This document shows positions 1 to 64,000 of a DNA stretch of 64,000 bases, one piece after another; position 1 is the first letter of the stretch, and each line of letters opens with the position of its first letter. Under the pieces are notes generated by a model. That model did not search any database. It saw only the letters and a list, made by a program, of their open reading frames with translations, and had not been told where the DNA came from. Source of the DNA: a virus; the IMG/VR virus record IMGVR_UViG_3300006749_000011, positions 1 through 64,000 of that record; one strand, 5' to 3'. Made by a program: the position numbers and the translations under genes.

Positions 1-1119
1 ACTATTAACGAATCAAACCAACCAACACAACAAGAGATAGTAGCTGCACTTGGACAAGATGGCTTTGATTCATTTGTGAAAAAGTTTTCACAACCAATGG
101 CAGTTGGAAAAGCCAGAGAGCTTTTAGGCAAGTTGAAACAATTAGTTCAAAGAGTAAAAGAAAAAAGAGAGGGACCTGGCGAAACTGAACGTTTGAAAAT
201 AGGAGATAAATACAAATATGTTGGAAAAACGGACTTCGGCACCCCTAGTGAAAACGAGATTCGTATTATAGCAGGCCAATATGCCGATGGAAGATATTAT
301 TTTAAAGATCTGGAAGGGTATGAACATAAAATAAAGAATCAACTATCCACCAAAGAAGAAATTTTGAATCCAGAATTATGGCAAAAAATTGAAGACTCAG
401 AAGAACCTCCAGCTAAGCCCGAACATGAACAAAAAATTCAACAAGCTGTTGAAGAGAAAGTAGAAGAACAAGAAATTGATCTTCAAAACTCAACACCACA
501 ACAAGATCAAACTATAGTTATCGACGCGACAGAAGAAGTTATAGGAAATAAAGGCGTCTCTCCCAAAGCTAAGGAAACACTTAAACAAATGGCCGAAGAA
601 GAACTTGAAAAATTGAAAGAAGAAGGTTCGGAAACAGAACTTGATTCAATTTTGCGAGAAATTGAGGAAAAATTTAAGGGACCTCCCAACTGGCATCTAG
701 GAGTTATCGATGACTACAGACAAGACACCAAAGATAGCTTAGGTGGCAAATTACAATCGCACTTGGTAAAGCTTGCTTATGATGAATTTTCAACGTTAGT
801 CAACGAGATGTATGATTCACACAATGGCGAAGATTATGATAAAGAAATCGTCGAAACAAATCTTCCAAAAATTAAAAAGATACAACAAGAATTTAAGAAG
901 TTTGATGAAACTTTTAAAGAAAAAGCAGAGTTAATCATTCCACCACTTTGGGACGAAGAATACTTAGTTATTCACAATGAGGATGAAGTAGAGACAATCG
1001 CATCCACACAAATGTCTTGGAGTTTTAAGAACCAAATAACAGCGATATTTATACCAGGAATAAAGTCACTAGATGACTCCTTTGAAACAATAAAAGCAAA
1101 AGTAAAGACTGCAGTTTAA
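1..1119 (+). CDS. Unknown acidic protein, 5' end outside window
   Basis: The reading frame is open from base 1, so the gene starts upstream of the window; the GTG at 76 is only the first internal start codon and is unlikely to be the true start. About 372 residues are visible. The middle (encoded near 400-690) is rich in Glu, Lys and Gln and looks like a flexible linker or coiled coil. The C-terminal third is more globular, with Trp/Pro/Ile-rich stretches. I recognise no family motif, membrane segment or signal peptide. It lies 15 bases upstream of the PhoH gene and is probably co-transcribed with it. Function unknown. Confidence 0.75.
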   Translation, partial: TINESNQPTQQEIVAALGQDGFDSFVKKFSQPMAVGKARELLGKLKQLVQRVKEKREGPGETERLKIGDKYKYVGKTDFGTPSENEIRIIAGQYADGRYYFKDLEGYEHKIKNQLSTKEEILNPELWQKIEDSEEPPAKPEHEQKIQQAVEEKVEEQEIDLQNSTPQQDQTIVIDATEEVIGNKGVSPKAKETLKQMAEEELEKLKEEGSETELDSILREIEEKFKGPPNWHLGVIDDYRQDTKDSLGGKLQSHLVKLAYDEFSTLVNEMYDSHNGEDYDKEIVETNLPKIKKIQQEFKKFDETFKEKAELIIPPLWDEEYLVIHNEDEVETIASTQMSWSFKNQITAIFIPGIKSLDDSFETIKAKVKTAV

Positions 1120-1134
1120 AAATAGGAAACAACA

Positions 1135-2472
1135 ATGGCAAAAAAAAATTATGTGATCGATACCTCGGTCTTCTTAACAGACAGCTCTTGTCTGTTCAAG
1201 TTCGGCAACAATGATTTATTCATTGCCCACAAGGTCCTCGAAGAAATTGACAAACACAAAAAACGTCAAGACTCCGTCGGGTTCCATGCAAGGCAGACAA
1301 TCAAAGTTCTCGATGAATTGCGCGAAAAAGGCTCTTTAAGCAAGGGAATTCGTCTTGGTAAGGGATTGGGTATCTTAAAGGTTGAAGAAGCTTCTAGGCC
1401 CCTTCCCGGCTCTTTATCAATGAAAGTTCCGGACCATCAAATTCTTGGCGTTGCTCTTGCTGTACAAGAACAGTTTCCAAAACGAAAAACTATCATGTTA
1501 TCTCGAGATATCAACATGCGAGTCATTGCTGATGCTTGTGGTTTAATATCTGAAAGTTATGAAACTGAAAAGGTAATTGAAAATGCCGAAAAGATTTATG
1601 CTGGATTTATTGAAATTGTTGTTGATGATGAATTGATAGAACAATTTTATAACGACGAAGAAGTTTTCTTTGATGAGTTATTTCAACAAGAAAAAAAGAT
1701 CAAACTATATCCAAATCAATTTCTTATATTGATATCTTCATCAAATCCAAAGAAATCAGCTCTTGCAAGATTTGTTCTTGATGAAAAACCTATAGAGAAA
1801 GTAAGAGATGACTATGCTAATTTGACTATGGGAATCTTTCCAAGAAACAAAGAACAAAAGTTCTCTTATGACTTGTTATTTGATGATTCAATAAAGTTTG
1901 TTTCTTTGATTGGAAAAGCTGGATCTGGAAAGACTCTTATGGCAATTGCAGCTGGAATGGAACAGACTCTCTCCTTAAACCCTAAAAACAATAAGTATCG
2001 AAAAATTGTTGTGTCCCGACCAGTTCAACCCCTCGGAAAAGACATTGGGTTCCTACCGGGGACAATGCACGATAAGATGATGCCTTGGTTGATGCCAATT
2101 CAAGATAACATGGAAACCATTTTAGGTAAAGATAACGTGTACTTAGCTGAATATGTTGAAAGAGGCAAGATACAAATTGAAGCCTTGACGTATATTCGAG
2201 GTCGTTCCATAAACAACGCCTTTATAGTTATTGATGAAGCACAAAACCTTACAGCACATGAGGTTAAAACCATCTTGACTCGTGTTGGAGAAAATACAAA
2301 GATTGTTCTTACAGGTGACATCGAACAAATTGATAATATCTATACAAATGAAACATCAAACGGTTTAACATATGCTGTTGAGAAATTTAAATGCCATGAT
2401 ATATCAGGACACATAACGTTCTTAAAAGGTGAACGTTCAAGATTAGCAACAATTTCTTCAAAAATTCTTTAG
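1135..2472 (+). CDS. phoH: PIN-PhoH family ATPase
   Basis: A 445-residue two-domain protein. The N-terminal about 150 residues resemble a PIN nuclease domain (hydrophobic strand followed by D9-T-S, then further acidic residues). The C-terminal part is a PhoH-type P-loop ATPase with Walker A GKAGSGKT at 260-267 and Walker B VIDEA with D367. The PIN-PhoH fusion is known from bacterial YlaK/PhoH2-type proteins, which have RNA helicase/RNase activity; PhoH genes are also common in marine phages, where their role is unsettled. The ATG start has an AGGAAA ribosome site 7-8 bases upstream. A role in RNA turnover during infection is inference. Confidence 0.9.
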   Translation: MAKKNYVIDTSVFLTDSSCLFKFGNNDLFIAHKVLEEIDKHKKRQDSVGFHARQTIKVLDELREKGSLSKGIRLGKGLGILKVEEASRPLPGSLSMKVPDHQILGVALAVQEQFPKRKTIMLSRDINMRVIADACGLISESYETEKVIENAEKIYAGFIEIVVDDELIEQFYNDEEVFFDELFQQEKKIKLYPNQFLILISSSNPKKSALARFVLDEKPIEKVRDDYANLTMGIFPRNKEQKFSYDLLFDDSIKFVSLIGKAGSGKTLMAIAAGMEQTLSLNPKNNKYRKIVVSRPVQPLGKDIGFLPGTMHDKMMPWLMPIQDNMETILGKDNVYLAEYVERGKIQIEALTYIRGRSINNAFIVIDEAQNLTAHEVKTILTRVGENTKIVLTGDIEQIDNIYTNETSNGLTYAVEKFKCHDISGHITFLKGERSRLATISSKIL

Positions 2473-2500
2473 TTTGACAAAAAAAGATTCTATTTAAGCC

Positions 2501-2529
2501 TTGACAAATTTATTCCATTGTGTTATAAT
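2501..2529 (+). promoter_or_regulatory. Sigma-70 consensus promoter with extended -10
   Basis: TTGACA at 2501-2506, a 17-base spacer, and TATAAT at 2524-2529, preceded by TGT (extended -10). Both hexamers match the consensus exactly. It sits in an 80-base gap and would start transcription about 15-20 bases before the ATG at 2553, driving the HEXXH protein and Cas4-like nuclease genes. Confidence 0.9.
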
Positions 2530-2552
2530 TATAATACTACTTTGGAGAATAA

Positions 2553-3224
2553 ATGAACTGGTTAGAAGAATCCGTTAAAAAGTCAAAAAAACTAAAGGAT
2601 CATTATATGCTAGGTGATGTTAACATATACGTCAAAGATCAACTTCCTGAGAATGTTGATATTGATTTTGTTATTCGTTATGTTGCTAAGCGTTTACCTA
2701 ACCATGTTTTAACCAACATAGACATTATTTATGTTGGTCACTTTCAAGATCTTGTTGATCGAGATGTTAACGCTTTGTGGCAAAACGGAGCAATTTATAT
2801 TACAAATGAACAAGACAATGAAATGGATATGATCGATGATTTAATTCATGAGATTGCTCACTCAAATGAAAAACAACATGAACAAATTATCTATGAAGAT
2901 GGAAAGCTTGAAAGAGAGTTTTTGGTCAGAAGAAAGAAAATAGCGTTTATCCTAAAAGATAAAGGTTATAATTTACCAACAGGCTTTATTTATAACTCAG
3001 CTTATGATAAGTTAGTTGATGACTTTCTCTATCAAGAAGTTACTTACGAAACCCTTTGGCAATTAGTCCCTGGGATCTTTCCTTCACCTTATGCTGTTAC
3101 CTCTTTAAGAGAGTATTGGGCAAAAGGATTCGAACAGTTTTATATGGGAGAACAAGAATCTCTTAGAAAAACCTCACCAGTTTTATTTTCCAAGTTGATG
3201 CAATTATATAACTTGGAGGATTAA
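2553..3224 (+). CDS. Putative zinc metallopeptidase-like protein (HEXXH)
   Basis: 223 residues. The segment LIHEIAH places an HEXXH zinc-binding motif at H99-E100-x-x-H103 in a predicted helix, with further Glu residues downstream that could act as the third ligand. Phage proteins of this kind are usually listed as uncharacterised metallopeptidases; I see no signal peptide, so it would act in the cytoplasm or virion. The start has GGAG just upstream and lies right behind a consensus promoter. Its stop overlaps the ATG of the next gene (TAATG), indicating translational coupling to the nuclease. The substrate is unknown, and proteolytic activity is inferred only from the motif. Confidence 0.65.
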   Translation: MNWLEESVKKSKKLKDHYMLGDVNIYVKDQLPENVDIDFVIRYVAKRLPNHVLTNIDIIYVGHFQDLVDRDVNALWQNGAIYITNEQDNEMDMIDDLIHEIAHSNEKQHEQIIYEDGKLEREFLVRRKKIAFILKDKGYNLPTGFIYNSAYDKLVDDFLYQEVTYETLWQLVPGIFPSPYAVTSLREYWAKGFEQFYMGEQESLRKTSPVLFSKLMQLYNLED

Positions 3225-3997
3225 TGCATATTTCATATTCAGAACTTAAAACATGGGCAGATTGCGCATGGAAACACAAACTTATCTACATCGAGAAGGT
3301 TAACAAATTCGTTGGAAACGAATATACAGCTTTTGGTAGAGCCTTGCACCTATTGTGTGAACACGCAATAGAAGAAAAGATACAAGATGAGGATTATGAT
3401 GACTTTTTTGAGTTAGCTTTTGAAAAAGAGTTGATGGATCTCATGAGAAAAAATGTTGAATTAAATCAACAAATGACTGATGACATGCTTGGTCAAGCAA
3501 GACGAATAGCACCTCAAATTATTCCACAAGTAATCAATAAGTTTGAAAACTATGAAGTGTTCTCAGTTGAAGAAAGACTTTACCTTGATATTCCTGAGCT
3601 TGAAGATTGTAAGTTCAAGGGGTTTATAGATTTAGTTTTGAAAACAGATGATGGCAAATATCATGTTATCGATTGGAAAACTTGTTCTTGGGGTTGGGAT
3701 GCAAAAAAACGTTCTGATAGATATGTCACTTATCAATTGACTCTTTATAAAAAATTCTTTTGCTTAAAGCACGACATTGATCCAAAACTAGTTGAAACCC
3801 ATTTCGCTCTTTTAAAAAGAACAGCAAAAAAAGATAATGTTGAGATTTTTCGTGTTACCTCTGGTCCTCGTAAAGTTAAAAATGCAACTGACCTTCTGGT
3901 AAAGGCAGTGAAGTCAATTTATAACAAAGCACATTTCAAAAACAGAGGGTCGTGCACTTATTGTGAATTTAAGAATACTGAGCACTGCCCAAGATAA
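3224..3997 (+). CDS. Cas4/RecB-like PD-(D/E)XK nuclease with Fe-S cysteines
   Basis: 257 residues. The N-terminus has the SYSELKTWADC pattern of the PDDEXK_1/Cas4 group. Visible nuclease elements are GRALH (38-42), D136, the D150-W-K152 pair and YQLTLY (170-175, a Q-x3-Y motif IV). Four cysteines, C14 and C244-x2-C247-x7-C255, match the Fe-S arrangement of Cas4 and AddB/Dna2-type nucleases. No CRISPR array or cas1/cas2 is present, so a role in phage recombination or DNA end processing is more likely than spacer acquisition. Translation is coupled to the preceding HEXXH gene through a TAATG overlap. Confidence 0.85.
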   Translation: MHISYSELKTWADCAWKHKLIYIEKVNKFVGNEYTAFGRALHLLCEHAIEEKIQDEDYDDFFELAFEKELMDLMRKNVELNQQMTDDMLGQARRIAPQIIPQVINKFENYEVFSVEERLYLDIPELEDCKFKGFIDLVLKTDDGKYHVIDWKTCSWGWDAKKRSDRYVTYQLTLYKKFFCLKHDIDPKLVETHFALLKRTAKKDNVEIFRVTSGPRKVKNATDLLVKAVKSIYNKAHFKNRGSCTYCEFKNTEHCPR

Positions 3998-4021
3998 AAT
4001 AAAAAAAATATAAAAAAAAAC

Positions 4022-4050
4022 TTGACAAAGTAAAACTAACGTGTTATAAT
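4022..4050 (+). promoter_or_regulatory. Sigma-70 promoter for the glycan island
   Basis: TTGACA at 4022-4027, a 17-base spacer, TATAAT at 4045-4050 and TGT before the -10. A run of A-rich sequence (3997-4020) immediately upstream of the -35 looks like an UP element. The next gene starts at 4072, and no other promoter is visible before 15943, so this one may drive the whole sugar island. Confidence 0.9.
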
Positions 4051-4071
4051 AGTAATAAAAAGAGGTGACCT

Positions 4072-5316
4072 TTGTCAAAAATAAAAATATTAACACTTTC
4101 CGACCACCCTCTATCACCTTCCGGCGTTGGAACTCAAACGAAGTATTTCTGCGAGTCCCTTCTTAAAACCGGAAGGTATTCTATTATTAGCATGGGTGGC
4201 GCTATAAAACATCAAAATTATAATCAAGTTCTTGTTGACCCATATGGAGAAGATTGGAAAATAATTCCTGTCGATGGTTATGGAACACAAGAAATGATTC
4301 GCTCAATTATAAGACTAGAAAAGATTGAACTTATCTGGTTTATGACTGACCCCCGATTTTGGGGCTGGCTTTGGGAGATAGAAAATGAAATTCGTCCATT
4401 ATGCAAGATGGTTTACCATCATGTGTGGGATAATTATCCCTATCCTTATTTTAACAGGGACTATTACTTATCTAACGACCATGTGGTTAATATTTCGAAA
4501 CTTACTCATGATATTGTAAAAACAGTAGCACCAGAAGTTTCATCTACATACTTGCCACACTCAGTTAATCCAGATATTTTCAAGCCTTTGAGTGACCTTC
4601 AGATTGAAGAGATACGTACAAGTTCTCTACAAGAAGAAGATCGTTCAAAGGTTATTTTCTTTTGGAATAACAGAAATGCTAGGAGAAAACAATCTGGGAC
4701 TCTTATATGGTGGTTTAAAGAGTGGCTTGACAAAGAGGGCCTACATGATAAATCAAGCCTTATAATGCACACTGAACCTAAAGACCCTCATGGACAAGAT
4801 TTAGAACATATTATAGAACATCTAGGTCTAAATGATAGGCAAGTAATGCTCTCAACTCAAAAGATACCACCAGAAAGCTTAGCTCAAATTTATAATATGG
4901 TTGATTGTACAATTAATATATCAGACGCTGAAGGTTTTGGCTTAGCTACATTAGAGTCTTTATCTTGTGGTACTCCAATTGTTGCCACAATGACCGGCGG
5001 GCTTCAGGAACAAGTCACAGATGGAGAAAGTGAATTTGGTATTGGCCTCTACCCGAGAACCAAATCTGTCATTGGCTCTCAAGCAGTTCCCTACATTTAT
5101 GAAGATAGGGTAGACAAAGCACAATTTCACTCTGCTTTATCTAAGATATACAAAATGGGTAAAGAAGAAAGACGAAAGCTTGGGACTCTTGGTAGAGAAC
5201 ATGTTGAGAAAAATTACAATTTTAACAAACTACAAGAAAAGTGGGTTGAAATAATTGACAAAATTATAAAAAAAGAAGAAAGTTACAACGGAATTAGATT
5301 CAAGGAGGTTGCATAA
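4072..5316 (+). CDS. GT4-type glycosyltransferase
   Basis: 414 residues starting at a TTG; an AGAGGTG ribosome site is placed correctly upstream and the protein begins with the expected beta strand (KIKILTLSDHP), so the TTG is accepted. The C-terminal half carries the GT-B retaining signature DAEGFGLATLES around residues 285-300 (the E-x7-E element that binds the nucleotide sugar), followed by CGTPIVAT. This points to a cytoplasmic enzyme moving a sugar from a nucleotide donor to a glycan or DNA/protein acceptor. It is the first gene of the island and overlaps the next gene by one base. Confidence 0.88.
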   Translation: MSKIKILTLSDHPLSPSGVGTQTKYFCESLLKTGRYSIISMGGAIKHQNYNQVLVDPYGEDWKIIPVDGYGTQEMIRSIIRLEKIELIWFMTDPRFWGWLWEIENEIRPLCKMVYHHVWDNYPYPYFNRDYYLSNDHVVNISKLTHDIVKTVAPEVSSTYLPHSVNPDIFKPLSDLQIEEIRTSSLQEEDRSKVIFFWNNRNARRKQSGTLIWWFKEWLDKEGLHDKSSLIMHTEPKDPHGQDLEHIIEHLGLNDRQVMLSTQKIPPESLAQIYNMVDCTINISDAEGFGLATLESLSCGTPIVATMTGGLQEQVTDGESEFGIGLYPRTKSVIGSQAVPYIYEDRVDKAQFHSALSKIYKMGKEERRKLGTLGREHVEKNYNFNKLQEKWVEIIDKIIKKEESYNGIRFKEVA

Positions 5317-6551
5317 TGAAAAAGAAAGTATATATTAAAGCACCAATTTTATCACAATCAGGATATGGAGAACAATCTAGATTTGCTTTGAGAGCCCTTA
5401 AGAGCAGAGAAGACCTTTTTGATATCTATATACAACCTATATCTTGGGGTAAAACTGGATGGATTTGGAAAGACAATGAATTTAGACAATGGATGGATTC
5501 TAGAATTAAAATAACTCAAGAGTTGCTTTCTCAAAAATCCTTGACTCCTGAAATTAGTTTGCAAATAACAATTCCAAATGAGTTTGAAAAATTATGTCCT
5601 GTTAATATTGGCTATACCGCTGGTATTGAAGCGACTAGGTGCTCACCCCAATGGTTACCAAAGTGCAATGAAATGGATAAAGTGTTAGTTGTTTCTAATC
5701 ACGCAAAAACATCCATTATAGACACAGTTGCAAACGCAAAAAACAATCAAACTGGTGAAGAGTTCCCATATAAATGTGAAACCCCTGTTTCTGTTGTGTG
5801 GGAAAACACTGAAAGACATGACCCTGAGCCCTTGGAACAACTAGAATTGGAATATAACAATAATTTCTTAGTGGTTTCGCAACTTGGTCCAAGAAAAAAT
5901 TTTGAAAACACTGTCTGCTGGTTCGTTGAAGAGTTTATTGATCAAGAAGTAGGATTAGTTGTTAAAACTAACTTTAAGTCAAACTCAGTAGGTGATTTCT
6001 CAAAAGTAGAGGAGCACCTCAAGGCTTTACTTAAAAACTACAAAAATAGAAAATGTAAAGTTTACCTGTTACATGGTGACCTAACTGAAGGACAAATGAC
6101 CACTTTGTACACGCACCCTAAGATATCTGCTTTGATTAACATATCTCATGGTGAAGGTTTTGGCTTACCAATGTTTGAAGCTGCGAGAGAATCCTTGCCC
6201 ATCATCACAGTAGGGTGGTCCGGCCAGCTTGATTTTCTCTGTCATAATGGAAAAGAATATTTTCAATCTGTAGATTTTTCATTACGACCAATTCAAGACC
6301 AAGCTGTTTGGAATGGTGTTTTAGAAAAAGATTCTATGTGGGCTTTCGCAGACCAAGGTTCTTATAAAATGGCTTTAAGATATACCTTAAAAAATCTAGA
6401 CAAAGCAAGAGAACAGGCACTAGAATTACAAAAGAAAGTAAAAGATGAATTCTCAAACGATAAACTGTATAAACTGTTTATAGATGAAGTGTTGGGGTTT
6501 GACTCCTCTGTGATAAAACCTGAAGAAGAAGTGGTACTGGAGTTTGAATGA
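5316..6551 (+). CDS. GT4-type glycosyltransferase
   Basis: 411 residues, ATG overlapping the previous stop (TAATG) and preceded by a strong AAGGAGG. The C-terminal domain has VSQLGPRKNFENT and the signature HGEGFGLPMFEA near residues 278-289, typical of GT-B family 4 enzymes. It is similar in plan to the preceding enzyme, and the two probably add successive sugars. Donor and acceptor cannot be told from the sequence. ATGA overlap with the next gene. Confidence 0.87.
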   Translation: MKKKVYIKAPILSQSGYGEQSRFALRALKSREDLFDIYIQPISWGKTGWIWKDNEFRQWMDSRIKITQELLSQKSLTPEISLQITIPNEFEKLCPVNIGYTAGIEATRCSPQWLPKCNEMDKVLVVSNHAKTSIIDTVANAKNNQTGEEFPYKCETPVSVVWENTERHDPEPLEQLELEYNNNFLVVSQLGPRKNFENTVCWFVEEFIDQEVGLVVKTNFKSNSVGDFSKVEEHLKALLKNYKNRKCKVYLLHGDLTEGQMTTLYTHPKISALINISHGEGFGLPMFEAARESLPIITVGWSGQLDFLCHNGKEYFQSVDFSLRPIQDQAVWNGVLEKDSMWAFADQGSYKMALRYTLKNLDKAREQALELQKKVKDEFSNDKLYKLFIDEVLGFDSSVIKPEEEVVLEFE

Positions 6552-8158
6552 AAAAAATAGTCTTTATAGCTGACTTTTTTGAACACCAAGTTCAAGGAGG
6601 AGCAGAAATATGCGACAGTGTCTTGATAAAAACACTAAAAGAGATGGGTTGCAAAGTTGCAACCTTTAATTGTAATGAGTTTGGTGTTAAACATTTGGAA
6701 CTTTATCTTAACAATGGGTATAACTTCATAGTATCCAATTTTATGCTACTTCATGAGCATGTAAAAAGAAGATTAGAAGCAGTTGGTCATAGATATGTTA
6801 TAATGGAGCATGATCATAAATACATAACTAATAAAAACCCTGCACAATTCAAAAATTTCATTGCTCCCAAACATAACCTAATGAATGTGTCTTTCTACAA
6901 AGCAGCAAAAAGAGTACTATGTCAAACATCCAAACACCAAGAAGTGTTACAAAAAAACTTAGAGATATCAAATGTGGAGTCTCTAAGTTTTTCTCTTTGG
7001 TCTGACGAGCAATTAGACTTTTTAAGAAGTGTAGATACAACAAAAAACGGCAAAGCTTTTATTATGAAAGACCCAAATCCTATAAAAGGCTTACATAAAG
7101 CAGAAGAGTATTGTAAAAAAAACAACATTGAATATGATTTGATAGACAAACTTCCATACAAACAATTTATAAAAACTTTGGCAAAATATGAGAAGTTTGT
7201 TTTTTTTCCTACTTCTCTAGAATCATTCTCAAGAGTTATACTAGAGGCAAGGATGCTAGATTGTAAACTATTGACAAACAATCTCAATGGTTGTACATAC
7301 GAAGAATGGTTCAAAAAATATAAGGGTAAAGAGCTGATTAATTTAGTTCAATCCCAAAGACAAAGTGTAGCGGGTAGAATACTAGATTATTTGTTTAAAC
7401 ATGAAGAAACAAAAGATGGAGATGTAACCGTTATTCTTAATTGCTACAGAAGACCATACAATCTAAAAATGCAAATTGAAGCAATAAGAAATCAAACTGT
7501 CAAACCAAAGCAAATATGGCTTTGGATAAATCATCATGAAGATAATGAAGGTTTTGACTTTTCTGATATAGAAGCTGATAGAGTGTTTAAGAATGATTAC
7601 AACTGGAAGTTCTACGGCCGTTTCGCAGCTGCGTTATTAGCAGATACAGAATTTGTAGCAATGTATGATGATGATACAATTCCTGGAGCAAAATGGCACA
7701 ATAACTGCCTTGAAACTATGAAGACCCATGAGGGTATACTTGGTTCTGCTGGGGTCATTCTAAACGGTTCTAGGTACATGCAACACGATAGATGTGGTTG
7801 GCCCACAAGAAATGAAAAGGTGACACCTGTTGACCTTGTTGGACATTCTTGGTTTTTCAAAAGAGAGTGGTTAAGATACCTATGGCAAGAAAAACCTATT
7901 ACTTGGGATAACGGAGAAGACATACAATTTGGATTTATGGCAAAGATACATGGAGGAATACAAACATATTGCCCACCACATCCTGCTGATGATAAATCCA
8001 TGTATGGATCAATCCTTGGAAACGAATTAGGTATTGATGACAAAGCTACATCAAATAATAAAACTGTTTCACACCAACAATTCTTTTCTGAAAGAGATGA
8101 GTGTGTACAAGAAGGATTGAAAAAAGGGTGGAAAACCGTTAGAGGTGTTAAGCTGTGA
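6548..8158 (+). CDS. Two-domain glycosyltransferase (GT-B plus GT2/GT-A)
   Basis: 536 residues. Residues 1 to about 275 resemble a reduced GT4-like GT-B domain (PTSLESFSRVILEARML corresponds to the E-x7-E region). From about 290 a second domain begins with VTVILNCYRRPYNL, followed by YDDDTIPG near residue 374, the acidic metal/nucleotide-sugar motif of GT-A fold family 2 enzymes. Two catalytic domains in one chain suggest two consecutive transfers. The GT-B part lacks the usual N-terminal length, so it may be degenerate. ATGA overlap with the gene before; GTGA overlap with the gene after. Confidence 0.82.
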   Translation: MKKIVFIADFFEHQVQGGAEICDSVLIKTLKEMGCKVATFNCNEFGVKHLELYLNNGYNFIVSNFMLLHEHVKRRLEAVGHRYVIMEHDHKYITNKNPAQFKNFIAPKHNLMNVSFYKAAKRVLCQTSKHQEVLQKNLEISNVESLSFSLWSDEQLDFLRSVDTTKNGKAFIMKDPNPIKGLHKAEEYCKKNNIEYDLIDKLPYKQFIKTLAKYEKFVFFPTSLESFSRVILEARMLDCKLLTNNLNGCTYEEWFKKYKGKELINLVQSQRQSVAGRILDYLFKHEETKDGDVTVILNCYRRPYNLKMQIEAIRNQTVKPKQIWLWINHHEDNEGFDFSDIEADRVFKNDYNWKFYGRFAAALLADTEFVAMYDDDTIPGAKWHNNCLETMKTHEGILGSAGVILNGSRYMQHDRCGWPTRNEKVTPVDLVGHSWFFKREWLRYLWQEKPITWDNGEDIQFGFMAKIHGGIQTYCPPHPADDKSMYGSILGNELGIDDKATSNNKTVSHQQFFSERDECVQEGLKKGWKTVRGVKL

Positions 8159-9339
8159 AAAGTAATATCAAATTTATAAACCACGCTTGTTTTTTAATTG
8201 AAAATGATGACGGAGATGTGCTGTTTGATCCGTGGTTTTTTGGTAAAGTTTTTAATAATTCTTGGAGCTTGTTGAGAGAAACAGAAGACATTGATTTAAG
8301 CAATGTGAAGTACGTAATATTTACACACGAACATCCAGACCATCTACATTGGCCTACATTAAAAAAAATATCCAACAACAGTAGACATAAAATAAATGTC
8401 TTAGTTCCACTTAGAGAAAACAAAAACATTGTTGAAAATATTAGAAAACTAGGATGCAAATGTGCTGAAATTCCAAATAATTTAGAAGTTAAATTGGGCA
8501 ACTTTATGCACATAACAAATTATACCACTGGTCATGATTCAGCTTATGTCTTTAAAATAAATGATAAGGTTTATTTAAACCAAAATGATTGCCAGTTAAG
8601 TAATAAACAATGTGAAACAATATCTAAAAAATATCCAAATATTGATTTTTGGATGATACAATTTTCACTAGCTGGATATTACGCTAACGAAGCTGACCAT
8701 GAAGGACTCCAGAGAGCGAAAGATTTTCACATAAATATGATAAAAAGTTATCACAATTTTTTTAAACCACGGATTACTATTCCTTTCGCTAGTTTTGTAT
8801 TTTTCTGCAAGAAACACAATTCTTTTTTAAACAAATGGATAATAGACATAGAAGAGATAGGCAGTAAACTTAATGAAGTTGAAATACAAATTTTATTTTA
8901 TAACGATGAAATAAAAGATAACGACTATGACGAAAGAAATAATATAAACAAACAGAGATGGAACAAGGTTTTTAATAATAAAAAAGAAATTATCGAACAC
9001 CAGACAAAAACCGATGAAGAAATATTATTTGAGAGTGGAAAGTTTATCGATCTAGCGAACTCTAAAAATGGATACAAGCCTGGTTTGCTTTTTCTTGATC
9101 TTTACGACAAAACTAAAAGATACAAACTTGATCTAACAAATAGAGTCGCAAAATTTGTTGAAAAACAAGAACAGGATGATGCAAATGTTGCTGGAAAACT
9201 ACATTCCGAAGAGCTACTGTTTTTTTTAAGATTTCCATGGGGAGCTGACACTTTAAATATTACTTCTTGTTTTGAAATAAAAAATGAGGAACTTTGGAAA
9301 AACATACTACACTTTAAGGATCACTTATATGAGAGATAG
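8155..9339 (+). CDS. Metallo-beta-lactamase fold hydrolase, CMAH-like
   Basis: 394 residues from a GTG start with AGAGGTG seven bases upstream. The metal motif T-H58-x-H60-x-D62-H63 is clear, preceded by VLFDPWFFG and followed by YTTGHDSAYVF with a further His. The DPW...W...HPDHLHWPTLKKI pattern resembles the MBL domain of CMP-N-acetylneuraminate hydroxylase and UDP-MurNAc hydroxylase-like proteins, but I see no Rieske Cys-His cluster. It is therefore a metal-dependent hydrolase or a divergent relative. Position inside the glycan island suggests a nucleotide-sugar or glycan substrate (inference). Confidence 0.78.
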   Translation: MKSNIKFINHACFLIENDDGDVLFDPWFFGKVFNNSWSLLRETEDIDLSNVKYVIFTHEHPDHLHWPTLKKISNNSRHKINVLVPLRENKNIVENIRKLGCKCAEIPNNLEVKLGNFMHITNYTTGHDSAYVFKINDKVYLNQNDCQLSNKQCETISKKYPNIDFWMIQFSLAGYYANEADHEGLQRAKDFHINMIKSYHNFFKPRITIPFASFVFFCKKHNSFLNKWIIDIEEIGSKLNEVEIQILFYNDEIKDNDYDERNNINKQRWNKVFNNKKEIIEHQTKTDEEILFESGKFIDLANSKNGYKPGLLFLDLYDKTKRYKLDLTNRVAKFVEKQEQDDANVAGKLHSEELLFFLRFPWGADTLNITSCFEIKNEELWKNILHFKDHLYER

Positions 9340-10144
9340 AAACTATAAAAAAGAATTTGATAAAATGCTTGAGCTTGTAAAAGGAGATGAAGGTTTTTCT
9401 TTTGCAAGATTTTCCGATGGAGAAAGAACAGTAATGTTTAACAAGAAGCTAGTAATAGCAGAAAATTATTTTATCCAAGAAGATGTTTATGGAGATAGAA
9501 AAATTTCCGCACCAAGACCATATCTAGCAGAAGAAAGAAAAGAGTTTGATCCTAAAAAACACCACTTTTATCATAAAAAATTACTAGAAGCGTATAGGTT
9601 CAATAAAAAAAATTACTTTAAAGGAATTTGTGGAGCAAACGAAACAGAATTTGGACCATGTCACAAAATCATGCTTGACTTGCATGGAGGAGATAATGAC
9701 TCTTTGACATATTCAAATGTTCTACAAAATGGAAACTACTCAGATTTTATAGAAAGGATGGTGCCTGAGTTCAGCTCACAAACAGTATTTTTTGTTTCAA
9801 ATAGAAATTCAAATGTTGATAACTTGCCTTTTGATGTAGAGAGGTTTTTTCCAATTGGTAACAACTGTATGATAAATGATTATAAGCTTGTGGACGAGAT
9901 AAAAGAATTTATACAAAAGGAAAATGTAAAAAACTCTTTATTTTTGTTCTCAGCTGCCACACTTAGCAATTTTTTGTGTTATGAGTTATATAGCGAATTT
10001 GATGATAACAAGTATATGGATATTGGTTCTACTTTGGGGCCTCTTCTTTCTTTAAAAGGTTGGATGAATTCTAGAAATTATTTATTATCATATTGGTATG
10101 GACAACCTGGGCACCATATCAAGCAGGAGGATGTATGGAGCTAG
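9329..10144 (+). CDS. GT-D fold glycosyltransferase (DUF1792-like)
   Basis: The start is placed at ATG 9329, which has AAGGA about eight bases upstream and overlaps the previous gene by 11 bases; the earlier in-frame ATG at 9284 would overlap it by 56. The 271-residue product begins with the signature FSFARFSDGE (residues 23-32), matching the R-x-x-DGE (D-x-E) metal motif of the GT-D family first described in streptococcal serine-rich adhesin glycosylation. A nucleotide-sugar-dependent transfer to a glycan is the likely reaction. The assignment rests on this motif and the context. Confidence 0.7.
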   Translation: MRDRNYKKEFDKMLELVKGDEGFSFARFSDGERTVMFNKKLVIAENYFIQEDVYGDRKISAPRPYLAEERKEFDPKKHHFYHKKLLEAYRFNKKNYFKGICGANETEFGPCHKIMLDLHGGDNDSLTYSNVLQNGNYSDFIERMVPEFSSQTVFFVSNRNSNVDNLPFDVERFFPIGNNCMINDYKLVDEIKEFIQKENVKNSLFLFSAATLSNFLCYELYSEFDDNKYMDIGSTLGPLLSLKGWMNSRNYLLSYWYGQPGHHIKQEDVWS

Positions 10145-10518
10145 TACAGTGTGAAGAAAAGTATTGGGAAGATGTTAGACTACTAAGAAATATGGATGGA
10201 GTAAAACAAGGCTTCATACAACAAGAAGAAATTACTCCTGAACAACACATAACTTATATGAAAAAAAATAGTAATTTTTTTTATATTTGTGTTGACAAAG
10301 AAGAATTTTTAGGGTATACTGGAGTTATTAATAAAGACATACGTGTTGCTACCCACCCTAAGCATCAAAAAAAAGGTGTTGCTAAATTTATGATTAATGA
10401 AATAATGAAGATACACCCTGATGCTTTTGCAAAAGTTAAGCTAGAAAACAAAGCCAGTTTGAAACTTTTTGAGTCTTGTGGTTTTAAAAAGAAATTTTAT
10501 ATACTGGAGAAAGAATGA
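10135..10518 (+). CDS. GNAT family N-acetyltransferase
   Basis: Start chosen at ATG 10135, just after AGGAGG (10125-10130); an in-frame upstream start at 10093 lies inside the preceding gene. The 127-residue product has the acetyl-CoA binding motif A in VATHPKHQKKGVAKFM (Q/R-x-x-G-x-A/G), then KVKLENKASLKLFESCGFKK, a typical GNAT C-terminal strand-helix. In this island it likely acetylates an amino sugar made by the neighbouring aminotransferase, as in N-acylated deoxyamino sugar pathways; that is inference. ATGA overlap with the next gene. Confidence 0.88.
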   Translation: MELVQCEEKYWEDVRLLRNMDGVKQGFIQQEEITPEQHITYMKKNSNFFYICVDKEEFLGYTGVINKDIRVATHPKHQKKGVAKFMINEIMKIHPDAFAKVKLENKASLKLFESCGFKKKFYILEKE

Positions 10519-11129
10519 GACACAATCCTTTTGAAATAGTTAGAATGTTTGAGGAAACTGTAGCTGATTATACCGGTGCACCATATGCTGTATCGACTGA
10601 CAATTGCACTGATGCCCTTTTAATTTGCTGTGAGTACCTTGGGGTAGAAGAAGTCATAATACCTTCTAAAACCTACCTTTCGGTCCCGCAATCAATAATG
10701 CATGCTGGTGGTAAAGTTAAGTTTAAAGACTACCTATGGAATGGCGTTTACCAATTAGAGCCCTATCCAATATGGGATGCTGCAAAGAGACTTACATCTG
10801 GAATGTATATCCCGGGTTCCTTTATGTGTCTTTCTTTTCACATTAAGAAACATTTAAAAATTGGAAAAGGTGGAATGATTCTTACAGACAATAAAGATGC
10901 TGTAGAGTGGTTAAAAAAGGCTCGTTATGAAGGAAGAGGTCCTGTTAAGTATCACGAGGACAATATACAAATAAATGGCTATAATGCCTATATGTCTCCT
11001 GAAATGGCTGCAAGAGGTTTAATGCTCATGCAAAACTATCCAGAACATATGCCAGACTTACCAGAAGAGCCTTATTATAGAGATCTTCGTGAATTTGACT
11101 TATTTAAAAACATTGAGGTGATAGGGTGA
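10515..11129 (+). CDS. Short DegT/DnrJ/EryC1-type PLP aminotransferase
   Basis: 204 residues, against about 370 for the family. Retained elements are STDNCTDALL (PLP phosphate region, 27-36), IIPSKTYLSVPQSI, WDAAKR with D88 (PLP ring nitrogen), and SFHIKKHLKIGKGG, which puts the Schiff-base lysine at K112 when aligned to the family pattern. The C-terminal small domain is almost absent, yet the reading frame is intact and tightly packed, so it is probably a reduced form rather than a broken gene. Expected role: transfer of an amino group to a keto-sugar nucleotide, preceding the GNAT step. Confidence 0.75.
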   Translation: MRHNPFEIVRMFEETVADYTGAPYAVSTDNCTDALLICCEYLGVEEVIIPSKTYLSVPQSIMHAGGKVKFKDYLWNGVYQLEPYPIWDAAKRLTSGMYIPGSFMCLSFHIKKHLKIGKGGMILTDNKDAVEWLKKARYEGRGPVKYHEDNIQINGYNAYMSPEMAARGLMLMQNYPEHMPDLPEEPYYRDLREFDLFKNIEVIG

Positions 11130-11935
11130 AAATAGCAGTTTGTTTACATGGATATTATGGAACAGTTAGTACTGGTGACTTTTCCACTTCTAAAGGTGGA
11201 AAACAACACATCGAAGAACAGATTTTAAGTAAATGCAAAAATGCAGACTTTTATGTTCATTGTTGGCAACCAGAATTTAAGCAAGAAATAATCAACAACT
11301 ACAATCCAAAACAAAGTATTTTTGAAGAACAAATAGACTTTAAAAAAATTTGCTTAAAAAACAAAATTTATCAAAACTATTTTGATGAACTGTTTCAAAG
11401 AGAAAAAACAATGTATAAAAATGCTAATATCTACAGGATACTTAGTTTTTATTATTCTAGATGCGAATCTATTAAAATGGCACTAGATAAAGGTTATGAT
11501 TGGATTATCACCACTAGGTTTGATATATCTCAAAGGGGCGGTGATGAAGTTAATCAAATCAGGTTTTTAGTTGATCAAGAAAGAGACTATCTTTACACAA
11601 CTGAGTGGAATCAAAAAAATGCTGGATACGGAGATATGTGGTTCTACGGTTCAAATGAAATCATGAAAGAGTATTCAAAGATTTATAAAGCAGCTTTATC
11701 TGATTTCAAACCATTATCAAAATATGAAAAAACAGTAACAACAGCTTGGCCAGATTCAAATTATTTTGATGTACATAGTTTTTCTGATACAAGACAATTT
11801 ACAAACGAAGTTGACAAAAAAGAAAAAAGTAAATCATTAATGAAATTTCCTAAGTGGAGAGTAACTGATAGTCATTTATATCATAAATGGTTTTGCATGA
11901 ACAATGGTTTGTATGAAAAAACAAGGTGGGTGTAA
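11126..11935 (+). CDS. Putative glycosyltransferase-like protein
   Basis: 269 residues from a GTG start preceded by GAGGTG. The N-terminus (IAVCLHGYYGTV), the strand ADFYVHCWQ and the motif DWIITTRFDI near residues 126-135 resemble a loosely defined group of glycosyltransferase-like proteins with an R-x-D element found in polysaccharide clusters. The later segment GYGDMWFYGS fits a sugar-binding loop. No catalytic assignment can be proved from sequence alone. It overlaps the preceding gene by four bases (GTGA) and the following one by one base. Confidence 0.55.
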   Translation: MKIAVCLHGYYGTVSTGDFSTSKGGKQHIEEQILSKCKNADFYVHCWQPEFKQEIINNYNPKQSIFEEQIDFKKICLKNKIYQNYFDELFQREKTMYKNANIYRILSFYYSRCESIKMALDKGYDWIITTRFDISQRGGDEVNQIRFLVDQERDYLYTTEWNQKNAGYGDMWFYGSNEIMKEYSKIYKAALSDFKPLSKYEKTVTTAWPDSNYFDVHSFSDTRQFTNEVDKKEKSKSLMKFPKWRVTDSHLYHKWFCMNNGLYEKTRWV

Positions 11936-12648
11936 TGGAGGCTTATGTATTTTATTCACATTATGATTATTCTGATATTTGGCCTCTTATGTTTGGGCAA
12001 AGTAGAAAGTTTTTATCTGATAAAAAGAAGTATCTTGTAACAAATAAGATAGAACAAAAATTAAGTAACGACTGGCAGGTCGTACTCTATAACGACAACA
12101 AACCTTATCAACAAAGAGTTTATGAAAGTTTAGAAAAAATAGATGAAGAAATTGTAATCTTTCATCATGAAGACATGTTTTTGTTAAACAATCCTAACTG
12201 GAAAGTCATGAATAATTTGATAGACTTAGTTAAAAATGAAAAAATTGATTTAATTAAGTTACTAAAAGCCTCATACGACAACAGAGAGCATTATAAAGAA
12301 AGAAATAATATTTTCTATAATCCTGAAAATCTATTATTTGCAATACAACCAACAATAATAAAAAAAGAAAATTTAACAAAAATCTATAAACACACAAAAG
12401 GTGACAATATTTGGCAATTTGAAAAAAATTCAAATTCATTAATTAACTATTTGAACTATTCTAGTTGCTATTATCACGAAGGAACAGAAAATAAAAGAGG
12501 TATGTTTCACTGGGATAGTAATGTATACCCTTATATTGCCACGGCAGTTGTAAAAGGTCAGTGGGATTTTGGAACATACAAAGAAGAATTAACAACTCTA
12601 CATAAAGAATATAATATAGACACAAAAAAGAGAGGTAAATATGTCTGA
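11935..12648 (+). CDS. Uncharacterised glycan-cluster protein
   Basis: Start set at ATG 11935 (TAATG overlap); the upstream in-frame GTG at 11926 would extend into the previous gene. About 237 residues. Recognisable features are FYSHYDYSDIWPLMFGQ at the N-terminus, IVIFHHEDMFLL in the first half and FAIQPTIIKKENL later. This pattern occurs in proteins of unknown function in polysaccharide clusters and could be a GT-A-like fold, with the HED motif as metal site. No signal peptide or membrane segment. Function is inferred only from context. Confidence 0.5.
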   Translation: MEAYVFYSHYDYSDIWPLMFGQSRKFLSDKKKYLVTNKIEQKLSNDWQVVLYNDNKPYQQRVYESLEKIDEEIVIFHHEDMFLLNNPNWKVMNNLIDLVKNEKIDLIKLLKASYDNREHYKERNNIFYNPENLLFAIQPTIIKKENLTKIYKHTKGDNIWQFEKNSNSLINYLNYSSCYYHEGTENKRGMFHWDSNVYPYIATAVVKGQWDFGTYKEELTTLHKEYNIDTKKRGKYV

Positions 12649-13372
12649 AAAAATGAAAGTTTTAATACCACTAGCTGGAGCTGGGTCTAGATTCTCCAAA
12701 GCTGGTTATAAAGACCCAAAACCATTGATAAATGTAGCCGGAAAACCAATGATTCAAAGAGTTATAGAGAACATAGGTCTAATAGAAAACGAGCATATTT
12801 TTATTGTTCAAAAAGCTCACATGAAAAAATACCCAAAAATGAAAGAATATTTATTGAGTTGTGTAAAAAACAGTGTTTTAGTAGAGATTGATTCATTAAC
12901 AGAAGGAGCTGCATGTACCACTTTATTAGCTAAAGAGCATATAAATAATGATCAACCACTTTTTATTGCAAATGCCGACCAATGGGTTGATTGGGACTCT
13001 AAACACTTCCAAAACTACTGCAAAGGATTAGATGGTTGTATACCTTATTTCTTATCAGATAGCCCAAAACACTCATACTCTAGAGTAGACTATAGTACTG
13101 GTAATATAACACAAGTTGCTGAAAAGCAAGTTATAAGTAATTTTGCCACAGTTGGAATGTATTATTGGGCTAAAGGTTCTGAGTATGTTTCTTGCGCAGA
13201 AGAGATGATAAAAAGAAATATTAGATTTAATAATGAATTTTATATATGCCCAGTATATAATATTTTAATTAATTCAAGAGGCGGAGTGGTAAAACCATAT
13301 CCAATTTATGAAATGAGAGGAATGGGAACACCGGAAGAGCTTGACAAATTTTTAACTAAACTGGAGAAATAA
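12641..13372 (+). CDS. Sugar-phosphate nucleotidyltransferase
   Basis: 243 residues, ATG start preceded by AGAGG. The N-terminal signature LIPLAGAGSRFSKAGYKDPKP (10-28) is the nucleotide-binding loop of NTP_transferase enzymes; NADQWVD at 111-117 gives the metal-binding Asp, and the C-terminus has MGTPEEL. It should couple a phosphorylated sugar or polyol to an NTP, giving an activated donor. It sits directly upstream of the RuBisCO-like protein (TAATG overlap), so the product of that enzyme or a derivative could be its substrate (inference). Confidence 0.85.
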   Translation: MSEKMKVLIPLAGAGSRFSKAGYKDPKPLINVAGKPMIQRVIENIGLIENEHIFIVQKAHMKKYPKMKEYLLSCVKNSVLVEIDSLTEGAACTTLLAKEHINNDQPLFIANADQWVDWDSKHFQNYCKGLDGCIPYFLSDSPKHSYSRVDYSTGNITQVAEKQVISNFATVGMYYWAKGSEYVSCAEEMIKRNIRFNNEFYICPVYNILINSRGGVVKPYPIYEMRGMGTPEELDKFLTKLEK

Positions 13373-14562
13373 TGAAAATTTTTAGAAATATTAACGAGAT
13401 TAACAAAGACAAATACATTTTGTGTGATTATTTTTTATCTTCTAACAAAACACTTAGAGACGCTGCATGGGGTCTAAGTATAGGACAAAGTGTTGGGAAT
13501 CCCAATGTAAGAAATCACTGGGAAACCGATGAATTATTCGAGAATCATTCTTGTTTTGTGATTGGAGATGAAGAAGAATTAAAAACCAAAACTGAAGGAG
13601 AAGTCACTATTGCTTTTCCAATAGCAAATACAGACTTTAAGACTGATGGTATGTCACACCTATTATGTCAATTTATGGGTGGACAAATGGACATTGACAT
13701 TGTCAAAAAATGTCACCTTTTGAAAGTTTCTTTTCCCAAGCATATTGAAAATGATTACTTTTTAAAGCCAAAATACGGAATTAAAGGAATTAGAAAATTT
13801 ACCAGTACCCAAGACAAGCCTTTGTTCGGTGGTATTGTAAAGCCTAAAATTGGTGTTAATAGTGATATACTCTTAGAGATGGTAAAAGAGATGGTAGAAG
13901 GTGGTATTAATTTTATTAAAGAAGATGAAATTATGTCAAACCCTGCTTGTTGTCCGATTGAAGAAAGAGTGCCAAAAATTATGGAATACTTAAAAGATAA
14001 AGATGTAATTTATGCTGTTTGTATTAATTGTGATCCACATCATGTTATAGATAGAGTTAAAAGAGTTTATGAATTGGGAGCAAATGCTGTACATATTAAT
14101 TTTTGGAGTGGTCTCGGAGTCTATAAGTCAATCAGAGAACTGGATCTACCTATTTTCATTCATTTTCAAAAAAGTGGAGACAAGGTTTTAACAAACAAAA
14201 GTCATGATTATCATATCTCTTGGGATGTTATATGTGATTTTGCTGGTCTTATGGGTGTTGATTTCATACACGCAGGAATGTGGGGTGGTTATATGTCTGA
14301 TAATGAAGATGAATTGAGAGAAACTTTGAGAGTATTACACAACAGAGGAGTTATGCCGGCTCTAAGTTGTGGGATGCATGCAGGTCTAATAGAAGCCATA
14401 AACAAACGTTTTGGTATAGACTATATGGCTAACGTAGGTGGAGCTATACATGGCCATCCTGGTGGTTCTAGAAGCGGAGCTAAAGCGATCAAACAGTCTA
14501 TAGACAGAGAATATGGAAAAGAATATGAAATTGCTATTAAAAAATGGGGAATTGTTGAATGA
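13372..14562 (+). CDS. RuBisCO-like protein (form IV-type)
   Basis: 396 residues, coupled to the nucleotidyltransferase by TAATG. The C-terminal barrel is clearly RuBisCO large-subunit family: GGIVKPKIGV with K157 and K159 (spinach K175, K177), GGINFIKEDE with K183, D185, E186 (carbamylated K201 and metal ligands D203, E204), H264 (H294), H300 in DFIHAG (H327), S332 in LSCG (S379) and the phosphate loop VGGAIHGHPGG. Two carboxylase residues are lost: the R295 position is F265 and the loop-6 K334 position is Y307. Carboxylation is therefore unlikely; known relatives are enolases, isomerases or transcarboxylases acting on phosphorylated ketoses. Here it probably makes an unusual sugar for the island. 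Confidence 0.88.
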   Translation: MKIFRNINEINKDKYILCDYFLSSNKTLRDAAWGLSIGQSVGNPNVRNHWETDELFENHSCFVIGDEEELKTKTEGEVTIAFPIANTDFKTDGMSHLLCQFMGGQMDIDIVKKCHLLKVSFPKHIENDYFLKPKYGIKGIRKFTSTQDKPLFGGIVKPKIGVNSDILLEMVKEMVEGGINFIKEDEIMSNPACCPIEERVPKIMEYLKDKDVIYAVCINCDPHHVIDRVKRVYELGANAVHINFWSGLGVYKSIRELDLPIFIHFQKSGDKVLTNKSHDYHISWDVICDFAGLMGVDFIHAGMWGGYMSDNEDELRETLRVLHNRGVMPALSCGMHAGLIEAINKRFGIDYMANVGGAIHGHPGGSRSGAKAIKQSIDREYGKEYEIAIKKWGIVE

Positions 14563-14993
14563 TATTAATTTCCCACAGAGGAAACACAAATGGTGTAAAC
14601 AAAAAACTAGAGAATGACCCAGTTCATCTACAGTCCTTATCTGATATAGGAACCAATGTTGAGATAGATGTTTGGTTTGATGGAGAGCAATTGCTTCTTG
14701 GTCACGATGAGCCTAAACACAAAGTAGATTTAGATTTCTTACAAAATGAAAATTTTTGGTGTCATGCAAAAAATCTTTTAGCTTTAGAATATATGTTAGA
14801 AAATAAGATTCATTGTTTTTGGCACCAGTCTGATGATTACACTTTAACAAGTAATGGAGTCATATGGACTTACCCAAACAAATTAGCCACCAGTAAGTGT
14901 ATAATTGTTTGTAAAACATTTGAAGATACAGAATATTATTCAAACCTTAATATTCTTGGTATTTGTAGTGATTATATAGGAGAAATAAAATGA
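14559..14993 (+). CDS. Small GDPD/PI-PLC-like phosphodiesterase
   Basis: 144 residues, ATGA overlap with the RuBisCO-like gene. Glycerophosphodiester phosphodiesterase landmarks are present in order: HRG with H6-R7, EIDVW with E35 and D37 (metal ligands), and LGHDEP with H49, the second catalytic His. The protein is much shorter than typical GDPD enzymes (about 240 residues or more), lacking later barrel strands. It may cleave or form a phosphodiester on a small glycan precursor. Its tight coupling to the nucleotidyltransferase and RuBisCO-like genes suggests one pathway. Confidence 0.72.
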   Translation: MILISHRGNTNGVNKKLENDPVHLQSLSDIGTNVEIDVWFDGEQLLLGHDEPKHKVDLDFLQNENFWCHAKNLLALEYMLENKIHCFWHQSDDYTLTSNGVIWTYPNKLATSKCIIVCKTFEDTEYYSNLNILGICSDYIGEIK

Positions 14994-15943
14994 AACTAGT
15001 AGTAATAACAGGCTGTCTAGGCCTAATAGGTTCACACTTAACAAGACAATGTTTAGAAAAAGGTTGGCAAGTGTATGGTATTGACAAGTGCACATATGCA
15101 TCCAACGTACAATTTTTACCTGATTTTTATAAATATAATAACTTTACTTTTGTACAAGAAGATATCGCAGATTTAAAACATCTTCCTCATTGTGATTACG
15201 TTATAAATGTAGCCGCTGAATCTCATGTTGGCAATAGTATAATAGAATCTCAAGACTTTATAAAATCAAATGTTGAAGGTGTTAAAAATTTGTTAGATTT
15301 AATAAGAAAAAAACCTGCAAACATTGAACAAAGACCTGTATTCTTCCACTTTAGCACTGATGAAGTGTATGGCGATATTACCGAGGGCGAACATATCGAG
15401 ACAGATATTTTAAAACCTTCAAATCCATACTCTGCATCAAAAGCAGCAGCTGATATGTTGGTGTATGCTTGGGCTAGAACTTACGACATTGAGTATGTTA
15501 TTCTTAGACCCACTAACAACTATGGCATTGGACAGTATCCTGAGAAACTGATCCCTATTTGTGTAAAACAATTAATGCGTGGTAAGAAAATTAGATTACA
15601 CGACAAAGGGCTACCAATTAGAAACTGGCTTCACTCTGACGACACAGCAAACGCTGTTGTTACAATAATAGAATCAGGAATCACTAATCAAGTTTTTAAT
15701 GTAGCAGGTGGTTTTGAACAAAAAAACATTGAAACTACAATTCAAATTATAAAAGCTTTCTATGGAAACACACATAGAAACATTGAATCTTATCTAGACT
15801 TAGGTTACAAAAGACAAGGCCAAGACGTAAGGTATGCATTAAATGATAATAGATTAAGAAACTTGGGATGGAAACCAAAAAAGAAATTTGAGGAAGAACT
15901 TCCAAAAATAGTAGAATACTACAAAAATAATTTTAAATGGTAA
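14990..15943 (+). CDS. NAD-dependent nucleotide-sugar epimerase/dehydratase (RmlB-like)
   Basis: 317 residues, ATGA overlap upstream. The Rossmann loop TGCLGLIG is at 7-14, FSTDEVYGD places the catalytic pair D124-E125 used by 4,6-dehydratases, and Y147-x3-K151 (YSASK) is the SDR catalytic pair. RPTNNYGIGQYPEKLIP and RNWLHSDD match the dTDP-glucose 4,6-dehydratase family. It probably makes a 4-keto-6-deoxy sugar nucleotide, the usual substrate of DegT-type aminotransferases such as the one at 10515. Last gene of the island. Confidence 0.9.
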   Translation: MKLVVITGCLGLIGSHLTRQCLEKGWQVYGIDKCTYASNVQFLPDFYKYNNFTFVQEDIADLKHLPHCDYVINVAAESHVGNSIIESQDFIKSNVEGVKNLLDLIRKKPANIEQRPVFFHFSTDEVYGDITEGEHIETDILKPSNPYSASKAAADMLVYAWARTYDIEYVILRPTNNYGIGQYPEKLIPICVKQLMRGKKIRLHDKGLPIRNWLHSDDTANAVVTIIESGITNQVFNVAGGFEQKNIETTIQIIKAFYGNTHRNIESYLDLGYKRQGQDVRYALNDNRLRNLGWKPKKKFEEELPKIVEYYKNNFKW

Positions 15944-15957
15944 AAAGGAGAAAACAA

Positions 15958-16149
15958 ATGAAATTATCTGATCAAGCACTTGGAGCTATAATGATGGCTC
16001 TTCAAAAAGCCCTAACAGAGCAAACGGACATTGTTCCTGTTCTTAAATCTTTTGAACTGGACTTAATGGACAATGGAGAAATTCTTGTTAAGAACCCTCC
16101 GGTTGTGAAAACAACACCAAAAATACATACAGGTGAAGAAAATGCCTAG
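15958..16149 (+). CDS. Small hypothetical protein
   Basis: 63 residues starting at ATG 15958, seven bases after AAAGGAG; a longer in-frame start at 15937 overlaps the preceding gene and lacks such a site. The sequence has a predicted N-terminal helix (ALGAIMMALQKAL) and a short beta-like segment (FELDLMDNGEILV). No family recognised. Its end overlaps the zinc-ribbon gene by eight bases. Confidence 0.6.
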   Translation: MKLSDQALGAIMMALQKALTEQTDIVPVLKSFELDLMDNGEILVKNPPVVKTTPKIHTGEENA

Positions 16150-16390
16150 GTACGTTTACAAATGTACAAAATGTGAAGAAGAGTTCCAAGTTCGTCATGG
16201 AATGAGTGAAACTCAAGAGTCTTGCGAATTATGTGAATCGAAAGGAACTCTTCAACGCATTCCCCAATTGACTTCTATCTCTAAACCTCCGTCGGAAGAG
16301 GGAAAGAGAATCAAGGAAGCTATTGAGGATAATAAGAAAATTTTCAAAGAACTATATAACGAAGCGAGGACACAAACTTATGACGATTGA
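16142..16390 (+). CDS. FmdB-type zinc-ribbon protein
   Basis: Start set at ATG 16142 (MPRYVYKC), the standard N-terminus of the family; an in-frame ATG nine bases upstream is possible. The 82-residue product has C8-x2-C11 and C28-x2-C31, a small zinc ribbon of the FmdB putative regulatory protein type, then a charged helical tail. Such proteins are frequent in phages; the function is unknown, possibly nucleic acid or protein binding next to the late sigma factor. Confidence 0.75.
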   Translation: MPRYVYKCTKCEEEFQVRHGMSETQESCELCESKGTLQRIPQLTSISKPPSEEGKRIKEAIEDNKKIFKELYNEARTQTYDD

Positions 16391-16805
16391 TGCTGCTCTT
16401 ACAATTGTGCTTTTAATGAGCTTAGGATGCAATATATTGGCCGCTGTTTACATTAGAGACATACTAGGTAGGCTTGGCTGGTTAACGCAAAATTTAGGCA
16501 ATTTAACTCAACTAATAAGGGGTTTTGAAAACCACATTAGAAGTGTTCATGAACTTGAGAAGTTTTATGGAGATGAAGATTTGAAACTGGTTGTGCAACA
16601 CACAAGCGACTTAATTGAGGTAATGGATGATTATTTAGAGGTCGGTTTGGATTCTGAATTAATCGAGGAAGAACTAACCAAGGACAACACAAATGACAAC
16701 GAGAAAGAGAAAGAAGAGAACAAAGAGAATGTATTTTACTCAGATACACAAGGACGCGATTCTGAAGTATTGCGCTCCAAATACAACATACCTGGAAAGG
16801 TGTGA
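16380..16805 (+). CDS. Single-pass membrane protein, acidic C-terminus
   Basis: Start placed at ATG 16380, preceded by GAGGA at a good distance; the in-frame ATG at 16323 lies within the zinc-ribbon gene. The 141-residue product has a hydrophobic segment at about residues 4-25 (AALTIVLLMSLGCNILAAVYI), then a helical domain and an acidic Asn/Glu/Lys-rich tail. Its 3' end overlaps the sigma factor gene by 113 bases in another frame, which explains the low-complexity tail. Function unknown. Confidence 0.65.
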   Translation: MTIDAALTIVLLMSLGCNILAAVYIRDILGRLGWLTQNLGNLTQLIRGFENHIRSVHELEKFYGDEDLKLVVQHTSDLIEVMDDYLEVGLDSELIEEELTKDNTNDNEKEKEENKENVFYSDTQGRDSEVLRSKYNIPGKV

Positions 16806-17391
16806 GCTATACGAGTCCCTAATACAACCAGCATTCTCTGAGATGGTGGATAAAATAGTGTTTACTTATCGCTTTACTACTCTACCCAATATTGAAGAAC
16901 TAAGAACAGACTGTAAGGTTTGGCTTACCACTATATTGGCAAAATATGATCCCAACAGAGGATCAAAAGCGTTCTCTTATTTTTCAGTAATAACTAAAAA
17001 TTGGTTTATTCACCAAGTAAAAAAGAACACAAAAAGAGCAAAAAGAGAAGTTGACTTTGCTGATGCCGCTAAAGAAGTTTATGACAAGCTTGAAGCAAAA
17101 GAAGAAACTTATTATGAAATGCAAGTAAAGAAAGAGTTTTGGGAACAATTATTTAACGAAATTGCCTCTTGGGATTCAAAAAACATGTCAGAAAACGAAA
17201 AGAAAGTTTACGACGCAGTTGTAATAGTTTTGAACTCTGTTGAAGAAATAGAGATATTTAACAAAAAAGCTGTATACCTTTACTTAAGAGAGATTACAGG
17301 TTTGAGCACAAAACAGATTGTTTCTCAATTAAACAAGATGAGAGCAAAATATCAAATATTTAAAAAAGATTGGGATGAAGGCAAAATTTGA
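16693..17391 (+). CDS. 55: gp55-like late-transcription sigma factor
   Basis: 232 residues. The segment GSKAFSYFSVITKNWFIHQVKK (encoded near 16963-17030) followed by basic residues resembles the sigma region-2-like core of T4 gp55, which directs host RNA polymerase to late promoters. The ATG at 16693 has AAGGA eight bases upstream and adds a basic N-terminus (TTRKRKKRTKR); a second possible start is ATG 16729. Placement just before the structural block fits a late regulator. I could not find a convincing T4-type late promoter before the structural genes, so the recognised sequence may differ. Confidence 0.72.
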   Translation: MTTRKRKKRTKRMYFTQIHKDAILKYCAPNTTYLERCELYESLIQPAFSEMVDKIVFTYRFTTLPNIEELRTDCKVWLTTILAKYDPNRGSKAFSYFSVITKNWFIHQVKKNTKRAKREVDFADAAKEVYDKLEAKEETYYEMQVKKEFWEQLFNEIASWDSKNMSENEKKVYDAVVIVLNSVEEIEIFNKKAVYLYLREITGLSTKQIVSQLNKMRAKYQIFKKDWDEGKI

Positions 17392-17409
17392 CCTAAAACT
17401 AATTAATGT

Positions 17410-17706
17410 ATGTCAAAAAAACTAGATGAAATTATAAAAAAAGCTTTAGATAACATTGAAGAGGACCGTTTGGTTACTCGTGATTTGTTAGAAGATGCTA
17501 TGCAATACTTAGCCAAAGATGAATCAAGGCATAGAGATATTGGTCTTACATTAGCTAAGTATGTAGAAACTCTACAACGTTCAAACGAACAAATGGTAAA
17601 GGTAGCCACTCTTATTCAAAAAGAAGATAAGAAAGAAGATGGTATTTCCCAAGAAGAAATGGAAAACTTGTTTTCTGCAATAGCGGAGGAGAAGAACGAT
17701 GACTAG
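17410..17706 (+). CDS. Small helical hypothetical protein
   Basis: 98 residues, almost entirely charged and helical by appearance (KKLDEIIKKALDNIEEDRL, then LAKYVETLQRSNEQMVKVA). No clear Shine-Dalgarno sequence precedes ATG 17410, so translation may depend on the sigma gene 18 bases upstream. It overlaps the M15 peptidase gene by eight bases. No family recognised; a structural or chaperone-like role near the baseplate block is possible. Confidence 0.6.
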   Translation: MSKKLDEIIKKALDNIEEDRLVTRDLLEDAMQYLAKDESRHRDIGLTLAKYVETLQRSNEQMVKVATLIQKEDKKEDGISQEEMENLFSAIAEEKNDD

Positions 17707-18979
17707 AAGAAAAGGAAAGTTCGGTTCTGCTGTAATAAAAAAGTTTTTCCAGAACGATGCTGGTTCTTATTTTGATTATATAATGAATAATATAGCAGAT
17801 GCTGTTGATGACGTTCAAACTACAAATCAACCAGAAGAGTTTGATGCTTTAATCATTTCGAAAGAAAGGGGAAAGGTAAGAAACAAAGTAAAGGGAACAG
17901 ATAAAGACTACCCATCTTATTATATAAGGTTTCTTGATGAAAATTATGGAACAGACACATCAGCCCTACCTGATCCTTTTCAAGTTTCTAGTATGGAAGA
18001 TTACAAAAGAAGACTACAGTATCACCCAATAGCAGTTGCTATGGAAGAAGGAGTAAAACACGAATTAAAATTTGGTTCAACTGTTATTGTTAAAAAGCAA
18101 GAAGGCACTTGGGTTATTAATAAATATGTGCTTGATACTAGTGAGAGTTATGAAGATTTTGTTAAAAGGGTGGCTGAAAAACAGAAAAATATCAAAGATT
18201 CACAATTTAAACCGCCACCAGAAGACCCACCAGAAGTAGATGCTGATACTGAAGAAGGTGCTAAAAATTATGATGAAGATGATACTATTCCAGGTAAAAG
18301 CCAACACGCCCCTTACATTGCAGAACTTAATCCCACAATGCAACCTATGGTTAAACACTTTATTTATGAAGTTTGGAACAGATTAAAAGTAGATATATAC
18401 TTTAATAGTGGCTATAGATCACCTGATCATCAAAAAAGACTTAGAGATGCTTATGATAATGGGGATGCTGATTATAAAAAAGATCATGCAAGACCAGCAA
18501 AACCACCCGTCTTTGAAAATAGTAAATGGTCTGGAGGTAGTCGCCACAATGTTGGCTTAGCAATTGATGTTAACGCAACATTAACCAAAACTGGTGTAAC
18601 TTTGGGAAAAAGAAGCCCGAGTGATCCAGAAGAAAATAAAAAATTGTGGATTGATTCAAGTGTCGTATCAGTTGCAGAATCAGTTGGGTTGAACTGGGGA
18701 GGGCACTTTACCTCCAATTTTGATCCCATACACTTTGATTTAAAAGTAAGTACTGTTGAAGAAATATTAAATACAGCAACTGAAAAAGGTATAGAAGCTA
18801 ATAAAGTAGATTTAAGCTCTTTTATGCCAAAAAAAGAAAAAGAATACGAGTTAGATGCAGAAGAGCAAACACTACTACCAGAAAACTATAGCTCAGAAGA
18901 AGAATTTGTGTCTGATGGTGGAACACTTGAAGCTTGGCAAGATTACGAGCAAATGCAATATAATCAGGAGTTTTATTAA
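17699..18979 (+). CDS. Baseplate-associated M15 (VanY/DacB-like) peptidase
   Basis: 426 residues, GGAGGAG upstream. Residues about 40-140 (FDALIISKERGKVRNKV..., YYIRFLDENYG) may form an OB-like virion domain. The centre to C-terminal half is an M15 D-Ala-D-Ala peptidase: SGYRSPDHQKRL, then S-R-H283-NVGLAI-D290 and D-P-I-H345-F-D, giving the two His and Asp zinc ligands. The enzyme should cut the peptide stems of peptidoglycan. Position at the head of the baseplate operon suggests the tail-tip lysin that helps the tube cross the cell wall, doing the job of the T4 gp5 lysozyme with a different chemistry. Confidence 0.82.
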   Translation: MTRRKGKFGSAVIKKFFQNDAGSYFDYIMNNIADAVDDVQTTNQPEEFDALIISKERGKVRNKVKGTDKDYPSYYIRFLDENYGTDTSALPDPFQVSSMEDYKRRLQYHPIAVAMEEGVKHELKFGSTVIVKKQEGTWVINKYVLDTSESYEDFVKRVAEKQKNIKDSQFKPPPEDPPEVDADTEEGAKNYDEDDTIPGKSQHAPYIAELNPTMQPMVKHFIYEVWNRLKVDIYFNSGYRSPDHQKRLRDAYDNGDADYKKDHARPAKPPVFENSKWSGGSRHNVGLAIDVNATLTKTGVTLGKRSPSDPEENKKLWIDSSVVSVAESVGLNWGGHFTSNFDPIHFDLKVSTVEEILNTATEKGIEANKVDLSSFMPKKEKEYELDAEEQTLLPENYSSEEEFVSDGGTLEAWQDYEQMQYNQEFY

Positions 18980-19965
18980 TGAGTGACGAACAATCACATG
19001 ATAACATAAAAAACGCACCAAAAGAAAAACAAGAAATCCAAAATAAAGAAAGAAAGGATTTAGGCTTTGATGGTGTCGATGGAGGACAAAAGACCTCTAA
19101 CTTTCCTTTATTTAACAAAGCTAAGTGCGAGAAGGTTTTGTCTCACGAAAATTCTTATATAGTTTTGGGTAAAGACAGGAACGCTAGTTTAAGATCTGGT
19201 AAGAGTGGCATGGGAGCTGATAACTGTTATGCTATAGATCTGGTTGTTGGTAGAAACTCATCAGCAAAACAAACGGGTTCACAAAATTCTAAAACCATGG
19301 TAGATACCAACTTTTTCACAGACGCAGCTAGAATATATATATCACAAAAATCTAACATAGATCACTATTTAGGGCTTGCTAAAGGTTCTGAAACTGGTGA
19401 AGATGATTCAAATAATCGATCTGCTGCTGCAATAAAAGCCGATCATGTAAGAATTGTTGGAAGGAACCACATCAAAATAGTTACAGGTAGAGGAAAAACA
19501 AGTGGAGTCGGAACAGGAGGGGAAAGAAACTCTCAAGGTGGAGACATAGAAGTAGTTGGAAAAATTGATTTTATTGCTGGAAATAACACAGACCCAACTG
19601 TTGGTTTAAGTATGCTTACTGCTGGTCCCGGAAGCTCTGTGAACAAACTACAACCATTAGTAAAAGGTGAGAACATGCTTGAATTGATGGAAGAAATGGT
19701 AGAACACGTTAGTAATTTATATAACTTTTTGCATAGTACAAACAGAGATTTAGCTTCCCTGCATTACCTGCTATCAGGATATTTTGCAGTTATACCCCCT
19801 TTAGCCCCATTGTCACCAGCTCTTCTTACAATGCCTGCGCTGATAGAAGCTAGAAAGATAGATATAACATTTCAACAAAATAACTTAGAAATAGGCACAA
19901 AAACTGACTATTTGACAGAGAAAGGCGAGAGATACATTAACAGTGCATATGTTAATACAACTTAA
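18979..19965 (+). CDS. Predicted baseplate/spike structural protein
   Basis: 328 residues, TAATG coupled with AGGAG upstream. After a charged N-terminus, the part near residues 60-200 is rich in short alternating hydrophobic strands with Gly/Asn turns (YIVLGKDRNASLRSG, HVRIVGRNHIKIVTG, GDIEVVGKIDFIAG), consistent with a beta-helix or beta-prism like the C-terminal needle of gp5-type spikes. A helical region follows (MLELMEEMVEHVSNLYNFL). It lies between the M15 peptidase and a giant baseplate protein, so a central spike role is plausible but inferred. Confidence 0.6.
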   Translation: MSDEQSHDNIKNAPKEKQEIQNKERKDLGFDGVDGGQKTSNFPLFNKAKCEKVLSHENSYIVLGKDRNASLRSGKSGMGADNCYAIDLVVGRNSSAKQTGSQNSKTMVDTNFFTDAARIYISQKSNIDHYLGLAKGSETGEDDSNNRSAAAIKADHVRIVGRNHIKIVTGRGKTSGVGTGGERNSQGGDIEVVGKIDFIAGNNTDPTVGLSMLTAGPGSSVNKLQPLVKGENMLELMEEMVEHVSNLYNFLHSTNRDLASLHYLLSGYFAVIPPLAPLSPALLTMPALIEARKIDITFQQNNLEIGTKTDYLTEKGERYINSAYVNTT

Positions 19966-19973
19966 GGTATAAA

Positions 19974-22900
19974 ATGACAACTAATAATTACAGAGATTTA
20001 CAAGAAACAGTTTGCGATACAGACAAAGAAAAGTCATTAGAAGAGTATTTGGAAGAAACTCTAGGTGAAGACTTGACCTTGGCTGATCCAGATATCTGCC
20101 CTGATTGTATCCCTAACAATGCTTTTGTTGAACCAGACATTACGGTACACGAAGGTGTGTATTATGATGAAAAAGAGTGTGACTATGTTGTTGTATTTAC
20201 CGCTCCAAATGGAGTCAATGACATATTCAAAGTACTAAACTTTGAATCCATTGATGAATATATAAAAAAACACAAAACAAACAAAATAGACACTGTGTTG
20301 AGATTTGGTCTGAAAAAGATCACACTTGAGTATAGTAAAACACAACAGAACGAATTTTATAATATTAAATCCAAGTCTGTTGACGAACCATTAGAGGCTG
20401 TTGCTAGGTTTGATTATTTATCAGACCCTACTGTCTCCTCAAACAGTCCGGTAAAAATAAGAATTAAGGTGTCAAAAAGAGTGATTGATGCCCTGCCAAT
20501 GGAAGAATCAGGTGAAGAAGATGAGACTATTCAAGCCGGTATAGACAAAGTAGAGATTGATGCTATTAAATTTTATGGTATGATGCTTAGAATGAGTTTT
20601 GGTTTAAGAGTGTATTCAAGTTATTGGAATCTACACCATACAAAAAGCAATGGGTTTCTTTATAAGAAAAAAGATGAGACAAAAAGTCCTATATTGCCAA
20701 ATAAAATCTATAGTTCTGATAACAACAAAGTCACACTAGAATCTGTAATTATGGATTTTAGAGCAGAGCTAACTGAGCTAATAAGAGACAAAGGATATAG
20801 AATCAATATTTATGCTTCTTCGCTTCCTTGGGATAATAAAAAAATAGAGAAAATAAGAATATTGTTTGACAACAGTGATCCTGAGAACTTATATAAAATA
20901 AAAAGAATATCCGTAAAACCATACGGGTGTAGATTTAGACCAATACACAGAGCAAACAAAAACCCAGATCGTTTTAAATCAGGATTCAAAGTTTTTAATG
21001 CCATGGCCTTGATTGCCAATATAAATGATATAGACGATGATTTAAGAGCTCCTGAACCTCCTACATGGCACGAGTTTTTACAGAAATATCTAGTACCAGC
21101 TGTAGCTTTAGAGTATGGAAACGAAACAGGAATAGTATCAGACCAAACATCTGCTTTGGCTTGTGCACTAGACTATTTTGACACAACTGCTTTTATACAA
21201 GGTGCTCTTGGTACTTTGGAGGCTGTATTTGGACTTTTAGCTTTCGAGAGCAACAAAGCTGCTTGTGAAGCCACACAAGGAAAATTAGACTCAAAAAATG
21301 ACCCACCAGAAGAGTTTGACTTTGATAGGGCTTGGACCAAGTATTACAACTCAGGTGATTCTTTTATATTAGAAATATACAAAAGACTTAGTAACATTGG
21401 TGACGGTAACAGTAACTATGGTGGAGGACAAGGGTTATACAGAGTTATAAATGCTTTAACTTTTTGTGAACTAACAAATTTAATTAAAAAATTAATTGAA
21501 TGTTTGCTTAGAGGAAAACCTTTTGAAGAAGTAGTCCCTTTAATCGTTAATCGTTTGATGAAAGATTTAAGCATGCGGCACTTAGGAAAATTATTAACAT
21601 CTCTTCCACCAGACCAAAGAGCAGAGGTTACTAGAGAAGTGTCCGCTATATTAGGACAACCCGCACCAGAGCCATGGTCTGATTCATGGGCTGAAGGCGG
21701 CTCAGCAGATGTCGAAGCAGCAAGCAATTTAGAATTCGGCACAGATAAAAGTGGACAAATTAAACAAACTTCAACAAAAGAAAGAGACGAGCTAACAAAA
21801 AAGAAAGATGAGTATGACCCAGACGAAGCTCAAAATATGATAGACGAAAAACAACAAGAAGTTGATAACTATACAGAAGAACTAAGACAAGAAGAAGAAA
21901 AGCGTGATGCCCTAGGCCCCGATCCGGTTCTTGTAAATACACAATCAGAAGACCCAATGCAGACTTCTTATGGAGGAAGTACGTCTATATACAAATCAGG
22001 CACTGATGATAAATTAAGACAAGCCCAGGATGACTTGGCAACCTTGGAACAAGAAAAAACGCATACTGAACGGAATATCAAAGCAAAAGAACAAACAATA
22101 GCAGACAACGAAGATGTCGAAGGTTATACTTTTGGATTTGTTTCAGGCCAAGCCGGTACATCAACACAACAGCAACTAAAACAAATGAACTTTGATGGAA
22201 AAATGAGCCAAGTTGTACAAAAAATAGCAGGAGCTTATATTGAAGCTTTCATGAAAGTTGTAGATCCTAGTGATCTTTTAGGATACTTAGACAAGCTACC
22301 AGTATCTACAGTTGTAAGAAATCTTTTAGCCATAATATTTCAAAGAGCGTATTGCCCAACACCTACTCTCAAAGCCTTTAGTGATATTGGTCAACTAATA
22401 CCAAAGTTTAAAATTGACATATGTGATCCAACATTTGCAATAAAAATACCAAAGCTTCCAAGATTACCAAGACTTATACCAAACTTTAGAGAAGAACTGT
22501 TTAAGAGAGTAAAACAAAAAATAATGGAATTAATAATGAAGCTCTTACTTAGCATAGTTATTAAAATTATTAAACTAATTGATGATGCTATTTGTAAAGG
22601 TTTGAATGCTTTGCTAGAAGGTCAAAATGATTTCCTAAATTTTCTAGGAAACTCTCTATGTGATGATGATGATCCTTCAAAAAACAATAGAAACCCCCAA
22701 CGCGCATTGGACGATGCTCTAAGAAAAGCTGGCTTAGATCCAAATGATAGAACTGTTAATTGCTTATCAAATTCAGTTGCTTCAGTAATGACAAAAAGAG
22801 AAATGATGTCTGCGTGTATAGGCACTTTGAATACACCTGGAGCTTATGATAGAGTTGCTAGATCAATACAAGTGAGCTGTCCGGACTTAGGAGATATGTT

Positions 22901-25900
22901 TCCAAATGGCGTGGCTGTAAAGTCTATATTCGATATATGTTCTGATTATATACCTTTAGACATAAAGTCAGCCATCGCAGATCAGTTATTTGATGAATCC
23001 TTGCAAGACACATTGGAAAGTCCAACTTGTGACTTGTTATGTTTATCTAATCAAGACTATAACAATTGGAATAAATATAGAGAGGGGCTATTAACTGGAC
23101 AGGGCATGCCGTCTGATCAAGCTCAAGAAGAAGTAGATAAAATGAATCAAAACACATCTGATGCTTTAAGAGATGCTTTAGATGATATAGAAAATGTTCA
23201 AGATAAAATAAGAGACGCTATAGCTGATCTTTACGGAGCAGGATCTGGTGGTCCAAAGCCGCCGGGTTGTGATCAAAATGGCCTAGCAGGTGGTGATGGT
23301 GATGATTCTAACTTGCCGGCTACTGCTTTTAATTCTAATAAATTGTCTGAGGATAAAAGTGATGATGAGATGTTTGTGCAAACAATCGAATCTTCATTTT
23401 ATAGACAACTAACAGGTAAAAGAAAATCAATTTTAGGCTTTATATTATCTGATACAAATGGAAATGTATACAGGTATCACCAATTCATGTCAAATGCTTT
23501 TATATTCAAAGATATAGTGTACGACACACAAGAAGATGCTGATGCTGATGAATTTAGATTAGCTTTTGGCGTTGATCCGCAAGCGTTTTTTCCTAAAACT
23601 ATAGGAGCTCATTGCAGAAACAGTCTGCTAGAGACCTTTGAGGGTGAAGATTTAGCTTATAAAAATGAAAATAATATAAATATTTTTACACCTGTTGAGT
23701 CAACTAAAAAAAGTGTTGACATATTTTCACAAAAAGACGCTAGTAAAAAAGCAGATTTGAAATTTGCTTACACAGAGGATGAAGAATACTATATTGAAAC
23801 TGCTTTTATTAATTCTTATAACAACGCTGATGGTGCTTCATACAAAGAAGAAGAAGACTTCGGCTTCACAGTTAGGTCAAGAAATACAGATGGTAACGAT
23901 ATAATGATTAATGAAAAATTTAGAAATAGCTATTCGGGGAGCTATTTTCTTAACCTAGAGTCTGTAAACGAACCATTTAACAGAGCTGCTTTTAAACATC
24001 TATTTAGAACAAAGATGCCATTTCCTAAGGGATATGATTTAATTTATAATGAACTTCAAACAATGTTCTTTAAATATGCAACAACTGCAATATTAAGTAG
24101 AGACATAGATTTATCAACAAATGAATTGCTACCAGATATTGATAGAGAAAAAGTTAAAAAGAAAAATGTTAGCGAGACATTAGAAGAGTTTGACACATTT
24201 TCGGAGCAAAGCTCAGCTGGGTTTGTATTTGGCCATAAGAGAAATAATATAACTGACGAAGATCTGATTTATTATAACCCAGATGGCAAAACTGAATATG
24301 ACCACGAAGAAGATGAAGAAATTTTAGGTATTAGTGCAAATCCTGATAAGGTGATATTTTTAGATCCTGAAATATATGGTGGAAAATACACTAAACCAAA
24401 AATATACATAAGTCCCGAGCCTCAATCTGGTTGGAAAAAAGTTTTTGATGCCATGTCAAAGAGCAACAGAGTTTGTGATGAATATGTAGATATTGTATTT
24501 CCATTTAAAAAATATAGAGAGAGGTTGGACAAATTAAAAAATGTAATACCTTTTGATAAAAGACTATATGAAGATAGAAGTTGTTTTCCTGATGTACCTT
24601 TTGACACTATATTACCACCTGAAACACACGCTCAAATAGATTTTATATGCAGGTCCTCTCTGTTAACCTACTCAATGTCAGAAATAGTAAAAACTTTACC
24701 TATTTTAACAAACTTGCACTACAATAAAGTAAACTATACAAATGTTTTAGAAAGTATAATTTTTAAAAACATGAAAAGAGAGATGTTCAAAGTAATCGGC
24801 GCAGCTGCAACAAGAGACAACAAGTATATCAGAAGACATAGGCATTGGCTAATCTTCTTAGAACAATGTGCGCAAATTTTTGAAAGAGAAGTGCAAATGA
24901 AAACAATAGAACCTACTGAAGAAGAAAAGAAAGTATTGGAAAAAATATTAATGATTAAAAAATATTATCATGATCCAACATTCGATGACATCTCAAAACT
25001 AAGAAAACCTGAAAACTTACAAGTTTCTTTAGGAGAAGAATACAGAAATTTTACCCTAGATGAGGAAACTATCAAAGATGAATTTTTTAGATTGGCTATT
25101 GGGTATGATGAAAATCAAGAACTATGTTACAAAGCATCAGGTTCTCAAACTAAAGACATTCAAAAGCCAAAAAGAATTAGAATAAATAAATTCAAGTTAC
25201 AAACTAGACTTTTTGCTATTAGAACAATTGAAAACGACATTTCAATTCTGGTTAAATCTTTACTAAATCAAGAAATAAAAAGATTTTTTGATGTTTTTAA
25301 CAAACAACTAGAGCCTTCAATCTTTGATTTGTCTAAGTATATGTTATCAGAGAACAAGATGTTTGTTGGTTCTCAACTTAATATTGGAAAATATCAAGAG
25401 ATAAAAAACCTTTCTAATAATTTTTCTCATAACTATGGTGACATATCAGAAGTTGAGCCAAACTTAGAAGGTAACTTTATAGATAACCTAGAGCTAAATG
25501 ATTCTCGGCTTGATGATATTAGAAAGCACGGTGGCTTTGCTTTGCAAAAATACATAAGAATAAATGAAAAAGAAATACCAATTGAACAAAAACCAGTGTC
25601 ATTTACCGAGAGAACTGTTGTGGATAAAAATGTTACCACCTTGCAAAATGTAAAGAATATATTATCCAAAGAAGATATAGATAAAGAAAAAAACTTATCT
25701 GATTATTTTGGTAATCTTAGAGTAGAAAATGACGAATTAACAGGCGAATCACCATTACACATGGGAGTTCGAATTTTATATATATGTTCCGAAGGTTTGT
25801 TGAAAAAATTTCAAAATATAGAAGAGTTTGATAACTTTTTAGAATTACAGCCAACAATTAACAGAGAAAAAGCAATATATATGGGAAAAAGCGATCATGG

Positions 25901-26450
25901 TGATAATTTTTCTTTTCAATTCCCAGTAATAAGTTATGAAATACCGTTAAAAGACCAAAAAATTTCTGAATTTTTAGAAAAGTCAAGTCACTACGACATT
26001 GAGTGTTTAATTAAAAATTTAACAAAACAAGAAGAATATAAAATCTTGTTTCACCATATATTCTCAGTTAAAGGTGTTTCCTCAGCCGTATTGGCTCAAA
26101 CCCACTCAACGTTTATAAATTCAATTGGATACAACGATGGTTGGGCTTTGGACGGAATAGGTATAGGAAGAGATCCTGAAAATAGAATTTCAGACTATGA
26201 AACTATACTGAAGGGTACAAAAAAACTTTTAAGAAGCAATTTGTCAACACTTGTTAAACTGAGAGATGAAGACTTAGAAAAAGATAGTAGAAAAGATGCT
26301 TCTATGAGTCTGTTAGGTTTTTTAAAAGACCTGGTTCCAAAATACGATTTCAAAGCAGAACTAAAGTGGCCATATTTTAGAAGAATAGTAACTGAACTTG
26401 ATGATTGCGACGAAAGACTACTAGATCAGTTTTTTCCTGATGAAGAATAA
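19974..26450 (+). CDS. Giant virion protein (2158 residues), baseplate region
   Basis: A single uninterrupted frame with AAGGT upstream. Visible features: an acidic N-terminus with a few Cys, a coiled-coil stretch around residues 600-710 (KKKDEYDPDEAQNMIDEKQQ), a Pro/Leu then Ile/Leu-Lys-rich amphipathic stretch around 820-880 (KIPKLPRLPRLIPNF, IMKLLLSIVIKIIKLI) and a long Lys/Glu/Asn-rich C-terminal half. No enzymatic motif seen. It directly precedes gp25 and gp6, so it belongs to the baseplate or tail periphery. A tape-measure role is possible by length but not supported by the position. Confidence 0.7.
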   Translation: MTTNNYRDLQETVCDTDKEKSLEEYLEETLGEDLTLADPDICPDCIPNNAFVEPDITVHEGVYYDEKECDYVVVFTAPNGVNDIFKVLNFESIDEYIKKHKTNKIDTVLRFGLKKITLEYSKTQQNEFYNIKSKSVDEPLEAVARFDYLSDPTVSSNSPVKIRIKVSKRVIDALPMEESGEEDETIQAGIDKVEIDAIKFYGMMLRMSFGLRVYSSYWNLHHTKSNGFLYKKKDETKSPILPNKIYSSDNNKVTLESVIMDFRAELTELIRDKGYRINIYASSLPWDNKKIEKIRILFDNSDPENLYKIKRISVKPYGCRFRPIHRANKNPDRFKSGFKVFNAMALIANINDIDDDLRAPEPPTWHEFLQKYLVPAVALEYGNETGIVSDQTSALACALDYFDTTAFIQGALGTLEAVFGLLAFESNKAACEATQGKLDSKNDPPEEFDFDRAWTKYYNSGDSFILEIYKRLSNIGDGNSNYGGGQGLYRVINALTFCELTNLIKKLIECLLRGKPFEEVVPLIVNRLMKDLSMRHLGKLLTSLPPDQRAEVTREVSAILGQPAPEPWSDSWAEGGSADVEAASNLEFGTDKSGQIKQTSTKERDELTKKKDEYDPDEAQNMIDEKQQEVDNYTEELRQEEEKRDALGPDPVLVNTQSEDPMQTSYGGSTSIYKSGTDDKLRQAQDDLATLEQEKTHTERNIKAKEQTIADNEDVEGYTFGFVSGQAGTSTQQQLKQMNFDGKMSQVVQKIAGAYIEAFMKVVDPSDLLGYLDKLPVSTVVRNLLAIIFQRAYCPTPTLKAFSDIGQLIPKFKIDICDPTFAIKIPKLPRLPRLIPNFREELFKRVKQKIMELIMKLLLSIVIKIIKLIDDAICKGLNALLEGQNDFLNFLGNSLCDDDDPSKNNRNPQRALDDALRKAGLDPNDRTVNCLSNSVASVMTKREMMSACIGTLNTPGAYDRVARSIQVSCPDLGDMFPNGVAVKSIFDICSDYIPLDIKSAIADQLFDESLQDTLESPTCDLLCLSNQDYNNWNKYREGLLTGQGMPSDQAQEEVDKMNQNTSDALRDALDDIENVQDKIRDAIADLYGAGSGGPKPPGCDQNGLAGGDGDDSNLPATAFNSNKLSEDKSDDEMFVQTIESSFYRQLTGKRKSILGFILSDTNGNVYRYHQFMSNAFIFKDIVYDTQEDADADEFRLAFGVDPQAFFPKTIGAHCRNSLLETFEGEDLAYKNENNINIFTPVESTKKSVDIFSQKDASKKADLKFAYTEDEEYYIETAFINSYNNADGASYKEEEDFGFTVRSRNTDGNDIMINEKFRNSYSGSYFLNLESVNEPFNRAAFKHLFRTKMPFPKGYDLIYNELQTMFFKYATTAILSRDIDLSTNELLPDIDREKVKKKNVSETLEEFDTFSEQSSAGFVFGHKRNNITDEDLIYYNPDGKTEYDHEEDEEILGISANPDKVIFLDPEIYGGKYTKPKIYISPEPQSGWKKVFDAMSKSNRVCDEYVDIVFPFKKYRERLDKLKNVIPFDKRLYEDRSCFPDVPFDTILPPETHAQIDFICRSSLLTYSMSEIVKTLPILTNLHYNKVNYTNVLESIIFKNMKREMFKVIGAAATRDNKYIRRHRHWLIFLEQCAQIFEREVQMKTIEPTEEEKKVLEKILMIKKYYHDPTFDDISKLRKPENLQVSLGEEYRNFTLDEETIKDEFFRLAIGYDENQELCYKASGSQTKDIQKPKRIRINKFKLQTRLFAIRTIENDISILVKSLLNQEIKRFFDVFNKQLEPSIFDLSKYMLSENKMFVGSQLNIGKYQEIKNLSNNFSHNYGDISEVEPNLEGNFIDNLELNDSRLDDIRKHGGFALQKYIRINEKEIPIEQKPVSFTERTVVDKNVTTLQNVKNILSKEDIDKEKNLSDYFGNLRVENDELTGESPLHMGVRILYICSEGLLKKFQNIEEFDNFLELQPTINREKAIYMGKSDHGDNFSFQFPVISYEIPLKDQKISEFLEKSSHYDIECLIKNLTKQEEYKILFHHIFSVKGVSSAVLAQTHSTFINSIGYNDGWALDGIGIGRDPENRISDYETILKGTKKLLRSNLSTLVKLRDEDLEKDSRKDASMSLLGFLKDLVPKYDFKAELKWPYFRRIVTELDDCDERLLDQFFPDEE

Positions 26451-26481
26451 TATTTCGTAATATTTATATTGAGGTACAGAT

Positions 26482-26880
26482 ATGATTTTAACACCAGACT
26501 TTCCACTTTCTTTTTCAAATAAAGGTGGATATGAAAAAATTAGAACTAGAAAAAAATTAGCAAAATTTCATTTAACCAATTTACTTTTAACAAATCCGGG
26601 TGAAAAAATAAGCATACCAGAATATGGTGTTGGTTTGAGAAAGTATTTATTCGAAAATATGTCTGATCAAGTTTTTCAAGAAATTTCTTCTAATATAAGA
26701 AGACAAGTCCAAAACTATTTATCTTATATAAATTTGCAAAACGTATCTGTAGTACCAAACGAAGAGAACTCCATAAAGATTTCACTATCATACAATTTAG
26801 CTGGTACAAATTTAACAGACCAACTAAACATAGAAATTAACAATTCTTCCAGTTCTTTGGGACTTGGTTCTAGCTATTGA
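26482..26880 (+). CDS. 25: gp25-like baseplate wedge protein
   Basis: 132 residues, GAGG ahead of the ATG. Length and pattern match the T4 gp25/phage P2 W family: an N-terminal loop followed by KFHLTNLLLTNPGEKISIPEYGVGLRKYLFE, then a helix (SDQVFQEISSNIRRQVQNYL) and C-terminal strands. gp25 joins the baseplate wedges to the sheath and is a core part of contractile injection systems. Its neighbour is the gp6-like protein, its usual partner. Confidence 0.88.
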   Translation: MILTPDFPLSFSNKGGYEKIRTRKKLAKFHLTNLLLTNPGEKISIPEYGVGLRKYLFENMSDQVFQEISSNIRRQVQNYLSYINLQNVSVVPNEENSIKISLSYNLAGTNLTDQLNIEINNSSSSLGLGSSY

Positions 26881-26889
26881 GGATAACAT

Positions 26890-28680
26890 ATGAAAAATAA
26901 AAAACCACTTATAAGATACACAGACAGAGATTTTGATTCAATCAAGAAGTCTCTAATAGAGCATGCAAAAAGGTTTTACCCTGATCAATATAATGATTTC
27001 AACGATTCTTCTTTTGGTTCAATGGTTTTTGATGCTGTGGCCTATGTTGGAGACATTATGTCTTTCTATTTAGATTTTCAAGTTAATGAAAGCTTTTTAG
27101 AAACAGCATTACAATACAATAACGTTAGAAAAATAGCAGAACAAATGGGCTATAAATACTATGGTCGACCATCCTCTTACGGTACTGCAACATTTTATAT
27201 ATCTGTTCCATCTAATATACTTGGTTCGGGCCCTAATACGGAATACATACCTGTTCTTAAAAAGGGTAGTCAATTTTCTGCTGGTAGTGCAAATTTCATA
27301 TTACTAGAAGATGTTGATTTTAATAAAAATAACATAGAACAAGTAGCTTCTAAGTTTGATGACACAACAGGAAAACCATCCGAATATGCATTTAGATCTT
27401 ATGGCAGAGTTAAATCAGGAGCTAGATTTACTAAACAAATTCCAATCGGTGAGCCTAGAAAGTTTTTAAAAGTTAGGGTTGGCCCATCTATAATTAACGA
27501 AATAGAAACAGTTTATGATACAAATGGAAATAGATTTTATGAAGTCAACTACCTAACAGAAGATACAGTTTATTTAGAAACCACCAACCCTAGAGCTCAA
27601 CAAGATGGCGTACCATCAATTATAAAACCAAAAGTTGTTGCTAGAAGGTTTACTATGGAACAAGATAGTTCCGGAACTTATCTTCAATTTGGATATGGGT
27701 CTGATGACGAAACTGTCATAAAAGACGTAACAGATCCGTCCACAGTGGTATTAAAAAAAGCAGGTAAAGGGTACATAACAGATGATGAGTTTGACCCAAA
27801 TGAGCTATTAAATACAGATAAATTTGGCGTTACTCCATCTAATACCACATTAACAATAACATATGGCGCCAACACTCAATTAAATGTAAGTGTTGGTATC
27901 GGTGAAATTAACACAGTTACAGACAATATTATGGAGTTTCCAAACACAAATGACTCTAGTACTGTCTCATTTGGTTTAGTTAAGTCTTCATTAGAAGTCT
28001 CAAATGATGAAATCATAACAGCCAACACAGCTGCGCCAACAACAGAAGAATTAAAATACAGAGCATATGCTTGTAGAGCAGCACAAAACAGAGTTGTTAC
28101 TAGAAATGATTACGAAGCATATTGTTACAAAATGCCTCCAAGTCTAGGTTCCATTAAGAGGGTTTCTATACATAATGACCCATCTGGTACAAATAGAAGA
28201 ATAGCAATGTATGTTATTTCTGAAGATGATAGTGGATTCTTAACAGACACAAATATGAGTATTAAAAGTAATTTAAAAACATGGCTACAGAAAAGCAAAA
28301 TGATTAATGATGGTATTGATATTATTGATGCACATGTTATAAATATTGGTTTTTCGTACGAAGCTGTTGTAGACCCAAATTTAAATTCACTGACTGTCTT
28401 GGCTGATGTTGATGTAAGATTAAGAAACTTGTTTACTGAAAAAATGTATATTGCTGAGCCTCTTTATATAAACCAAATTTACAACACAATTAACAAAACA
28501 AGAGGCGTAGTAGATACTGTTAAGGTGACCTTGGAAGTTAAAAAAGGAGCAGGATATTCTTCTATGCCAATTGATATAAGTGATATAACCTCGCCTGATG
28601 GCTCTTATATTAAAACACCAAAAAACTGTATTTTAGAATTAAAATATTTAGATAGAGACATCAAAGGAGCCTCAGTATAA
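26890..28680 (+). CDS. 6: gp6-like baseplate wedge protein
   Basis: 596 residues (T4 gp6 is about 660). The N-terminus IRYTDRDFDSIKKSLIEHAK, followed by DFNDSSFGSMVFDAVAYVGD and the FYLDFQVNESFLETAL region, is typical of gp6/baseplate J-like wedge proteins, and the middle EELKYRAYACRAAQNRVVTRNDYEAY is the conserved baseplate J core. gp6 dimers form the iris that opens when the baseplate switches state. GAGGA precedes the ATG, and the stop overlaps the next start (TAATG). Confidence 0.9.
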   Translation: MKNKKPLIRYTDRDFDSIKKSLIEHAKRFYPDQYNDFNDSSFGSMVFDAVAYVGDIMSFYLDFQVNESFLETALQYNNVRKIAEQMGYKYYGRPSSYGTATFYISVPSNILGSGPNTEYIPVLKKGSQFSAGSANFILLEDVDFNKNNIEQVASKFDDTTGKPSEYAFRSYGRVKSGARFTKQIPIGEPRKFLKVRVGPSIINEIETVYDTNGNRFYEVNYLTEDTVYLETTNPRAQQDGVPSIIKPKVVARRFTMEQDSSGTYLQFGYGSDDETVIKDVTDPSTVVLKKAGKGYITDDEFDPNELLNTDKFGVTPSNTTLTITYGANTQLNVSVGIGEINTVTDNIMEFPNTNDSSTVSFGLVKSSLEVSNDEIITANTAAPTTEELKYRAYACRAAQNRVVTRNDYEAYCYKMPPSLGSIKRVSIHNDPSGTNRRIAMYVISEDDSGFLTDTNMSIKSNLKTWLQKSKMINDGIDIIDAHVINIGFSYEAVVDPNLNSLTVLADVDVRLRNLFTEKMYIAEPLYINQIYNTINKTRGVVDTVKVTLEVKKGAGYSSMPIDISDITSPDGSYIKTPKNCILELKYLDRDIKGASV

Positions 28681-30122
28681 TGGCAATACATAGAATAACA
28701 GCAAGTGCTGACAACACAATCACAAACGCTTTTGGAGCCAACTTGACAACTAGAGGAACGGGCTCTAATATGGGTGCTTCTGATATTTTGGAAGTGTTTA
28801 CCATATATGGACAGAAAACAACCAACTCATCAGAGATTGCAAGAACACTAATACAGTTTCCTTTAGATACTATAACTACGAAAAGAAACAACAATACCTT
28901 ACCAGAAAGTGGTAGTGTTAATTGGATTTTAAAACTATATAACGCTAAGCATGTCGAATCAGTTCCGACAAGTTTTGATTTTTTTGTTTTACCTATATCA
29001 AAGCAATGGGAAGAAGGTGTTGGCTTAGATATGGAAGACTATTCTGATTTAACTTTTGACAGCACAGGTTCTAATTGGCTACAAGCCATACACTCTGCTT
29101 CTCATGATGCTGATGGTAAATGGACAACAGCAGGTGGAGACTATCTATATAATCAAGGGGTAACTGCGTCTTTTAAGTCTGGCTTAGAAGATTTAGAAGT
29201 TGATGTAAGTAATATAGTTGAGGATTGGGTAAAAGGAGCATCTGGTGGCGAATATAACAACTATGGATTTGGAATTTTTCTATCTTCCTCGCAAGAATCA
29301 GCACAAAAATCATATTATACAAAAAAATTCTTTGCAAGAGGTACTGAATTTTATTATAAAAGACCTGTACTAGAAGCAAGATGGAACAGCTCAGATAAAG
29401 ATAATAGAGGCAACTTTTTCTTAAGCTCATCGTTAGCCACAGGTGAACAAAATTTAAACAAACTGTACCTTTATAATAAACCACGAGGGGTGTTAACTAA
29501 CATACCTGGATTGCAAAATTCACAAATAAGCGCCTCTTTGTGTTCAAGTATAGGTGGTTCTTTTCTTGGTACTTTTACTGGTGGACAAGAACTTCCATCA
29601 ATTGGCATTTACACAGCATCTGTTTTTATAGCAGGAACTTATGACACTTTATATGATGTTTGGCATAACGGAGCTGGTGTTCAATATCACACAGGAACTA
29701 TATCTCCTAAATCTTTATCAGCAAACGTTAATAGTGAAGATACAAAATATGTTTTATCATTAACTAATAATAATCATGAGTATCATGTAAACCAAACAGC
29801 AAGGTTTAAATTATACAGTAGGTTAAAAAACTGGTCTCCAAATCTTTTTACAGTTGCGCAATCAAAACCAGAAAATATAATAATTGAAGATGCTTTGTAT
29901 AAGGTGCTCAGAATATCCGATGATTTAACAGTTATTGATTATGGTTCTGGTTCAACAAGTCACACCCAATTGTCATATAATGTATCAGGAAATTATTTTG
30001 ATTTGGACATGTCTTTATTTGAACCAAACTATCAATATGGTATCAAGTTTTCTTTTTACAACACATACTTATCTTCATATGTGGAACAGCCTTATATATT
30101 TAAATTTAGAGTGGTGGATTAA
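28680..30122 (+). CDS. Virion protein with DNRLRE/CBM-like domain
   Basis: 480 residues. The first part (IARTLIQFPLDTI, then WILKLYNAKH, FFVLPISKQWEEGVGLDMEDY) has the layout of DNRLRE-type beta-sandwich domains found in adhesins and carbohydrate-binding modules. The C-terminal half is beta-rich and Ser/Asn/Tyr-rich. It follows gp6 where T4 would have gp7 and gp8, so it may be a wedge or fibre-attachment protein. No enzyme motif seen. TAATG coupling on both sides. Confidence 0.62.
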   Translation: MAIHRITASADNTITNAFGANLTTRGTGSNMGASDILEVFTIYGQKTTNSSEIARTLIQFPLDTITTKRNNNTLPESGSVNWILKLYNAKHVESVPTSFDFFVLPISKQWEEGVGLDMEDYSDLTFDSTGSNWLQAIHSASHDADGKWTTAGGDYLYNQGVTASFKSGLEDLEVDVSNIVEDWVKGASGGEYNNYGFGIFLSSSQESAQKSYYTKKFFARGTEFYYKRPVLEARWNSSDKDNRGNFFLSSSLATGEQNLNKLYLYNKPRGVLTNIPGLQNSQISASLCSSIGGSFLGTFTGGQELPSIGIYTASVFIAGTYDTLYDVWHNGAGVQYHTGTISPKSLSANVNSEDTKYVLSLTNNNHEYHVNQTARFKLYSRLKNWSPNLFTVAQSKPENIIIEDALYKVLRISDDLTVIDYGSGSTSHTQLSYNVSGNYFDLDMSLFEPNYQYGIKFSFYNTYLSSYVEQPYIFKFRVVD

Positions 30123-33100
30123 TGTCAATTAAGAACTTATTTAATAATGATAAAAAAAGCAAAATCATTTCTGCCAATACAGTCCAATCAGCTTCGGTTG
30201 AAGTTGAGGGCGTAGAATTTGTAAAAACCAAAACTAAAGAAAAAAACAAGTTTGTTCCTCCCTTAGACTTTTCGACTGCTTCAAATTTTGCTAAATTTGG
30301 TTCCGCAAAGCTTTACTATGAGTATGGCTTTAAAAGAATATATCAACAATATCCTTATGATGGCACATTAGCAGAAAAACAAGCATTTGAATACAGTGGT
30401 AGTTATCTAGATACTTACATATTTGATAATCTTTATCCTCGAACCAATGGATACGTCAATTTTAATATTCTAACAGATGGTAAGATAACTGGTGGCTCTG
30501 TTAGTAATGGTTATTATCAAAGTGCTAACAATAAAGAGTATATTCAAATTCTTGGAGGTCCACATACTGCATCAGGTGGTATGACTGGTCTTAAATATCA
30601 TGACACTTTTGATGAGTCTACTCTTTACGACCCAACAAACAAAAGAGAAAACAACTTAAAAGTGGATTTGTTGACTGGTAATACGATTGAGTTTTGGTTA
30701 AAGAAAACAGGATATGATGTCTCTTTAGGACACAGAGAAGTTCTTTTTGACCTAACAGATCAAGAAAACAAAAGTTTACAATTATTTTTATCTGCTTCTG
30801 GGCATGACCACGCAGGTAGAAACGCTTTAAACATAAGATTCAAAGGAGTTGGGCCCCTAGCTATAGATGCTCCTTTAACTTTAGATTCTTATACAACAAA
30901 CTCTGTAGGCGACGGGAATTGGCATCACTATGCGGTCACTTTGAAAAGTAACTCTACTGACAAAGTAACAACCAAATTATTTATAGACTCTGTCTTGCAT
31001 AAAGAACAAGAAATAGCGTTTCCTGCTTCTGTATGGACTGAAATTGATTCAAACACATATGGTTTGTTGGCAACAATAGGAGCAGGAAGTGGTCACTATA
31101 TTCCAACAGGGAAAGGAGACGGACAGCTTTTTTCAGCCTCTGTAGATGAGTTTAGGTTTTGGAAATCAGAAAGAAATGGTAAACAAATAGGTCAAAACTG
31201 GTTTACTCCAATTGGTGGAGGTACGGATGACAGTTTAGACAACATTAACTTAGGTGTATACTTTAAATTTAACGAAGGTATAACCCTAACATCTTCCACA
31301 GATTCTACAATATTAGACTACTCTGGTCGTTTATCTAATGGAACGTTTGTGGGATATCACGCAGATACAAGAGAAACAGGTTCTGCTATAGTAGAATCGG
31401 GAGTAGTCACATCAGAATTTAAAGATCCTATTATATATTCTTATCACCCAGATGTTGTGTCAAAACAAGCTGAGCTAACCACAACAGGCTCTTTACAAGA
31501 CTATGAGAATACTTCATTGTTTTATCACTTGATGCCATCTTGGATTATCGAGGAAGACAAAGAAAATGGAAATTCTAATTTAGAATATTTATCACAGATA
31601 ATAGCTAGTTATTTTGATACTTTAAACGCTCAAATTTCCTATTCTAATAGGTTTAAAGACAAAAGGTACTATGGTCCTACCGTAAACAAAGATAGGCTCA
31701 CTGATGAGACATCTGTGACGTTTTCTGGTTCAATGAAACCAATGCCGTTTACAAATAAATTGTTAAGAGAACAAGGTTTTGTTTTACCTGAATTGTTTGT
31801 TGATGCTGACATTATTCAAGAGTTTAGAAAATATGACCAAAATCAAATTTACGAAAGAGATTTATCAGAGGTAAGAAATTTAATATATCAAAATCTCTAC
31901 AACAACTTAACAAACATATATAAATCAAAAGGTACTGAAAAATCATTTAGAAACTATCTCAAATGTTTTGGTTTAAATAGTGACTTGATTAAATTGAACT
32001 TATATGCCGATGGAGCAACGTACACTCTAAAAGACAATTATGAATTAAAAGCATTAGATACAAGAGTTTTAAACTTTGATCATGAAAACAATCATTCCGC
32101 AAACGTCTACATGAATACAGGCTCTGGTGATTTTGCCTACATCAAAGGAAATGTAAACACAGATACTATGCACAGTGCTTTTAGTATCGAATCGGAAGTG
32201 ATAATTCCTCAAAAACTTAAAGAAGACCATCCATCTTATACAAATAAATCATTTACCACATCCAGTATATTCGGTTTTCACCAAATAGATACAACTTCCG
32301 CCCCTTTTAATGATTATTACGGTGGTGCTCAACTAGATGCTCCAAATAAAAATATAAAAATTCTTTTAGCATCTACAACTAATCGTGACGAAAGTAAGTT
32401 TGTAATATCTGGTTCTGATAATTTATACTTAACCTCTTCAATAATAAAAAACGCCTATAGCAATTCAAAGTGGAACTTAGCTTTAAGAGTCAACAATTCT
32501 AAGTATCCTTATTCTCAACTGAATGGTACAGGAACACCAACTGTAGATGTTAGTTTCTATGGAATAGAGTTGGTGAATGGAGAGATTAATAATTATGTAA
32601 ATTTAACAGCTTCAAATATTACTGATGGTAGACAATACCTAACATCAAGCAAGAAGGTTTTTGTCGGAGCAGAAAAAGAAAACTTTTCTGGTAGTATTAT
32701 AAACCATTCTGACATTAAGATTGGAGATGTTAAGTATTGGCAATCTTACATCACAAATGAAGACTTGAAGCAACATGCACTGGATTTAGACAATTCAGGG
32801 TTTTTAAACCCTTATAGATCAGATAATATATTTACACTAGATAACCAGCATGTGCCAAAAATAGATACTTTGGCGTTCCACTGGAATTTTAATCAGAACA
32901 CAACAACAGATACAAATGCAGAAATGGAAGTGTTAGATATATCTTCTGGGTCTGCTAGCTTAATTAATAGATATAACTGGCTTAGTAACATAACAAAAAG
33001 AAAATATCACGGACTAGCTCATGGGTTTCCAGCTTCCTCTACCAATGTAATTGAAAAAACATACATCAGTACAGCTAAGAAAAAATCACCAAGCTCAGTC

Positions 33101-36100
33101 TACACTTCTGATATGGTAAAGATAGTAGACAATGAAAAGAAAAACTTTTTTCAAGATGATGATGTGTCTGACAATTTTTTCTCTTTTGAAAAGTCTATGC
33201 AAGCTGTTATAACTGATGATATATTAAATATTTTTGCATCTATAAAAGATTTTAATAATTTAATTGGGAACCCAATCAACAAGTATAGACCAAACTACAA
33301 AGAAATGCAAGCTTTAAGGTCTTTGTATTTTGAGCATATTGAAAATGAACCTGATCAAGAAAGGTTTTTTGAATTTTATAAGTGGATTGATTCTTCTGTT
33401 TCGTTCGGAATAAATCAATTATTACCAGCTTCCTCTAGATTCTCAGAAGGAATAAAAAACACTATTGAAAGTCACGTCCTAGAGAGAAACAAATATCAAC
33501 ATAAGTTTCCACTAGTCTCGCAAAAAACCTCTACTGAAGGTGTTATCAAATCTGTTAATGAACTTAAGTATAACTGGAAGCATGGTCATTCACCATTACA
33601 GACTAAAGCCACTGCCACAATTGTTGTCTCTAATGCTGGTGGTGTATTTAATGGAGATACATTTGTTTTAATAGACCCATCAGGGATTAGCACAACCTAT
33701 ACTGTAAATGGTGGTGTTGCACAAGCATCTGGTGGTGGTTCTGGTGGTTCTGCAACTGTTGGTTTTGCTGGTGTTGGTGGAGGAGTATCTGGAAAAATAG
33801 CAGCTGCATCTGCAATCGCTATAGCAATCAACGCCACAACAGATGCTAATTATACGGCTATCTCTAATGGTGTTGATACTGTAACTATTACACAGGGAGT
33901 ATTTGGCAATACAGGAAACAGAACAAATACTGATTCAATCTCAGGAGTAACTGTTTCTAACTTCACCGGTGGCAATAGCAAACATAATGAAAACTGTCTC
34001 TGGGATAGAAAACGAAGAGAAAGAGAAACAACAACAGCAGAAACTATTAGAAAAGCTATAAACACTACAAGTAAAGTAGAGAATAAGATACTTGCCGAGG
34101 TAGATGGTACTAGATATTTTTTAGAAGATGATTTAGAAAAAACAACAGCCAGAGTCCATCAAATAGAATTGATCAAAAGAAATACAATTCATGGTGGAAT
34201 AAATTATAGAAACAACAAAAATAGAGATTATTATTTAGAAAAAACCCACATTCACGGAAATATAAACTCAGAAGGTGTACCCGAAAATGTTTTGGTAGTT
34301 GGTGTAGGAGAAGGTCAAGGTTTAGATACCAATGTTTCTTGCCAAAGTGAAGTTGATTCTCGAAAAAAATACCACTGGGATTTCACAGCAATTGTCGGTA
34401 TGTTTTCAACTACAACTGGAGATCATCCTTTAGATGATTTATACTCTAGTAAAAGCTTAATCAAAGGACACTATGCTTTTCCGTTTAACTTTATATCGGG
34501 AAACATTAGCTCAGGGTACAACAGAGAAGTAAGTAGTAGTTACAGAGGTGATGTAATCTTAACCAACATTCACTCTGATACCACTTATCGCTCAAATGAT
34601 GTACCTATGCAAGGTCCATTTACTGAAAGACATGTTGGTGGATTACAGTCAAGACACCAACCAATTAACAGTTATAACTCTTCTAAAAATTCTATTAATA
34701 AAATAGATGATGCTTTATTAAGAGCTGAATCATTTTTAATATTAATTGGTGAGCATCCTGATGAGTCGATAACAGACGGTGCTTTAGGTATAACTGGTCC
34801 TGACTATGGAGGCCCTTATCCTGCTAAAAACCAACCTTTTGGAATAAGATATAGAAATCAAAGAGCTAAGCGACCATTAAATGTAAGAAACATTCAACAT
34901 AACACTTCTTCCAATATTGCTGGTAATTATAATAAAAATTATGAATTTTTTAGTTCTGTTGGAAGAAAAGAAAACAATTTTAGATTTAGATCAATTGAAG
35001 ACCAAGTTGATTTTGTAGAGCCAACTTTAAAAGCGGCATTGCCTCATACTAACGTGAACGCTTCTTTAGTTGCACAGAAAACAGGCGGAGATGGAAATGT
35101 GTTGTCCAGTAATTCAAACCGGTTTAATGACAACGTAAAGTCTCACTTAACACCAGAATTATCAACAGTCGAAGACAACAAGCCAACAAAATCAATAATA
35201 ACACAAAAGTTCTCAGCTCCTGGTGGGTTTGAAACAATGTCCAGAGTTTTTCTGGATGCTATAGATGGCGAGAGAAGTGTCTACAATGCTTTACCGTTTA
35301 GAAATTTGTCTGTAAGGTCGAGTGGTAGTGGAGAGTTTGTAGAAAATACAAGTCGTTCTTGGCTACCAAGCGATGACCACGACAGTACAGATCTTGCAAT
35401 TTGGCTATCGCAAGACTCTGGTTTGGTCGAAAACTCAGGAAGAGTTGACACTTGGACAGATAGACAAAATGGTGTTGTATTTCGAATGCAAGCTGGTAAC
35501 CACAATACATATAATACAGGCACAAACTCTCCCTCAATAGTATCAGCAGGATCGTATAATTTTATACGTTTTGATGCGTCAAACCATGAATTTCTAGCTG
35601 CAACCTTTGACAATTCTTTAATGAACCTCTATAATTCAGACTACTCTATTGTGGTTGTGTATAAAGCTTCTACATCAAATTCTCCACCAAGTGTTGGAGA
35701 TCTTCAGCAACAAGGCTCCAATATACGTAGAGGTCCTCTCTTAAACATTGGAGAAGACTTAGAACTATCTTTAATGGAGGATACACTTGGTAGTGGCTTT
35801 GACAACGCAATTATAATCGAAAACGAAACAAGTGCTACCTCATATCTTCAAAGTATAACGAAGGGAAGTGAATTTCAAGTTGTAATTTATGTATATAAAG
35901 ATGGAGGCGGAAGTAATTATGGATTCTTTGCTGATGGAAAAACATCAACAGTTTTGGAAGCTAGAGGCTTGTCCAACGACAATCCACAAACCCTAGTGCC
36001 TATGAGTCTTTTATCTTCTGATTCTAATGGAAGTACACCTAATATGAGAATAGGTAGAGATCCTGATTACGCATATGGCAATCAAACTCAACAATTTGAT

Positions 36101-36679
36101 TATGCATTTGGAGAGTTTGATTTAGTCGAAGTGATGCTCTTTAAAAAAGCTTTAGAAACAGATGAAAGGGAAAAGATAGAAGGTTACGTATCACACAAAT
36201 ATAGCATCGAATCTAACTTAGTTAGTGGCCACACCTATGAATCAAGTCCTCCACCCGGAATCGTTAGTACAGGCATAAACACTCCAAGAGTAAACTCTCA
36301 CAACAACAGAAGAGAAGGTCTAAGAACTCTCTTAACAAGACCTATGGGTAGGTTTGGAATTGACTCTCAATACGGAACAGTTACCGCTGAAACATACACA
36401 ACAGAGGCAAGCTTCCAGAAACAACACAGAAACAACAGATACAGTGTGTCTTCTTCAACAGAAGGTTACAATCCAATAAGTGATAATGCTTTTGTATCCA
36501 CACAAATACCAGCAACTGATTTACAATATTCTTGGACGGCTAAGTTAGCCAAAAACGAATATAGTATGACCGGAGGTCTCCATAACACCTTTAGATATGG
36601 AAATAAAACAGGTAAAGTGATAATTAATAATCAGGTAGAAAATATAATTAATTACCCAATATCATCATCTTTTGATTAA
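30122..36679 (+). CDS. Giant virion protein (2185 residues) with two LamG-like domains
   Basis: One intact frame. Residues about 180-365 look like a LamG/concanavalin-type lectin domain (NTIEFWLKKTG ... GNWHHYAVTLKSN ... TKLFIDSVLH ... VDEFRFWKS). A second such domain is near 1750-2030 (LAIWLSQDSGL ... VDTWTDRQNG ... YSIVVVYKAS ... FDLVEVMLFKKAL). Between them, at about 1160-1285, sits a Gly/Ala/Thr-rich module seen in marine phage tail proteins. The remainder is Asn/Ser/Lys-rich. It probably forms a large peripheral baseplate or fibre component that touches host glycans (inference). Confidence 0.7.
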   Translation: MSIKNLFNNDKKSKIISANTVQSASVEVEGVEFVKTKTKEKNKFVPPLDFSTASNFAKFGSAKLYYEYGFKRIYQQYPYDGTLAEKQAFEYSGSYLDTYIFDNLYPRTNGYVNFNILTDGKITGGSVSNGYYQSANNKEYIQILGGPHTASGGMTGLKYHDTFDESTLYDPTNKRENNLKVDLLTGNTIEFWLKKTGYDVSLGHREVLFDLTDQENKSLQLFLSASGHDHAGRNALNIRFKGVGPLAIDAPLTLDSYTTNSVGDGNWHHYAVTLKSNSTDKVTTKLFIDSVLHKEQEIAFPASVWTEIDSNTYGLLATIGAGSGHYIPTGKGDGQLFSASVDEFRFWKSERNGKQIGQNWFTPIGGGTDDSLDNINLGVYFKFNEGITLTSSTDSTILDYSGRLSNGTFVGYHADTRETGSAIVESGVVTSEFKDPIIYSYHPDVVSKQAELTTTGSLQDYENTSLFYHLMPSWIIEEDKENGNSNLEYLSQIIASYFDTLNAQISYSNRFKDKRYYGPTVNKDRLTDETSVTFSGSMKPMPFTNKLLREQGFVLPELFVDADIIQEFRKYDQNQIYERDLSEVRNLIYQNLYNNLTNIYKSKGTEKSFRNYLKCFGLNSDLIKLNLYADGATYTLKDNYELKALDTRVLNFDHENNHSANVYMNTGSGDFAYIKGNVNTDTMHSAFSIESEVIIPQKLKEDHPSYTNKSFTTSSIFGFHQIDTTSAPFNDYYGGAQLDAPNKNIKILLASTTNRDESKFVISGSDNLYLTSSIIKNAYSNSKWNLALRVNNSKYPYSQLNGTGTPTVDVSFYGIELVNGEINNYVNLTASNITDGRQYLTSSKKVFVGAEKENFSGSIINHSDIKIGDVKYWQSYITNEDLKQHALDLDNSGFLNPYRSDNIFTLDNQHVPKIDTLAFHWNFNQNTTTDTNAEMEVLDISSGSASLINRYNWLSNITKRKYHGLAHGFPASSTNVIEKTYISTAKKKSPSSVYTSDMVKIVDNEKKNFFQDDDVSDNFFSFEKSMQAVITDDILNIFASIKDFNNLIGNPINKYRPNYKEMQALRSLYFEHIENEPDQERFFEFYKWIDSSVSFGINQLLPASSRFSEGIKNTIESHVLERNKYQHKFPLVSQKTSTEGVIKSVNELKYNWKHGHSPLQTKATATIVVSNAGGVFNGDTFVLIDPSGISTTYTVNGGVAQASGGGSGGSATVGFAGVGGGVSGKIAAASAIAIAINATTDANYTAISNGVDTVTITQGVFGNTGNRTNTDSISGVTVSNFTGGNSKHNENCLWDRKRRERETTTAETIRKAINTTSKVENKILAEVDGTRYFLEDDLEKTTARVHQIELIKRNTIHGGINYRNNKNRDYYLEKTHIHGNINSEGVPENVLVVGVGEGQGLDTNVSCQSEVDSRKKYHWDFTAIVGMFSTTTGDHPLDDLYSSKSLIKGHYAFPFNFISGNISSGYNREVSSSYRGDVILTNIHSDTTYRSNDVPMQGPFTERHVGGLQSRHQPINSYNSSKNSINKIDDALLRAESFLILIGEHPDESITDGALGITGPDYGGPYPAKNQPFGIRYRNQRAKRPLNVRNIQHNTSSNIAGNYNKNYEFFSSVGRKENNFRFRSIEDQVDFVEPTLKAALPHTNVNASLVAQKTGGDGNVLSSNSNRFNDNVKSHLTPELSTVEDNKPTKSIITQKFSAPGGFETMSRVFLDAIDGERSVYNALPFRNLSVRSSGSGEFVENTSRSWLPSDDHDSTDLAIWLSQDSGLVENSGRVDTWTDRQNGVVFRMQAGNHNTYNTGTNSPSIVSAGSYNFIRFDASNHEFLAATFDNSLMNLYNSDYSIVVVYKASTSNSPPSVGDLQQQGSNIRRGPLLNIGEDLELSLMEDTLGSGFDNAIIIENETSATSYLQSITKGSEFQVVIYVYKDGGGSNYGFFADGKTSTVLEARGLSNDNPQTLVPMSLLSSDSNGSTPNMRIGRDPDYAYGNQTQQFDYAFGEFDLVEVMLFKKALETDEREKIEGYVSHKYSIESNLVSGHTYESSPPPGIVSTGINTPRVNSHNNRREGLRTLLTRPMGRFGIDSQYGTVTAETYTTEASFQKQHRNNRYSVSSSTEGYNPISDNAFVSTQIPATDLQYSWTAKLAKNEYSMTGGLHNTFRYGNKTGKVIINNQVENIINYPISSSFD

Positions 36680-36696
36680 AATAATAAGGAAACATA

Positions 36697-39600
36697 ATGC
36701 CAACAGAAGCAATACACATCAATACAAACCTTGAACTTATTGATCCAATTGAAACCGATGAAGGTTCTTTTGGTGAATATAGTAATACTTTTGGTTTAGC
36801 GAATTACAAAGTACTTGTCGCACCAGCGCTTGCGGGATACATTGTAGCAAAACCAGTTCGAGAAAATAATGCAGATTTTGTAAGACTACCACTTCTTAAT
36901 ATAAAAAGAAATGGCCCTTATGGTTATCCTTCGTGGAAGCAAATACGAGCCGGAGAAAACAATATATCTAGAACACATAGAAAGAACAACATTTTGACTT
37001 TTGTTAATCATCCCGTAGAAAAAATTATAATTCAAAATGGCAAAAGACATGTTGTATCTCATCGAGACGACACAATTCAAGTTTATGACGAACCAGCTGT
37101 TGTTGCGAAACACAAGCCTTTAGAAATAATGTTATCAAGACCTCTGAGAGAAGGAGGGTCTCCATTTCCATTTTTAATTAAAGTTGATTACAACAATGGC
37201 TTAAACATGATGACAAACAAAGAAGTCAATGCTTATGCAAAAGCAATTACAAAAGAACCAGAGTCTTACAATAGCATCAAGAATATGTATCTAGATGGAG
37301 GTCTTCAAGACCCATCTTCACCAATTAGTGGATTTCACTATTTAAAATTTAATCAAACAGTATTTCCAGTAGAAAAAAGAACTTTTAAAGCAGAAAACAG
37401 GATCAGAGTGAGCATTCCAACAGGAGAATTTTGGAAAGACAGAAGGTATGAGAGATCGGCAAATACTGACAAAGAAGCAGTAACAGCTGATGGTTTTTGG
37501 TACAATGGTGAAAGAACAACTCGTAAAGTAAACAGTTCTGCTTGGCCATTGGATGTATCACAGACCTGGGCAACTAGAACCACAGCGCCTTTACTTGATA
37601 GCCAGCCATCTTTTTTCACTCAATCAAATTCCACAGGTATTGGTGGAGTTAACACTAGAGTTGATTTTGGTATTTTACAAAATAACTATAACATGATTGT
37701 TTCCGGAGGATTACAGATATCAGGACCATCAGACAATCTAGATGCATTAAATATAGCATATGGTGGCGCAACAAGAGCAGCACCACTATACAGTAGAAAA
37801 CACACAAGATTAGAGAGGCTTTCTGTTGTAGCACCCTCTGGTAGACGAGATTTAATTCCTGCTAATGACTTAGAGGCTGATGAAAGATATGCGGGAGAAG
37901 CCGCTTGGGATGCCCCTGCACAAGCTGGTAGGGGCCCTTTTGATGATAATGTAGAAGTTTTTACTCAACACACAAAAACAAAATATAAAAACTATGGTGT
38001 TGTTCCTGAATACAAAATCAATTCTCATATAGATTTTTATCTAGAAAATGGAATAAAAGCTCAAAACTTAGATTTATTTGAATTACCAGAAGGTGGACCT
38101 GGTGGACAAGAAACAGATGTTTCCTCTGAAGAGAATTTTTATAAAATATATTCCACATCCGATTTTTTAGAAAATTTTAATATAATAACAGAAGAACATA
38201 AAGGTTTTGCTGAACCTTCATCTATTAAATTAACCTGTAATGCAGTTTTAAAACTAATGCCTTACGACGGTTTTTACCCAGCTCAAAGATCAGTAGATCT
38301 AGCTCAGACCTTTTATGATTCTTATAAAGATAATATTAAATACCTTCAGATCAGTTCTACAGATGATAAAAGACTAAAGGACCCATTTGGAACTAGTTTG
38401 TACGGATATGATTATACAAAACCTTTTTTACAACCATTATTCTCACCAGGTGTTTTTTTTAATACAATAAAATCTGGCATAGCAGTAGACCATGCTATTC
38501 ATAATTCCAACCTACTTCAAATCCCAGCTGGAGACTCGAATGCTGCTGCCAGAAACCCAATATACAACGTAGGCACTGGTACAAAGCAAAATGCTTTTGT
38601 TTATAACTTCGCAGGTACAGTTACAGGCTCTCGCAATCAAGATTTGGATAGAATACCTTTTGAAGCTTTAGTTGAACCAGAAGAGTTTTTAAAAAATAAA
38701 CTTATATATCAACAAGAACCAAATCTTAGCGCTTCTATTGATATATTAAACGATGCATCACTAAGTACGACTGAGAAAGAGCAATCTGCTAAACCTATAA
38801 TTTGGGACGGTCAGGGAAAAATTAATTATAAAAAAATGATCAATAATTTTTTAGCTGAAACACCAGAATTTTTTCTAGAAAACAAAAACTTCACAACTTA
38901 CAAGTCGCTTAGACAGGATGATCCAAGCTTTGGTAACTTAAAAAGAAACGTCAAATATGCAATGAGAGTTGCAATAGCAAAATCTACTTTTGGTGGAAAA
39001 TTCAAAATATCGGGCTCGTCTGACGATCAAGAGCCACATGAAGTTCCTAGTATGACTTCGTTTTTAACTGGTGCATACACAAATGACCCAACAGATGACA
39101 ATGAATCAAAGATTATGGAAAATATAACTATGTACTCTAGACCATCAGCTTTCGGCCCTGACTTTCTTATGGCAGACATTAAGGACGATTGCACTACTGG
39201 TCATTATCAAGTCCACACTCCACCGTATTATGACGGAGCAGCTTGGACACACATTGAATTTACACCAACTGAAACAAAAAAATATACTAGTAAAGAAATA
39301 TTAGAGGGAAGTAGTATGTCTCACTATAGATATTCTTATATAATGCTTACCTCAAGTCTCGCTCAGGGTCATATCTATGGTATGGGTAAAACATTTCTTG
39401 AAGGTGTAACAACTTCAATAAACTTAGTTGCTATGCAAAATGATGCTAGCTTAAACATATTTAATATAGAGAGTAAAAACGAAGGAACAGTTCTTTTTAT
39501 TTCTTCAAGCCAAGGAGACAGTATTGAACAATCTGATTCCAGATTAACTATACAAACAAAATTTGAAACGCCAATACTAAACTTTAATAAATCCCATTTA

Positions 39601-40554
39601 CTTACAATCCCTCAAAAAGGTTCCGGTTCGGTTCCGCGTGGGATGTGGCATCAATTTGGTTCTATACCAAAAAAAGACGAACTAATATCCCTAGAGATAT
39701 CCGACATACCGTCTGAGTGGTATGATCAAGCAGCAGGAGCAAAGGGTGGTGGTACTAGTGCCGAGTCTCTCGCAGACGCTCTTGGCTTTGAAAAAAGTCG
39801 AAGAAGGCTTGGAGAGTTAGCAAAAAGCAAAAAAATAAAAGAAGCTGTTGTTGCTGTTCCTTTTTATGACCAAGGAGCAGAAAGAAAGTTTTTTAGAATA
39901 CCAAGAACAGACATAGATAATGCGATAGGAAATAACGAACAACAAAAACTAGTTGGCTCTACTGTGCTCGATATGGTGAACAAGATGAAACAGTACAACT
40001 TTCCTCCATCAATGGATTTTCTAACGTATAACAATGTAGATCCTTTTGCAATGTATATATTTGAATTTGAGCATGTTTTATCTAGACAAGATTTGTCATA
40101 TATTTGGCAAAATTTACTACCAGATATTGGCATGCAACACAAAGAGGCGTCTGCTACTATTACACACGAACTACTAGCTCATGAGCTTTTAGGTGGTGGT
40201 TCTAAAGTTGTTAACACCGGTGGAGGAAAAGTACTAGACATATCTGCTAAAGGAAAAGACTTTAATCCTGAGATACGTTGGATGGTTTTTAAAGTAAAAT
40301 TTAAAGCTAAGCACGATTACTACGAAAAAATAATAGGTAAAAGGTCTAAGCTTGACGTAACAACGGCTAACATAAATTACAATTGGCCTTATGATTTCTT
40401 TTCTCTTGTAGAACTAGTTAAATTAGACGCATCTGTCGAGTTATCTCAAATTGAACAAGATGAGAAAACTGGTGTAAGAAAACTTAAACCCGTAAACTCT
40501 CCAAACCCGATGCCTGTTACAAGAAACTTTAGAAATGGAATTAAGAAAAAATGA
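36697..40554 (+). CDS. Large virion structural protein (1285 residues)
   Basis: AAGGAA precedes the ATG. Mixed alpha/beta, Asn/Lys-rich sequence without enzyme motifs, transmembrane segments or recognisable repeats. Location in the middle of the tail block, with a four-base overlap (ATGA) to the next gene, marks it as part of the tail/baseplate set. I do not recognise a family. Confidence 0.65.
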   Translation: MPTEAIHINTNLELIDPIETDEGSFGEYSNTFGLANYKVLVAPALAGYIVAKPVRENNADFVRLPLLNIKRNGPYGYPSWKQIRAGENNISRTHRKNNILTFVNHPVEKIIIQNGKRHVVSHRDDTIQVYDEPAVVAKHKPLEIMLSRPLREGGSPFPFLIKVDYNNGLNMMTNKEVNAYAKAITKEPESYNSIKNMYLDGGLQDPSSPISGFHYLKFNQTVFPVEKRTFKAENRIRVSIPTGEFWKDRRYERSANTDKEAVTADGFWYNGERTTRKVNSSAWPLDVSQTWATRTTAPLLDSQPSFFTQSNSTGIGGVNTRVDFGILQNNYNMIVSGGLQISGPSDNLDALNIAYGGATRAAPLYSRKHTRLERLSVVAPSGRRDLIPANDLEADERYAGEAAWDAPAQAGRGPFDDNVEVFTQHTKTKYKNYGVVPEYKINSHIDFYLENGIKAQNLDLFELPEGGPGGQETDVSSEENFYKIYSTSDFLENFNIITEEHKGFAEPSSIKLTCNAVLKLMPYDGFYPAQRSVDLAQTFYDSYKDNIKYLQISSTDDKRLKDPFGTSLYGYDYTKPFLQPLFSPGVFFNTIKSGIAVDHAIHNSNLLQIPAGDSNAAARNPIYNVGTGTKQNAFVYNFAGTVTGSRNQDLDRIPFEALVEPEEFLKNKLIYQQEPNLSASIDILNDASLSTTEKEQSAKPIIWDGQGKINYKKMINNFLAETPEFFLENKNFTTYKSLRQDDPSFGNLKRNVKYAMRVAIAKSTFGGKFKISGSSDDQEPHEVPSMTSFLTGAYTNDPTDDNESKIMENITMYSRPSAFGPDFLMADIKDDCTTGHYQVHTPPYYDGAAWTHIEFTPTETKKYTSKEILEGSSMSHYRYSYIMLTSSLAQGHIYGMGKTFLEGVTTSINLVAMQNDASLNIFNIESKNEGTVLFISSSQGDSIEQSDSRLTIQTKFETPILNFNKSHLLTIPQKGSGSVPRGMWHQFGSIPKKDELISLEISDIPSEWYDQAAGAKGGGTSAESLADALGFEKSRRRLGELAKSKKIKEAVVAVPFYDQGAERKFFRIPRTDIDNAIGNNEQQKLVGSTVLDMVNKMKQYNFPPSMDFLTYNNVDPFAMYIFEFEHVLSRQDLSYIWQNLLPDIGMQHKEASATITHELLAHELLGGGSKVVNTGGGKVLDISAKGKDFNPEIRWMVFKVKFKAKHDYYEKIIGKRSKLDVTTANINYNWPYDFFSLVELVKLDASVELSQIEQDEKTGVRKLKPVNSPNPMPVTRNFRNGIKKK

Positions 40555-41579
40555 GTTTTTTCAATAAAAAAGAAGATGTCCTCCACATAGAATTAACGCC
40601 ATACGGAAGGCACTTGCTTTCTCTTGGAAAACTAATGCCGGACCATTATCGCTTTTTTGATGATGATATAATGTACAATTCAAATCACATACCAGCTGGT
40701 GGCTTCAGTGAAAACCAGAATGATGCACATGGTAGGATATTAAATGATACTCCTAAAATAAAACCAAATGGTAATTTTAAAGGTGTAGAAAGTGATATAA
40801 ATAAATTAAATAGTGATGAAATTGAAGGCTATGAAGTAGGCAAGGACCTTAGAAATTATAGAAAAGAAAATAATGAAATACATATAAATAAATTACCCTA
40901 TTCTATGGGAAGTATCAAATACGACCAAATACAGACCCCTGCCTTGAAAATTGATATGTTTAACGGTGAAATTTCAGATTCAACTGATAAGTTTTTAACA
41001 GGCTCTAACAACCATGTCATCAACATACCACAAATAGAAATTGATGTTGAATGGAATTACTCTGTTGTAGAAACTCAAAATGCCTCTTTAGTGTCCAATA
41101 TTAACAATATAAAGTCCGTTTACAAGACAGAAGAGGTAGGAGGGCAAGTTGTAAAAATAATGCCTGAAATACCCATTATTAGAACTAAAATGGAAGGCGC
41201 CTTTGACGTAAAAGATAGCTTCTATATAACTGCGTATATGTGTGAAGAACTTGACGGTGAAATTGTATATAATAAATTAAAAAGAACACCGGTTGGCAAT
41301 TACATAAAAGATGATATGTTGGTTCTTAATGAAATGGAGTTAAACAACGATTTTTTATCAGATGGAGATATAAATCCGGATTATTTAGAACACTACCTTA
41401 GTATTGTCACAGATCGTTTAATACCAAACGAAGATTTGTGTGCTACGGTTGGAGAACTTGAGGTAAAAAATATATACTTAGATGAAAAGCTTGATTGCGA
41501 AGACTACCAAGGTGATGACCTCACACTTAATCCATACGCCTCTAGAGTAACTTTAGATGACCTTAAGGGAGAGTGCTAA
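40551..41579 (+). CDS. Structural protein of tail block
   Basis: 342 residues. The N-terminus (FFNKKEDVLHIELTPYGRHLLSLGKL) has the look of a short tail-associated domain that also appears, in a different form, at the start of the 46753 product (DVVLTDEGRKRLAKG). Both have a strand followed by (D/P)-x-G-R-x-x-L and may share an attachment fold. The rest is acidic and beta-rich. Stop overlaps the next ATG (TAATG). Function unknown. Confidence 0.62.
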   Translation: MSFFNKKEDVLHIELTPYGRHLLSLGKLMPDHYRFFDDDIMYNSNHIPAGGFSENQNDAHGRILNDTPKIKPNGNFKGVESDINKLNSDEIEGYEVGKDLRNYRKENNEIHINKLPYSMGSIKYDQIQTPALKIDMFNGEISDSTDKFLTGSNNHVINIPQIEIDVEWNYSVVETQNASLVSNINNIKSVYKTEEVGGQVVKIMPEIPIIRTKMEGAFDVKDSFYITAYMCEELDGEIVYNKLKRTPVGNYIKDDMLVLNEMELNNDFLSDGDINPDYLEHYLSIVTDRLIPNEDLCATVGELEVKNIYLDEKLDCEDYQGDDLTLNPYASRVTLDDLKGEC

Positions 41580-44371
41580 TGATAGATAAAATTGGTTTTG
41601 AAGTATTACCAAATGTATATTTTAGAGACATCTTTGTTACAAAAGTTGTTACTCATAGTGATAATGTAAATAAAAGAATTTTCAAAAGATTAGAATTTAA
41701 AGTAAAACTTATTTGTTACGACGACATAGTAACCAAAACTTGGTCGAAAAATGATTCAACGATAATGCCATTAATGCAAATTAAACTAAATGTCCTTTTT
41801 GGCGATGATATACAAGAAGAATATGTTATTCCTATATCTGCTAATAAAGAGATAGAGCATCAGTTTATGCTATCAGAATCAACAATGAAATTGTATAGCA
41901 ACTATAGAAAAGAAGATAACATATTATTAGAATGTTGTGTTTTTTTAGATAGTAATAAACTAAAATCATATTATGCTATTGATATAAACGAGGAAATAAG
42001 AGGACCAAAAAGCTCAGAAATAATAATCAATGGCAAAGAACATAAACATGTAACACCTCAAAAAACATATATTTATGTTTATGAAGACGGTAGACCTGTG
42101 TATGGTCCGTATCATCAACATATAGCACCTCCAGAAGTAACTCAGGAAGTTGTGATGCAAGGTTCGTTTCATAGGAACAAAGCGCATAAAAAGATTTTTA
42201 GAAAAGAAATAGCAAGTGCACAAAAAATATCATATAATGTAAAGCATGAACCAATTTTTAATATTAACTTGAATGACCCTAAGCCAATAGGAAACCTTCC
42301 CTATGATTTTAATTTTAAAGGGGATAATATCCCCTTGTTATCAGAAGAGATATTAAACAGATTAAAGCCTACCTTAATAAGCAACTTTTCTCAAAATGAC
42401 AAAAAATCAAAATTTAATATATCTTTTTCTAAAAACATCATGGGTCTTCAAAACAAGAATTGCAAAACCTTATACAAGACAAACCCAGAGTTGTTTCTAT
42501 CTTTACAAAATAAAATTAGTGTAAAAAGTATGACTGTTTTAAGAGCAGAGATAAACTCTCAAGTCATAAGAAACAGATGTAATGTTATAATAGGAGAAAC
42601 CGAACAGGAACTTAAATATGAAAAAGTTTCTTATATTGTTTTTAAAGATAACAACGTTGATGAAACAATAACTTTTAGAACCAACGATGGCCGCCTTAGA
42701 TACATCGATAAGAAATCAATTAAAAAATTAGAAGATAACAATTATAAAACAAACGATTTCACAACAAGAGGCTTGAGAGACTCTAAAGTGATTTGTTCTG
42801 TAAAAAAATCATCCGTGCAAATGGAGGATGTGGAGACTTTAGATTTTGTAGACAACTCCCTAGATGAAACAAGTAATACTAAATACAAATATTCAATTGA
42901 ATATGAAGTAGAAACAAAACTTGATAGTATTATAGCAGAAACTGTTAACAATTTAAGAAAGCAAGTTTCTGAAATTAATGGTATATTAAGAAGAGTCGAA
43001 AGAAAAAAACATTTTAATTTTAGAACTAATCGGTTTACAAAATCTTTTATGATTGAACTACACAGTTATTATGACATGGTGCTTTTTGAAGAGAACGGAT
43101 TATTAAACCTAATACAGAACAACTCTACAAACAATGTTAAAGCTTATTGGATTCAAGCGCCTTTTTTATTATCAAAAGTCACAGAGTTCTCTAGAGGCAA
43201 AGGTGACCAAATATATAAGGATGTCTACAACTTGTTATCCCCAATGACTACATCTCCGATAAAAATTAGAAAAGCTGTCACCATAATGAATAAGGAAATT
43301 AAATATATAGAAGACAAATACAATCTACCAAGTAATAAAAAAACCAGTAAGGTAGTGAAAAAGAATCAAAGTAAACCAAAAAACAAGTTTACTATAAGAC
43401 ACAGTTCAAACAAAATTATAAAAAATAAAAAAATGTTAAACAAAACTTCTTTTATAAAAAACATAAAAAATGGAAAACTAAAGAAATCAGAATTAATCAA
43501 AAGAGGCAATGTTGAGGTTAATAAGTTTTTTAACACTCAACCTGTGACCTCAAATTTAAAATTTGAGTCTCTAGATAATGATGAAAAGATAGCCTTATCT
43601 GATATCACTGAAAATTTGACTTACTTCACTCCTCAATCTATAAAAATAGGTTCTCAAGAAAAAGACCTGTCGGGTAACAATATTGATAAATTTAATCTGG
43701 ATTTTTTTGATAAGATTGTTGATGCAAAAATAAAAAATTCTTTACAGTTTTCAACTCCAAAAACTAATGTAGCAAATCTAATTTCATTACAAGTGGTTGA
43801 TGACCCTAACGTAAAAGATTATTTAGGTGATGATACTCTATTTGTAAGTGAAAACTTACAAGCAACCGAGCAGTTTAAAAGACTTAAAGCTTTTAACAAT
43901 AGTTTTGCAAAAAATTTGTCTATTAATAAAAAGAACAAGTTAAACACCGCAAAGTTTGATCCTGATTCTAATAAGTTTTCTTTAAAAAAATATAACAAAG
44001 TAGATAAAAAATCAAAACTAAAAAATCTTCCGCTTTCCATAAAGTCTATATTACTTGGAAATAACGAAACTATTACAAAATTTCCAATAAGAAATGGTCT
44101 GTTTGACCCTTTAAAAAGCCCAGAAACCAGTGAAGCCACAAAACAAAACTTTACTAGAATAAAAAAACTTGAATATTTAAGCGGCTATAGTTTTAAAGGT
44201 GGCTTTCCTATACTTAATAAACCAAAGTGGGTCAAGTTTGATAAAAGCTCAATAAATTATTCTAAAAAAATACTATGTAGAATGATTGATTATGAAGACG
44301 AAGATTTTGATATAACAGTTGATAACAACGAAATACCATCTGTTGATGATGTGTTTACACTAGAGGATTGA
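41579..44371 (+). CDS. Virion structural protein (930 residues)
   Basis: Start taken at ATG 41579, which overlaps the previous stop and follows AAGGGAGAG; an in-frame GTG six bases earlier is less likely. The N-terminal 200 residues are beta-rich (FEVLPNVYFRDIFVTKVV), with an unusual His-containing stretch near 160-185 (KEHKHVTPQKTYIYVYEDG, YGPYHQHI). The C-terminal half is strongly basic, Lys/Asn-rich and probably extended. No known domain recognised. Confidence 0.62.
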   Translation: MIDKIGFEVLPNVYFRDIFVTKVVTHSDNVNKRIFKRLEFKVKLICYDDIVTKTWSKNDSTIMPLMQIKLNVLFGDDIQEEYVIPISANKEIEHQFMLSESTMKLYSNYRKEDNILLECCVFLDSNKLKSYYAIDINEEIRGPKSSEIIINGKEHKHVTPQKTYIYVYEDGRPVYGPYHQHIAPPEVTQEVVMQGSFHRNKAHKKIFRKEIASAQKISYNVKHEPIFNINLNDPKPIGNLPYDFNFKGDNIPLLSEEILNRLKPTLISNFSQNDKKSKFNISFSKNIMGLQNKNCKTLYKTNPELFLSLQNKISVKSMTVLRAEINSQVIRNRCNVIIGETEQELKYEKVSYIVFKDNNVDETITFRTNDGRLRYIDKKSIKKLEDNNYKTNDFTTRGLRDSKVICSVKKSSVQMEDVETLDFVDNSLDETSNTKYKYSIEYEVETKLDSIIAETVNNLRKQVSEINGILRRVERKKHFNFRTNRFTKSFMIELHSYYDMVLFEENGLLNLIQNNSTNNVKAYWIQAPFLLSKVTEFSRGKGDQIYKDVYNLLSPMTTSPIKIRKAVTIMNKEIKYIEDKYNLPSNKKTSKVVKKNQSKPKNKFTIRHSSNKIIKNKKMLNKTSFIKNIKNGKLKKSELIKRGNVEVNKFFNTQPVTSNLKFESLDNDEKIALSDITENLTYFTPQSIKIGSQEKDLSGNNIDKFNLDFFDKIVDAKIKNSLQFSTPKTNVANLISLQVVDDPNVKDYLGDDTLFVSENLQATEQFKRLKAFNNSFAKNLSINKKNKLNTAKFDPDSNKFSLKKYNKVDKKSKLKNLPLSIKSILLGNNETITKFPIRNGLFDPLKSPETSEATKQNFTRIKKLEYLSGYSFKGGFPILNKPKWVKFDKSSINYSKKILCRMIDYEDEDFDITVDNNEIPSVDDVFTLED

Positions 44372-44375
44372 ATAA

Positions 44376-44651
44376 ATGCCAACCGAAGCAGAGTTATTAG
44401 AAGATTACACAATAGAATTAAAAAATTTAATTAATGCAAACATAGATGCAGCTAGCACAAACCCTTTAGTTGAACAAGAACCTAACTTTGCTGGGGATTT
44501 TATTAAACAAAATTCACCAGTAAAAGATATTTATGAATATGAAGATATACTAAACGAGAATTTAAATGAAGTTAATACAACAGAAACACAACCTACTGAT
44601 TCCAGAAACACTACAGAGCCCAACAACTCTGGACAGTCTTCTAGCTACTAG
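44376..44651 (+). CDS. Small acidic protein, overlaps next gene
   Basis: 91 residues; AGAGGA lies about 9 bases before ATG 44376. Acidic, with a Thr/Asn/Ser/Gln-rich C-terminus (residues 64-91). Its last 86 bases overlap the start of the 717-residue protein in the +1 frame. Either it is an independent small protein translated with the next gene by coupling, or it is the N-terminal part of a frameshift fusion. No family recognised. Confidence 0.5.
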   Translation: MPTEAELLEDYTIELKNLINANIDAASTNPLVEQEPNFAGDFIKQNSPVKDIYEYEDILNENLNEVNTTETQPTDSRNTTEPNNSGQSSSY

Positions 44652-46719
44652 TTATAACTCAAGTGGTGATTTGGTCGAAAGTGATCAGGATTTCAGCTAT
44701 TCAATCCCTGAAGCATTTATTACTGATACTGATAATGATTTATCCGAAATTATCACCATTTTGTCTCCAAGGAACTCAGAAATAAACGATAACTTATCAA
44801 ACACAGGTGATTCATTTGTATACAGCTTATTAGCTAACAAACCAGCAACTTTTTCGTTACATTCAATTTACAATTATGAATTTTTTACTTATGAACAGTT
44901 AACAAAAAACTTAGACAGCTTATTATTGCCAAGCTACAATCTGTTTAGACATGACGTTAACACAGATATAAATACAGTTAAATCTTACGGAGGCAAATAC
45001 AATCCCAATGATGTAGCATCGAAAGTTTTAATTAAGAATATTAACGACAACACTATAAATCACTACTATACTTTTTTTGATAAAGCCAACCAAAAGCTTG
45101 GAAACGAGGTAAAAGATTACGATGATAACTATTACAAGTGGCTTACTGATACAGAAATGAGAAACCCTTCTTTACCAAACGACTATCACTTAAAAACAAA
45201 AAATATTTTTATGGAATCTACCAGCAACAAAGATACTGCATATATACCTTTTTATAATTTAATAAAAATTAATAAAATGCAAAAATCTGATGAATATTCT
45301 TTGATAGACATATTGAAAGATTTAGATATATTTTTCAACATCATGGTTCACACAAAAAGAGAACAACCAGAAGTATCTAGACACAAACAAGGTGCAAGGA
45401 ACATTTCTATAAAAAAATGGGATTTAAACCTTGAACAATTAAACGATGGTGTACAAGAACTAGATGATGAGACATTTTTAAAAAACAAAAGTATTAAAAA
45501 CAACAAAACACTAAGCACTTCGCGCCCAATAGAAAAATTAAAAAACTATTTTGATGATAGATTAAAAAAGTTTATTTTATATAAAAAATTACAACAAGTC
45601 AAAAAAGAAAATGTTCTAAACTTTGTGGACATGATTATAAACAAAAAACCTATAAACAAAGTTTTTATAGGTTTCAAAATAGAGAAAAAACTTTCTTTAG
45701 GCGGAACAACTACACAGACCTTTTACATTCAAAGTAATGATGTACAATTAATAGATACACAAATACAATATGACAGAACATATTATTATAAAATTTCAGA
45801 ACTTTTTTTGTCATATGAAAACGAATATAGCTATTCAACCAGTGAAGAAATAGTCCTTAGTTATGATGATTTTGATTACCAAAATAAAATTGAACTTTTG
45901 TTTTCATCAAACGTAAATATGAAAATTATAGAAATACCAACAGGGATGCTTGAAAGAAGGGTCCTTGCTCCTCCACTATTTAAACCAGATATTAGAGTTT
46001 ATACCAACACACAAGTAGACCATAAAGTAAAATTTTTAGTTAGCGATAGATTTGGTAACTCAACAACAAGAGAAGATTTTTATACTGTTTTAAACGAATC
46101 AGACAGAGAATACAGAGAAAGACTTAAATTAGCTGGTATAGTAAACTCTTCAAATCGATCTTATTTCTCATACAGAAGCAGGACAGGTACTTTTAGAGTG
46201 TATAAATTAGAAAAGAAGCCTACAAAATATGAAGATTTTGCTGATTCTTTCTTGGGAGTAATTGGAGATACAAGCAATCTTGACGGAGTGCCATCAGCAT
46301 TGTTCACTGATCACATAAAGTACGAACAAAAATATTATTATCTATTTGTACCAATAAGTAGGCAAGGACAAGGAGGTAACCCTTCTTTTGTTCAAGAAGT
46401 TCAGTTGTTAAAAGATGCTGATGAAAATATATTAAGATACAGTTCTTATGAATTATCAGAACCTGAAGAAGACTATATCAACGAAACATCTTATAGAAAA
46501 TTTATTCAAGTTGTACCTAATTATAATCAGACAATACCAAAAAGTAATTTAGACATGGTACAAATAAGCGAAACTAATGAAAATCCAAAATTACTTGGAC
46601 CTGATGAAAATAGCTTATGGGATTTAAGAGGAAACAAGTTTATAAAACTTAGAGTAGAATCAAAATCAACAGGAAAGAAATTTGATTTGAACTTAAGATT
46701 TAAATTAAAAAAACCATAG
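44566..46719 (+). CDS. Virion structural protein (717 residues)
   Basis: The frame opens directly after a TAA at 44563, so ATG 44566 is the earliest possible start; only weak GAGA sequence precedes it. The first about 30 residues coincide with the overlap and look less native than the sequence from TLDSLLATSYNSSGDL on. Beta-rich C-terminal half with repeated Tyr/Ser patterns (YYYKISELFLSYENEYSYSTSEE), resembling fibronectin-like strands. Part of the tail block; function unknown. Confidence 0.6.
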   Translation: MKLIQQKHNLLIPETLQSPTTLDSLLATSYNSSGDLVESDQDFSYSIPEAFITDTDNDLSEIITILSPRNSEINDNLSNTGDSFVYSLLANKPATFSLHSIYNYEFFTYEQLTKNLDSLLLPSYNLFRHDVNTDINTVKSYGGKYNPNDVASKVLIKNINDNTINHYYTFFDKANQKLGNEVKDYDDNYYKWLTDTEMRNPSLPNDYHLKTKNIFMESTSNKDTAYIPFYNLIKINKMQKSDEYSLIDILKDLDIFFNIMVHTKREQPEVSRHKQGARNISIKKWDLNLEQLNDGVQELDDETFLKNKSIKNNKTLSTSRPIEKLKNYFDDRLKKFILYKKLQQVKKENVLNFVDMIINKKPINKVFIGFKIEKKLSLGGTTTQTFYIQSNDVQLIDTQIQYDRTYYYKISELFLSYENEYSYSTSEEIVLSYDDFDYQNKIELLFSSNVNMKIIEIPTGMLERRVLAPPLFKPDIRVYTNTQVDHKVKFLVSDRFGNSTTREDFYTVLNESDREYRERLKLAGIVNSSNRSYFSYRSRTGTFRVYKLEKKPTKYEDFADSFLGVIGDTSNLDGVPSALFTDHIKYEQKYYYLFVPISRQGQGGNPSFVQEVQLLKDADENILRYSSYELSEPEEDYINETSYRKFIQVVPNYNQTIPKSNLDMVQISETNENPKLLGPDENSLWDLRGNKFIKLRVESKSTGKKFDLNLRFKLKKP

Positions 46720-46752
46720 TTTGAGATAATTATAGAGAATAGGAGAATATAA

Positions 46753-47703
46753 ATGGCATTTCAAGACAACAGTGGAGACATAATCTTTGACGTAGTTCTT
46801 ACCGATGAAGGTAGAAAACGCTTAGCAAAAGGTGATGGTAGTTTTAACATAGCACAGTTTGCCCTCGGAGACGATGAGATAAATTATGCCTTGTATGATA
46901 AAACAACCACAACAGCAACACAAGATTTATCTATTTTGCAAACACCTGTGTTTGAAGCTTTCACTAACAATATGTCTTCTATTAAGACAAAACTTATGAC
47001 AATACCAAGAAACGATTTGTTGTACCTTTCTGTTTTAAAATTAAATGAATTACCAAGAGGCGCAGCCATGCACTCTAATGGCGCATTTGTTGTAGCTGTT
47101 GACGGAACAACAGAAAACAATAACGAAGCAGAAACACCCACAACAGCAATTGGTATAGCCAGCGATAAAAAAATAAACGAAGGTATAATTTTTGGTAAGA
47201 CAATCAAAGAACAGTCAACCTATATCAGAATCGATTCTGGTTTAGATACCACCGAAATACCACCAGACGGCACATATATTTCAGATTTGCAAGAAACTGG
47301 TTTTATAATTGAAATTGATAATAGGTTAGGAAACATATGTTCTAAAGATGGTTCAATAATTAAAACACCAGATTTTATTGATGATGATAATGTCGCAAGT
47401 TATTCATTCCAAGCAGGAACTGCTGGAGACCCTCAGTTTGTTCAGTTTAATACCAGCACTGTGAATGGTGGAACAGAAACTATTGCCGGTCCTCGTGGCA
47501 TCATGATTGAATTTAAAATTAAATCATCTATTGATTTAGAAAAAAGCTCACACTTGTTTACTTTGTTGGGAACAGATAGCACTATGACTAAAGCTGCAAC
47601 TGGTCAACAAGCAATTAAACAAATAGACTCTGTTGTTAGAGTTATAGGTGAAAGCACAGGCTACGCTGTAAGCGTTCCTGTTAGATTTGTTAAAGTAGTA
47701 TAA
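46753..47703 (+). CDS. Virion protein, putative tail fibre/attachment
   Basis: 316 residues, AGGAG upstream. The N-terminus DVVLTDEGRKRLAKGDGSFNIAQFALGDDEINYALYD is a conserved start in structural proteins of marine T4-like phages. The C-terminal half is beta-rich. It starts a run of three tail proteins (46753-50099) separated by short gaps, each with its own ribosome site or coupling. Specific role unknown. Confidence 0.65.
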   Translation: MAFQDNSGDIIFDVVLTDEGRKRLAKGDGSFNIAQFALGDDEINYALYDKTTTTATQDLSILQTPVFEAFTNNMSSIKTKLMTIPRNDLLYLSVLKLNELPRGAAMHSNGAFVVAVDGTTENNNEAETPTTAIGIASDKKINEGIIFGKTIKEQSTYIRIDSGLDTTEIPPDGTYISDLQETGFIIEIDNRLGNICSKDGSIIKTPDFIDDDNVASYSFQAGTAGDPQFVQFNTSTVNGGTETIAGPRGIMIEFKIKSSIDLEKSSHLFTLLGTDSTMTKAATGQQAIKQIDSVVRVIGESTGYAVSVPVRFVKVV

Positions 47704-47716
47704 AAAAGGATATAAA

Positions 47717-48865
47717 ATGGCTAATACGTTTAAAAATATAGAACCAAATGATGTAATATCAACAAGAACTCTTCTTCATGAAGCAATTCCATTAACAGGA
47801 ACAATTGTTAGTGGAACTTACGGAACAACTAATAAAATACTTGGTGATGAAGAGAATGTAAAAAACTTTTCACACGGAATGTTCCAGTCTGTTTATGATT
47901 ACCCGTTTCTCAGTTCTTCAGCAAATCATATTTTTGATATAACTGTGGGATATGCTAATAGTTCTACTCTAAGTTCATCTGCAAACGCTCAAAATGCTAA
48001 GAAAATTAATTTATATAATCAAATGGCACAAGTTTGTATGGGTTATGACAAAACAGGTTCTATACAATTGTTTGATGAAGATGGAGATTTAGCGTCTGGT
48101 ACAAAAATGAAAGAGTGTATGTTTTTTAACTTTTCAAGACTTCTTGTCAAAGATGAGATTAAAAAAGGCTCTTTTCAATTAGAGTTAGGAATCCACCCGA
48201 GTTTTGAACAAGCAGGTGCTACTACAATGAACAATAGAATTAAAATAACTGATTCCAGTGGCTCTAATGGATACAAGACTAATTCACCTGTTGGCGAATA
48301 TGGTGTTCTTTTTGCTACTAGTAGTACAACCACCCCAGCAAATACTCTTCAAGCTGGTGTCACATCTACAGGTGTTGGTCAACCTGCTGTTGGTTTAATA
48401 TTTTATCAAGCAGGAATCGCAGTAATTTCGGGATCAGTATTCAGCAAAGCTAATGCTGGAGGAATACTTAATAATTCTGCCACTGGAATAGATACAGTAA
48501 AACTTTCAACTAATAGTGGTAACACTGGTTTTGGCTTTGTGACAGGTTCTCAAATTTCATCTTCCGCCGATGCAATAAGAAACAGAATTTATAATATTCA
48601 ATTCAATAATACAACGGAATTAAATTCAACAATATATTTCTGTCGTGTAAATCACAATGAGTACAACTATTCTGGTAATCCAACTTATCTTTCAAGTTCA
48701 AAGATTGTTGTAAAAGACAACATTGGAGACCAACCAATATCTTATATTACCTCTGTTGGGCTTTATAGCGCAGATGGTGCTCTTATGGCTGTTGGTAAAT
48801 TATCAGAACCTCTTCGTAAAGACCCATCAATTGAATATACTTTACGAGCTAGACTAGACTACTAA
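47717..48865 (+). CDS. Tail structural protein, paralogue of next gene
   Basis: 382 residues, AAAAGGAT upstream of the ATG. Beta-rich and Ser/Asn/Gly-rich. Its C-terminal part matches the following protein in order: VGLIFYQAGIAVISGS, then YNYSGNPTYLSSS and YITSVGLYSADGALMAVGKLSEPLRK. This makes the two tandem paralogues. Probably a fibre or decoration subunit of the tail; no enzymatic motif seen. Confidence 0.65.
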   Translation: MANTFKNIEPNDVISTRTLLHEAIPLTGTIVSGTYGTTNKILGDEENVKNFSHGMFQSVYDYPFLSSSANHIFDITVGYANSSTLSSSANAQNAKKINLYNQMAQVCMGYDKTGSIQLFDEDGDLASGTKMKECMFFNFSRLLVKDEIKKGSFQLELGIHPSFEQAGATTMNNRIKITDSSGSNGYKTNSPVGEYGVLFATSSTTTPANTLQAGVTSTGVGQPAVGLIFYQAGIAVISGSVFSKANAGGILNNSATGIDTVKLSTNSGNTGFGFVTGSQISSSADAIRNRIYNIQFNNTTELNSTIYFCRVNHNEYNYSGNPTYLSSSKIVVKDNIGDQPISYITSVGLYSADGALMAVGKLSEPLRKDPSIEYTLRARLDY

Positions 48866-48866
48866 A

Positions 48867-50099
48867 ATGAATTATGAAAAGTTTAAACCAGATGACATCA
48901 TTATCAATAGAATAAAAGCTCATCCAAAACAAAGCTTTTTCATATACGATCAAGAAGTCTACATAAACACAAGAAATAATCTTGTTGGAGCATATGCAAA
49001 CGAGTTTTCTGTTGCAACAGGTTCTGTAAGTTTGTATGAATTAAACATAGACAGAGCGCCTGTGGTAGATGGCAAACAACAATCTTTTATAGAACCATCA
49101 GTTGTTGGATACAAAACTGTTCTAGCTGATAAGAAACAGTTTAATACCATGTTGGGCAAAGCACACTCAGATTCTCTCTACAGCCCAGCTTCCTCCGGTG
49201 AGTACAGGATGAGTGCTTCTATAACAAGAATATACTCTGAGCCTACATCTGTTAAATATTTAGGTGTTGAACAAAATAAAAATACCCATATACTAGCTTT
49301 ACAAAATTCTGCTGATACTTATACAACATTAAGCAAGCACTATAACTTTACATCCTCGAACTATTTGTCTCGAGACCTTACTGAAGCAACTGTGAACATT
49401 ATCGACATACCTACAATATTTTATGAATCATCACTTAAAAAAGGTTCTGTAAATTTAAAGTTTTATTTAACAGGATCGTTAATCGGAGAATGTGCTGATA
49501 CAAAAAGAAACGGTGAGTTGATAGAAACCACAGGCTCTAATGCCGGACAGTGCGTTGGTATTGTTATGTATAATGAAGGTGTTATTGTTTTAACTAGTTC
49601 TAATGCCATAGACTCAACAGGTGGTTCTTGGGTTAATTTTAATGGAACTGCTGGTACTGAACAAGCATCTTGGCTTTACTATGCAGCTGGTGCAAATGAC
49701 GGAATAACTCACGACACCGCAGGAGCAGATCAAATTGCTAATGCTAGTTTTAATTTAGAGTTTGAGGGTACTTCTTATACTAATACAATGACATTGTTTT
49801 GCCATGCGGATAAAGGTAAACTTAACTATTCCAATAATCCAACGTTCCTAGAGAGTGGTTCATTTTGTTCTACTTTTAACACTTCATCCTATTCTTACTC
49901 TGAGCCGGCCATAAGTATTAAAAATGTTGTATCATCTTCTTATTCTGGACATAATGAAAACTTTGAAAGAACAACTTATATATCCAAAGTTGGTATTTAC
50001 GATGAAGAAGGACACTTAGTCATGATTGCATCTTTAGCAAAACCGATAAGAAAGAAAGAGAACGACGAGTATACATTTAAATTAACTTACGATATTTAA
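48867..50099 (+). CDS. Tail structural protein, paralogue of previous gene
   Basis: 410 residues, starting one base after the previous stop without a clear Shine-Dalgarno sequence, so translational coupling is likely. The C-terminal half parallels the 47717 product: VGIVMYNEGVIVLTSS, LNYSNNPTFLESG, YISKVGIYDEEGHLVMIASLAKPIRK. The N-terminal halves differ, suggesting duplication followed by divergence of the distal or proximal part. Last gene of the structural block. Confidence 0.65.
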   Translation: MNYEKFKPDDIIINRIKAHPKQSFFIYDQEVYINTRNNLVGAYANEFSVATGSVSLYELNIDRAPVVDGKQQSFIEPSVVGYKTVLADKKQFNTMLGKAHSDSLYSPASSGEYRMSASITRIYSEPTSVKYLGVEQNKNTHILALQNSADTYTTLSKHYNFTSSNYLSRDLTEATVNIIDIPTIFYESSLKKGSVNLKFYLTGSLIGECADTKRNGELIETTGSNAGQCVGIVMYNEGVIVLTSSNAIDSTGGSWVNFNGTAGTEQASWLYYAAGANDGITHDTAGADQIANASFNLEFEGTSYTNTMTLFCHADKGKLNYSNNPTFLESGSFCSTFNTSSYSYSEPAISIKNVVSSSYSGHNENFERTTYISKVGIYDEEGHLVMIASLAKPIRKKENDEYTFKLTYDI

Positions 50100-50108
50100 A
50101 AAAAATAC

Positions 50109-50137
50109 TTGACAAACCAAAATTTATATGTTATAAT
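50109..50137 (+). promoter_or_regulatory. Sigma-70 promoter directly abutting ruvC
   Basis: TTGACA at 50109-50114, 17-base spacer, TATAAT at 50132-50137 with TGT ahead of the -10 and an A-run upstream. Only eight bases separate the -10 box from ATG 50146, so the transcript would begin at or within about three bases of the start codon. Confidence 0.9.
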
Positions 50138-50145
50138 AGATTATT

Positions 50146-50670
50146 ATGATTATTTTAGGACTAGATATAAGTTCAAGCAGAATAGGTTATTGCTTGATAA
50201 ACGAAAACGAAGACCTGCTTCTTGTTGATGAGATAAAACTAAAACCATCTCAATCTCTCGAAGAACGTGCTGATATCTTCAAAAAAGAAATGGAATGTAT
50301 TATAAGGTCTTTACAACAACAGGAGGTAGATTATGTTTTTATTGAACAACCATTCGTGGCATTCTCGGGAGGCAAGACAACAGCAGCGACAATGGCCAAG
50401 TTACAACGTTTTAATGGTATGTGTAGCTATGTGGTGCACGATTTATTTGGCGGCCCTGCAACTCTCCTTCAGGCGAACAAAGCTCGGGGTCTCGTTGATC
50501 TCAAAATCAAAAGGGGTGATAACACGAAGCTCAAGGTTATTGAGTGGGTTAGTGATAAATATCCAAAAGAATTCATAGTTGAGTACACAAGACACGGCAA
50601 TCCAAAACCCGGAACCGATGATAAAGCCGATGCAATTGTTATAGCAAATGCTGGGTTAAAAACTATTTAG
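50146..50670 (+). CDS. ruvC: RuvC-like Holliday junction resolvase
   Basis: 174 residues. The RNase-H-like fold is marked by GLDISSSRIGYCL with D7, YVFIEQP with E67, and the C-terminal TDDKADAIVIA with D159 and D162, the four acidic residues of RuvC. It would resolve branched recombination/replication DNA before packaging, the job of gp49 in T4. The first beta strand begins at ATG 50146 and cannot start later. No Shine-Dalgarno precedes it, and the -10 box is eight bases away, which points to a leaderless mRNA. Its last three codons lie in the 25-bp repeated leader block. Confidence 0.88.
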   Translation: MIILGLDISSSRIGYCLINENEDLLLVDEIKLKPSQSLEERADIFKKEMECIIRSLQQQEVDYVFIEQPFVAFSGGKTTAATMAKLQRFNGMCSYVVHDLFGGPATLLQANKARGLVDLKIKRGDNTKLKVIEWVSDKYPKEFIVEYTRHGNPKPGTDDKADAIVIANAGLKTI

Positions 50671-50681
50671 ACATAAAGAGG
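50657..50681 (+). repeat. 25-bp leader repeat, copy 1
   Basis: Identical over 25 bases to 51202-51226. It covers the end of ruvC (AAAACTATTTAG encodes K-T-I-stop) and the AAAGAGG ribosome site of the 50689 gene. In both copies the ATG begins exactly seven bases after the AGAGG. Confidence 0.9.
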
Positions 50682-50688
50682 AATTATT

Positions 50689-51156
50689 ATGTCAAACGAT
50701 ATGAAACTTATAATGGAATCTTGGAGAACAAACCAACTTTTGTTAGAATCAGGCCAAAAAAATGTTATAAACTTTGCAAAAAACATTGCATCCAATAAAG
50801 TATCAGATGAAAAAATCGAACAGGTTTTTGATAAATTAGAGAAGAATGAAGACTTTTTAAAACTTGTAGATATCTTTAAAAAATTAGAAGAAGAACCTAT
50901 TGAAGAAGGAGCTTTGCTTGACGCTGAAGCAACAGTGTCGATTAAAGGAATGCAACTTATGGATTACATAAAAAGACAACCCGGCGGGAATGCTCTATTA
51001 AAAGCATCAGGCCCAATTATGGCTATGGCTTATATATATACCAAAATAAAAATGGGTCGAGGAGATCTTGACCCTACAGATCTACAATCCGCAGCCGAAA
51101 TAGCCACAAAAGGAACTAGTGCAGATCTTGTAGATATCGCCACTGGTGGTGGATAA
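50689..51156 (+). CDS. Unknown protein with capsid-targeting-like N-terminus
   Basis: 155 residues, AGAGG seven bases upstream. The N-terminus contains MKLIMESW and then L18-L19-E20, resembling internal head proteins of T4-like phages whose N-terminal peptide is removed by the prohead protease after an (L/I)-x-E site. The rest is helical with a hydrophobic segment near 98-115 (ALLKASGPIMAMAYIYTKI). No enzyme motif seen. It may be an internal head or core protein (inference). Confidence 0.6.
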   Translation: MSNDMKLIMESWRTNQLLLESGQKNVINFAKNIASNKVSDEKIEQVFDKLEKNEDFLKLVDIFKKLEEEPIEEGALLDAEATVSIKGMQLMDYIKRQPGGNALLKASGPIMAMAYIYTKIKMGRGDLDPTDLQSAAEIATKGTSADLVDIATGGG

Positions 51157-51174
51157 AAAAAATAAAAAAATAAT

Positions 51175-51202
51175 TTGACAAATTTTCAAAACGTGTTATA
51201 CT
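51175..51202 (+). promoter_or_regulatory. Sigma-70 promoter for the HAD gene
   Basis: TTGACA at 51175-51180, 16-base spacer, TATACT at 51197-51202, TGT ahead of the -10. A-rich sequence at 51156-51172 may act as UP element. It is part of a 32-base block repeated exactly at 51956. Confidence 0.85.
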
Positions 51203-51206
51203 AAAA
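51175..51206 (+). repeat. 32-bp promoter repeat, copy 1
   Basis: Identical over 32 bases to 51956-51987, covering the -35, spacer, -10 and four following A residues. The bases immediately outside differ, so the repeat is exactly the promoter core. Confidence 0.9.
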
Positions 51207-51226
51207 ACTATTTAGACATAAAGAGG
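51202..51226 (+). repeat. 25-bp leader repeat, copy 2
   Basis: Second copy of the block at 50657-50681. Here it follows the -10 box directly and would form the 5' leader and ribosome site (AAAGAGG) of the HAD gene. Confidence 0.9.
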
Positions 51227-51233
51227 TACCTTT

Positions 51234-51959
51234 ATGCAATTGATTATGGAAAACTGGAAACAATTTATAAAAGAAAATGTTGGCTCAAAGTTCAAAATTT
51301 TTTTAGATATGGACGGAGTTCTAGTAGCATTTACCAAAGGTCATGCAGAAGCCATCATAGCATCTATTCAAAAAGACCCAGAGACAATCAAATCTAAAAG
51401 TTCAAAAAAAATATTAAAAAAAATTAACGCCTATCAAGGAGAAGATCGAGAAGAGATTACCATAGACTTTTTAAATAATTTATTAGTTAAAAGAGACAAC
51501 AAACTTGAAATGACAAAGTGGGAAAAACTAATAAAAAGTTTTCAATTTAAACCAATAACCAACAACATGGACTATTGGGTTAATTTAGAAAAGGCTGAAG
51601 GTTGTGATGAACTAGTTAAAGGTTGCCGCGATCTTGTTGGCTATGAAAATGTTTACATTTTATCTGCTCCAATAAACAACGACGAAGGCTCTTATCAAGG
51701 AAAAATGGAATGGTTAAAAAACTCTGGTCTTGGCTTTGATGAGGAGCACATTATTTTAAATTCAGAAAAACAAGAAGTGACTGATCGGTTTCCAAACGCT
51801 ACATGTATTTTAGTAGATGATAGAGAAAAATATTTAAATAAATTTGCAGATGAAGATTTGGAAAATCCTGGAATTGGAGTGTTACATTCGCCAAAAGCAT
51901 CATTAAATGGAGCTAGCAACTCTTTAAACAAACTTAAAGAAATTATAAAAACTTCTTGA
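51234..51959 (+). CDS. HAD-family 5'-nucleotidase-like protein with head-targeting-like N-terminus
   Basis: 241 residues. After an N-terminal MQLIMENWKQFIKE peptide (I12-K13-E14 matches the T4 prohead-protease site pattern), a HAD domain begins: FLDMDGVLV with nucleophile D25 and acid D27, LSAP as motif II, and VDDREKY as motif IV. The fold resembles 5'(3')-deoxyribonucleotidases, which dephosphorylate dNMPs; the C-terminal part is full length. Possible roles are nucleotide salvage or an internal head enzyme. It has its own promoter and shares a leader with the previous gene. Confidence 0.8.
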   Translation: MQLIMENWKQFIKENVGSKFKIFLDMDGVLVAFTKGHAEAIIASIQKDPETIKSKSSKKILKKINAYQGEDREEITIDFLNNLLVKRDNKLEMTKWEKLIKSFQFKPITNNMDYWVNLEKAEGCDELVKGCRDLVGYENVYILSAPINNDEGSYQGKMEWLKNSGLGFDEEHIILNSEKQEVTDRFPNATCILVDDREKYLNKFADEDLENPGIGVLHSPKASLNGASNSLNKLKEIIKTS

Positions 51960-51983
51960 CAAATTTTCAAAACGTGTTATACT
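51956..51983 (+). promoter_or_regulatory. Sigma-70 promoter for the primase gene
   Basis: TTGACA at 51956-51961, 16-base spacer, TATACT at 51978-51983, TGT before the -10. The -35 overlaps the stop codon of the HAD gene. A GGAGG ribosome site follows before ATG 52002. Confidence 0.85.
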
Positions 51984-51987
51984 AAAA
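51956..51987 (+). repeat. 32-bp promoter repeat, copy 2
   Basis: Exact second copy of 51175-51206, 781 bases downstream of the first. The two copies bracket the HAD gene. Confidence 0.9.
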
Positions 51988-52001
51988 TCACGGAGGAAAT
52001 T

Positions 52002-52937
52002 ATGGAGGAAAAAAGAAAGATGTTAACCGACATGCTCGGTTCATATCATCGTAAGGGTAATGAACATTTGTATCACTGTCCTTATTGTAAACACCACAAA
52101 AAGAAAATGTCTGTAAACTTTGCAAATGGATTCTTTAAATGTTGGGTTTGCGATATTCGTGGAAAGAACATTTACAGGATTGTAAGAAAATTTGGCAATT
52201 ACCAACAGAGGCAACGTTGGTTAGAGCTTGATGGTAGACTTGATCTCAAAGACTTTGATAAAATATATAAAGAAATAAACGAAATCGAAGAAGAGCCAAC
52301 CTGCGACCTGCCAAAAGAAATAATTTCTCTTTGTAATAAAAGACTTCCACGCTCATCTCGTAAAGCAATTGATTATCTTCACAATAGAGGTATTGACGAT
52401 TACCAAATAAAACTATGGAAAATTGGATATTGTACCGAGGGTAGATACGGAGGTAGAATCATTATCCCATCTTTCAATTCTAACGGAGATCCAAACTTCT
52501 TTATTGCTCGTTCTTATGTCGGACACAGAATGAAGTACCTCAATCCAAGAACCACAAAAGACATTATATTTAATGAATTAATGATTGACTGGGATGAGCC
52601 TGTTACAATTGTTGAGGGAGCCTTTGATGCTATCGTCGCAGGAACACAAGGCATTCCAATTCTTGGTTCAACTCTTAGACCACAGTCTCGTTTGTTTCAA
52701 GCTCTTGCGATAAACGACACACCAGTCTACATTGGTCTTGACCAAGATGCGGAGAAGAAAGCATCGTGGATGATTAAGAAAATGATTGAATACGACATGG
52801 AGGTCTACAAGATAGACACTTCTGCCGTTGAAGATGTCGGTTCTATGACTCCTCGACAATTCGAGAACGCAAAAGATAGGGCTCAACCTATAGACCCCGA
52901 CTATTTCTTTTTTGATAAATTACTAAACGCTATCTAA
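52002..52937 (+). CDS. 61: DNA primase (gp61/DnaG-like)
   Basis: 311 residues, GGAGG upstream. N-terminal zinc ribbon C26-x2-C29 ... C47-x2-C50 (CPYC, CWVC), then a TOPRIM catalytic core with VTIVEGAFDAI (the conserved Glu) and YIGLDQDAEKK (the D-x-D element), the arrangement of DnaG-type and T4 gp61 primases. It makes RNA primers for lagging-strand synthesis; the partner helicase (gp41-like) is not in this window. Transcribed with the Mre11-Rad50 fusion gene 13 bases downstream. Confidence 0.9.
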   Translation: MEEKRKMLTDMLGSYHRKGNEHLYHCPYCKHHKKKMSVNFANGFFKCWVCDIRGKNIYRIVRKFGNYQQRQRWLELDGRLDLKDFDKIYKEINEIEEEPTCDLPKEIISLCNKRLPRSSRKAIDYLHNRGIDDYQIKLWKIGYCTEGRYGGRIIIPSFNSNGDPNFFIARSYVGHRMKYLNPRTTKDIIFNELMIDWDEPVTIVEGAFDAIVAGTQGIPILGSTLRPQSRLFQALAINDTPVYIGLDQDAEKKASWMIKKMIEYDMEVYKIDTSAVEDVGSMTPRQFENAKDRAQPIDPDYFFFDKLLNAI

Positions 52938-52950
52938 CCATGGAGGATAT

Positions 52951-55900
52951 ATGATAAAAATAGCACACTTTGCGGATACACATATTCGTAATCTTAAATT
53001 TCATGACGAATACAGGTTTGTATTCAATCAGATATACAAAAAACTACAAAGCCAAAAGCCGGACTACATTGTTCATTGTGGTGACTTGGCTCATACAAAG
53101 ACACAGTTGTCACCAGAGTATTTTGCTCTGGCCTCTGAGTTTTTAAAGAATTTGGCAGACATAGCACCGACCTACATCATTCTTGGGAACCATGACGGTA
53201 ATCTAAAGAACTCTGATAGGGAAGATGCTGTATCGCCTATTGTAAATGCACTAAACCACCCACAGCTCCACTTGTTGAAGAACTCTGGTCGTGTTTCTCC
53301 ACAAGACGGTTTATGGTTCAATGTTCTTTCTATTTTTGATAGAGGTGCTTGGATGCGACCAAAAACCGGAGATATAAATATTGCTCTTTATCATGGTGCT
53401 GTTATGGGCTCTAGAACAGGTTCCGGCTGGGCTATGGAACACGGAGATGATGATATTAGTATCTTCAAAGGTCATGATTATGTTATGCTTGGAGACATAC
53501 ACAAACCACAGATTTTAGATACTGAGGGCCGCGTTCAGTATGCTGGTTCTACAATACAACAAAACTTTTCAGAGGACGGAAGAAAAGGATACAAACTTTG
53601 GACAATTAGATCAAAAGATGATTTTGATGCTCAACATGTTATCTTTTCAAATCCCCGACCATTTGTTACTATTAATCTAGATGACAAGGGCAAGATACCT
53701 CAACACTATCACATTCCACATGGGTGTCGTCTTAGACTAATCTCAACTGTAAACATGGATAGCTCATCCATCCGCAAAATTACCGATTTAGCGCGTTCTA
53801 AGTACAATCCGGTGTCTTTATCCTTTTTAAACAAAGGGACGTCTAATTTCACATCCTCAGACGGTCAAGAACACAAAATGGAGAATATGCGAGATGTCTC
53901 CGTTCAAGAGAGGTATATTCGAGAATATCTAAAAGATTATGAACTAGAAGAGGACTTGATGAGTCAAGTGCTAGATCTAAACACTAAGTATAATAAAGAG
54001 GTCGAGAAAATTGAAGAGGTACGAAGAAACGTCAAATGGAATATTAAAGAGATGGAGTTCTCAAATCTCTTTAACTATGGACAAGGTAATACTTTGGACT
54101 TTGCAAATCTCTCTGGAACTGTTGGCATTTTTGGCAAGAACTACAGTGGGAAGTCTTCTGTTATTGATTCTGCTCTTTATGGCATTTATGGCGGAACCAG
54201 CAAAGCCGAGAAGAAGAACGTTCACCTCGTCAATCAAAACAAAACTAAAGCCTCTATCAAGATGGTGGTCGAAGCAGATGGTCAAGAGTACCAAATTACT
54301 CGTAATCTTAATAAATCTTATAAAACCCAACGAGGAAAGTCCATCCCTGTGGCCTCTGGTGATCTTGACTTCCATAATCTCACTACCGATAGTTCTTGCA
54401 ACGGTGATTCTGTAAAAGATACTGAGGCTAACATAAGAAAGATTTTTGGTAATATTGAAGACTTCATGATTACTTCCATGGCATCACAGTTGGACTCTCT
54501 TGCATTTATCAAAGAAGGGTCTACAAAGCGTAAGAATAAATTGGCCAAGTTTCTTGACCTTGACATCTTTGAACAAAAGCTAAGCTTTGCAAAGAAAGAC
54601 TCTTCTGAGATATCCGCACTAATAAAGCGTCTTAAAAATAAAAAAATTACAGAACTGTTAGTAGCCAAGCAAGAAGAGATAGAAGAAATCAATGATGATA
54701 TAGACCACCAAACAGATTTGTGCAAAAAATACAACACACGTTACGAAGAACTACTTGAAGATTTTTTAAAGATAGAAGAAGAGATTAGTTCTATTCCACA
54801 AAATATCATTGATATTGATGAACTAGAAGATGAAATAGATCGTCTTGATTTAGAAATTCACAAAGCTGGTGTAAAAGTATCTGAAAACAAACAGCAGATA
54901 AAACAAAACCAACTTGCTATTCAACAAGCAGATGATATTGTAGACTCTATAAACAAACATAGGCTTACGAAAATTTTAGAGCAGTGTAGTGAGTTCGAAG
55001 AAGCTCTAAAGTCCTCAGAACAAGAACTTAAGAAGCTTAAAACAACAGAAAAACAATCTATTAAAAAAATCAATATGCTTCATGACCATAAGTACGATCC
55101 TGATTGTGAGTATTGCTCTAACAACAAATTTGTCAAAGATGCTACAAAAGCCAAAGATTATCTCCCAACTCTTGAAGAAGAGATTGAGGAAGTAGAAAAA
55201 ATAATTGATGGTTGGAAATTGAGTATCTTTGGCCTCGATAAAGAATCAGCTAAGAAAGAATTGCAAACTTTGGATAACAGTATAACTAAAAGAGACAAGT
55301 TTATGGCTACAAACAAGAATTTAGAAATAACAAACGAATCTCTTGTTTCTAGAATTTCTTTGATGGGTAACCAAAAATCATCTTTGGAACAAGAGCGAGA
55401 TGAATATAATGCTAACCGCCAAGCGATTGAAAATCTTTCCTCCTTGGTAAAATCTAAAAACGCAGTTAAGATAAAAATGTCTGAGTCCAAAGAAAGAAAA
55501 GAAAAATGTGACAAAAAGATTCAAGATTATCTTGTTGAACTTGGAGCTGTCAAAAGTACCATCAAGCGCCTTCATGTCGAAAAGCGAGAGCAAGATGAGC
55601 TGGAAGAGTCGTTTATTGCCTATGAGTTGTTTATGCGCTGTATGCATCCCAACGGAATTGCCTATGAGATAATTAAACAGAAATTGTCGCTTATTAACGA
55701 GGAAATACAAAAGTGTCTTGCAAATATTGTCGACTTTGAAGTTATGTTCGAAGAAGATGGTCGAAACCTTGACATAAATATCAAGCATCCAAAGTATGAC
55801 TCCCGTCCTATCTCCATGGGCTCTGGTGCTGAGAAGACAATTGCTGCCATGGCTATACGCCTCGCTCTGATTGAAATAACGAACTTACCCAAGTCTACTT

Positions 55901-56091
55901 TGTTTATTATGGACGAACCAGCAACGGCTCTTGACCAAGAACACATGGAAGGCTTTGTTCGTTTAATCGATATGATAAAGGATAAGTTCAAAACGGTGTT
56001 ATTGATTTCTCACTTAGATGTTTTAAAAGATTGTGTTGATAAGACGATAGACATACAAAAAGTCGGTGGTTATGCTAAAGTAAACTGTTAA
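52951..56091 (+). CDS. 47-46: Fused Mre11-Rad50 / gp47-gp46 recombination nuclease
   Basis: 1046 residues, GGAGG upstream. Residues 1 to about 350 are an Mre11/SbcD/gp47 phosphoesterase: D9-x-H11, GD45, GNHD at 79-82, then YHGAV and GDIH metal ligands. From about 365 the chain becomes a Rad50/SbcC/gp46 ATPase: Walker A GKNYSGKS at 395-402, long coiled coils with a zinc-hook C719-x2-C722, the signature SMGSGAEKT near 955, and Walker B FIMDEP with D988-E989. In T4 these are two genes. The complex resects DNA ends for recombination-dependent replication and degrades host DNA. No stop or frameshift separates the halves. Confidence 0.93.
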   Translation: MIKIAHFADTHIRNLKFHDEYRFVFNQIYKKLQSQKPDYIVHCGDLAHTKTQLSPEYFALASEFLKNLADIAPTYIILGNHDGNLKNSDREDAVSPIVNALNHPQLHLLKNSGRVSPQDGLWFNVLSIFDRGAWMRPKTGDINIALYHGAVMGSRTGSGWAMEHGDDDISIFKGHDYVMLGDIHKPQILDTEGRVQYAGSTIQQNFSEDGRKGYKLWTIRSKDDFDAQHVIFSNPRPFVTINLDDKGKIPQHYHIPHGCRLRLISTVNMDSSSIRKITDLARSKYNPVSLSFLNKGTSNFTSSDGQEHKMENMRDVSVQERYIREYLKDYELEEDLMSQVLDLNTKYNKEVEKIEEVRRNVKWNIKEMEFSNLFNYGQGNTLDFANLSGTVGIFGKNYSGKSSVIDSALYGIYGGTSKAEKKNVHLVNQNKTKASIKMVVEADGQEYQITRNLNKSYKTQRGKSIPVASGDLDFHNLTTDSSCNGDSVKDTEANIRKIFGNIEDFMITSMASQLDSLAFIKEGSTKRKNKLAKFLDLDIFEQKLSFAKKDSSEISALIKRLKNKKITELLVAKQEEIEEINDDIDHQTDLCKKYNTRYEELLEDFLKIEEEISSIPQNIIDIDELEDEIDRLDLEIHKAGVKVSENKQQIKQNQLAIQQADDIVDSINKHRLTKILEQCSEFEEALKSSEQELKKLKTTEKQSIKKINMLHDHKYDPDCEYCSNNKFVKDATKAKDYLPTLEEEIEEVEKIIDGWKLSIFGLDKESAKKELQTLDNSITKRDKFMATNKNLEITNESLVSRISLMGNQKSSLEQERDEYNANRQAIENLSSLVKSKNAVKIKMSESKERKEKCDKKIQDYLVELGAVKSTIKRLHVEKREQDELEESFIAYELFMRCMHPNGIAYEIIKQKLSLINEEIQKCLANIVDFEVMFEEDGRNLDINIKHPKYDSRPISMGSGAEKTIAAMAIRLALIEITNLPKSTLFIMDEPATALDQEHMEGFVRLIDMIKDKFKTVLLISHLDVLKDCVDKTIDIQKVGGYAKVNC

Positions 56092-56101
56092 ATCTATTTC
56101 C

Positions 56102-56140
56102 AAAGCCTATTTAGTGTAAAAGCTATCTAGGCTTTTTCTT
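56102..56140 (+). terminator. Rho-independent terminator
   Basis: AAAGCCTA (56102-56109) pairs with TAGGCTTT (56128-56135); the loop holds a further TAG/CTA pairing. A T-rich run (TTTTTCTTTT) follows directly. It sits just after the Mre11-Rad50 stop and ends the primase-recombination transcript. Confidence 0.85.
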
Positions 56141-56153
56141 TTGGAGATTAAAG

Positions 56154-56426
56154 ATGAAACTCACAGAAAAACAAATCAAAAAGATTATCAAAGAAGAACT
56201 CAATAAAATTCTTAAAGAAAGTATGAGCCCTGATCACCCTGACTATGATCATGTTGCTGGTATTATTATGAGAACTTTTCAAAACATGATGCACCTTGCT
56301 CCATTGGTAAAACAAGGCATGGGGCATATGTTCGAAAATGACATTTATCATCATGTTGCTGAGGAAGCTCCTGAGCATGCAGAGTATATAACCCAAAGAG
56401 TAATGCAAATGCTTAAGGAAGTGTAA
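56154..56426 (+). CDS. Small protein with tagged N-terminus
   Basis: 90 residues; GGAG lies 11-14 bases before the ATG. The first 22 residues (KLTEKQIKKIIKEELNKIL then K-E22) share a pattern with the proteins starting at 57841 and 59814, with an L20-x-E22 site at the same position. The rest is His/Met-rich and helical (HPDYDHVAGIIMRTF, MHLAPLVKQGMGHMF). No enzyme motif. Could be a small internal head protein. One-base TAATG overlap with the next gene. Confidence 0.62.
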   Translation: MKLTEKQIKKIIKEELNKILKESMSPDHPDYDHVAGIIMRTFQNMMHLAPLVKQGMGHMFENDIYHHVAEEAPEHAEYITQRVMQMLKEV

Positions 56427-56701
56427 TGACTAGAGAAGAATTTTTAAAAGCAGGAGAAAAAATGGAACAAGAAAGAAAAGAAAGTCTGAAACAACAACTA
56501 TACCTTGACAATAAACAAAAAGGTATCCTTGATGCTCTACAAGAGAAAGCAATCTCTCGTAAGCTGCTTGTGTTTGTATCAGCAACAGCTTTGTTATGGA
56601 ACGCACAACTAGACCCTGAAACTTGGGGAATGATTGCTATGATGTATATTGGTGGACAAACCGCCGTTGACTTTGCCAAAATGTGGCGACACGGTGGTTA
56701 G
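56426..56701 (+). CDS. Holin-like small membrane protein
   Basis: 91 residues: a charged N-terminal helix (about 1-43), then two hydrophobic segments near 45-60 (RKLLVFVSATALLW) and 66-84 (ETWGMIAMMYIGGQTAVDFA), ending in a basic tail. Small size, two predicted membrane spans and a charged end fit a holin, and the next two genes look like spanin-type proteins. A holin function is inferred; membrane association is well supported. Confidence 0.55.
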   Translation: MTREEFLKAGEKMEQERKESLKQQLYLDNKQKGILDALQEKAISRKLLVFVSATALLWNAQLDPETWGMIAMMYIGGQTAVDFAKMWRHGG

Positions 56702-56703
56702 TC

Positions 56704-57039
56704 ATGATCTGGTTGTACAAAGCAAAGAATTGGATTGTAGCTCATAAGAACTGGTTGGTTCTTATGGGTTTGTTCGTTTTATCTTATGCTCTTGGCAAGA
56801 AAGCAAACAAGAACTATCTTGAAATGGCTAACTTAGCTAAAAAACAATACAAGAAAGATAACGAAGAACTTGAGCATTTACAAAAAGCAAAACAAGCTAG
56901 AGATAAGAAAGCAAAACAAAAAGCAAAAGCTGTAAAGGTTGCTCTTGAATCTGAGAAAGAAAAAAGATTAAAAGAATTAGAAACACAAAAAGCTGATCCT
57001 GATGATGTCTTTAAAAACTTAGGAATAAAAAAGAAATGA
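56704..57039 (+). CDS. Inner-membrane coiled-coil protein, possible spanin
   Basis: Start chosen at ATG 56704, two bases after the preceding stop; an in-frame GTG at 56683 lies inside that gene. The 111-residue product has one N-terminal membrane segment (about 16-33, WLVLMGLFVLSYALG), then a highly charged Lys/Glu/Ala coiled coil. This matches the topology of Rz-type inner-membrane spanins, although proof of lysis function is lacking. ATGA overlap with the next gene. Confidence 0.52.
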   Translation: MIWLYKAKNWIVAHKNWLVLMGLFVLSYALGKKANKNYLEMANLAKKQYKKDNEELEHLQKAKQARDKKAKQKAKAVKVALESEKEKRLKELETQKADPDDVFKNLGIKKK

Positions 57040-57425
57040 TTTTCTTACTATCTTTAGCATTTGCAGACGCACCCGAATACACCTACCTTGAAACAGGGGA
57101 ACCAGCTCCGTTTGCTGGTCGTTTGTTTAACGACGAAGCGTCACAATTGATAGCTAACCAAGTCCAAGATGCAACAGATAAGTGTCTTATTGAACTGGAC
57201 TATCAAGTCGGAATGGCTCTTGCAAAGAAAAACGAAGAAATTCAAGAGATAAGATCAAAGCATATCTACCAAAAGAAAGCCCTAGCATCTAAGATTGAAT
57301 CCCAACAGAAGCGGATAGAAGACTTGGAGAAATTAAAAACACCATCAAAGAAGGAGCTTTGGTTCTCTTTGGGACTAATTAGTGGTGTAGCAATCACTAT
57401 AGCTATAGCAAACGCGGTGAACTAA
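57036..57425 (+). CDS. Secreted/membrane-anchored coiled-coil protein
   Basis: 129 residues. A short hydrophobic N-terminus ending in AFADAP looks like a signal peptide; then LETGEPAPFAGRLF, a motif I associate with phage membrane proteins of unknown function; then a coiled coil (about 60-95) and a C-terminal membrane span (about 106-127, LWFSLGLISGVAITIAIANAV). It is likely part of the same envelope or lysis set as its two upstream neighbours. No lipobox is visible, so it is not a typical outer-membrane spanin. Confidence 0.5.
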   Translation: MIFLLSLAFADAPEYTYLETGEPAPFAGRLFNDEASQLIANQVQDATDKCLIELDYQVGMALAKKNEEIQEIRSKHIYQKKALASKIESQQKRIEDLEKLKTPSKKELWFSLGLISGVAITIAIANAVN

Positions 57426-57427
57426 AA

Positions 57428-57844
57428 ATGTTAATAAAAATTATTAAAAAAGTAAAGGACTTGGTATGCCCACCAGCAACTCAGGACCTAGCTCTTAACA
57501 CAAAGAACCGAGATGCAACAATAAAAAAATATAATTACGGTCCTCTAAATGTTGACGAACCAGCAGATTACTGGAAAAAAATAGCTAAGTATTGGAAAAC
57601 AACTGAAAAAGCAGCTATGAAATCTGTGTGTTATAATTGCGTTGCCTTCGACATCTCTCCTCGTATGAAAGATTGTTTACCTGGAGATACTTTTGATGAT
57701 GACGGTATTTTAGGATACTGTTGGATGCACCATTTTAAATGTCATTCTGCTCGTGCCTGTCACACTTGGGCTAAAGGCGGACCAATAAAAAACAATAAAG
57801 AATCAGCAGAGTGGCAAAAGAAAAACTCTGGTGGTATGAAATGA
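57428..57844 (+). CDS. Cys-rich metal or Fe-S binding protein
   Basis: 138 residues. The C-terminal half carries C68-x2-C71, C83, C98, C105 and C111 with H101, H102 and H106, in the pattern CYNCVAFDIS ... GYCWMHHFKCHSARACHTWAKGG. It resembles uncharacterised phage proteins sometimes compared with high-potential iron-sulfur proteins, but whether it binds Fe-S or zinc cannot be told. N-terminal half is basic. ATGA overlap with the exonuclease gene. Confidence 0.58.
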   Translation: MLIKIIKKVKDLVCPPATQDLALNTKNRDATIKKYNYGPLNVDEPADYWKKIAKYWKTTEKAAMKSVCYNCVAFDISPRMKDCLPGDTFDDDGILGYCWMHHFKCHSARACHTWAKGGPIKNNKESAEWQKKNSGGMK

Positions 57845-58899
57845 AAATAACAAAACAAGATATAAAAAGAATGATAAAAGAAGAACTCCGAAGATTTCTT
57901 GATGAAGACTTATCATTATTAAGAGACATGACGCCCGGCGATGTTCTCGAGTACATGAGACGAGAATTGAACGGAAAGACTTGGTTTTTTTGGGATTTAG
58001 AAACAATTGGTTTTGATGGACAGATTACACAATATGGAGCTATAGCTTATAAGATTGATGATATTGATGGTCCGATTCCAACTAAGCCATTGGCCAGATT
58101 TGATGTAAATGTTGCTTTAAATGAAGAAACACTTGAAAGACATATTCTAGAACAGGACACAATAAACAAAGCAGATAAAGTTTTTAGTGATTTTGAAAAA
58201 ACCCGTGAGCGCACAAGAGAAATAGATTTTTTATTGAAATTACAAGATAAACGAAAAGAAGGAGTACCTTTCACTGTGGCTGATATGATTGGCTACACAA
58301 ATTATGTAACAAGACCCGACGACAGAACTGAGGTTGAAGCTATGGAAGAATTTCTAGCATGGGTTAAAGCTTTAGGTCCAAATGTTGTTTCTGTTGGTCA
58401 TAATATAAAGTCTTTTGACAGAAATAAAATTATAAAAGAAGGGCAAAAACTTGGAATTGATACCAAGGCTTTTGAACAAATAGATATCTTCGACACAGTA
58501 AACTTCCAAAGACAAGTGCTAAAGCAAATAGCACAGTATCAAATGGAACAAGGAGATCCGAGAATGACTCGTTTCTTTGACGGAAAAGAAAAAGAAATAA
58601 AAGGCGAAGTAAAAACCATAATGTCTTTCAATGGAAAACTTCAAAGAATGATGGATATATATGGACCAGGACCAGATTACATTCAATTGCACACGGCAAT
58701 TGACGACACAAGGCAACTAATTACTGCTTTTTTTAATATGTATACTGAAGTGAAAGACCTTATTATGACTAACGAAAAAATAAGAAACCTATCATCAGCT
58801 ATAAATGTACCAAGAGCACAAAAAGAACTAGGTACGAAAGATACAAAAGACCCATTAGATATCAGTAAAGCACTTAAACGAACAAAGAGGGGATTATGA
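57841..58899 (+). CDS. DEDDh 3'-5' exonuclease with tagged N-terminus
   Basis: Start at ATG 57841 (ATGA overlap); the longer in-frame start at 57811 would overlap the previous gene by 34 bases. The 352-residue product has an N-terminal peptide KITKQDIKRMIKEELRRFL then D-E22, followed by the exonuclease: FWDLET with D52 and E54 (Exo I), GHNIKSFD with D193 (Exo II), and H284-x4-D289 (Exo III, DEDDh type). It should degrade DNA or RNA from 3' ends. The tag suggests packaging in the head (inference). Confidence 0.82.
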   Translation: MKITKQDIKRMIKEELRRFLDEDLSLLRDMTPGDVLEYMRRELNGKTWFFWDLETIGFDGQITQYGAIAYKIDDIDGPIPTKPLARFDVNVALNEETLERHILEQDTINKADKVFSDFEKTRERTREIDFLLKLQDKRKEGVPFTVADMIGYTNYVTRPDDRTEVEAMEEFLAWVKALGPNVVSVGHNIKSFDRNKIIKEGQKLGIDTKAFEQIDIFDTVNFQRQVLKQIAQYQMEQGDPRMTRFFDGKEKEIKGEVKTIMSFNGKLQRMMDIYGPGPDYIQLHTAIDDTRQLITAFFNMYTEVKDLIMTNEKIRNLSSAINVPRAQKELGTKDTKDPLDISKALKRTKRGL

Positions 58900-59270
58900 A
58901 AAAGAATGATCCAAACTATATTGTAAAAGTGGAAAAAGCAATTGCAGAAAAATACGGTGAAGAAGCAATTGATAATCCAAAGCGACACTGGACTGATGAA
59001 AAAGAGAAAGAATATGTAAAGCAACTAAAAGACCTTTACACAACATCAAACGAAAAAGACAACTTCCAAGTTGAAGTTGGTGGCGTTTTTATTGCAGAGA
59101 AACTAATTACGAAAGAATCTAAACGTTCTTGTCCTGTTTGTAATACTTATTCATTTAAATCAAGAGACGATGTCTATATGGCAAAATTTGATTGTTGTGA
59201 AAAATGTTATATTCAATGGATTGAAGGGCGCGAAGAACGATGGCTTAAAGGATGGAGACCAAATGAGTAA
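58896..59270 (+). CDS. Small zinc-ribbon protein
   Basis: 124 residues, ATGA overlap with the exonuclease gene. Charged helical N-terminus, then SCPVC (C79-x2-C82) and FDCCEKC (C100, C101-x2-C104) form a probable zinc ribbon, followed by a Trp/Arg-rich tail (IQWIEGREERWLKGW). May bind nucleic acid or a protein partner. No family recognised. Confidence 0.65.
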   Translation: MKKNDPNYIVKVEKAIAEKYGEEAIDNPKRHWTDEKEKEYVKQLKDLYTTSNEKDNFQVEVGGVFIAEKLITKESKRSCPVCNTYSFKSRDDVYMAKFDCCEKCYIQWIEGREERWLKGWRPNE

Positions 59271-59817
59271 CACAACATTAGAAATTATACAAGGACTAGC
59301 ACAAGCAGCAGCAAACGTTTATGACGGAGCCCATGACGAAAGATTTTCCTATGATGGTGAATCAAGAACAATGGGTCTAAAACGAGAAGAAGGCTGTCCA
59401 ATAATGGACAGCAGAGTTATAGACGGATTTAAAGTTCGTTTTTATGGAGACTCAATGATTCTTTCATATCAATCAGATATCTTATTGAAAGAAGTTTATA
59501 CAGGTAGGTTTGAACAAGACATAGAATCTATGCTAAATGACATTAAAAAGTTTTTAGAAAAAGAATATAGAGCCGTAACAGGTAAATCTGTCTCTCTCAC
59601 TTCTAAAGGTGAGCCAAATATTCTTGTTCAATCAACATCAAGGGTTCGTTCTTTTGTTGAGGCTAACCAACATTTTAAAATTGGTGGAATAGAATCTATG
59701 CCGATTCTTGAACCCTCAATTGACACTACAAGAGATGTAACAAGAAAGTTTCTAGAACAATTTTCAGACAAGCGACCACCAAACGATAAACGTAAAAAAG
59801 GAGCAAGTTCAAAATGA
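59263..59817 (+). CDS. Conserved-looking hypothetical protein
   Basis: Start set at ATG 59263 (overlap of eight bases with the zinc-ribbon gene); the longer in-frame start at 59170 would overlap it by 101 bases. 184 residues, alpha/beta, with VRFYGDSMILSYQSDILLKEVY and a helix (DIESMLNDIKKFLEKEY). Basic tail (PPNDKRKKGASSK). No catalytic motif seen. Located just before the head genes, possibly a head-associated protein. Confidence 0.6.
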   Translation: MSNTTLEIIQGLAQAAANVYDGAHDERFSYDGESRTMGLKREEGCPIMDSRVIDGFKVRFYGDSMILSYQSDILLKEVYTGRFEQDIESMLNDIKKFLEKEYRAVTGKSVSLTSKGEPNILVQSTSRVRSFVEANQHFKIGGIESMPILEPSIDTTRDVTRKFLEQFSDKRPPNDKRKKGASSK

Positions 59818-60560
59818 AAATTTCCAATGAGCAATTAAAGCAAGTTATTCGTGAAGAATTAAACAAAGTTCTTAATGAAAATATAACTGAAAATGGCACT
59901 TATCCTATAATAAATTGGCAATTAATAGAAGAGCACGAAGATACAGATACTCCTTTTGAAATTAATGATGAAGTTGTTGAGATGTTTGCTGGAGATGACG
60001 ACACATGGATTCGAAACATCTTAGGTGATGAACGTGCCGATAAAATAAGAAAAATGTTTGAAGGAGAAACAGTAGCAGAGTTTTTTGGTAACCCTGCTAA
60101 TGGGCCAGCAGTTAACCAATTCTTTTCATTAGTAGAGACCTTAACAGACGTAGAAATAAAATATCCTGTTGGTATGTTGATTCTTGGTGGTGACACACAT
60201 ATTCGTGGATACAAATTTACCTTTGTTCCTGGTATTGGGTTTTCCTTTGTAGGCGAAAGCGAAAATTTGATAAGCGCAGTTGAAGCAGAGGGAACTGATG
60301 GTAAGGTTTACTTTGAACCGGGCTACACATCAACTGATAGTTTGTTTGGTAACATGGAATATGTTTTACAAAGATATGGTGTTTTAGAACTTGAAAAAGC
60401 AATAAGAATGCATGGTCGACGTTCCAGGTATAGCGGAACCTCAGTTGATGCTGTTAATTTAGATTTTAACAAACTTATAGAACTTTTAAATAATGGAACA
60501 TTAGCGGCTAAATGGAGCCATAGATATTACGGTTACATTATAACAACTCCCTATGAGTAA
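59814..60560 (+). CDS. Unknown protein with tagged N-terminus
   Basis: 248 residues, ATGA overlap upstream, preceded by AAAGGAG. First 22 residues (KISNEQLKQVIREELNKVL then N-E22) match the tag on the 56154 and 57841 products, including L20-x-E22. The remainder is acidic, then beta-rich (VGMLILGGDTHIRGYKFTFVPGIGFSFVG). No known domain recognised. It lies directly upstream of the terminase gene (TAATG overlap), fitting a head protein. Confidence 0.6.
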   Translation: MKISNEQLKQVIREELNKVLNENITENGTYPIINWQLIEEHEDTDTPFEINDEVVEMFAGDDDTWIRNILGDERADKIRKMFEGETVAEFFGNPANGPAVNQFFSLVETLTDVEIKYPVGMLILGGDTHIRGYKFTFVPGIGFSFVGESENLISAVEAEGTDGKVYFEPGYTSTDSLFGNMEYVLQRYGVLELEKAIRMHGRRSRYSGTSVDAVNLDFNKLIELLNNGTLAAKWSHRYYGYIITTPYE

Positions 60561-62146
60561 TGACTTTAAAACTATCAAAACAAGAAATAATAAAAGAAAT
60601 CCTTAAATGCGGCAAAGATCCTCTTTATTTTATAAATAATTATTGTAGGATCTCTCACCCTCTTAAAGGTTTAATTCCTTTTAACACTTATCCATACCAA
60701 GATGATTTGGTCAAGGACTTCAACGATTATCGCTTCACAGTTATCCTTAAAGCAAGACAGTTAGGAATCTCCACGATATCAGCTGCTTATGCTGTTTGGT
60801 TTATGTTGTTTCACAAAGAAAAGAATATCTTGGTCATGGCGACCAAGTTCGGAACAGCAGCCAACTTGGTAAAGAAAGTAAAAATGGTAATGAAAAACTT
60901 GCCAAAGTGGATGCAAGTAGCAAGTATTACAATTGACAACAGAACCTCGTTTGAACTATCAAATGGGTCATCAATCAAGGCAGTCGGAACATCAGCAGAC
61001 GCTGGTCGTTCAGAGGCGCTATCTTTATTAATTATAGATGAGGCAGCACACGTTGACGGCCTTGATGACCTATGGGCAGGTCTTTACCCTACTCTATCAA
61101 CAGGGGGTCGCTGTATTGCTTTATCAACGCCTATGGGCGTTGGAAACTGGTTTCATAGAACTTACATAGACGCAGAGAATGGAGACAATGAATTTCATCC
61201 TGTATCTTTGCCTTGGGATGTTCATCCTGAGCGTGATGAAAATTGGTTTGTTAAAGAAACCAAAAACATGTCAAGAAGACAAATAGCTCAAGAGCTTGAG
61301 TGCAACTTTAATACGTCCGGTGAAACCGTCATACATCCTGATGATATTCATTGGATTTACGAAATCCAACAAGAACCAGAGTACAAAACAGGCTGGGATA
61401 GAAATATGTGGATATGGGAAAAGTATCAAGAAGGTGTTCCTTATCTTATGGTTGCTGATGTTGCCAGAGGCGATGGAGCAGACTCTTCCGTATTTCATGT
61501 ACTAAGAACAGATACTATGGATGTAGTCGCAGAATATCAAGGTAAGCCAACTATGGATCATTTTGCAAAAATTTTATTTGATGCAGGAAAAGAATATAAC
61601 AATTGTCTTATGGTAATTGAAAACGTTGGTATAGGAATAGCAGCATGTGAAAAAGTAAGAGACCTTGGGTATCCTAATCTTTATTATTCAATTAAATCAA
61701 CTCATCAATATGTTGACTCTCTAGAAGGTGAATATAACGATAGAGCTGTTATTGGCTTTACTACTTCGATGAAAACAAGACCACTAATAGTAGCTAAGTT
61801 AGAAGAATACATAAGAAACAAATTGGTTAAACCAAAATCTTCTCGTTTGTTTCATGAGTTTAAAACATTCATATGGAACAATGGTAAGCCACAAGCTATG
61901 AGATCGTATCACGATGATTTAATTATGGCTCTTGCAATTGCTTGTTGGGTTCGAGACACAGCTCTAGAAGTTTCGGAAAAAGATAAGTTATATCAAGAAG
62001 CAATGATAAATTCTATTAAATCATCACAGACCACAATGAATACAGCTATCAAAGGAATGCGAGGCTTTGGTAGTACCAAAACACAAGAATCGTTAGAAGA
62101 CTTTCAAAAGACCTATAAAGATTTTGCATGGATTTTTAAAGGTTAG
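60560..62146 (+). CDS. 17: Large terminase subunit (gp17-like)
   Basis: 528 residues (T4 gp17 has 610). ATPase half: ILKARQLGIS with K64 and R66 in the Walker A position of this family, and SLLIIDEAAH with D160-E161 as Walker B. Nuclease half: VADVARGDGAD with D300, VIENVG and YHDDLIMALAIA giving the RNase-H-like acidic cluster. It cuts concatemeric DNA and drives it into the prohead through the portal. No small terminase (gp16) is recognised next to it. One-base overlap with the preceding gene. Confidence 0.93.
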   Translation: MTLKLSKQEIIKEILKCGKDPLYFINNYCRISHPLKGLIPFNTYPYQDDLVKDFNDYRFTVILKARQLGISTISAAYAVWFMLFHKEKNILVMATKFGTAANLVKKVKMVMKNLPKWMQVASITIDNRTSFELSNGSSIKAVGTSADAGRSEALSLLIIDEAAHVDGLDDLWAGLYPTLSTGGRCIALSTPMGVGNWFHRTYIDAENGDNEFHPVSLPWDVHPERDENWFVKETKNMSRRQIAQELECNFNTSGETVIHPDDIHWIYEIQQEPEYKTGWDRNMWIWEKYQEGVPYLMVADVARGDGADSSVFHVLRTDTMDVVAEYQGKPTMDHFAKILFDAGKEYNNCLMVIENVGIGIAACEKVRDLGYPNLYYSIKSTHQYVDSLEGEYNDRAVIGFTTSMKTRPLIVAKLEEYIRNKLVKPKSSRLFHEFKTFIWNNGKPQAMRSYHDDLIMALAIACWVRDTALEVSEKDKLYQEAMINSIKSSQTTMNTAIKGMRGFGSTKTQESLEDFQKTYKDFAWIFKG

Positions 62147-62147
62147 C

Positions 62148-62176
62148 TTGACAAACAGCTAGCTTTATGCTATAAT
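62148..62176 (+). promoter_or_regulatory. Sigma-70 promoter for the portal gene
   Basis: TTGACA at 62148-62153, 17-base spacer, TATAAT at 62171-62176, TGC before the -10. It lies just behind the terminase stop (62144-62146). AACTATTTA follows at 62179-62187, as in the leader repeat near 51.2 kb, and AAAGGATGAG provides the ribosome site. Confidence 0.9.
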
Positions 62177-62205
62177 AGAACTATTTACTACGAAAAGGAT
62201 GAGCT

Positions 62206-64000
62206 ATGCCAAAATATAAAAAGTCGCCTTACAATCCACAGTCGGATTTATTCAAGGCTTTAACAAAATTGTTGTCCGGCCCAATAACACAAAGAAGAAC
62301 ACAAACTGGTCGAATGCTGCGGAGAAGACAGCTAGATAACTATGCAACAAAATTTAAATCAGCATCTGGTGCACAGTTTAAAAAATGGGAATATAATCCC
62401 ATAAACAACGTTACCCTTAACATGATATCAAATAGAAACAGAGCTGAGCGTTATGTTGATTTTGATGAAATGGAATACATGCCTGAGATAGCATCATCAT
62501 TGGATATTTATGCTGATGAGATGACAACTCATACTGCGCTTCGCCCAATGCTTAATATTAAATGTGCGAATGAAGAGATTAAACACATCCTCCATAACTT
62601 ATATCATAATGTTTTGAATATTGAACACAATCTTTTTGGTTGGGCAAGAACAATGTGTAAGTACGGTGATTTCTTTCTATATCTTGATATTGATGAAGAT
62701 TTAGGAATTCGATCCGCTATTGGTTTACCGACAAGAGAGATTGAGCGTCTTGAGGGAGAGGACCAAAGTAATCCAAATTACGTTCAATACCAATGGAACA
62801 CAGCAGGACTAACTCTGGAAAATTGGCAAGTTGCTCATTTCAGAATCCTTGGTAATGACAAACACTCTCCTTATGGAACATCTGTTCTCGAAGCTTGTAG
62901 GCGTATCCACCGTCAGCTTATACTATTAGAAGATGCCATGATGGCTTATCGTATTGTTCGTGCTCCTGAGCGTCGTTTGTTTAAGATTGACGTTGGTGGT
63001 ATTCCACCGCAAGAAGTTGAACAGTACATGCAAAAAGTCATGACTCAGTTAAAACGACACTCTGTTGTTGACCCAACCACTGGTCGTGTTGATTTACGCT
63101 ACAACCCCTTGTCAATCGAAGAAGACTATTATATACCAATTCGTGGAGGCCAATCAGCTACTGACATCTCAAGTTTACCAGGTGCTTCTTACAATGGTGG
63201 TATCGATGATGTTAAATACCTTAGAGATAAGTTGTTTGCTGCTCTCAAAATACCACAGTCTTACTTGACAATGGGTGAGGGCGCATCAGAAGATAAAACT
63301 ACCCTTGCACAAAAGGACATTCGCTTTGCAAGAACAATTCAAAGACTTCAACGTGTAGCAATAGCAGAACTCGAAAAGATTGGAATTATTCACCTTTACA
63401 CGCTTGGTTATAGAAACGATGATCTATTAACTTTCAAGCTACAGCTAAACAATCCGTCCAAAATTGCTGAATTACAAGAGCTCGAGCATTGGGACAAAAA
63501 GTTTCAAGTTGCTGCGAACGCAACAGAAGGATACTTCTCAAAGCGCTGGATAGCAGAAAACATGTTTGGGCTATCTGAAGATGAATTTCTTAGAAACCAA
63601 AGAGAAATGTTTTTTGACAAGAAGTACATGGCCAAACTTGAAGCGGCTGCTGCTGGTGGAGAAGGTGGAGAAGAACCTGGAGGAGGCGGTGGGCTTGCTG
63701 GTGGGCTTGGAGATCTTGGCGGAGCAGGTGGAGACTTAGAAGGTGACCTTGGTGGTGACCTTGGCGGTGGAGACACCGGTGGAGGTGATGTCGGCGGCGA
63801 CGAAGGGGGTGACACTGATCTGCTCGCCGAACCCTCTGCAAAACGTGATGAGCCACCACCAATTAGAGGAAACTATAAACGTCACCAGTCTTCTTATGAC
63901 AAAGGCGGCATGAAAAAATCAATGCTCGGAGCAACAGGTATAGAAGCTGCTCATTCAACTGGTCGTAACATATATAAAGGATACGTTGGGAACGAATATT
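62206..64000 (+). CDS. 20: Portal protein (gp20-like), 3' end outside window
   Basis: At least 598 residues, open to the window end; T4 gp20 has 524. The N-terminal and central parts (RAERYVDFDEMEYMPEIASSLDIYADE, DKHSPYGTSVLEACRRIHRQL, RAPERRLFKIDVGGIPPQ, YLTMGEGASEDKTTLAQKDIRFARTI) match T4-type portals, which form the dodecameric DNA entry channel. An unusual Gly/Asp/Glu-rich stretch follows at about residues 480-543. The ATG 62206 has AAAGGATGAG upstream. The gene is driven by its own sigma-70 promoter. Confidence 0.93.
   Translation, partial: MPKYKKSPYNPQSDLFKALTKLLSGPITQRRTQTGRMLRRRQLDNYATKFKSASGAQFKKWEYNPINNVTLNMISNRNRAERYVDFDEMEYMPEIASSLDIYADEMTTHTALRPMLNIKCANEEIKHILHNLYHNVLNIEHNLFGWARTMCKYGDFFLYLDIDEDLGIRSAIGLPTREIERLEGEDQSNPNYVQYQWNTAGLTLENWQVAHFRILGNDKHSPYGTSVLEACRRIHRQLILLEDAMMAYRIVRAPERRLFKIDVGGIPPQEVEQYMQKVMTQLKRHSVVDPTTGRVDLRYNPLSIEEDYYIPIRGGQSATDISSLPGASYNGGIDDVKYLRDKLFAALKIPQSYLTMGEGASEDKTTLAQKDIRFARTIQRLQRVAIAELEKIGIIHLYTLGYRNDDLLTFKLQLNNPSKIAELQELEHWDKKFQVAANATEGYFSKRWIAENMFGLSEDEFLRNQREMFFDKKYMAKLEAAAAGGEGGEEPGGGGGLAGGLGDLGGAGGDLEGDLGGDLGGGDTGGGDVGGDEGGDTDLLAEPSAKRDEPPPIRGNYKRHQSSYDKGGMKKSMLGATGIEAAHSTGRNIYKGYVGNEY

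Follow-up and report, generated by a model that had tools for sequence, protein, structure and literature searches.

Why should a phage carry a RuBisCO homologue among its glycan-synthesis genes? The window analysed here spans 64,000 nucleotides (positions 1 to 64,000 of IMG/VR virus record IMGVR_UViG_3300006749_000011) and belongs to an 85.8-kb viral contig that may itself be incomplete. Genes for PhoH and an exonuclease lie to the left of a glycan island, and those for an endolysin, a gp25-type baseplate wedge and a terminase to its right, together marking the virus as a contractile-tailed phage. Three very large proteins are encoded in the structural region (19974-26450, 2158 aa; 30122-36679, 2185 aa; 36697-40554, 1285 aa), the latter two without a PHROG match. 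Inside the island, our ORF call places a 396-aa frame at exactly 13372-14562 (+ strand), encoding a RuBisCO-like protein (RLP) with an N-terminal alpha/beta domain followed by a (beta/alpha)8 barrel. We propose, with a probability of roughly 0.55, that this RLP belongs to a separate RuBisCO-like clade working in sugar-nucleotide biosynthesis, in which it would act as an Mg2+/carbamate-dependent enolising isomerase or epimerase, converting a ketose phosphate ahead of its NTP-dependent activation. Its role is probably in making an unusual surface sugar, not in CO2 fixation.

The gene sits in a glycan-synthesis operon, as the initial annotation had described, made up of about 12 genes that all run in one direction. 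Directly upstream is one of the core genes of the module described below, a sugar-phosphate nucleotidyltransferase of 243 aa (NTPt; 12641..13372, +; Pfam NTP_transferase 6e-9, NTP_transf_3), whose stop codon shares 1 base with the RLP start codon (TAATG). The nearest solved structure to the NTPt profile is 4evw, a nucleoside-diphosphate-sugar pyrophosphorylase (4e-34). The second core gene (14559..14993, +) encodes a mini glycerophosphodiesterase-type (GDPD-like) protein of 144 aa, its first 4 bases being the last 4 of the RLP gene (ATGA). It is followed by an SDR of the NDP-sugar dehydratase/epimerase type (14990..15943, +; 317 aa; Pfam GDP_Man_Dehyd 1e-55), for which the best NCBIfam model is dTDP_gluc_dehyt (292 bits, under the cut-off of 365). 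Further upstream, all on the + strand, are two GT4-like glycosyltransferase genes (4072-5316 and 5316-6551, the second match being weak), a metallo-beta-lactamase-fold protein of 394 aa (8155..9339), a GNAT acetyltransferase (10093..10518) and a DegT/DnrJ/EryC1 aminotransferase (10515..11129) that, at 204 aa against a model length of 360, is about half length and possibly degraded or split. Two recurrent families complete the series: a putative glycosyltransferase without a Pfam match (family c5; 11126..11935), present at 41 of 104 RLP loci, and family c25 (11926..12648), present at 7 of the 104.

Sequence and predicted structure agree on the superfamily. The RLP matches Pfam RuBisCO_large (PF00016) at 7.4e-32, scoring 111 bits where the cut-off is 30.1; its best PDB sequence matches are the MtnW structure 4nas (5e-34) and form III RuBisCOs, its profile reaching 195 bits against form III 8dht. 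An AF2 model built from a 67-sequence alignment (mean pLDDT 95) has the RuBisCO fold, and Foldseek ranks nothing but RuBisCOs and RLPs at the top (TM ~0.80-0.89, ~20-26% identity), with an MtnW structure first. Similarity to 1tel/2qyg was also noted in the PDB sequence search and with Foldseek. The BFVD viral structure library returned distant TIM barrels only, with no RuBisCO-fold match, and PHROGs holds no family for the protein. Against the NCBIfam models for form III RuBisCO and for the RuBisCO large subunit it scored 160 bits (cut-off 497) and 143 bits (cut-off 438), respectively. The gene is real and strongly constrained by purifying selection: in comparison with the nearest viral relative (88% identical), pN is 0.078 and pS 0.82, a pN/pS of ~0.10 that we used in place of standard dN/dS estimators as dS is saturated, and 199 of the 266 differences fall at codon position 3.

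MtnW structures rank high in both the PDB and the Foldseek searches, which speaks for a methionine-salvage enolase of the MtnW type, or a methylthioribulose-phosphate isomerase. The two MtnW-related equivalog models, on the other hand, gave only 159 bits (cut-off 409) and 124 bits (cut-off 514), the MtnW rows group in a different clade, the residues of loop 6 and beta-5 are not the same, and no mtn genes were found near the RLP, so that we regard this identity as highly improbable.

Active-site residues were mapped by aligning the clade together with forms I, II and III, MtnW and OiaX-type RLPs, and from a gap-free HMMER stretch to 2cwx. The reference numbers are those of spinach RuBisCO, carried over to alignment rows that are forms I-III sequences. 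Spinach K175 and K177 correspond to K157 and K159 in both comparisons, the Mg2+ ligands K201, D203 and E204 to K183, D185 and E186, H327 to H300 and S379 to S332, while the loop-6 lysine K334 corresponds without gaps to Y307. The initial annotation had recognised the RuBisCO-family motifs and read all of these positions in the same way, but its remaining two assignments lay two residues too early: H264, which it took for a kept H294, aligns with spinach H292 (some members have F here), and F265, its equivalent of R295, aligns with residue 293. The pair H294-R295 is instead Q266-K267, and H294 is therefore lost. Among 67 relatives K157, K159, K183, D185, E186, Q266, Y307 and S332 are invariant; position 267 is K in 56 and S in 10, and position 300 is Q in 16, all from one subclade. 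Tyrosine replaces K334 in every viral sequence aligned, and spinach K177 and G404 are both conserved in the clade.

Judged by residue content, with K334, H294 and R295 replaced, the RLP is predicted not to be a bona fide RuBisCO. A kept metal site and K157/K159 combined with the loss of these three residues points, on established RuBisCO chemistry, to an enzyme that would still enolise its substrate without carboxylating RuBP. Viral rbcL genes have been presented as carbon-fixation genes (PMC8506154, PMC12615777), and for one of them in this group of reports activity was described together with rbcS. A working RuBisCO, serving the virus as an auxiliary gene for carbon fixation, would fit these reports and the retained K175, K177, K201, D203, E204, H327 and S379. 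We give it very little credence here, given Y307 and Q266 in 67 of 67 relatives, K or S in place of R295, a clade outside forms I-III, a glycan-synthesis context and an island in which neither phosphoribulokinase nor RbcS was seen.

The subclade with Q at position 300 has a further peculiarity. In alignment A2, positions 105 and 300 (the N123 and H327 sites) are swapped as a pair: 51 sequences have Q (or N) with H, 16 have H with Q, and mixed cases are absent. We did not retain this covariation as strong evidence, since the tree needs only 1-2 changes to explain it, amounting to one switch and a statistically weak signal. Members of the H/Q subclade often also have S267 and A270, which suggests that they may use a second type of substrate.

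In a tree of 62 sequences that left out phototroph-type and R. rubrum-type RLPs, 26 of 26 sampled clade members fell on one side of a single branch (support 100/99), apart from the sampled forms I-III, MtnW and OiaX-type RLPs. Structure and tree agree that the protein is a superfamily member lying outside forms I-III, with no equivalent of K334, so neither of the refuting conditions named in the initial annotation held. The main chemical rival to isomerisation is decarboxylation as in OiaX, in which the RLP would decarboxylate a 3-keto-acid phosphate, or otherwise act on its C-C bonds, to give the sugar precursor, or would make a phosphorylated sugar acid. OiaX-type RLPs do share its fold and metal site, the RLP scores 118 bits to the OiaX model, and Q at position 300 in one subclade is also found in the sampled OiaX rows. 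That score lies far under the cut-off of 700 bits, however, and the separate clade, the loop-6 residue (K in OiaX rows, Y here), the K159 position (A or S in OiaX rows, invariant K here) and the lack of any recognised four-carbon acid sugar kinase near the RLP, as found in OiaX-type operons, all weigh against such a reaction, which we consider unlikely. It is genomic context only that leads us to prefer an isomerase or epimerase over a decarboxylase.

That context is highly recurrent. We clustered all ORFs around 104 RLP loci and found, within 8 genes of the RLP, an NTPt in 96, a GDPD-like protein of ~145 aa in 79 and a cupin of ~107 aa in 69. Counting loci non-redundant at 88% identity, an NTPt lies within 3 same-strand genes of the RLP in 45/51 viral and 12/16 cellular loci; for comparison, among the remaining genes of these islands only 17% have one within 2 genes. 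Homologues beside NTP_transferase genes, which the initial annotation had proposed to look for, are therefore the rule in viruses and cells alike, and the phage-directed role that it suggested is not exclusive, as cells carry the same module. The association also holds in reverse: fetched 10-kb flanks of the best 80 viral cupin loci contained an NTPt in 80, an RLP in 68 and a GDPD-like gene in 60. The cupin keeps the canonical metal motif HxHx4E (alignment A4). It is absent from the 85.8-kb, perhaps incomplete, record of the window, so it would not be essential to the RLP step everywhere. Two further observations sit less easily with the proposed role: in Azospirillum, on a 12.7-kb contig, the RLP has no recognisable module alongside, and Q replaces the H327 equivalent in one subclade.

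Variants of the module were seen as well. At viral loci that have no RLP, the NTPt is fused to HAD domains of the beta-phosphoglucomutase or PNKP type, and both HAD-NTPt and NTPt-HAD fusions adjoin the cupin and GDPD-like genes (L221:8634-11406; L278:8896-9999; L251:480-1583). At six SAR11 loci (L106, L107, L108, L110, L111, L113) the RLP is flanked by two NTPts, and the upstream copy, which has no GxGxRF signature, may be a non-catalytic partner.

The GDPD-like protein, roughly half the size of a GDPD, keeps the residues HRG, EN, ExD, GHD and K, of which H6, R7, E18, N19, E35, D37, H49 and K71 are invariant in 59 sequences (alignment A3). Its profile finds GDPD 7e0v in the PDB (4e-5), and the top Foldseek matches of its AF2 model (pLDDT 92) are GDPDs, at E-values of 3e-3 to 1e-2; at 144 aa it falls short of a full-length barrel and has no Pfam match. 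Retention of the catalytic residues would agree with a variant of our reading that differs in its product: a polyol or ketose would be activated as its CDP derivative and passed on in phosphodiester linkage, with the GDPD-like protein trimming or recycling phosphodiesters. LicD/fukutin-type enzymes use CDP donors for the transfer of phosphocholine or polyol phosphates, and three Legionella genomes have a divergent LicD gene adjoining RLP-NTPt. With no LicD homologue at the other 101 loci, and with the best NTPt scores going to sugar-1-phosphate transferases, this product seems quite unlikely to us.

The distribution extends well beyond one phage. At least 359 contigs among 2.9 million viral contigs of IMG/VR carry RLP relatives (296 in an earlier profile scan). 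Scans of IMG/VR with a form I/III alignment and with a form I alignment found no relatives, which shows rarity rather than absence, as each used two short peptide patterns of limited sensitivity and form II was outside these scans. None of the 50,697 phage records in INPHARED contains the RLP, leaving the family with no cultured phage anchor. In GTDB, 23 bacterial and archaeal genome loci carry it, in SAR11 single cells, other Alphaproteobacteria, Azospirillum oleiclasticum, three Legionella species, Patescibacteria, Elusimicrobiota, Verrucomicrobiota, Bacteroidota and nanoarchaea, although some short MAG contigs among them may themselves be viral. Within the Pelagibacteraceae, 2 of 147 sampled genomes have the gene, indicating an accessory rather than a core role there. 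The initial annotation knew of no characterised phage RLP. This still agrees with RbcL-like auxiliary genes on landfill and IMG/VR viral contigs having been mentioned but not characterised (PMC12607003), but the gene is no peculiarity of a single phage.

For the proposed isomerase or epimerase, we infer the most likely substrate and reaction as follows. The barrel would bind a phosphorylated ketose via glycine loops 7-8, and Mg2+ on carbamylated K183 would promote proton abstraction beside the carbonyl. With no CO2 added, the enediolate would be re-protonated at another carbon or face, giving a 1,2- or 1,3-isomerisation or an epimerisation. The NTPt would then activate the resulting sugar phosphate, and the glycosyltransferases of the island (LicD-type transferases in Legionella) would move the activated sugar to a virion or cell-surface glycan. 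The unusual phospho-sugar or sugar acid suggested in the initial annotation is likewise a putative product.

To our knowledge, RLPs of known function are all catabolic or salvage enzymes. A deep RLP clade tied to the making of sugar nucleotides would extend their range to biosynthesis and supply a new building block for glycans, and its defined partner genes make that role directly testable. The superfamily is known, and what appears to be new is how clade, context and proposed function come together; our literature search found no paper that links an RLP to glycan synthesis, capsule, or a cupin or nucleotidyltransferase. The clade also bears on published claims of viral carbon fixation through rbcL, as the genes reported for it may often belong here. 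More tentatively, and at somewhat less than even odds, this could be a new biosynthetic RLP class making a previously unknown NDP-sugar, with a cassette spread among phages, SAR11, Legionella, candidate-phyla bacteria and nanoarchaea, and with most viral ‘rbcL’ being the same enzyme.

How does the RLP compare with known systems? Earlier reports on viral rbcL either inferred carbon fixation or left the role open, and analysed neither a gene module nor the active site or the clade. The Global Ocean Sampling survey of 2007 described marine RuBisCO homologues outside the known forms, of unknown function (PMC1821046), later named clade IV-GOS (PMC10173188). K177 and G404 are poorly conserved in its unassigned homologues (PMC1821046), which, compared by the survey description alone, may be another group than the clade described here. 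Form III RuBisCO (8dht, 2cwx, 1geh/3a12) has the same two-domain fold (TM 0.87-0.88) and shares K175, K177, K201, D203, E204, H327 and S379, but the RLP differs in K334 (Y), in H294-R295 (Q-K/S) and in its separate clade, and its gene context is glycan synthesis where that of form III is nucleotide salvage. Characterised RLPs act on phosphorylated ketose derivatives (PMC6302742). Among them MtnW, the 2,3-diketo-5-methylthiopentyl-1-phosphate enolase (2oem, 4nas), has the same metal-ligand motif, but with S in loop 6, HPAVSG at beta-5 and mtn neighbours that the RLP lacks. OiaX, the 3-oxo-isoapionate-4-phosphate decarboxylase, likewise acts on a phosphorylated sugar derivative, but its operon is catabolic, with a four-carbon acid sugar kinase, and it keeps the loop-6 K and has lost K177.

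A parallel in gene content comes from T4-like cyanophages. S-SM2, Bellamy, S-CAM9 and B23 have the same NTPt, GDPD-like protein and, in some, cupin in a glycosyltransferase island. These cultured phages have no RLP, and some carry an aldolase, HAD phosphatase or kinase instead. In S-SM2 and Bellamy the NTPt, cupin-type proteins and GDPD lie beside a class II aldolase and small HAD phosphatases, with a PfkB-family kinase in S-SM2. A heptose pathway, which the annotation ‘phosphoheptose isomerase’ beside the GDPD would imply, was rejected, as the proteins concerned are HAD-type (PNKP-like) domains of 103-109 aa; the annotation of SSM2_207 (L372:6919-7230) and Bellamy 212 (L373:10513-10821) looks wrong. 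The gene sets of these two phages would represent sugar-phosphate chemistry feeding an NDP-sugar. We read these arrangements most simply as a modular route to nucleotide sugars, in which a ketose phosphate would be made or shaped by variable enzymes, the RLP here and an aldolase, kinase and HAD phosphatase in the cyanophages, then activated by a common NTPt and used by the glycosyltransferases of the island.
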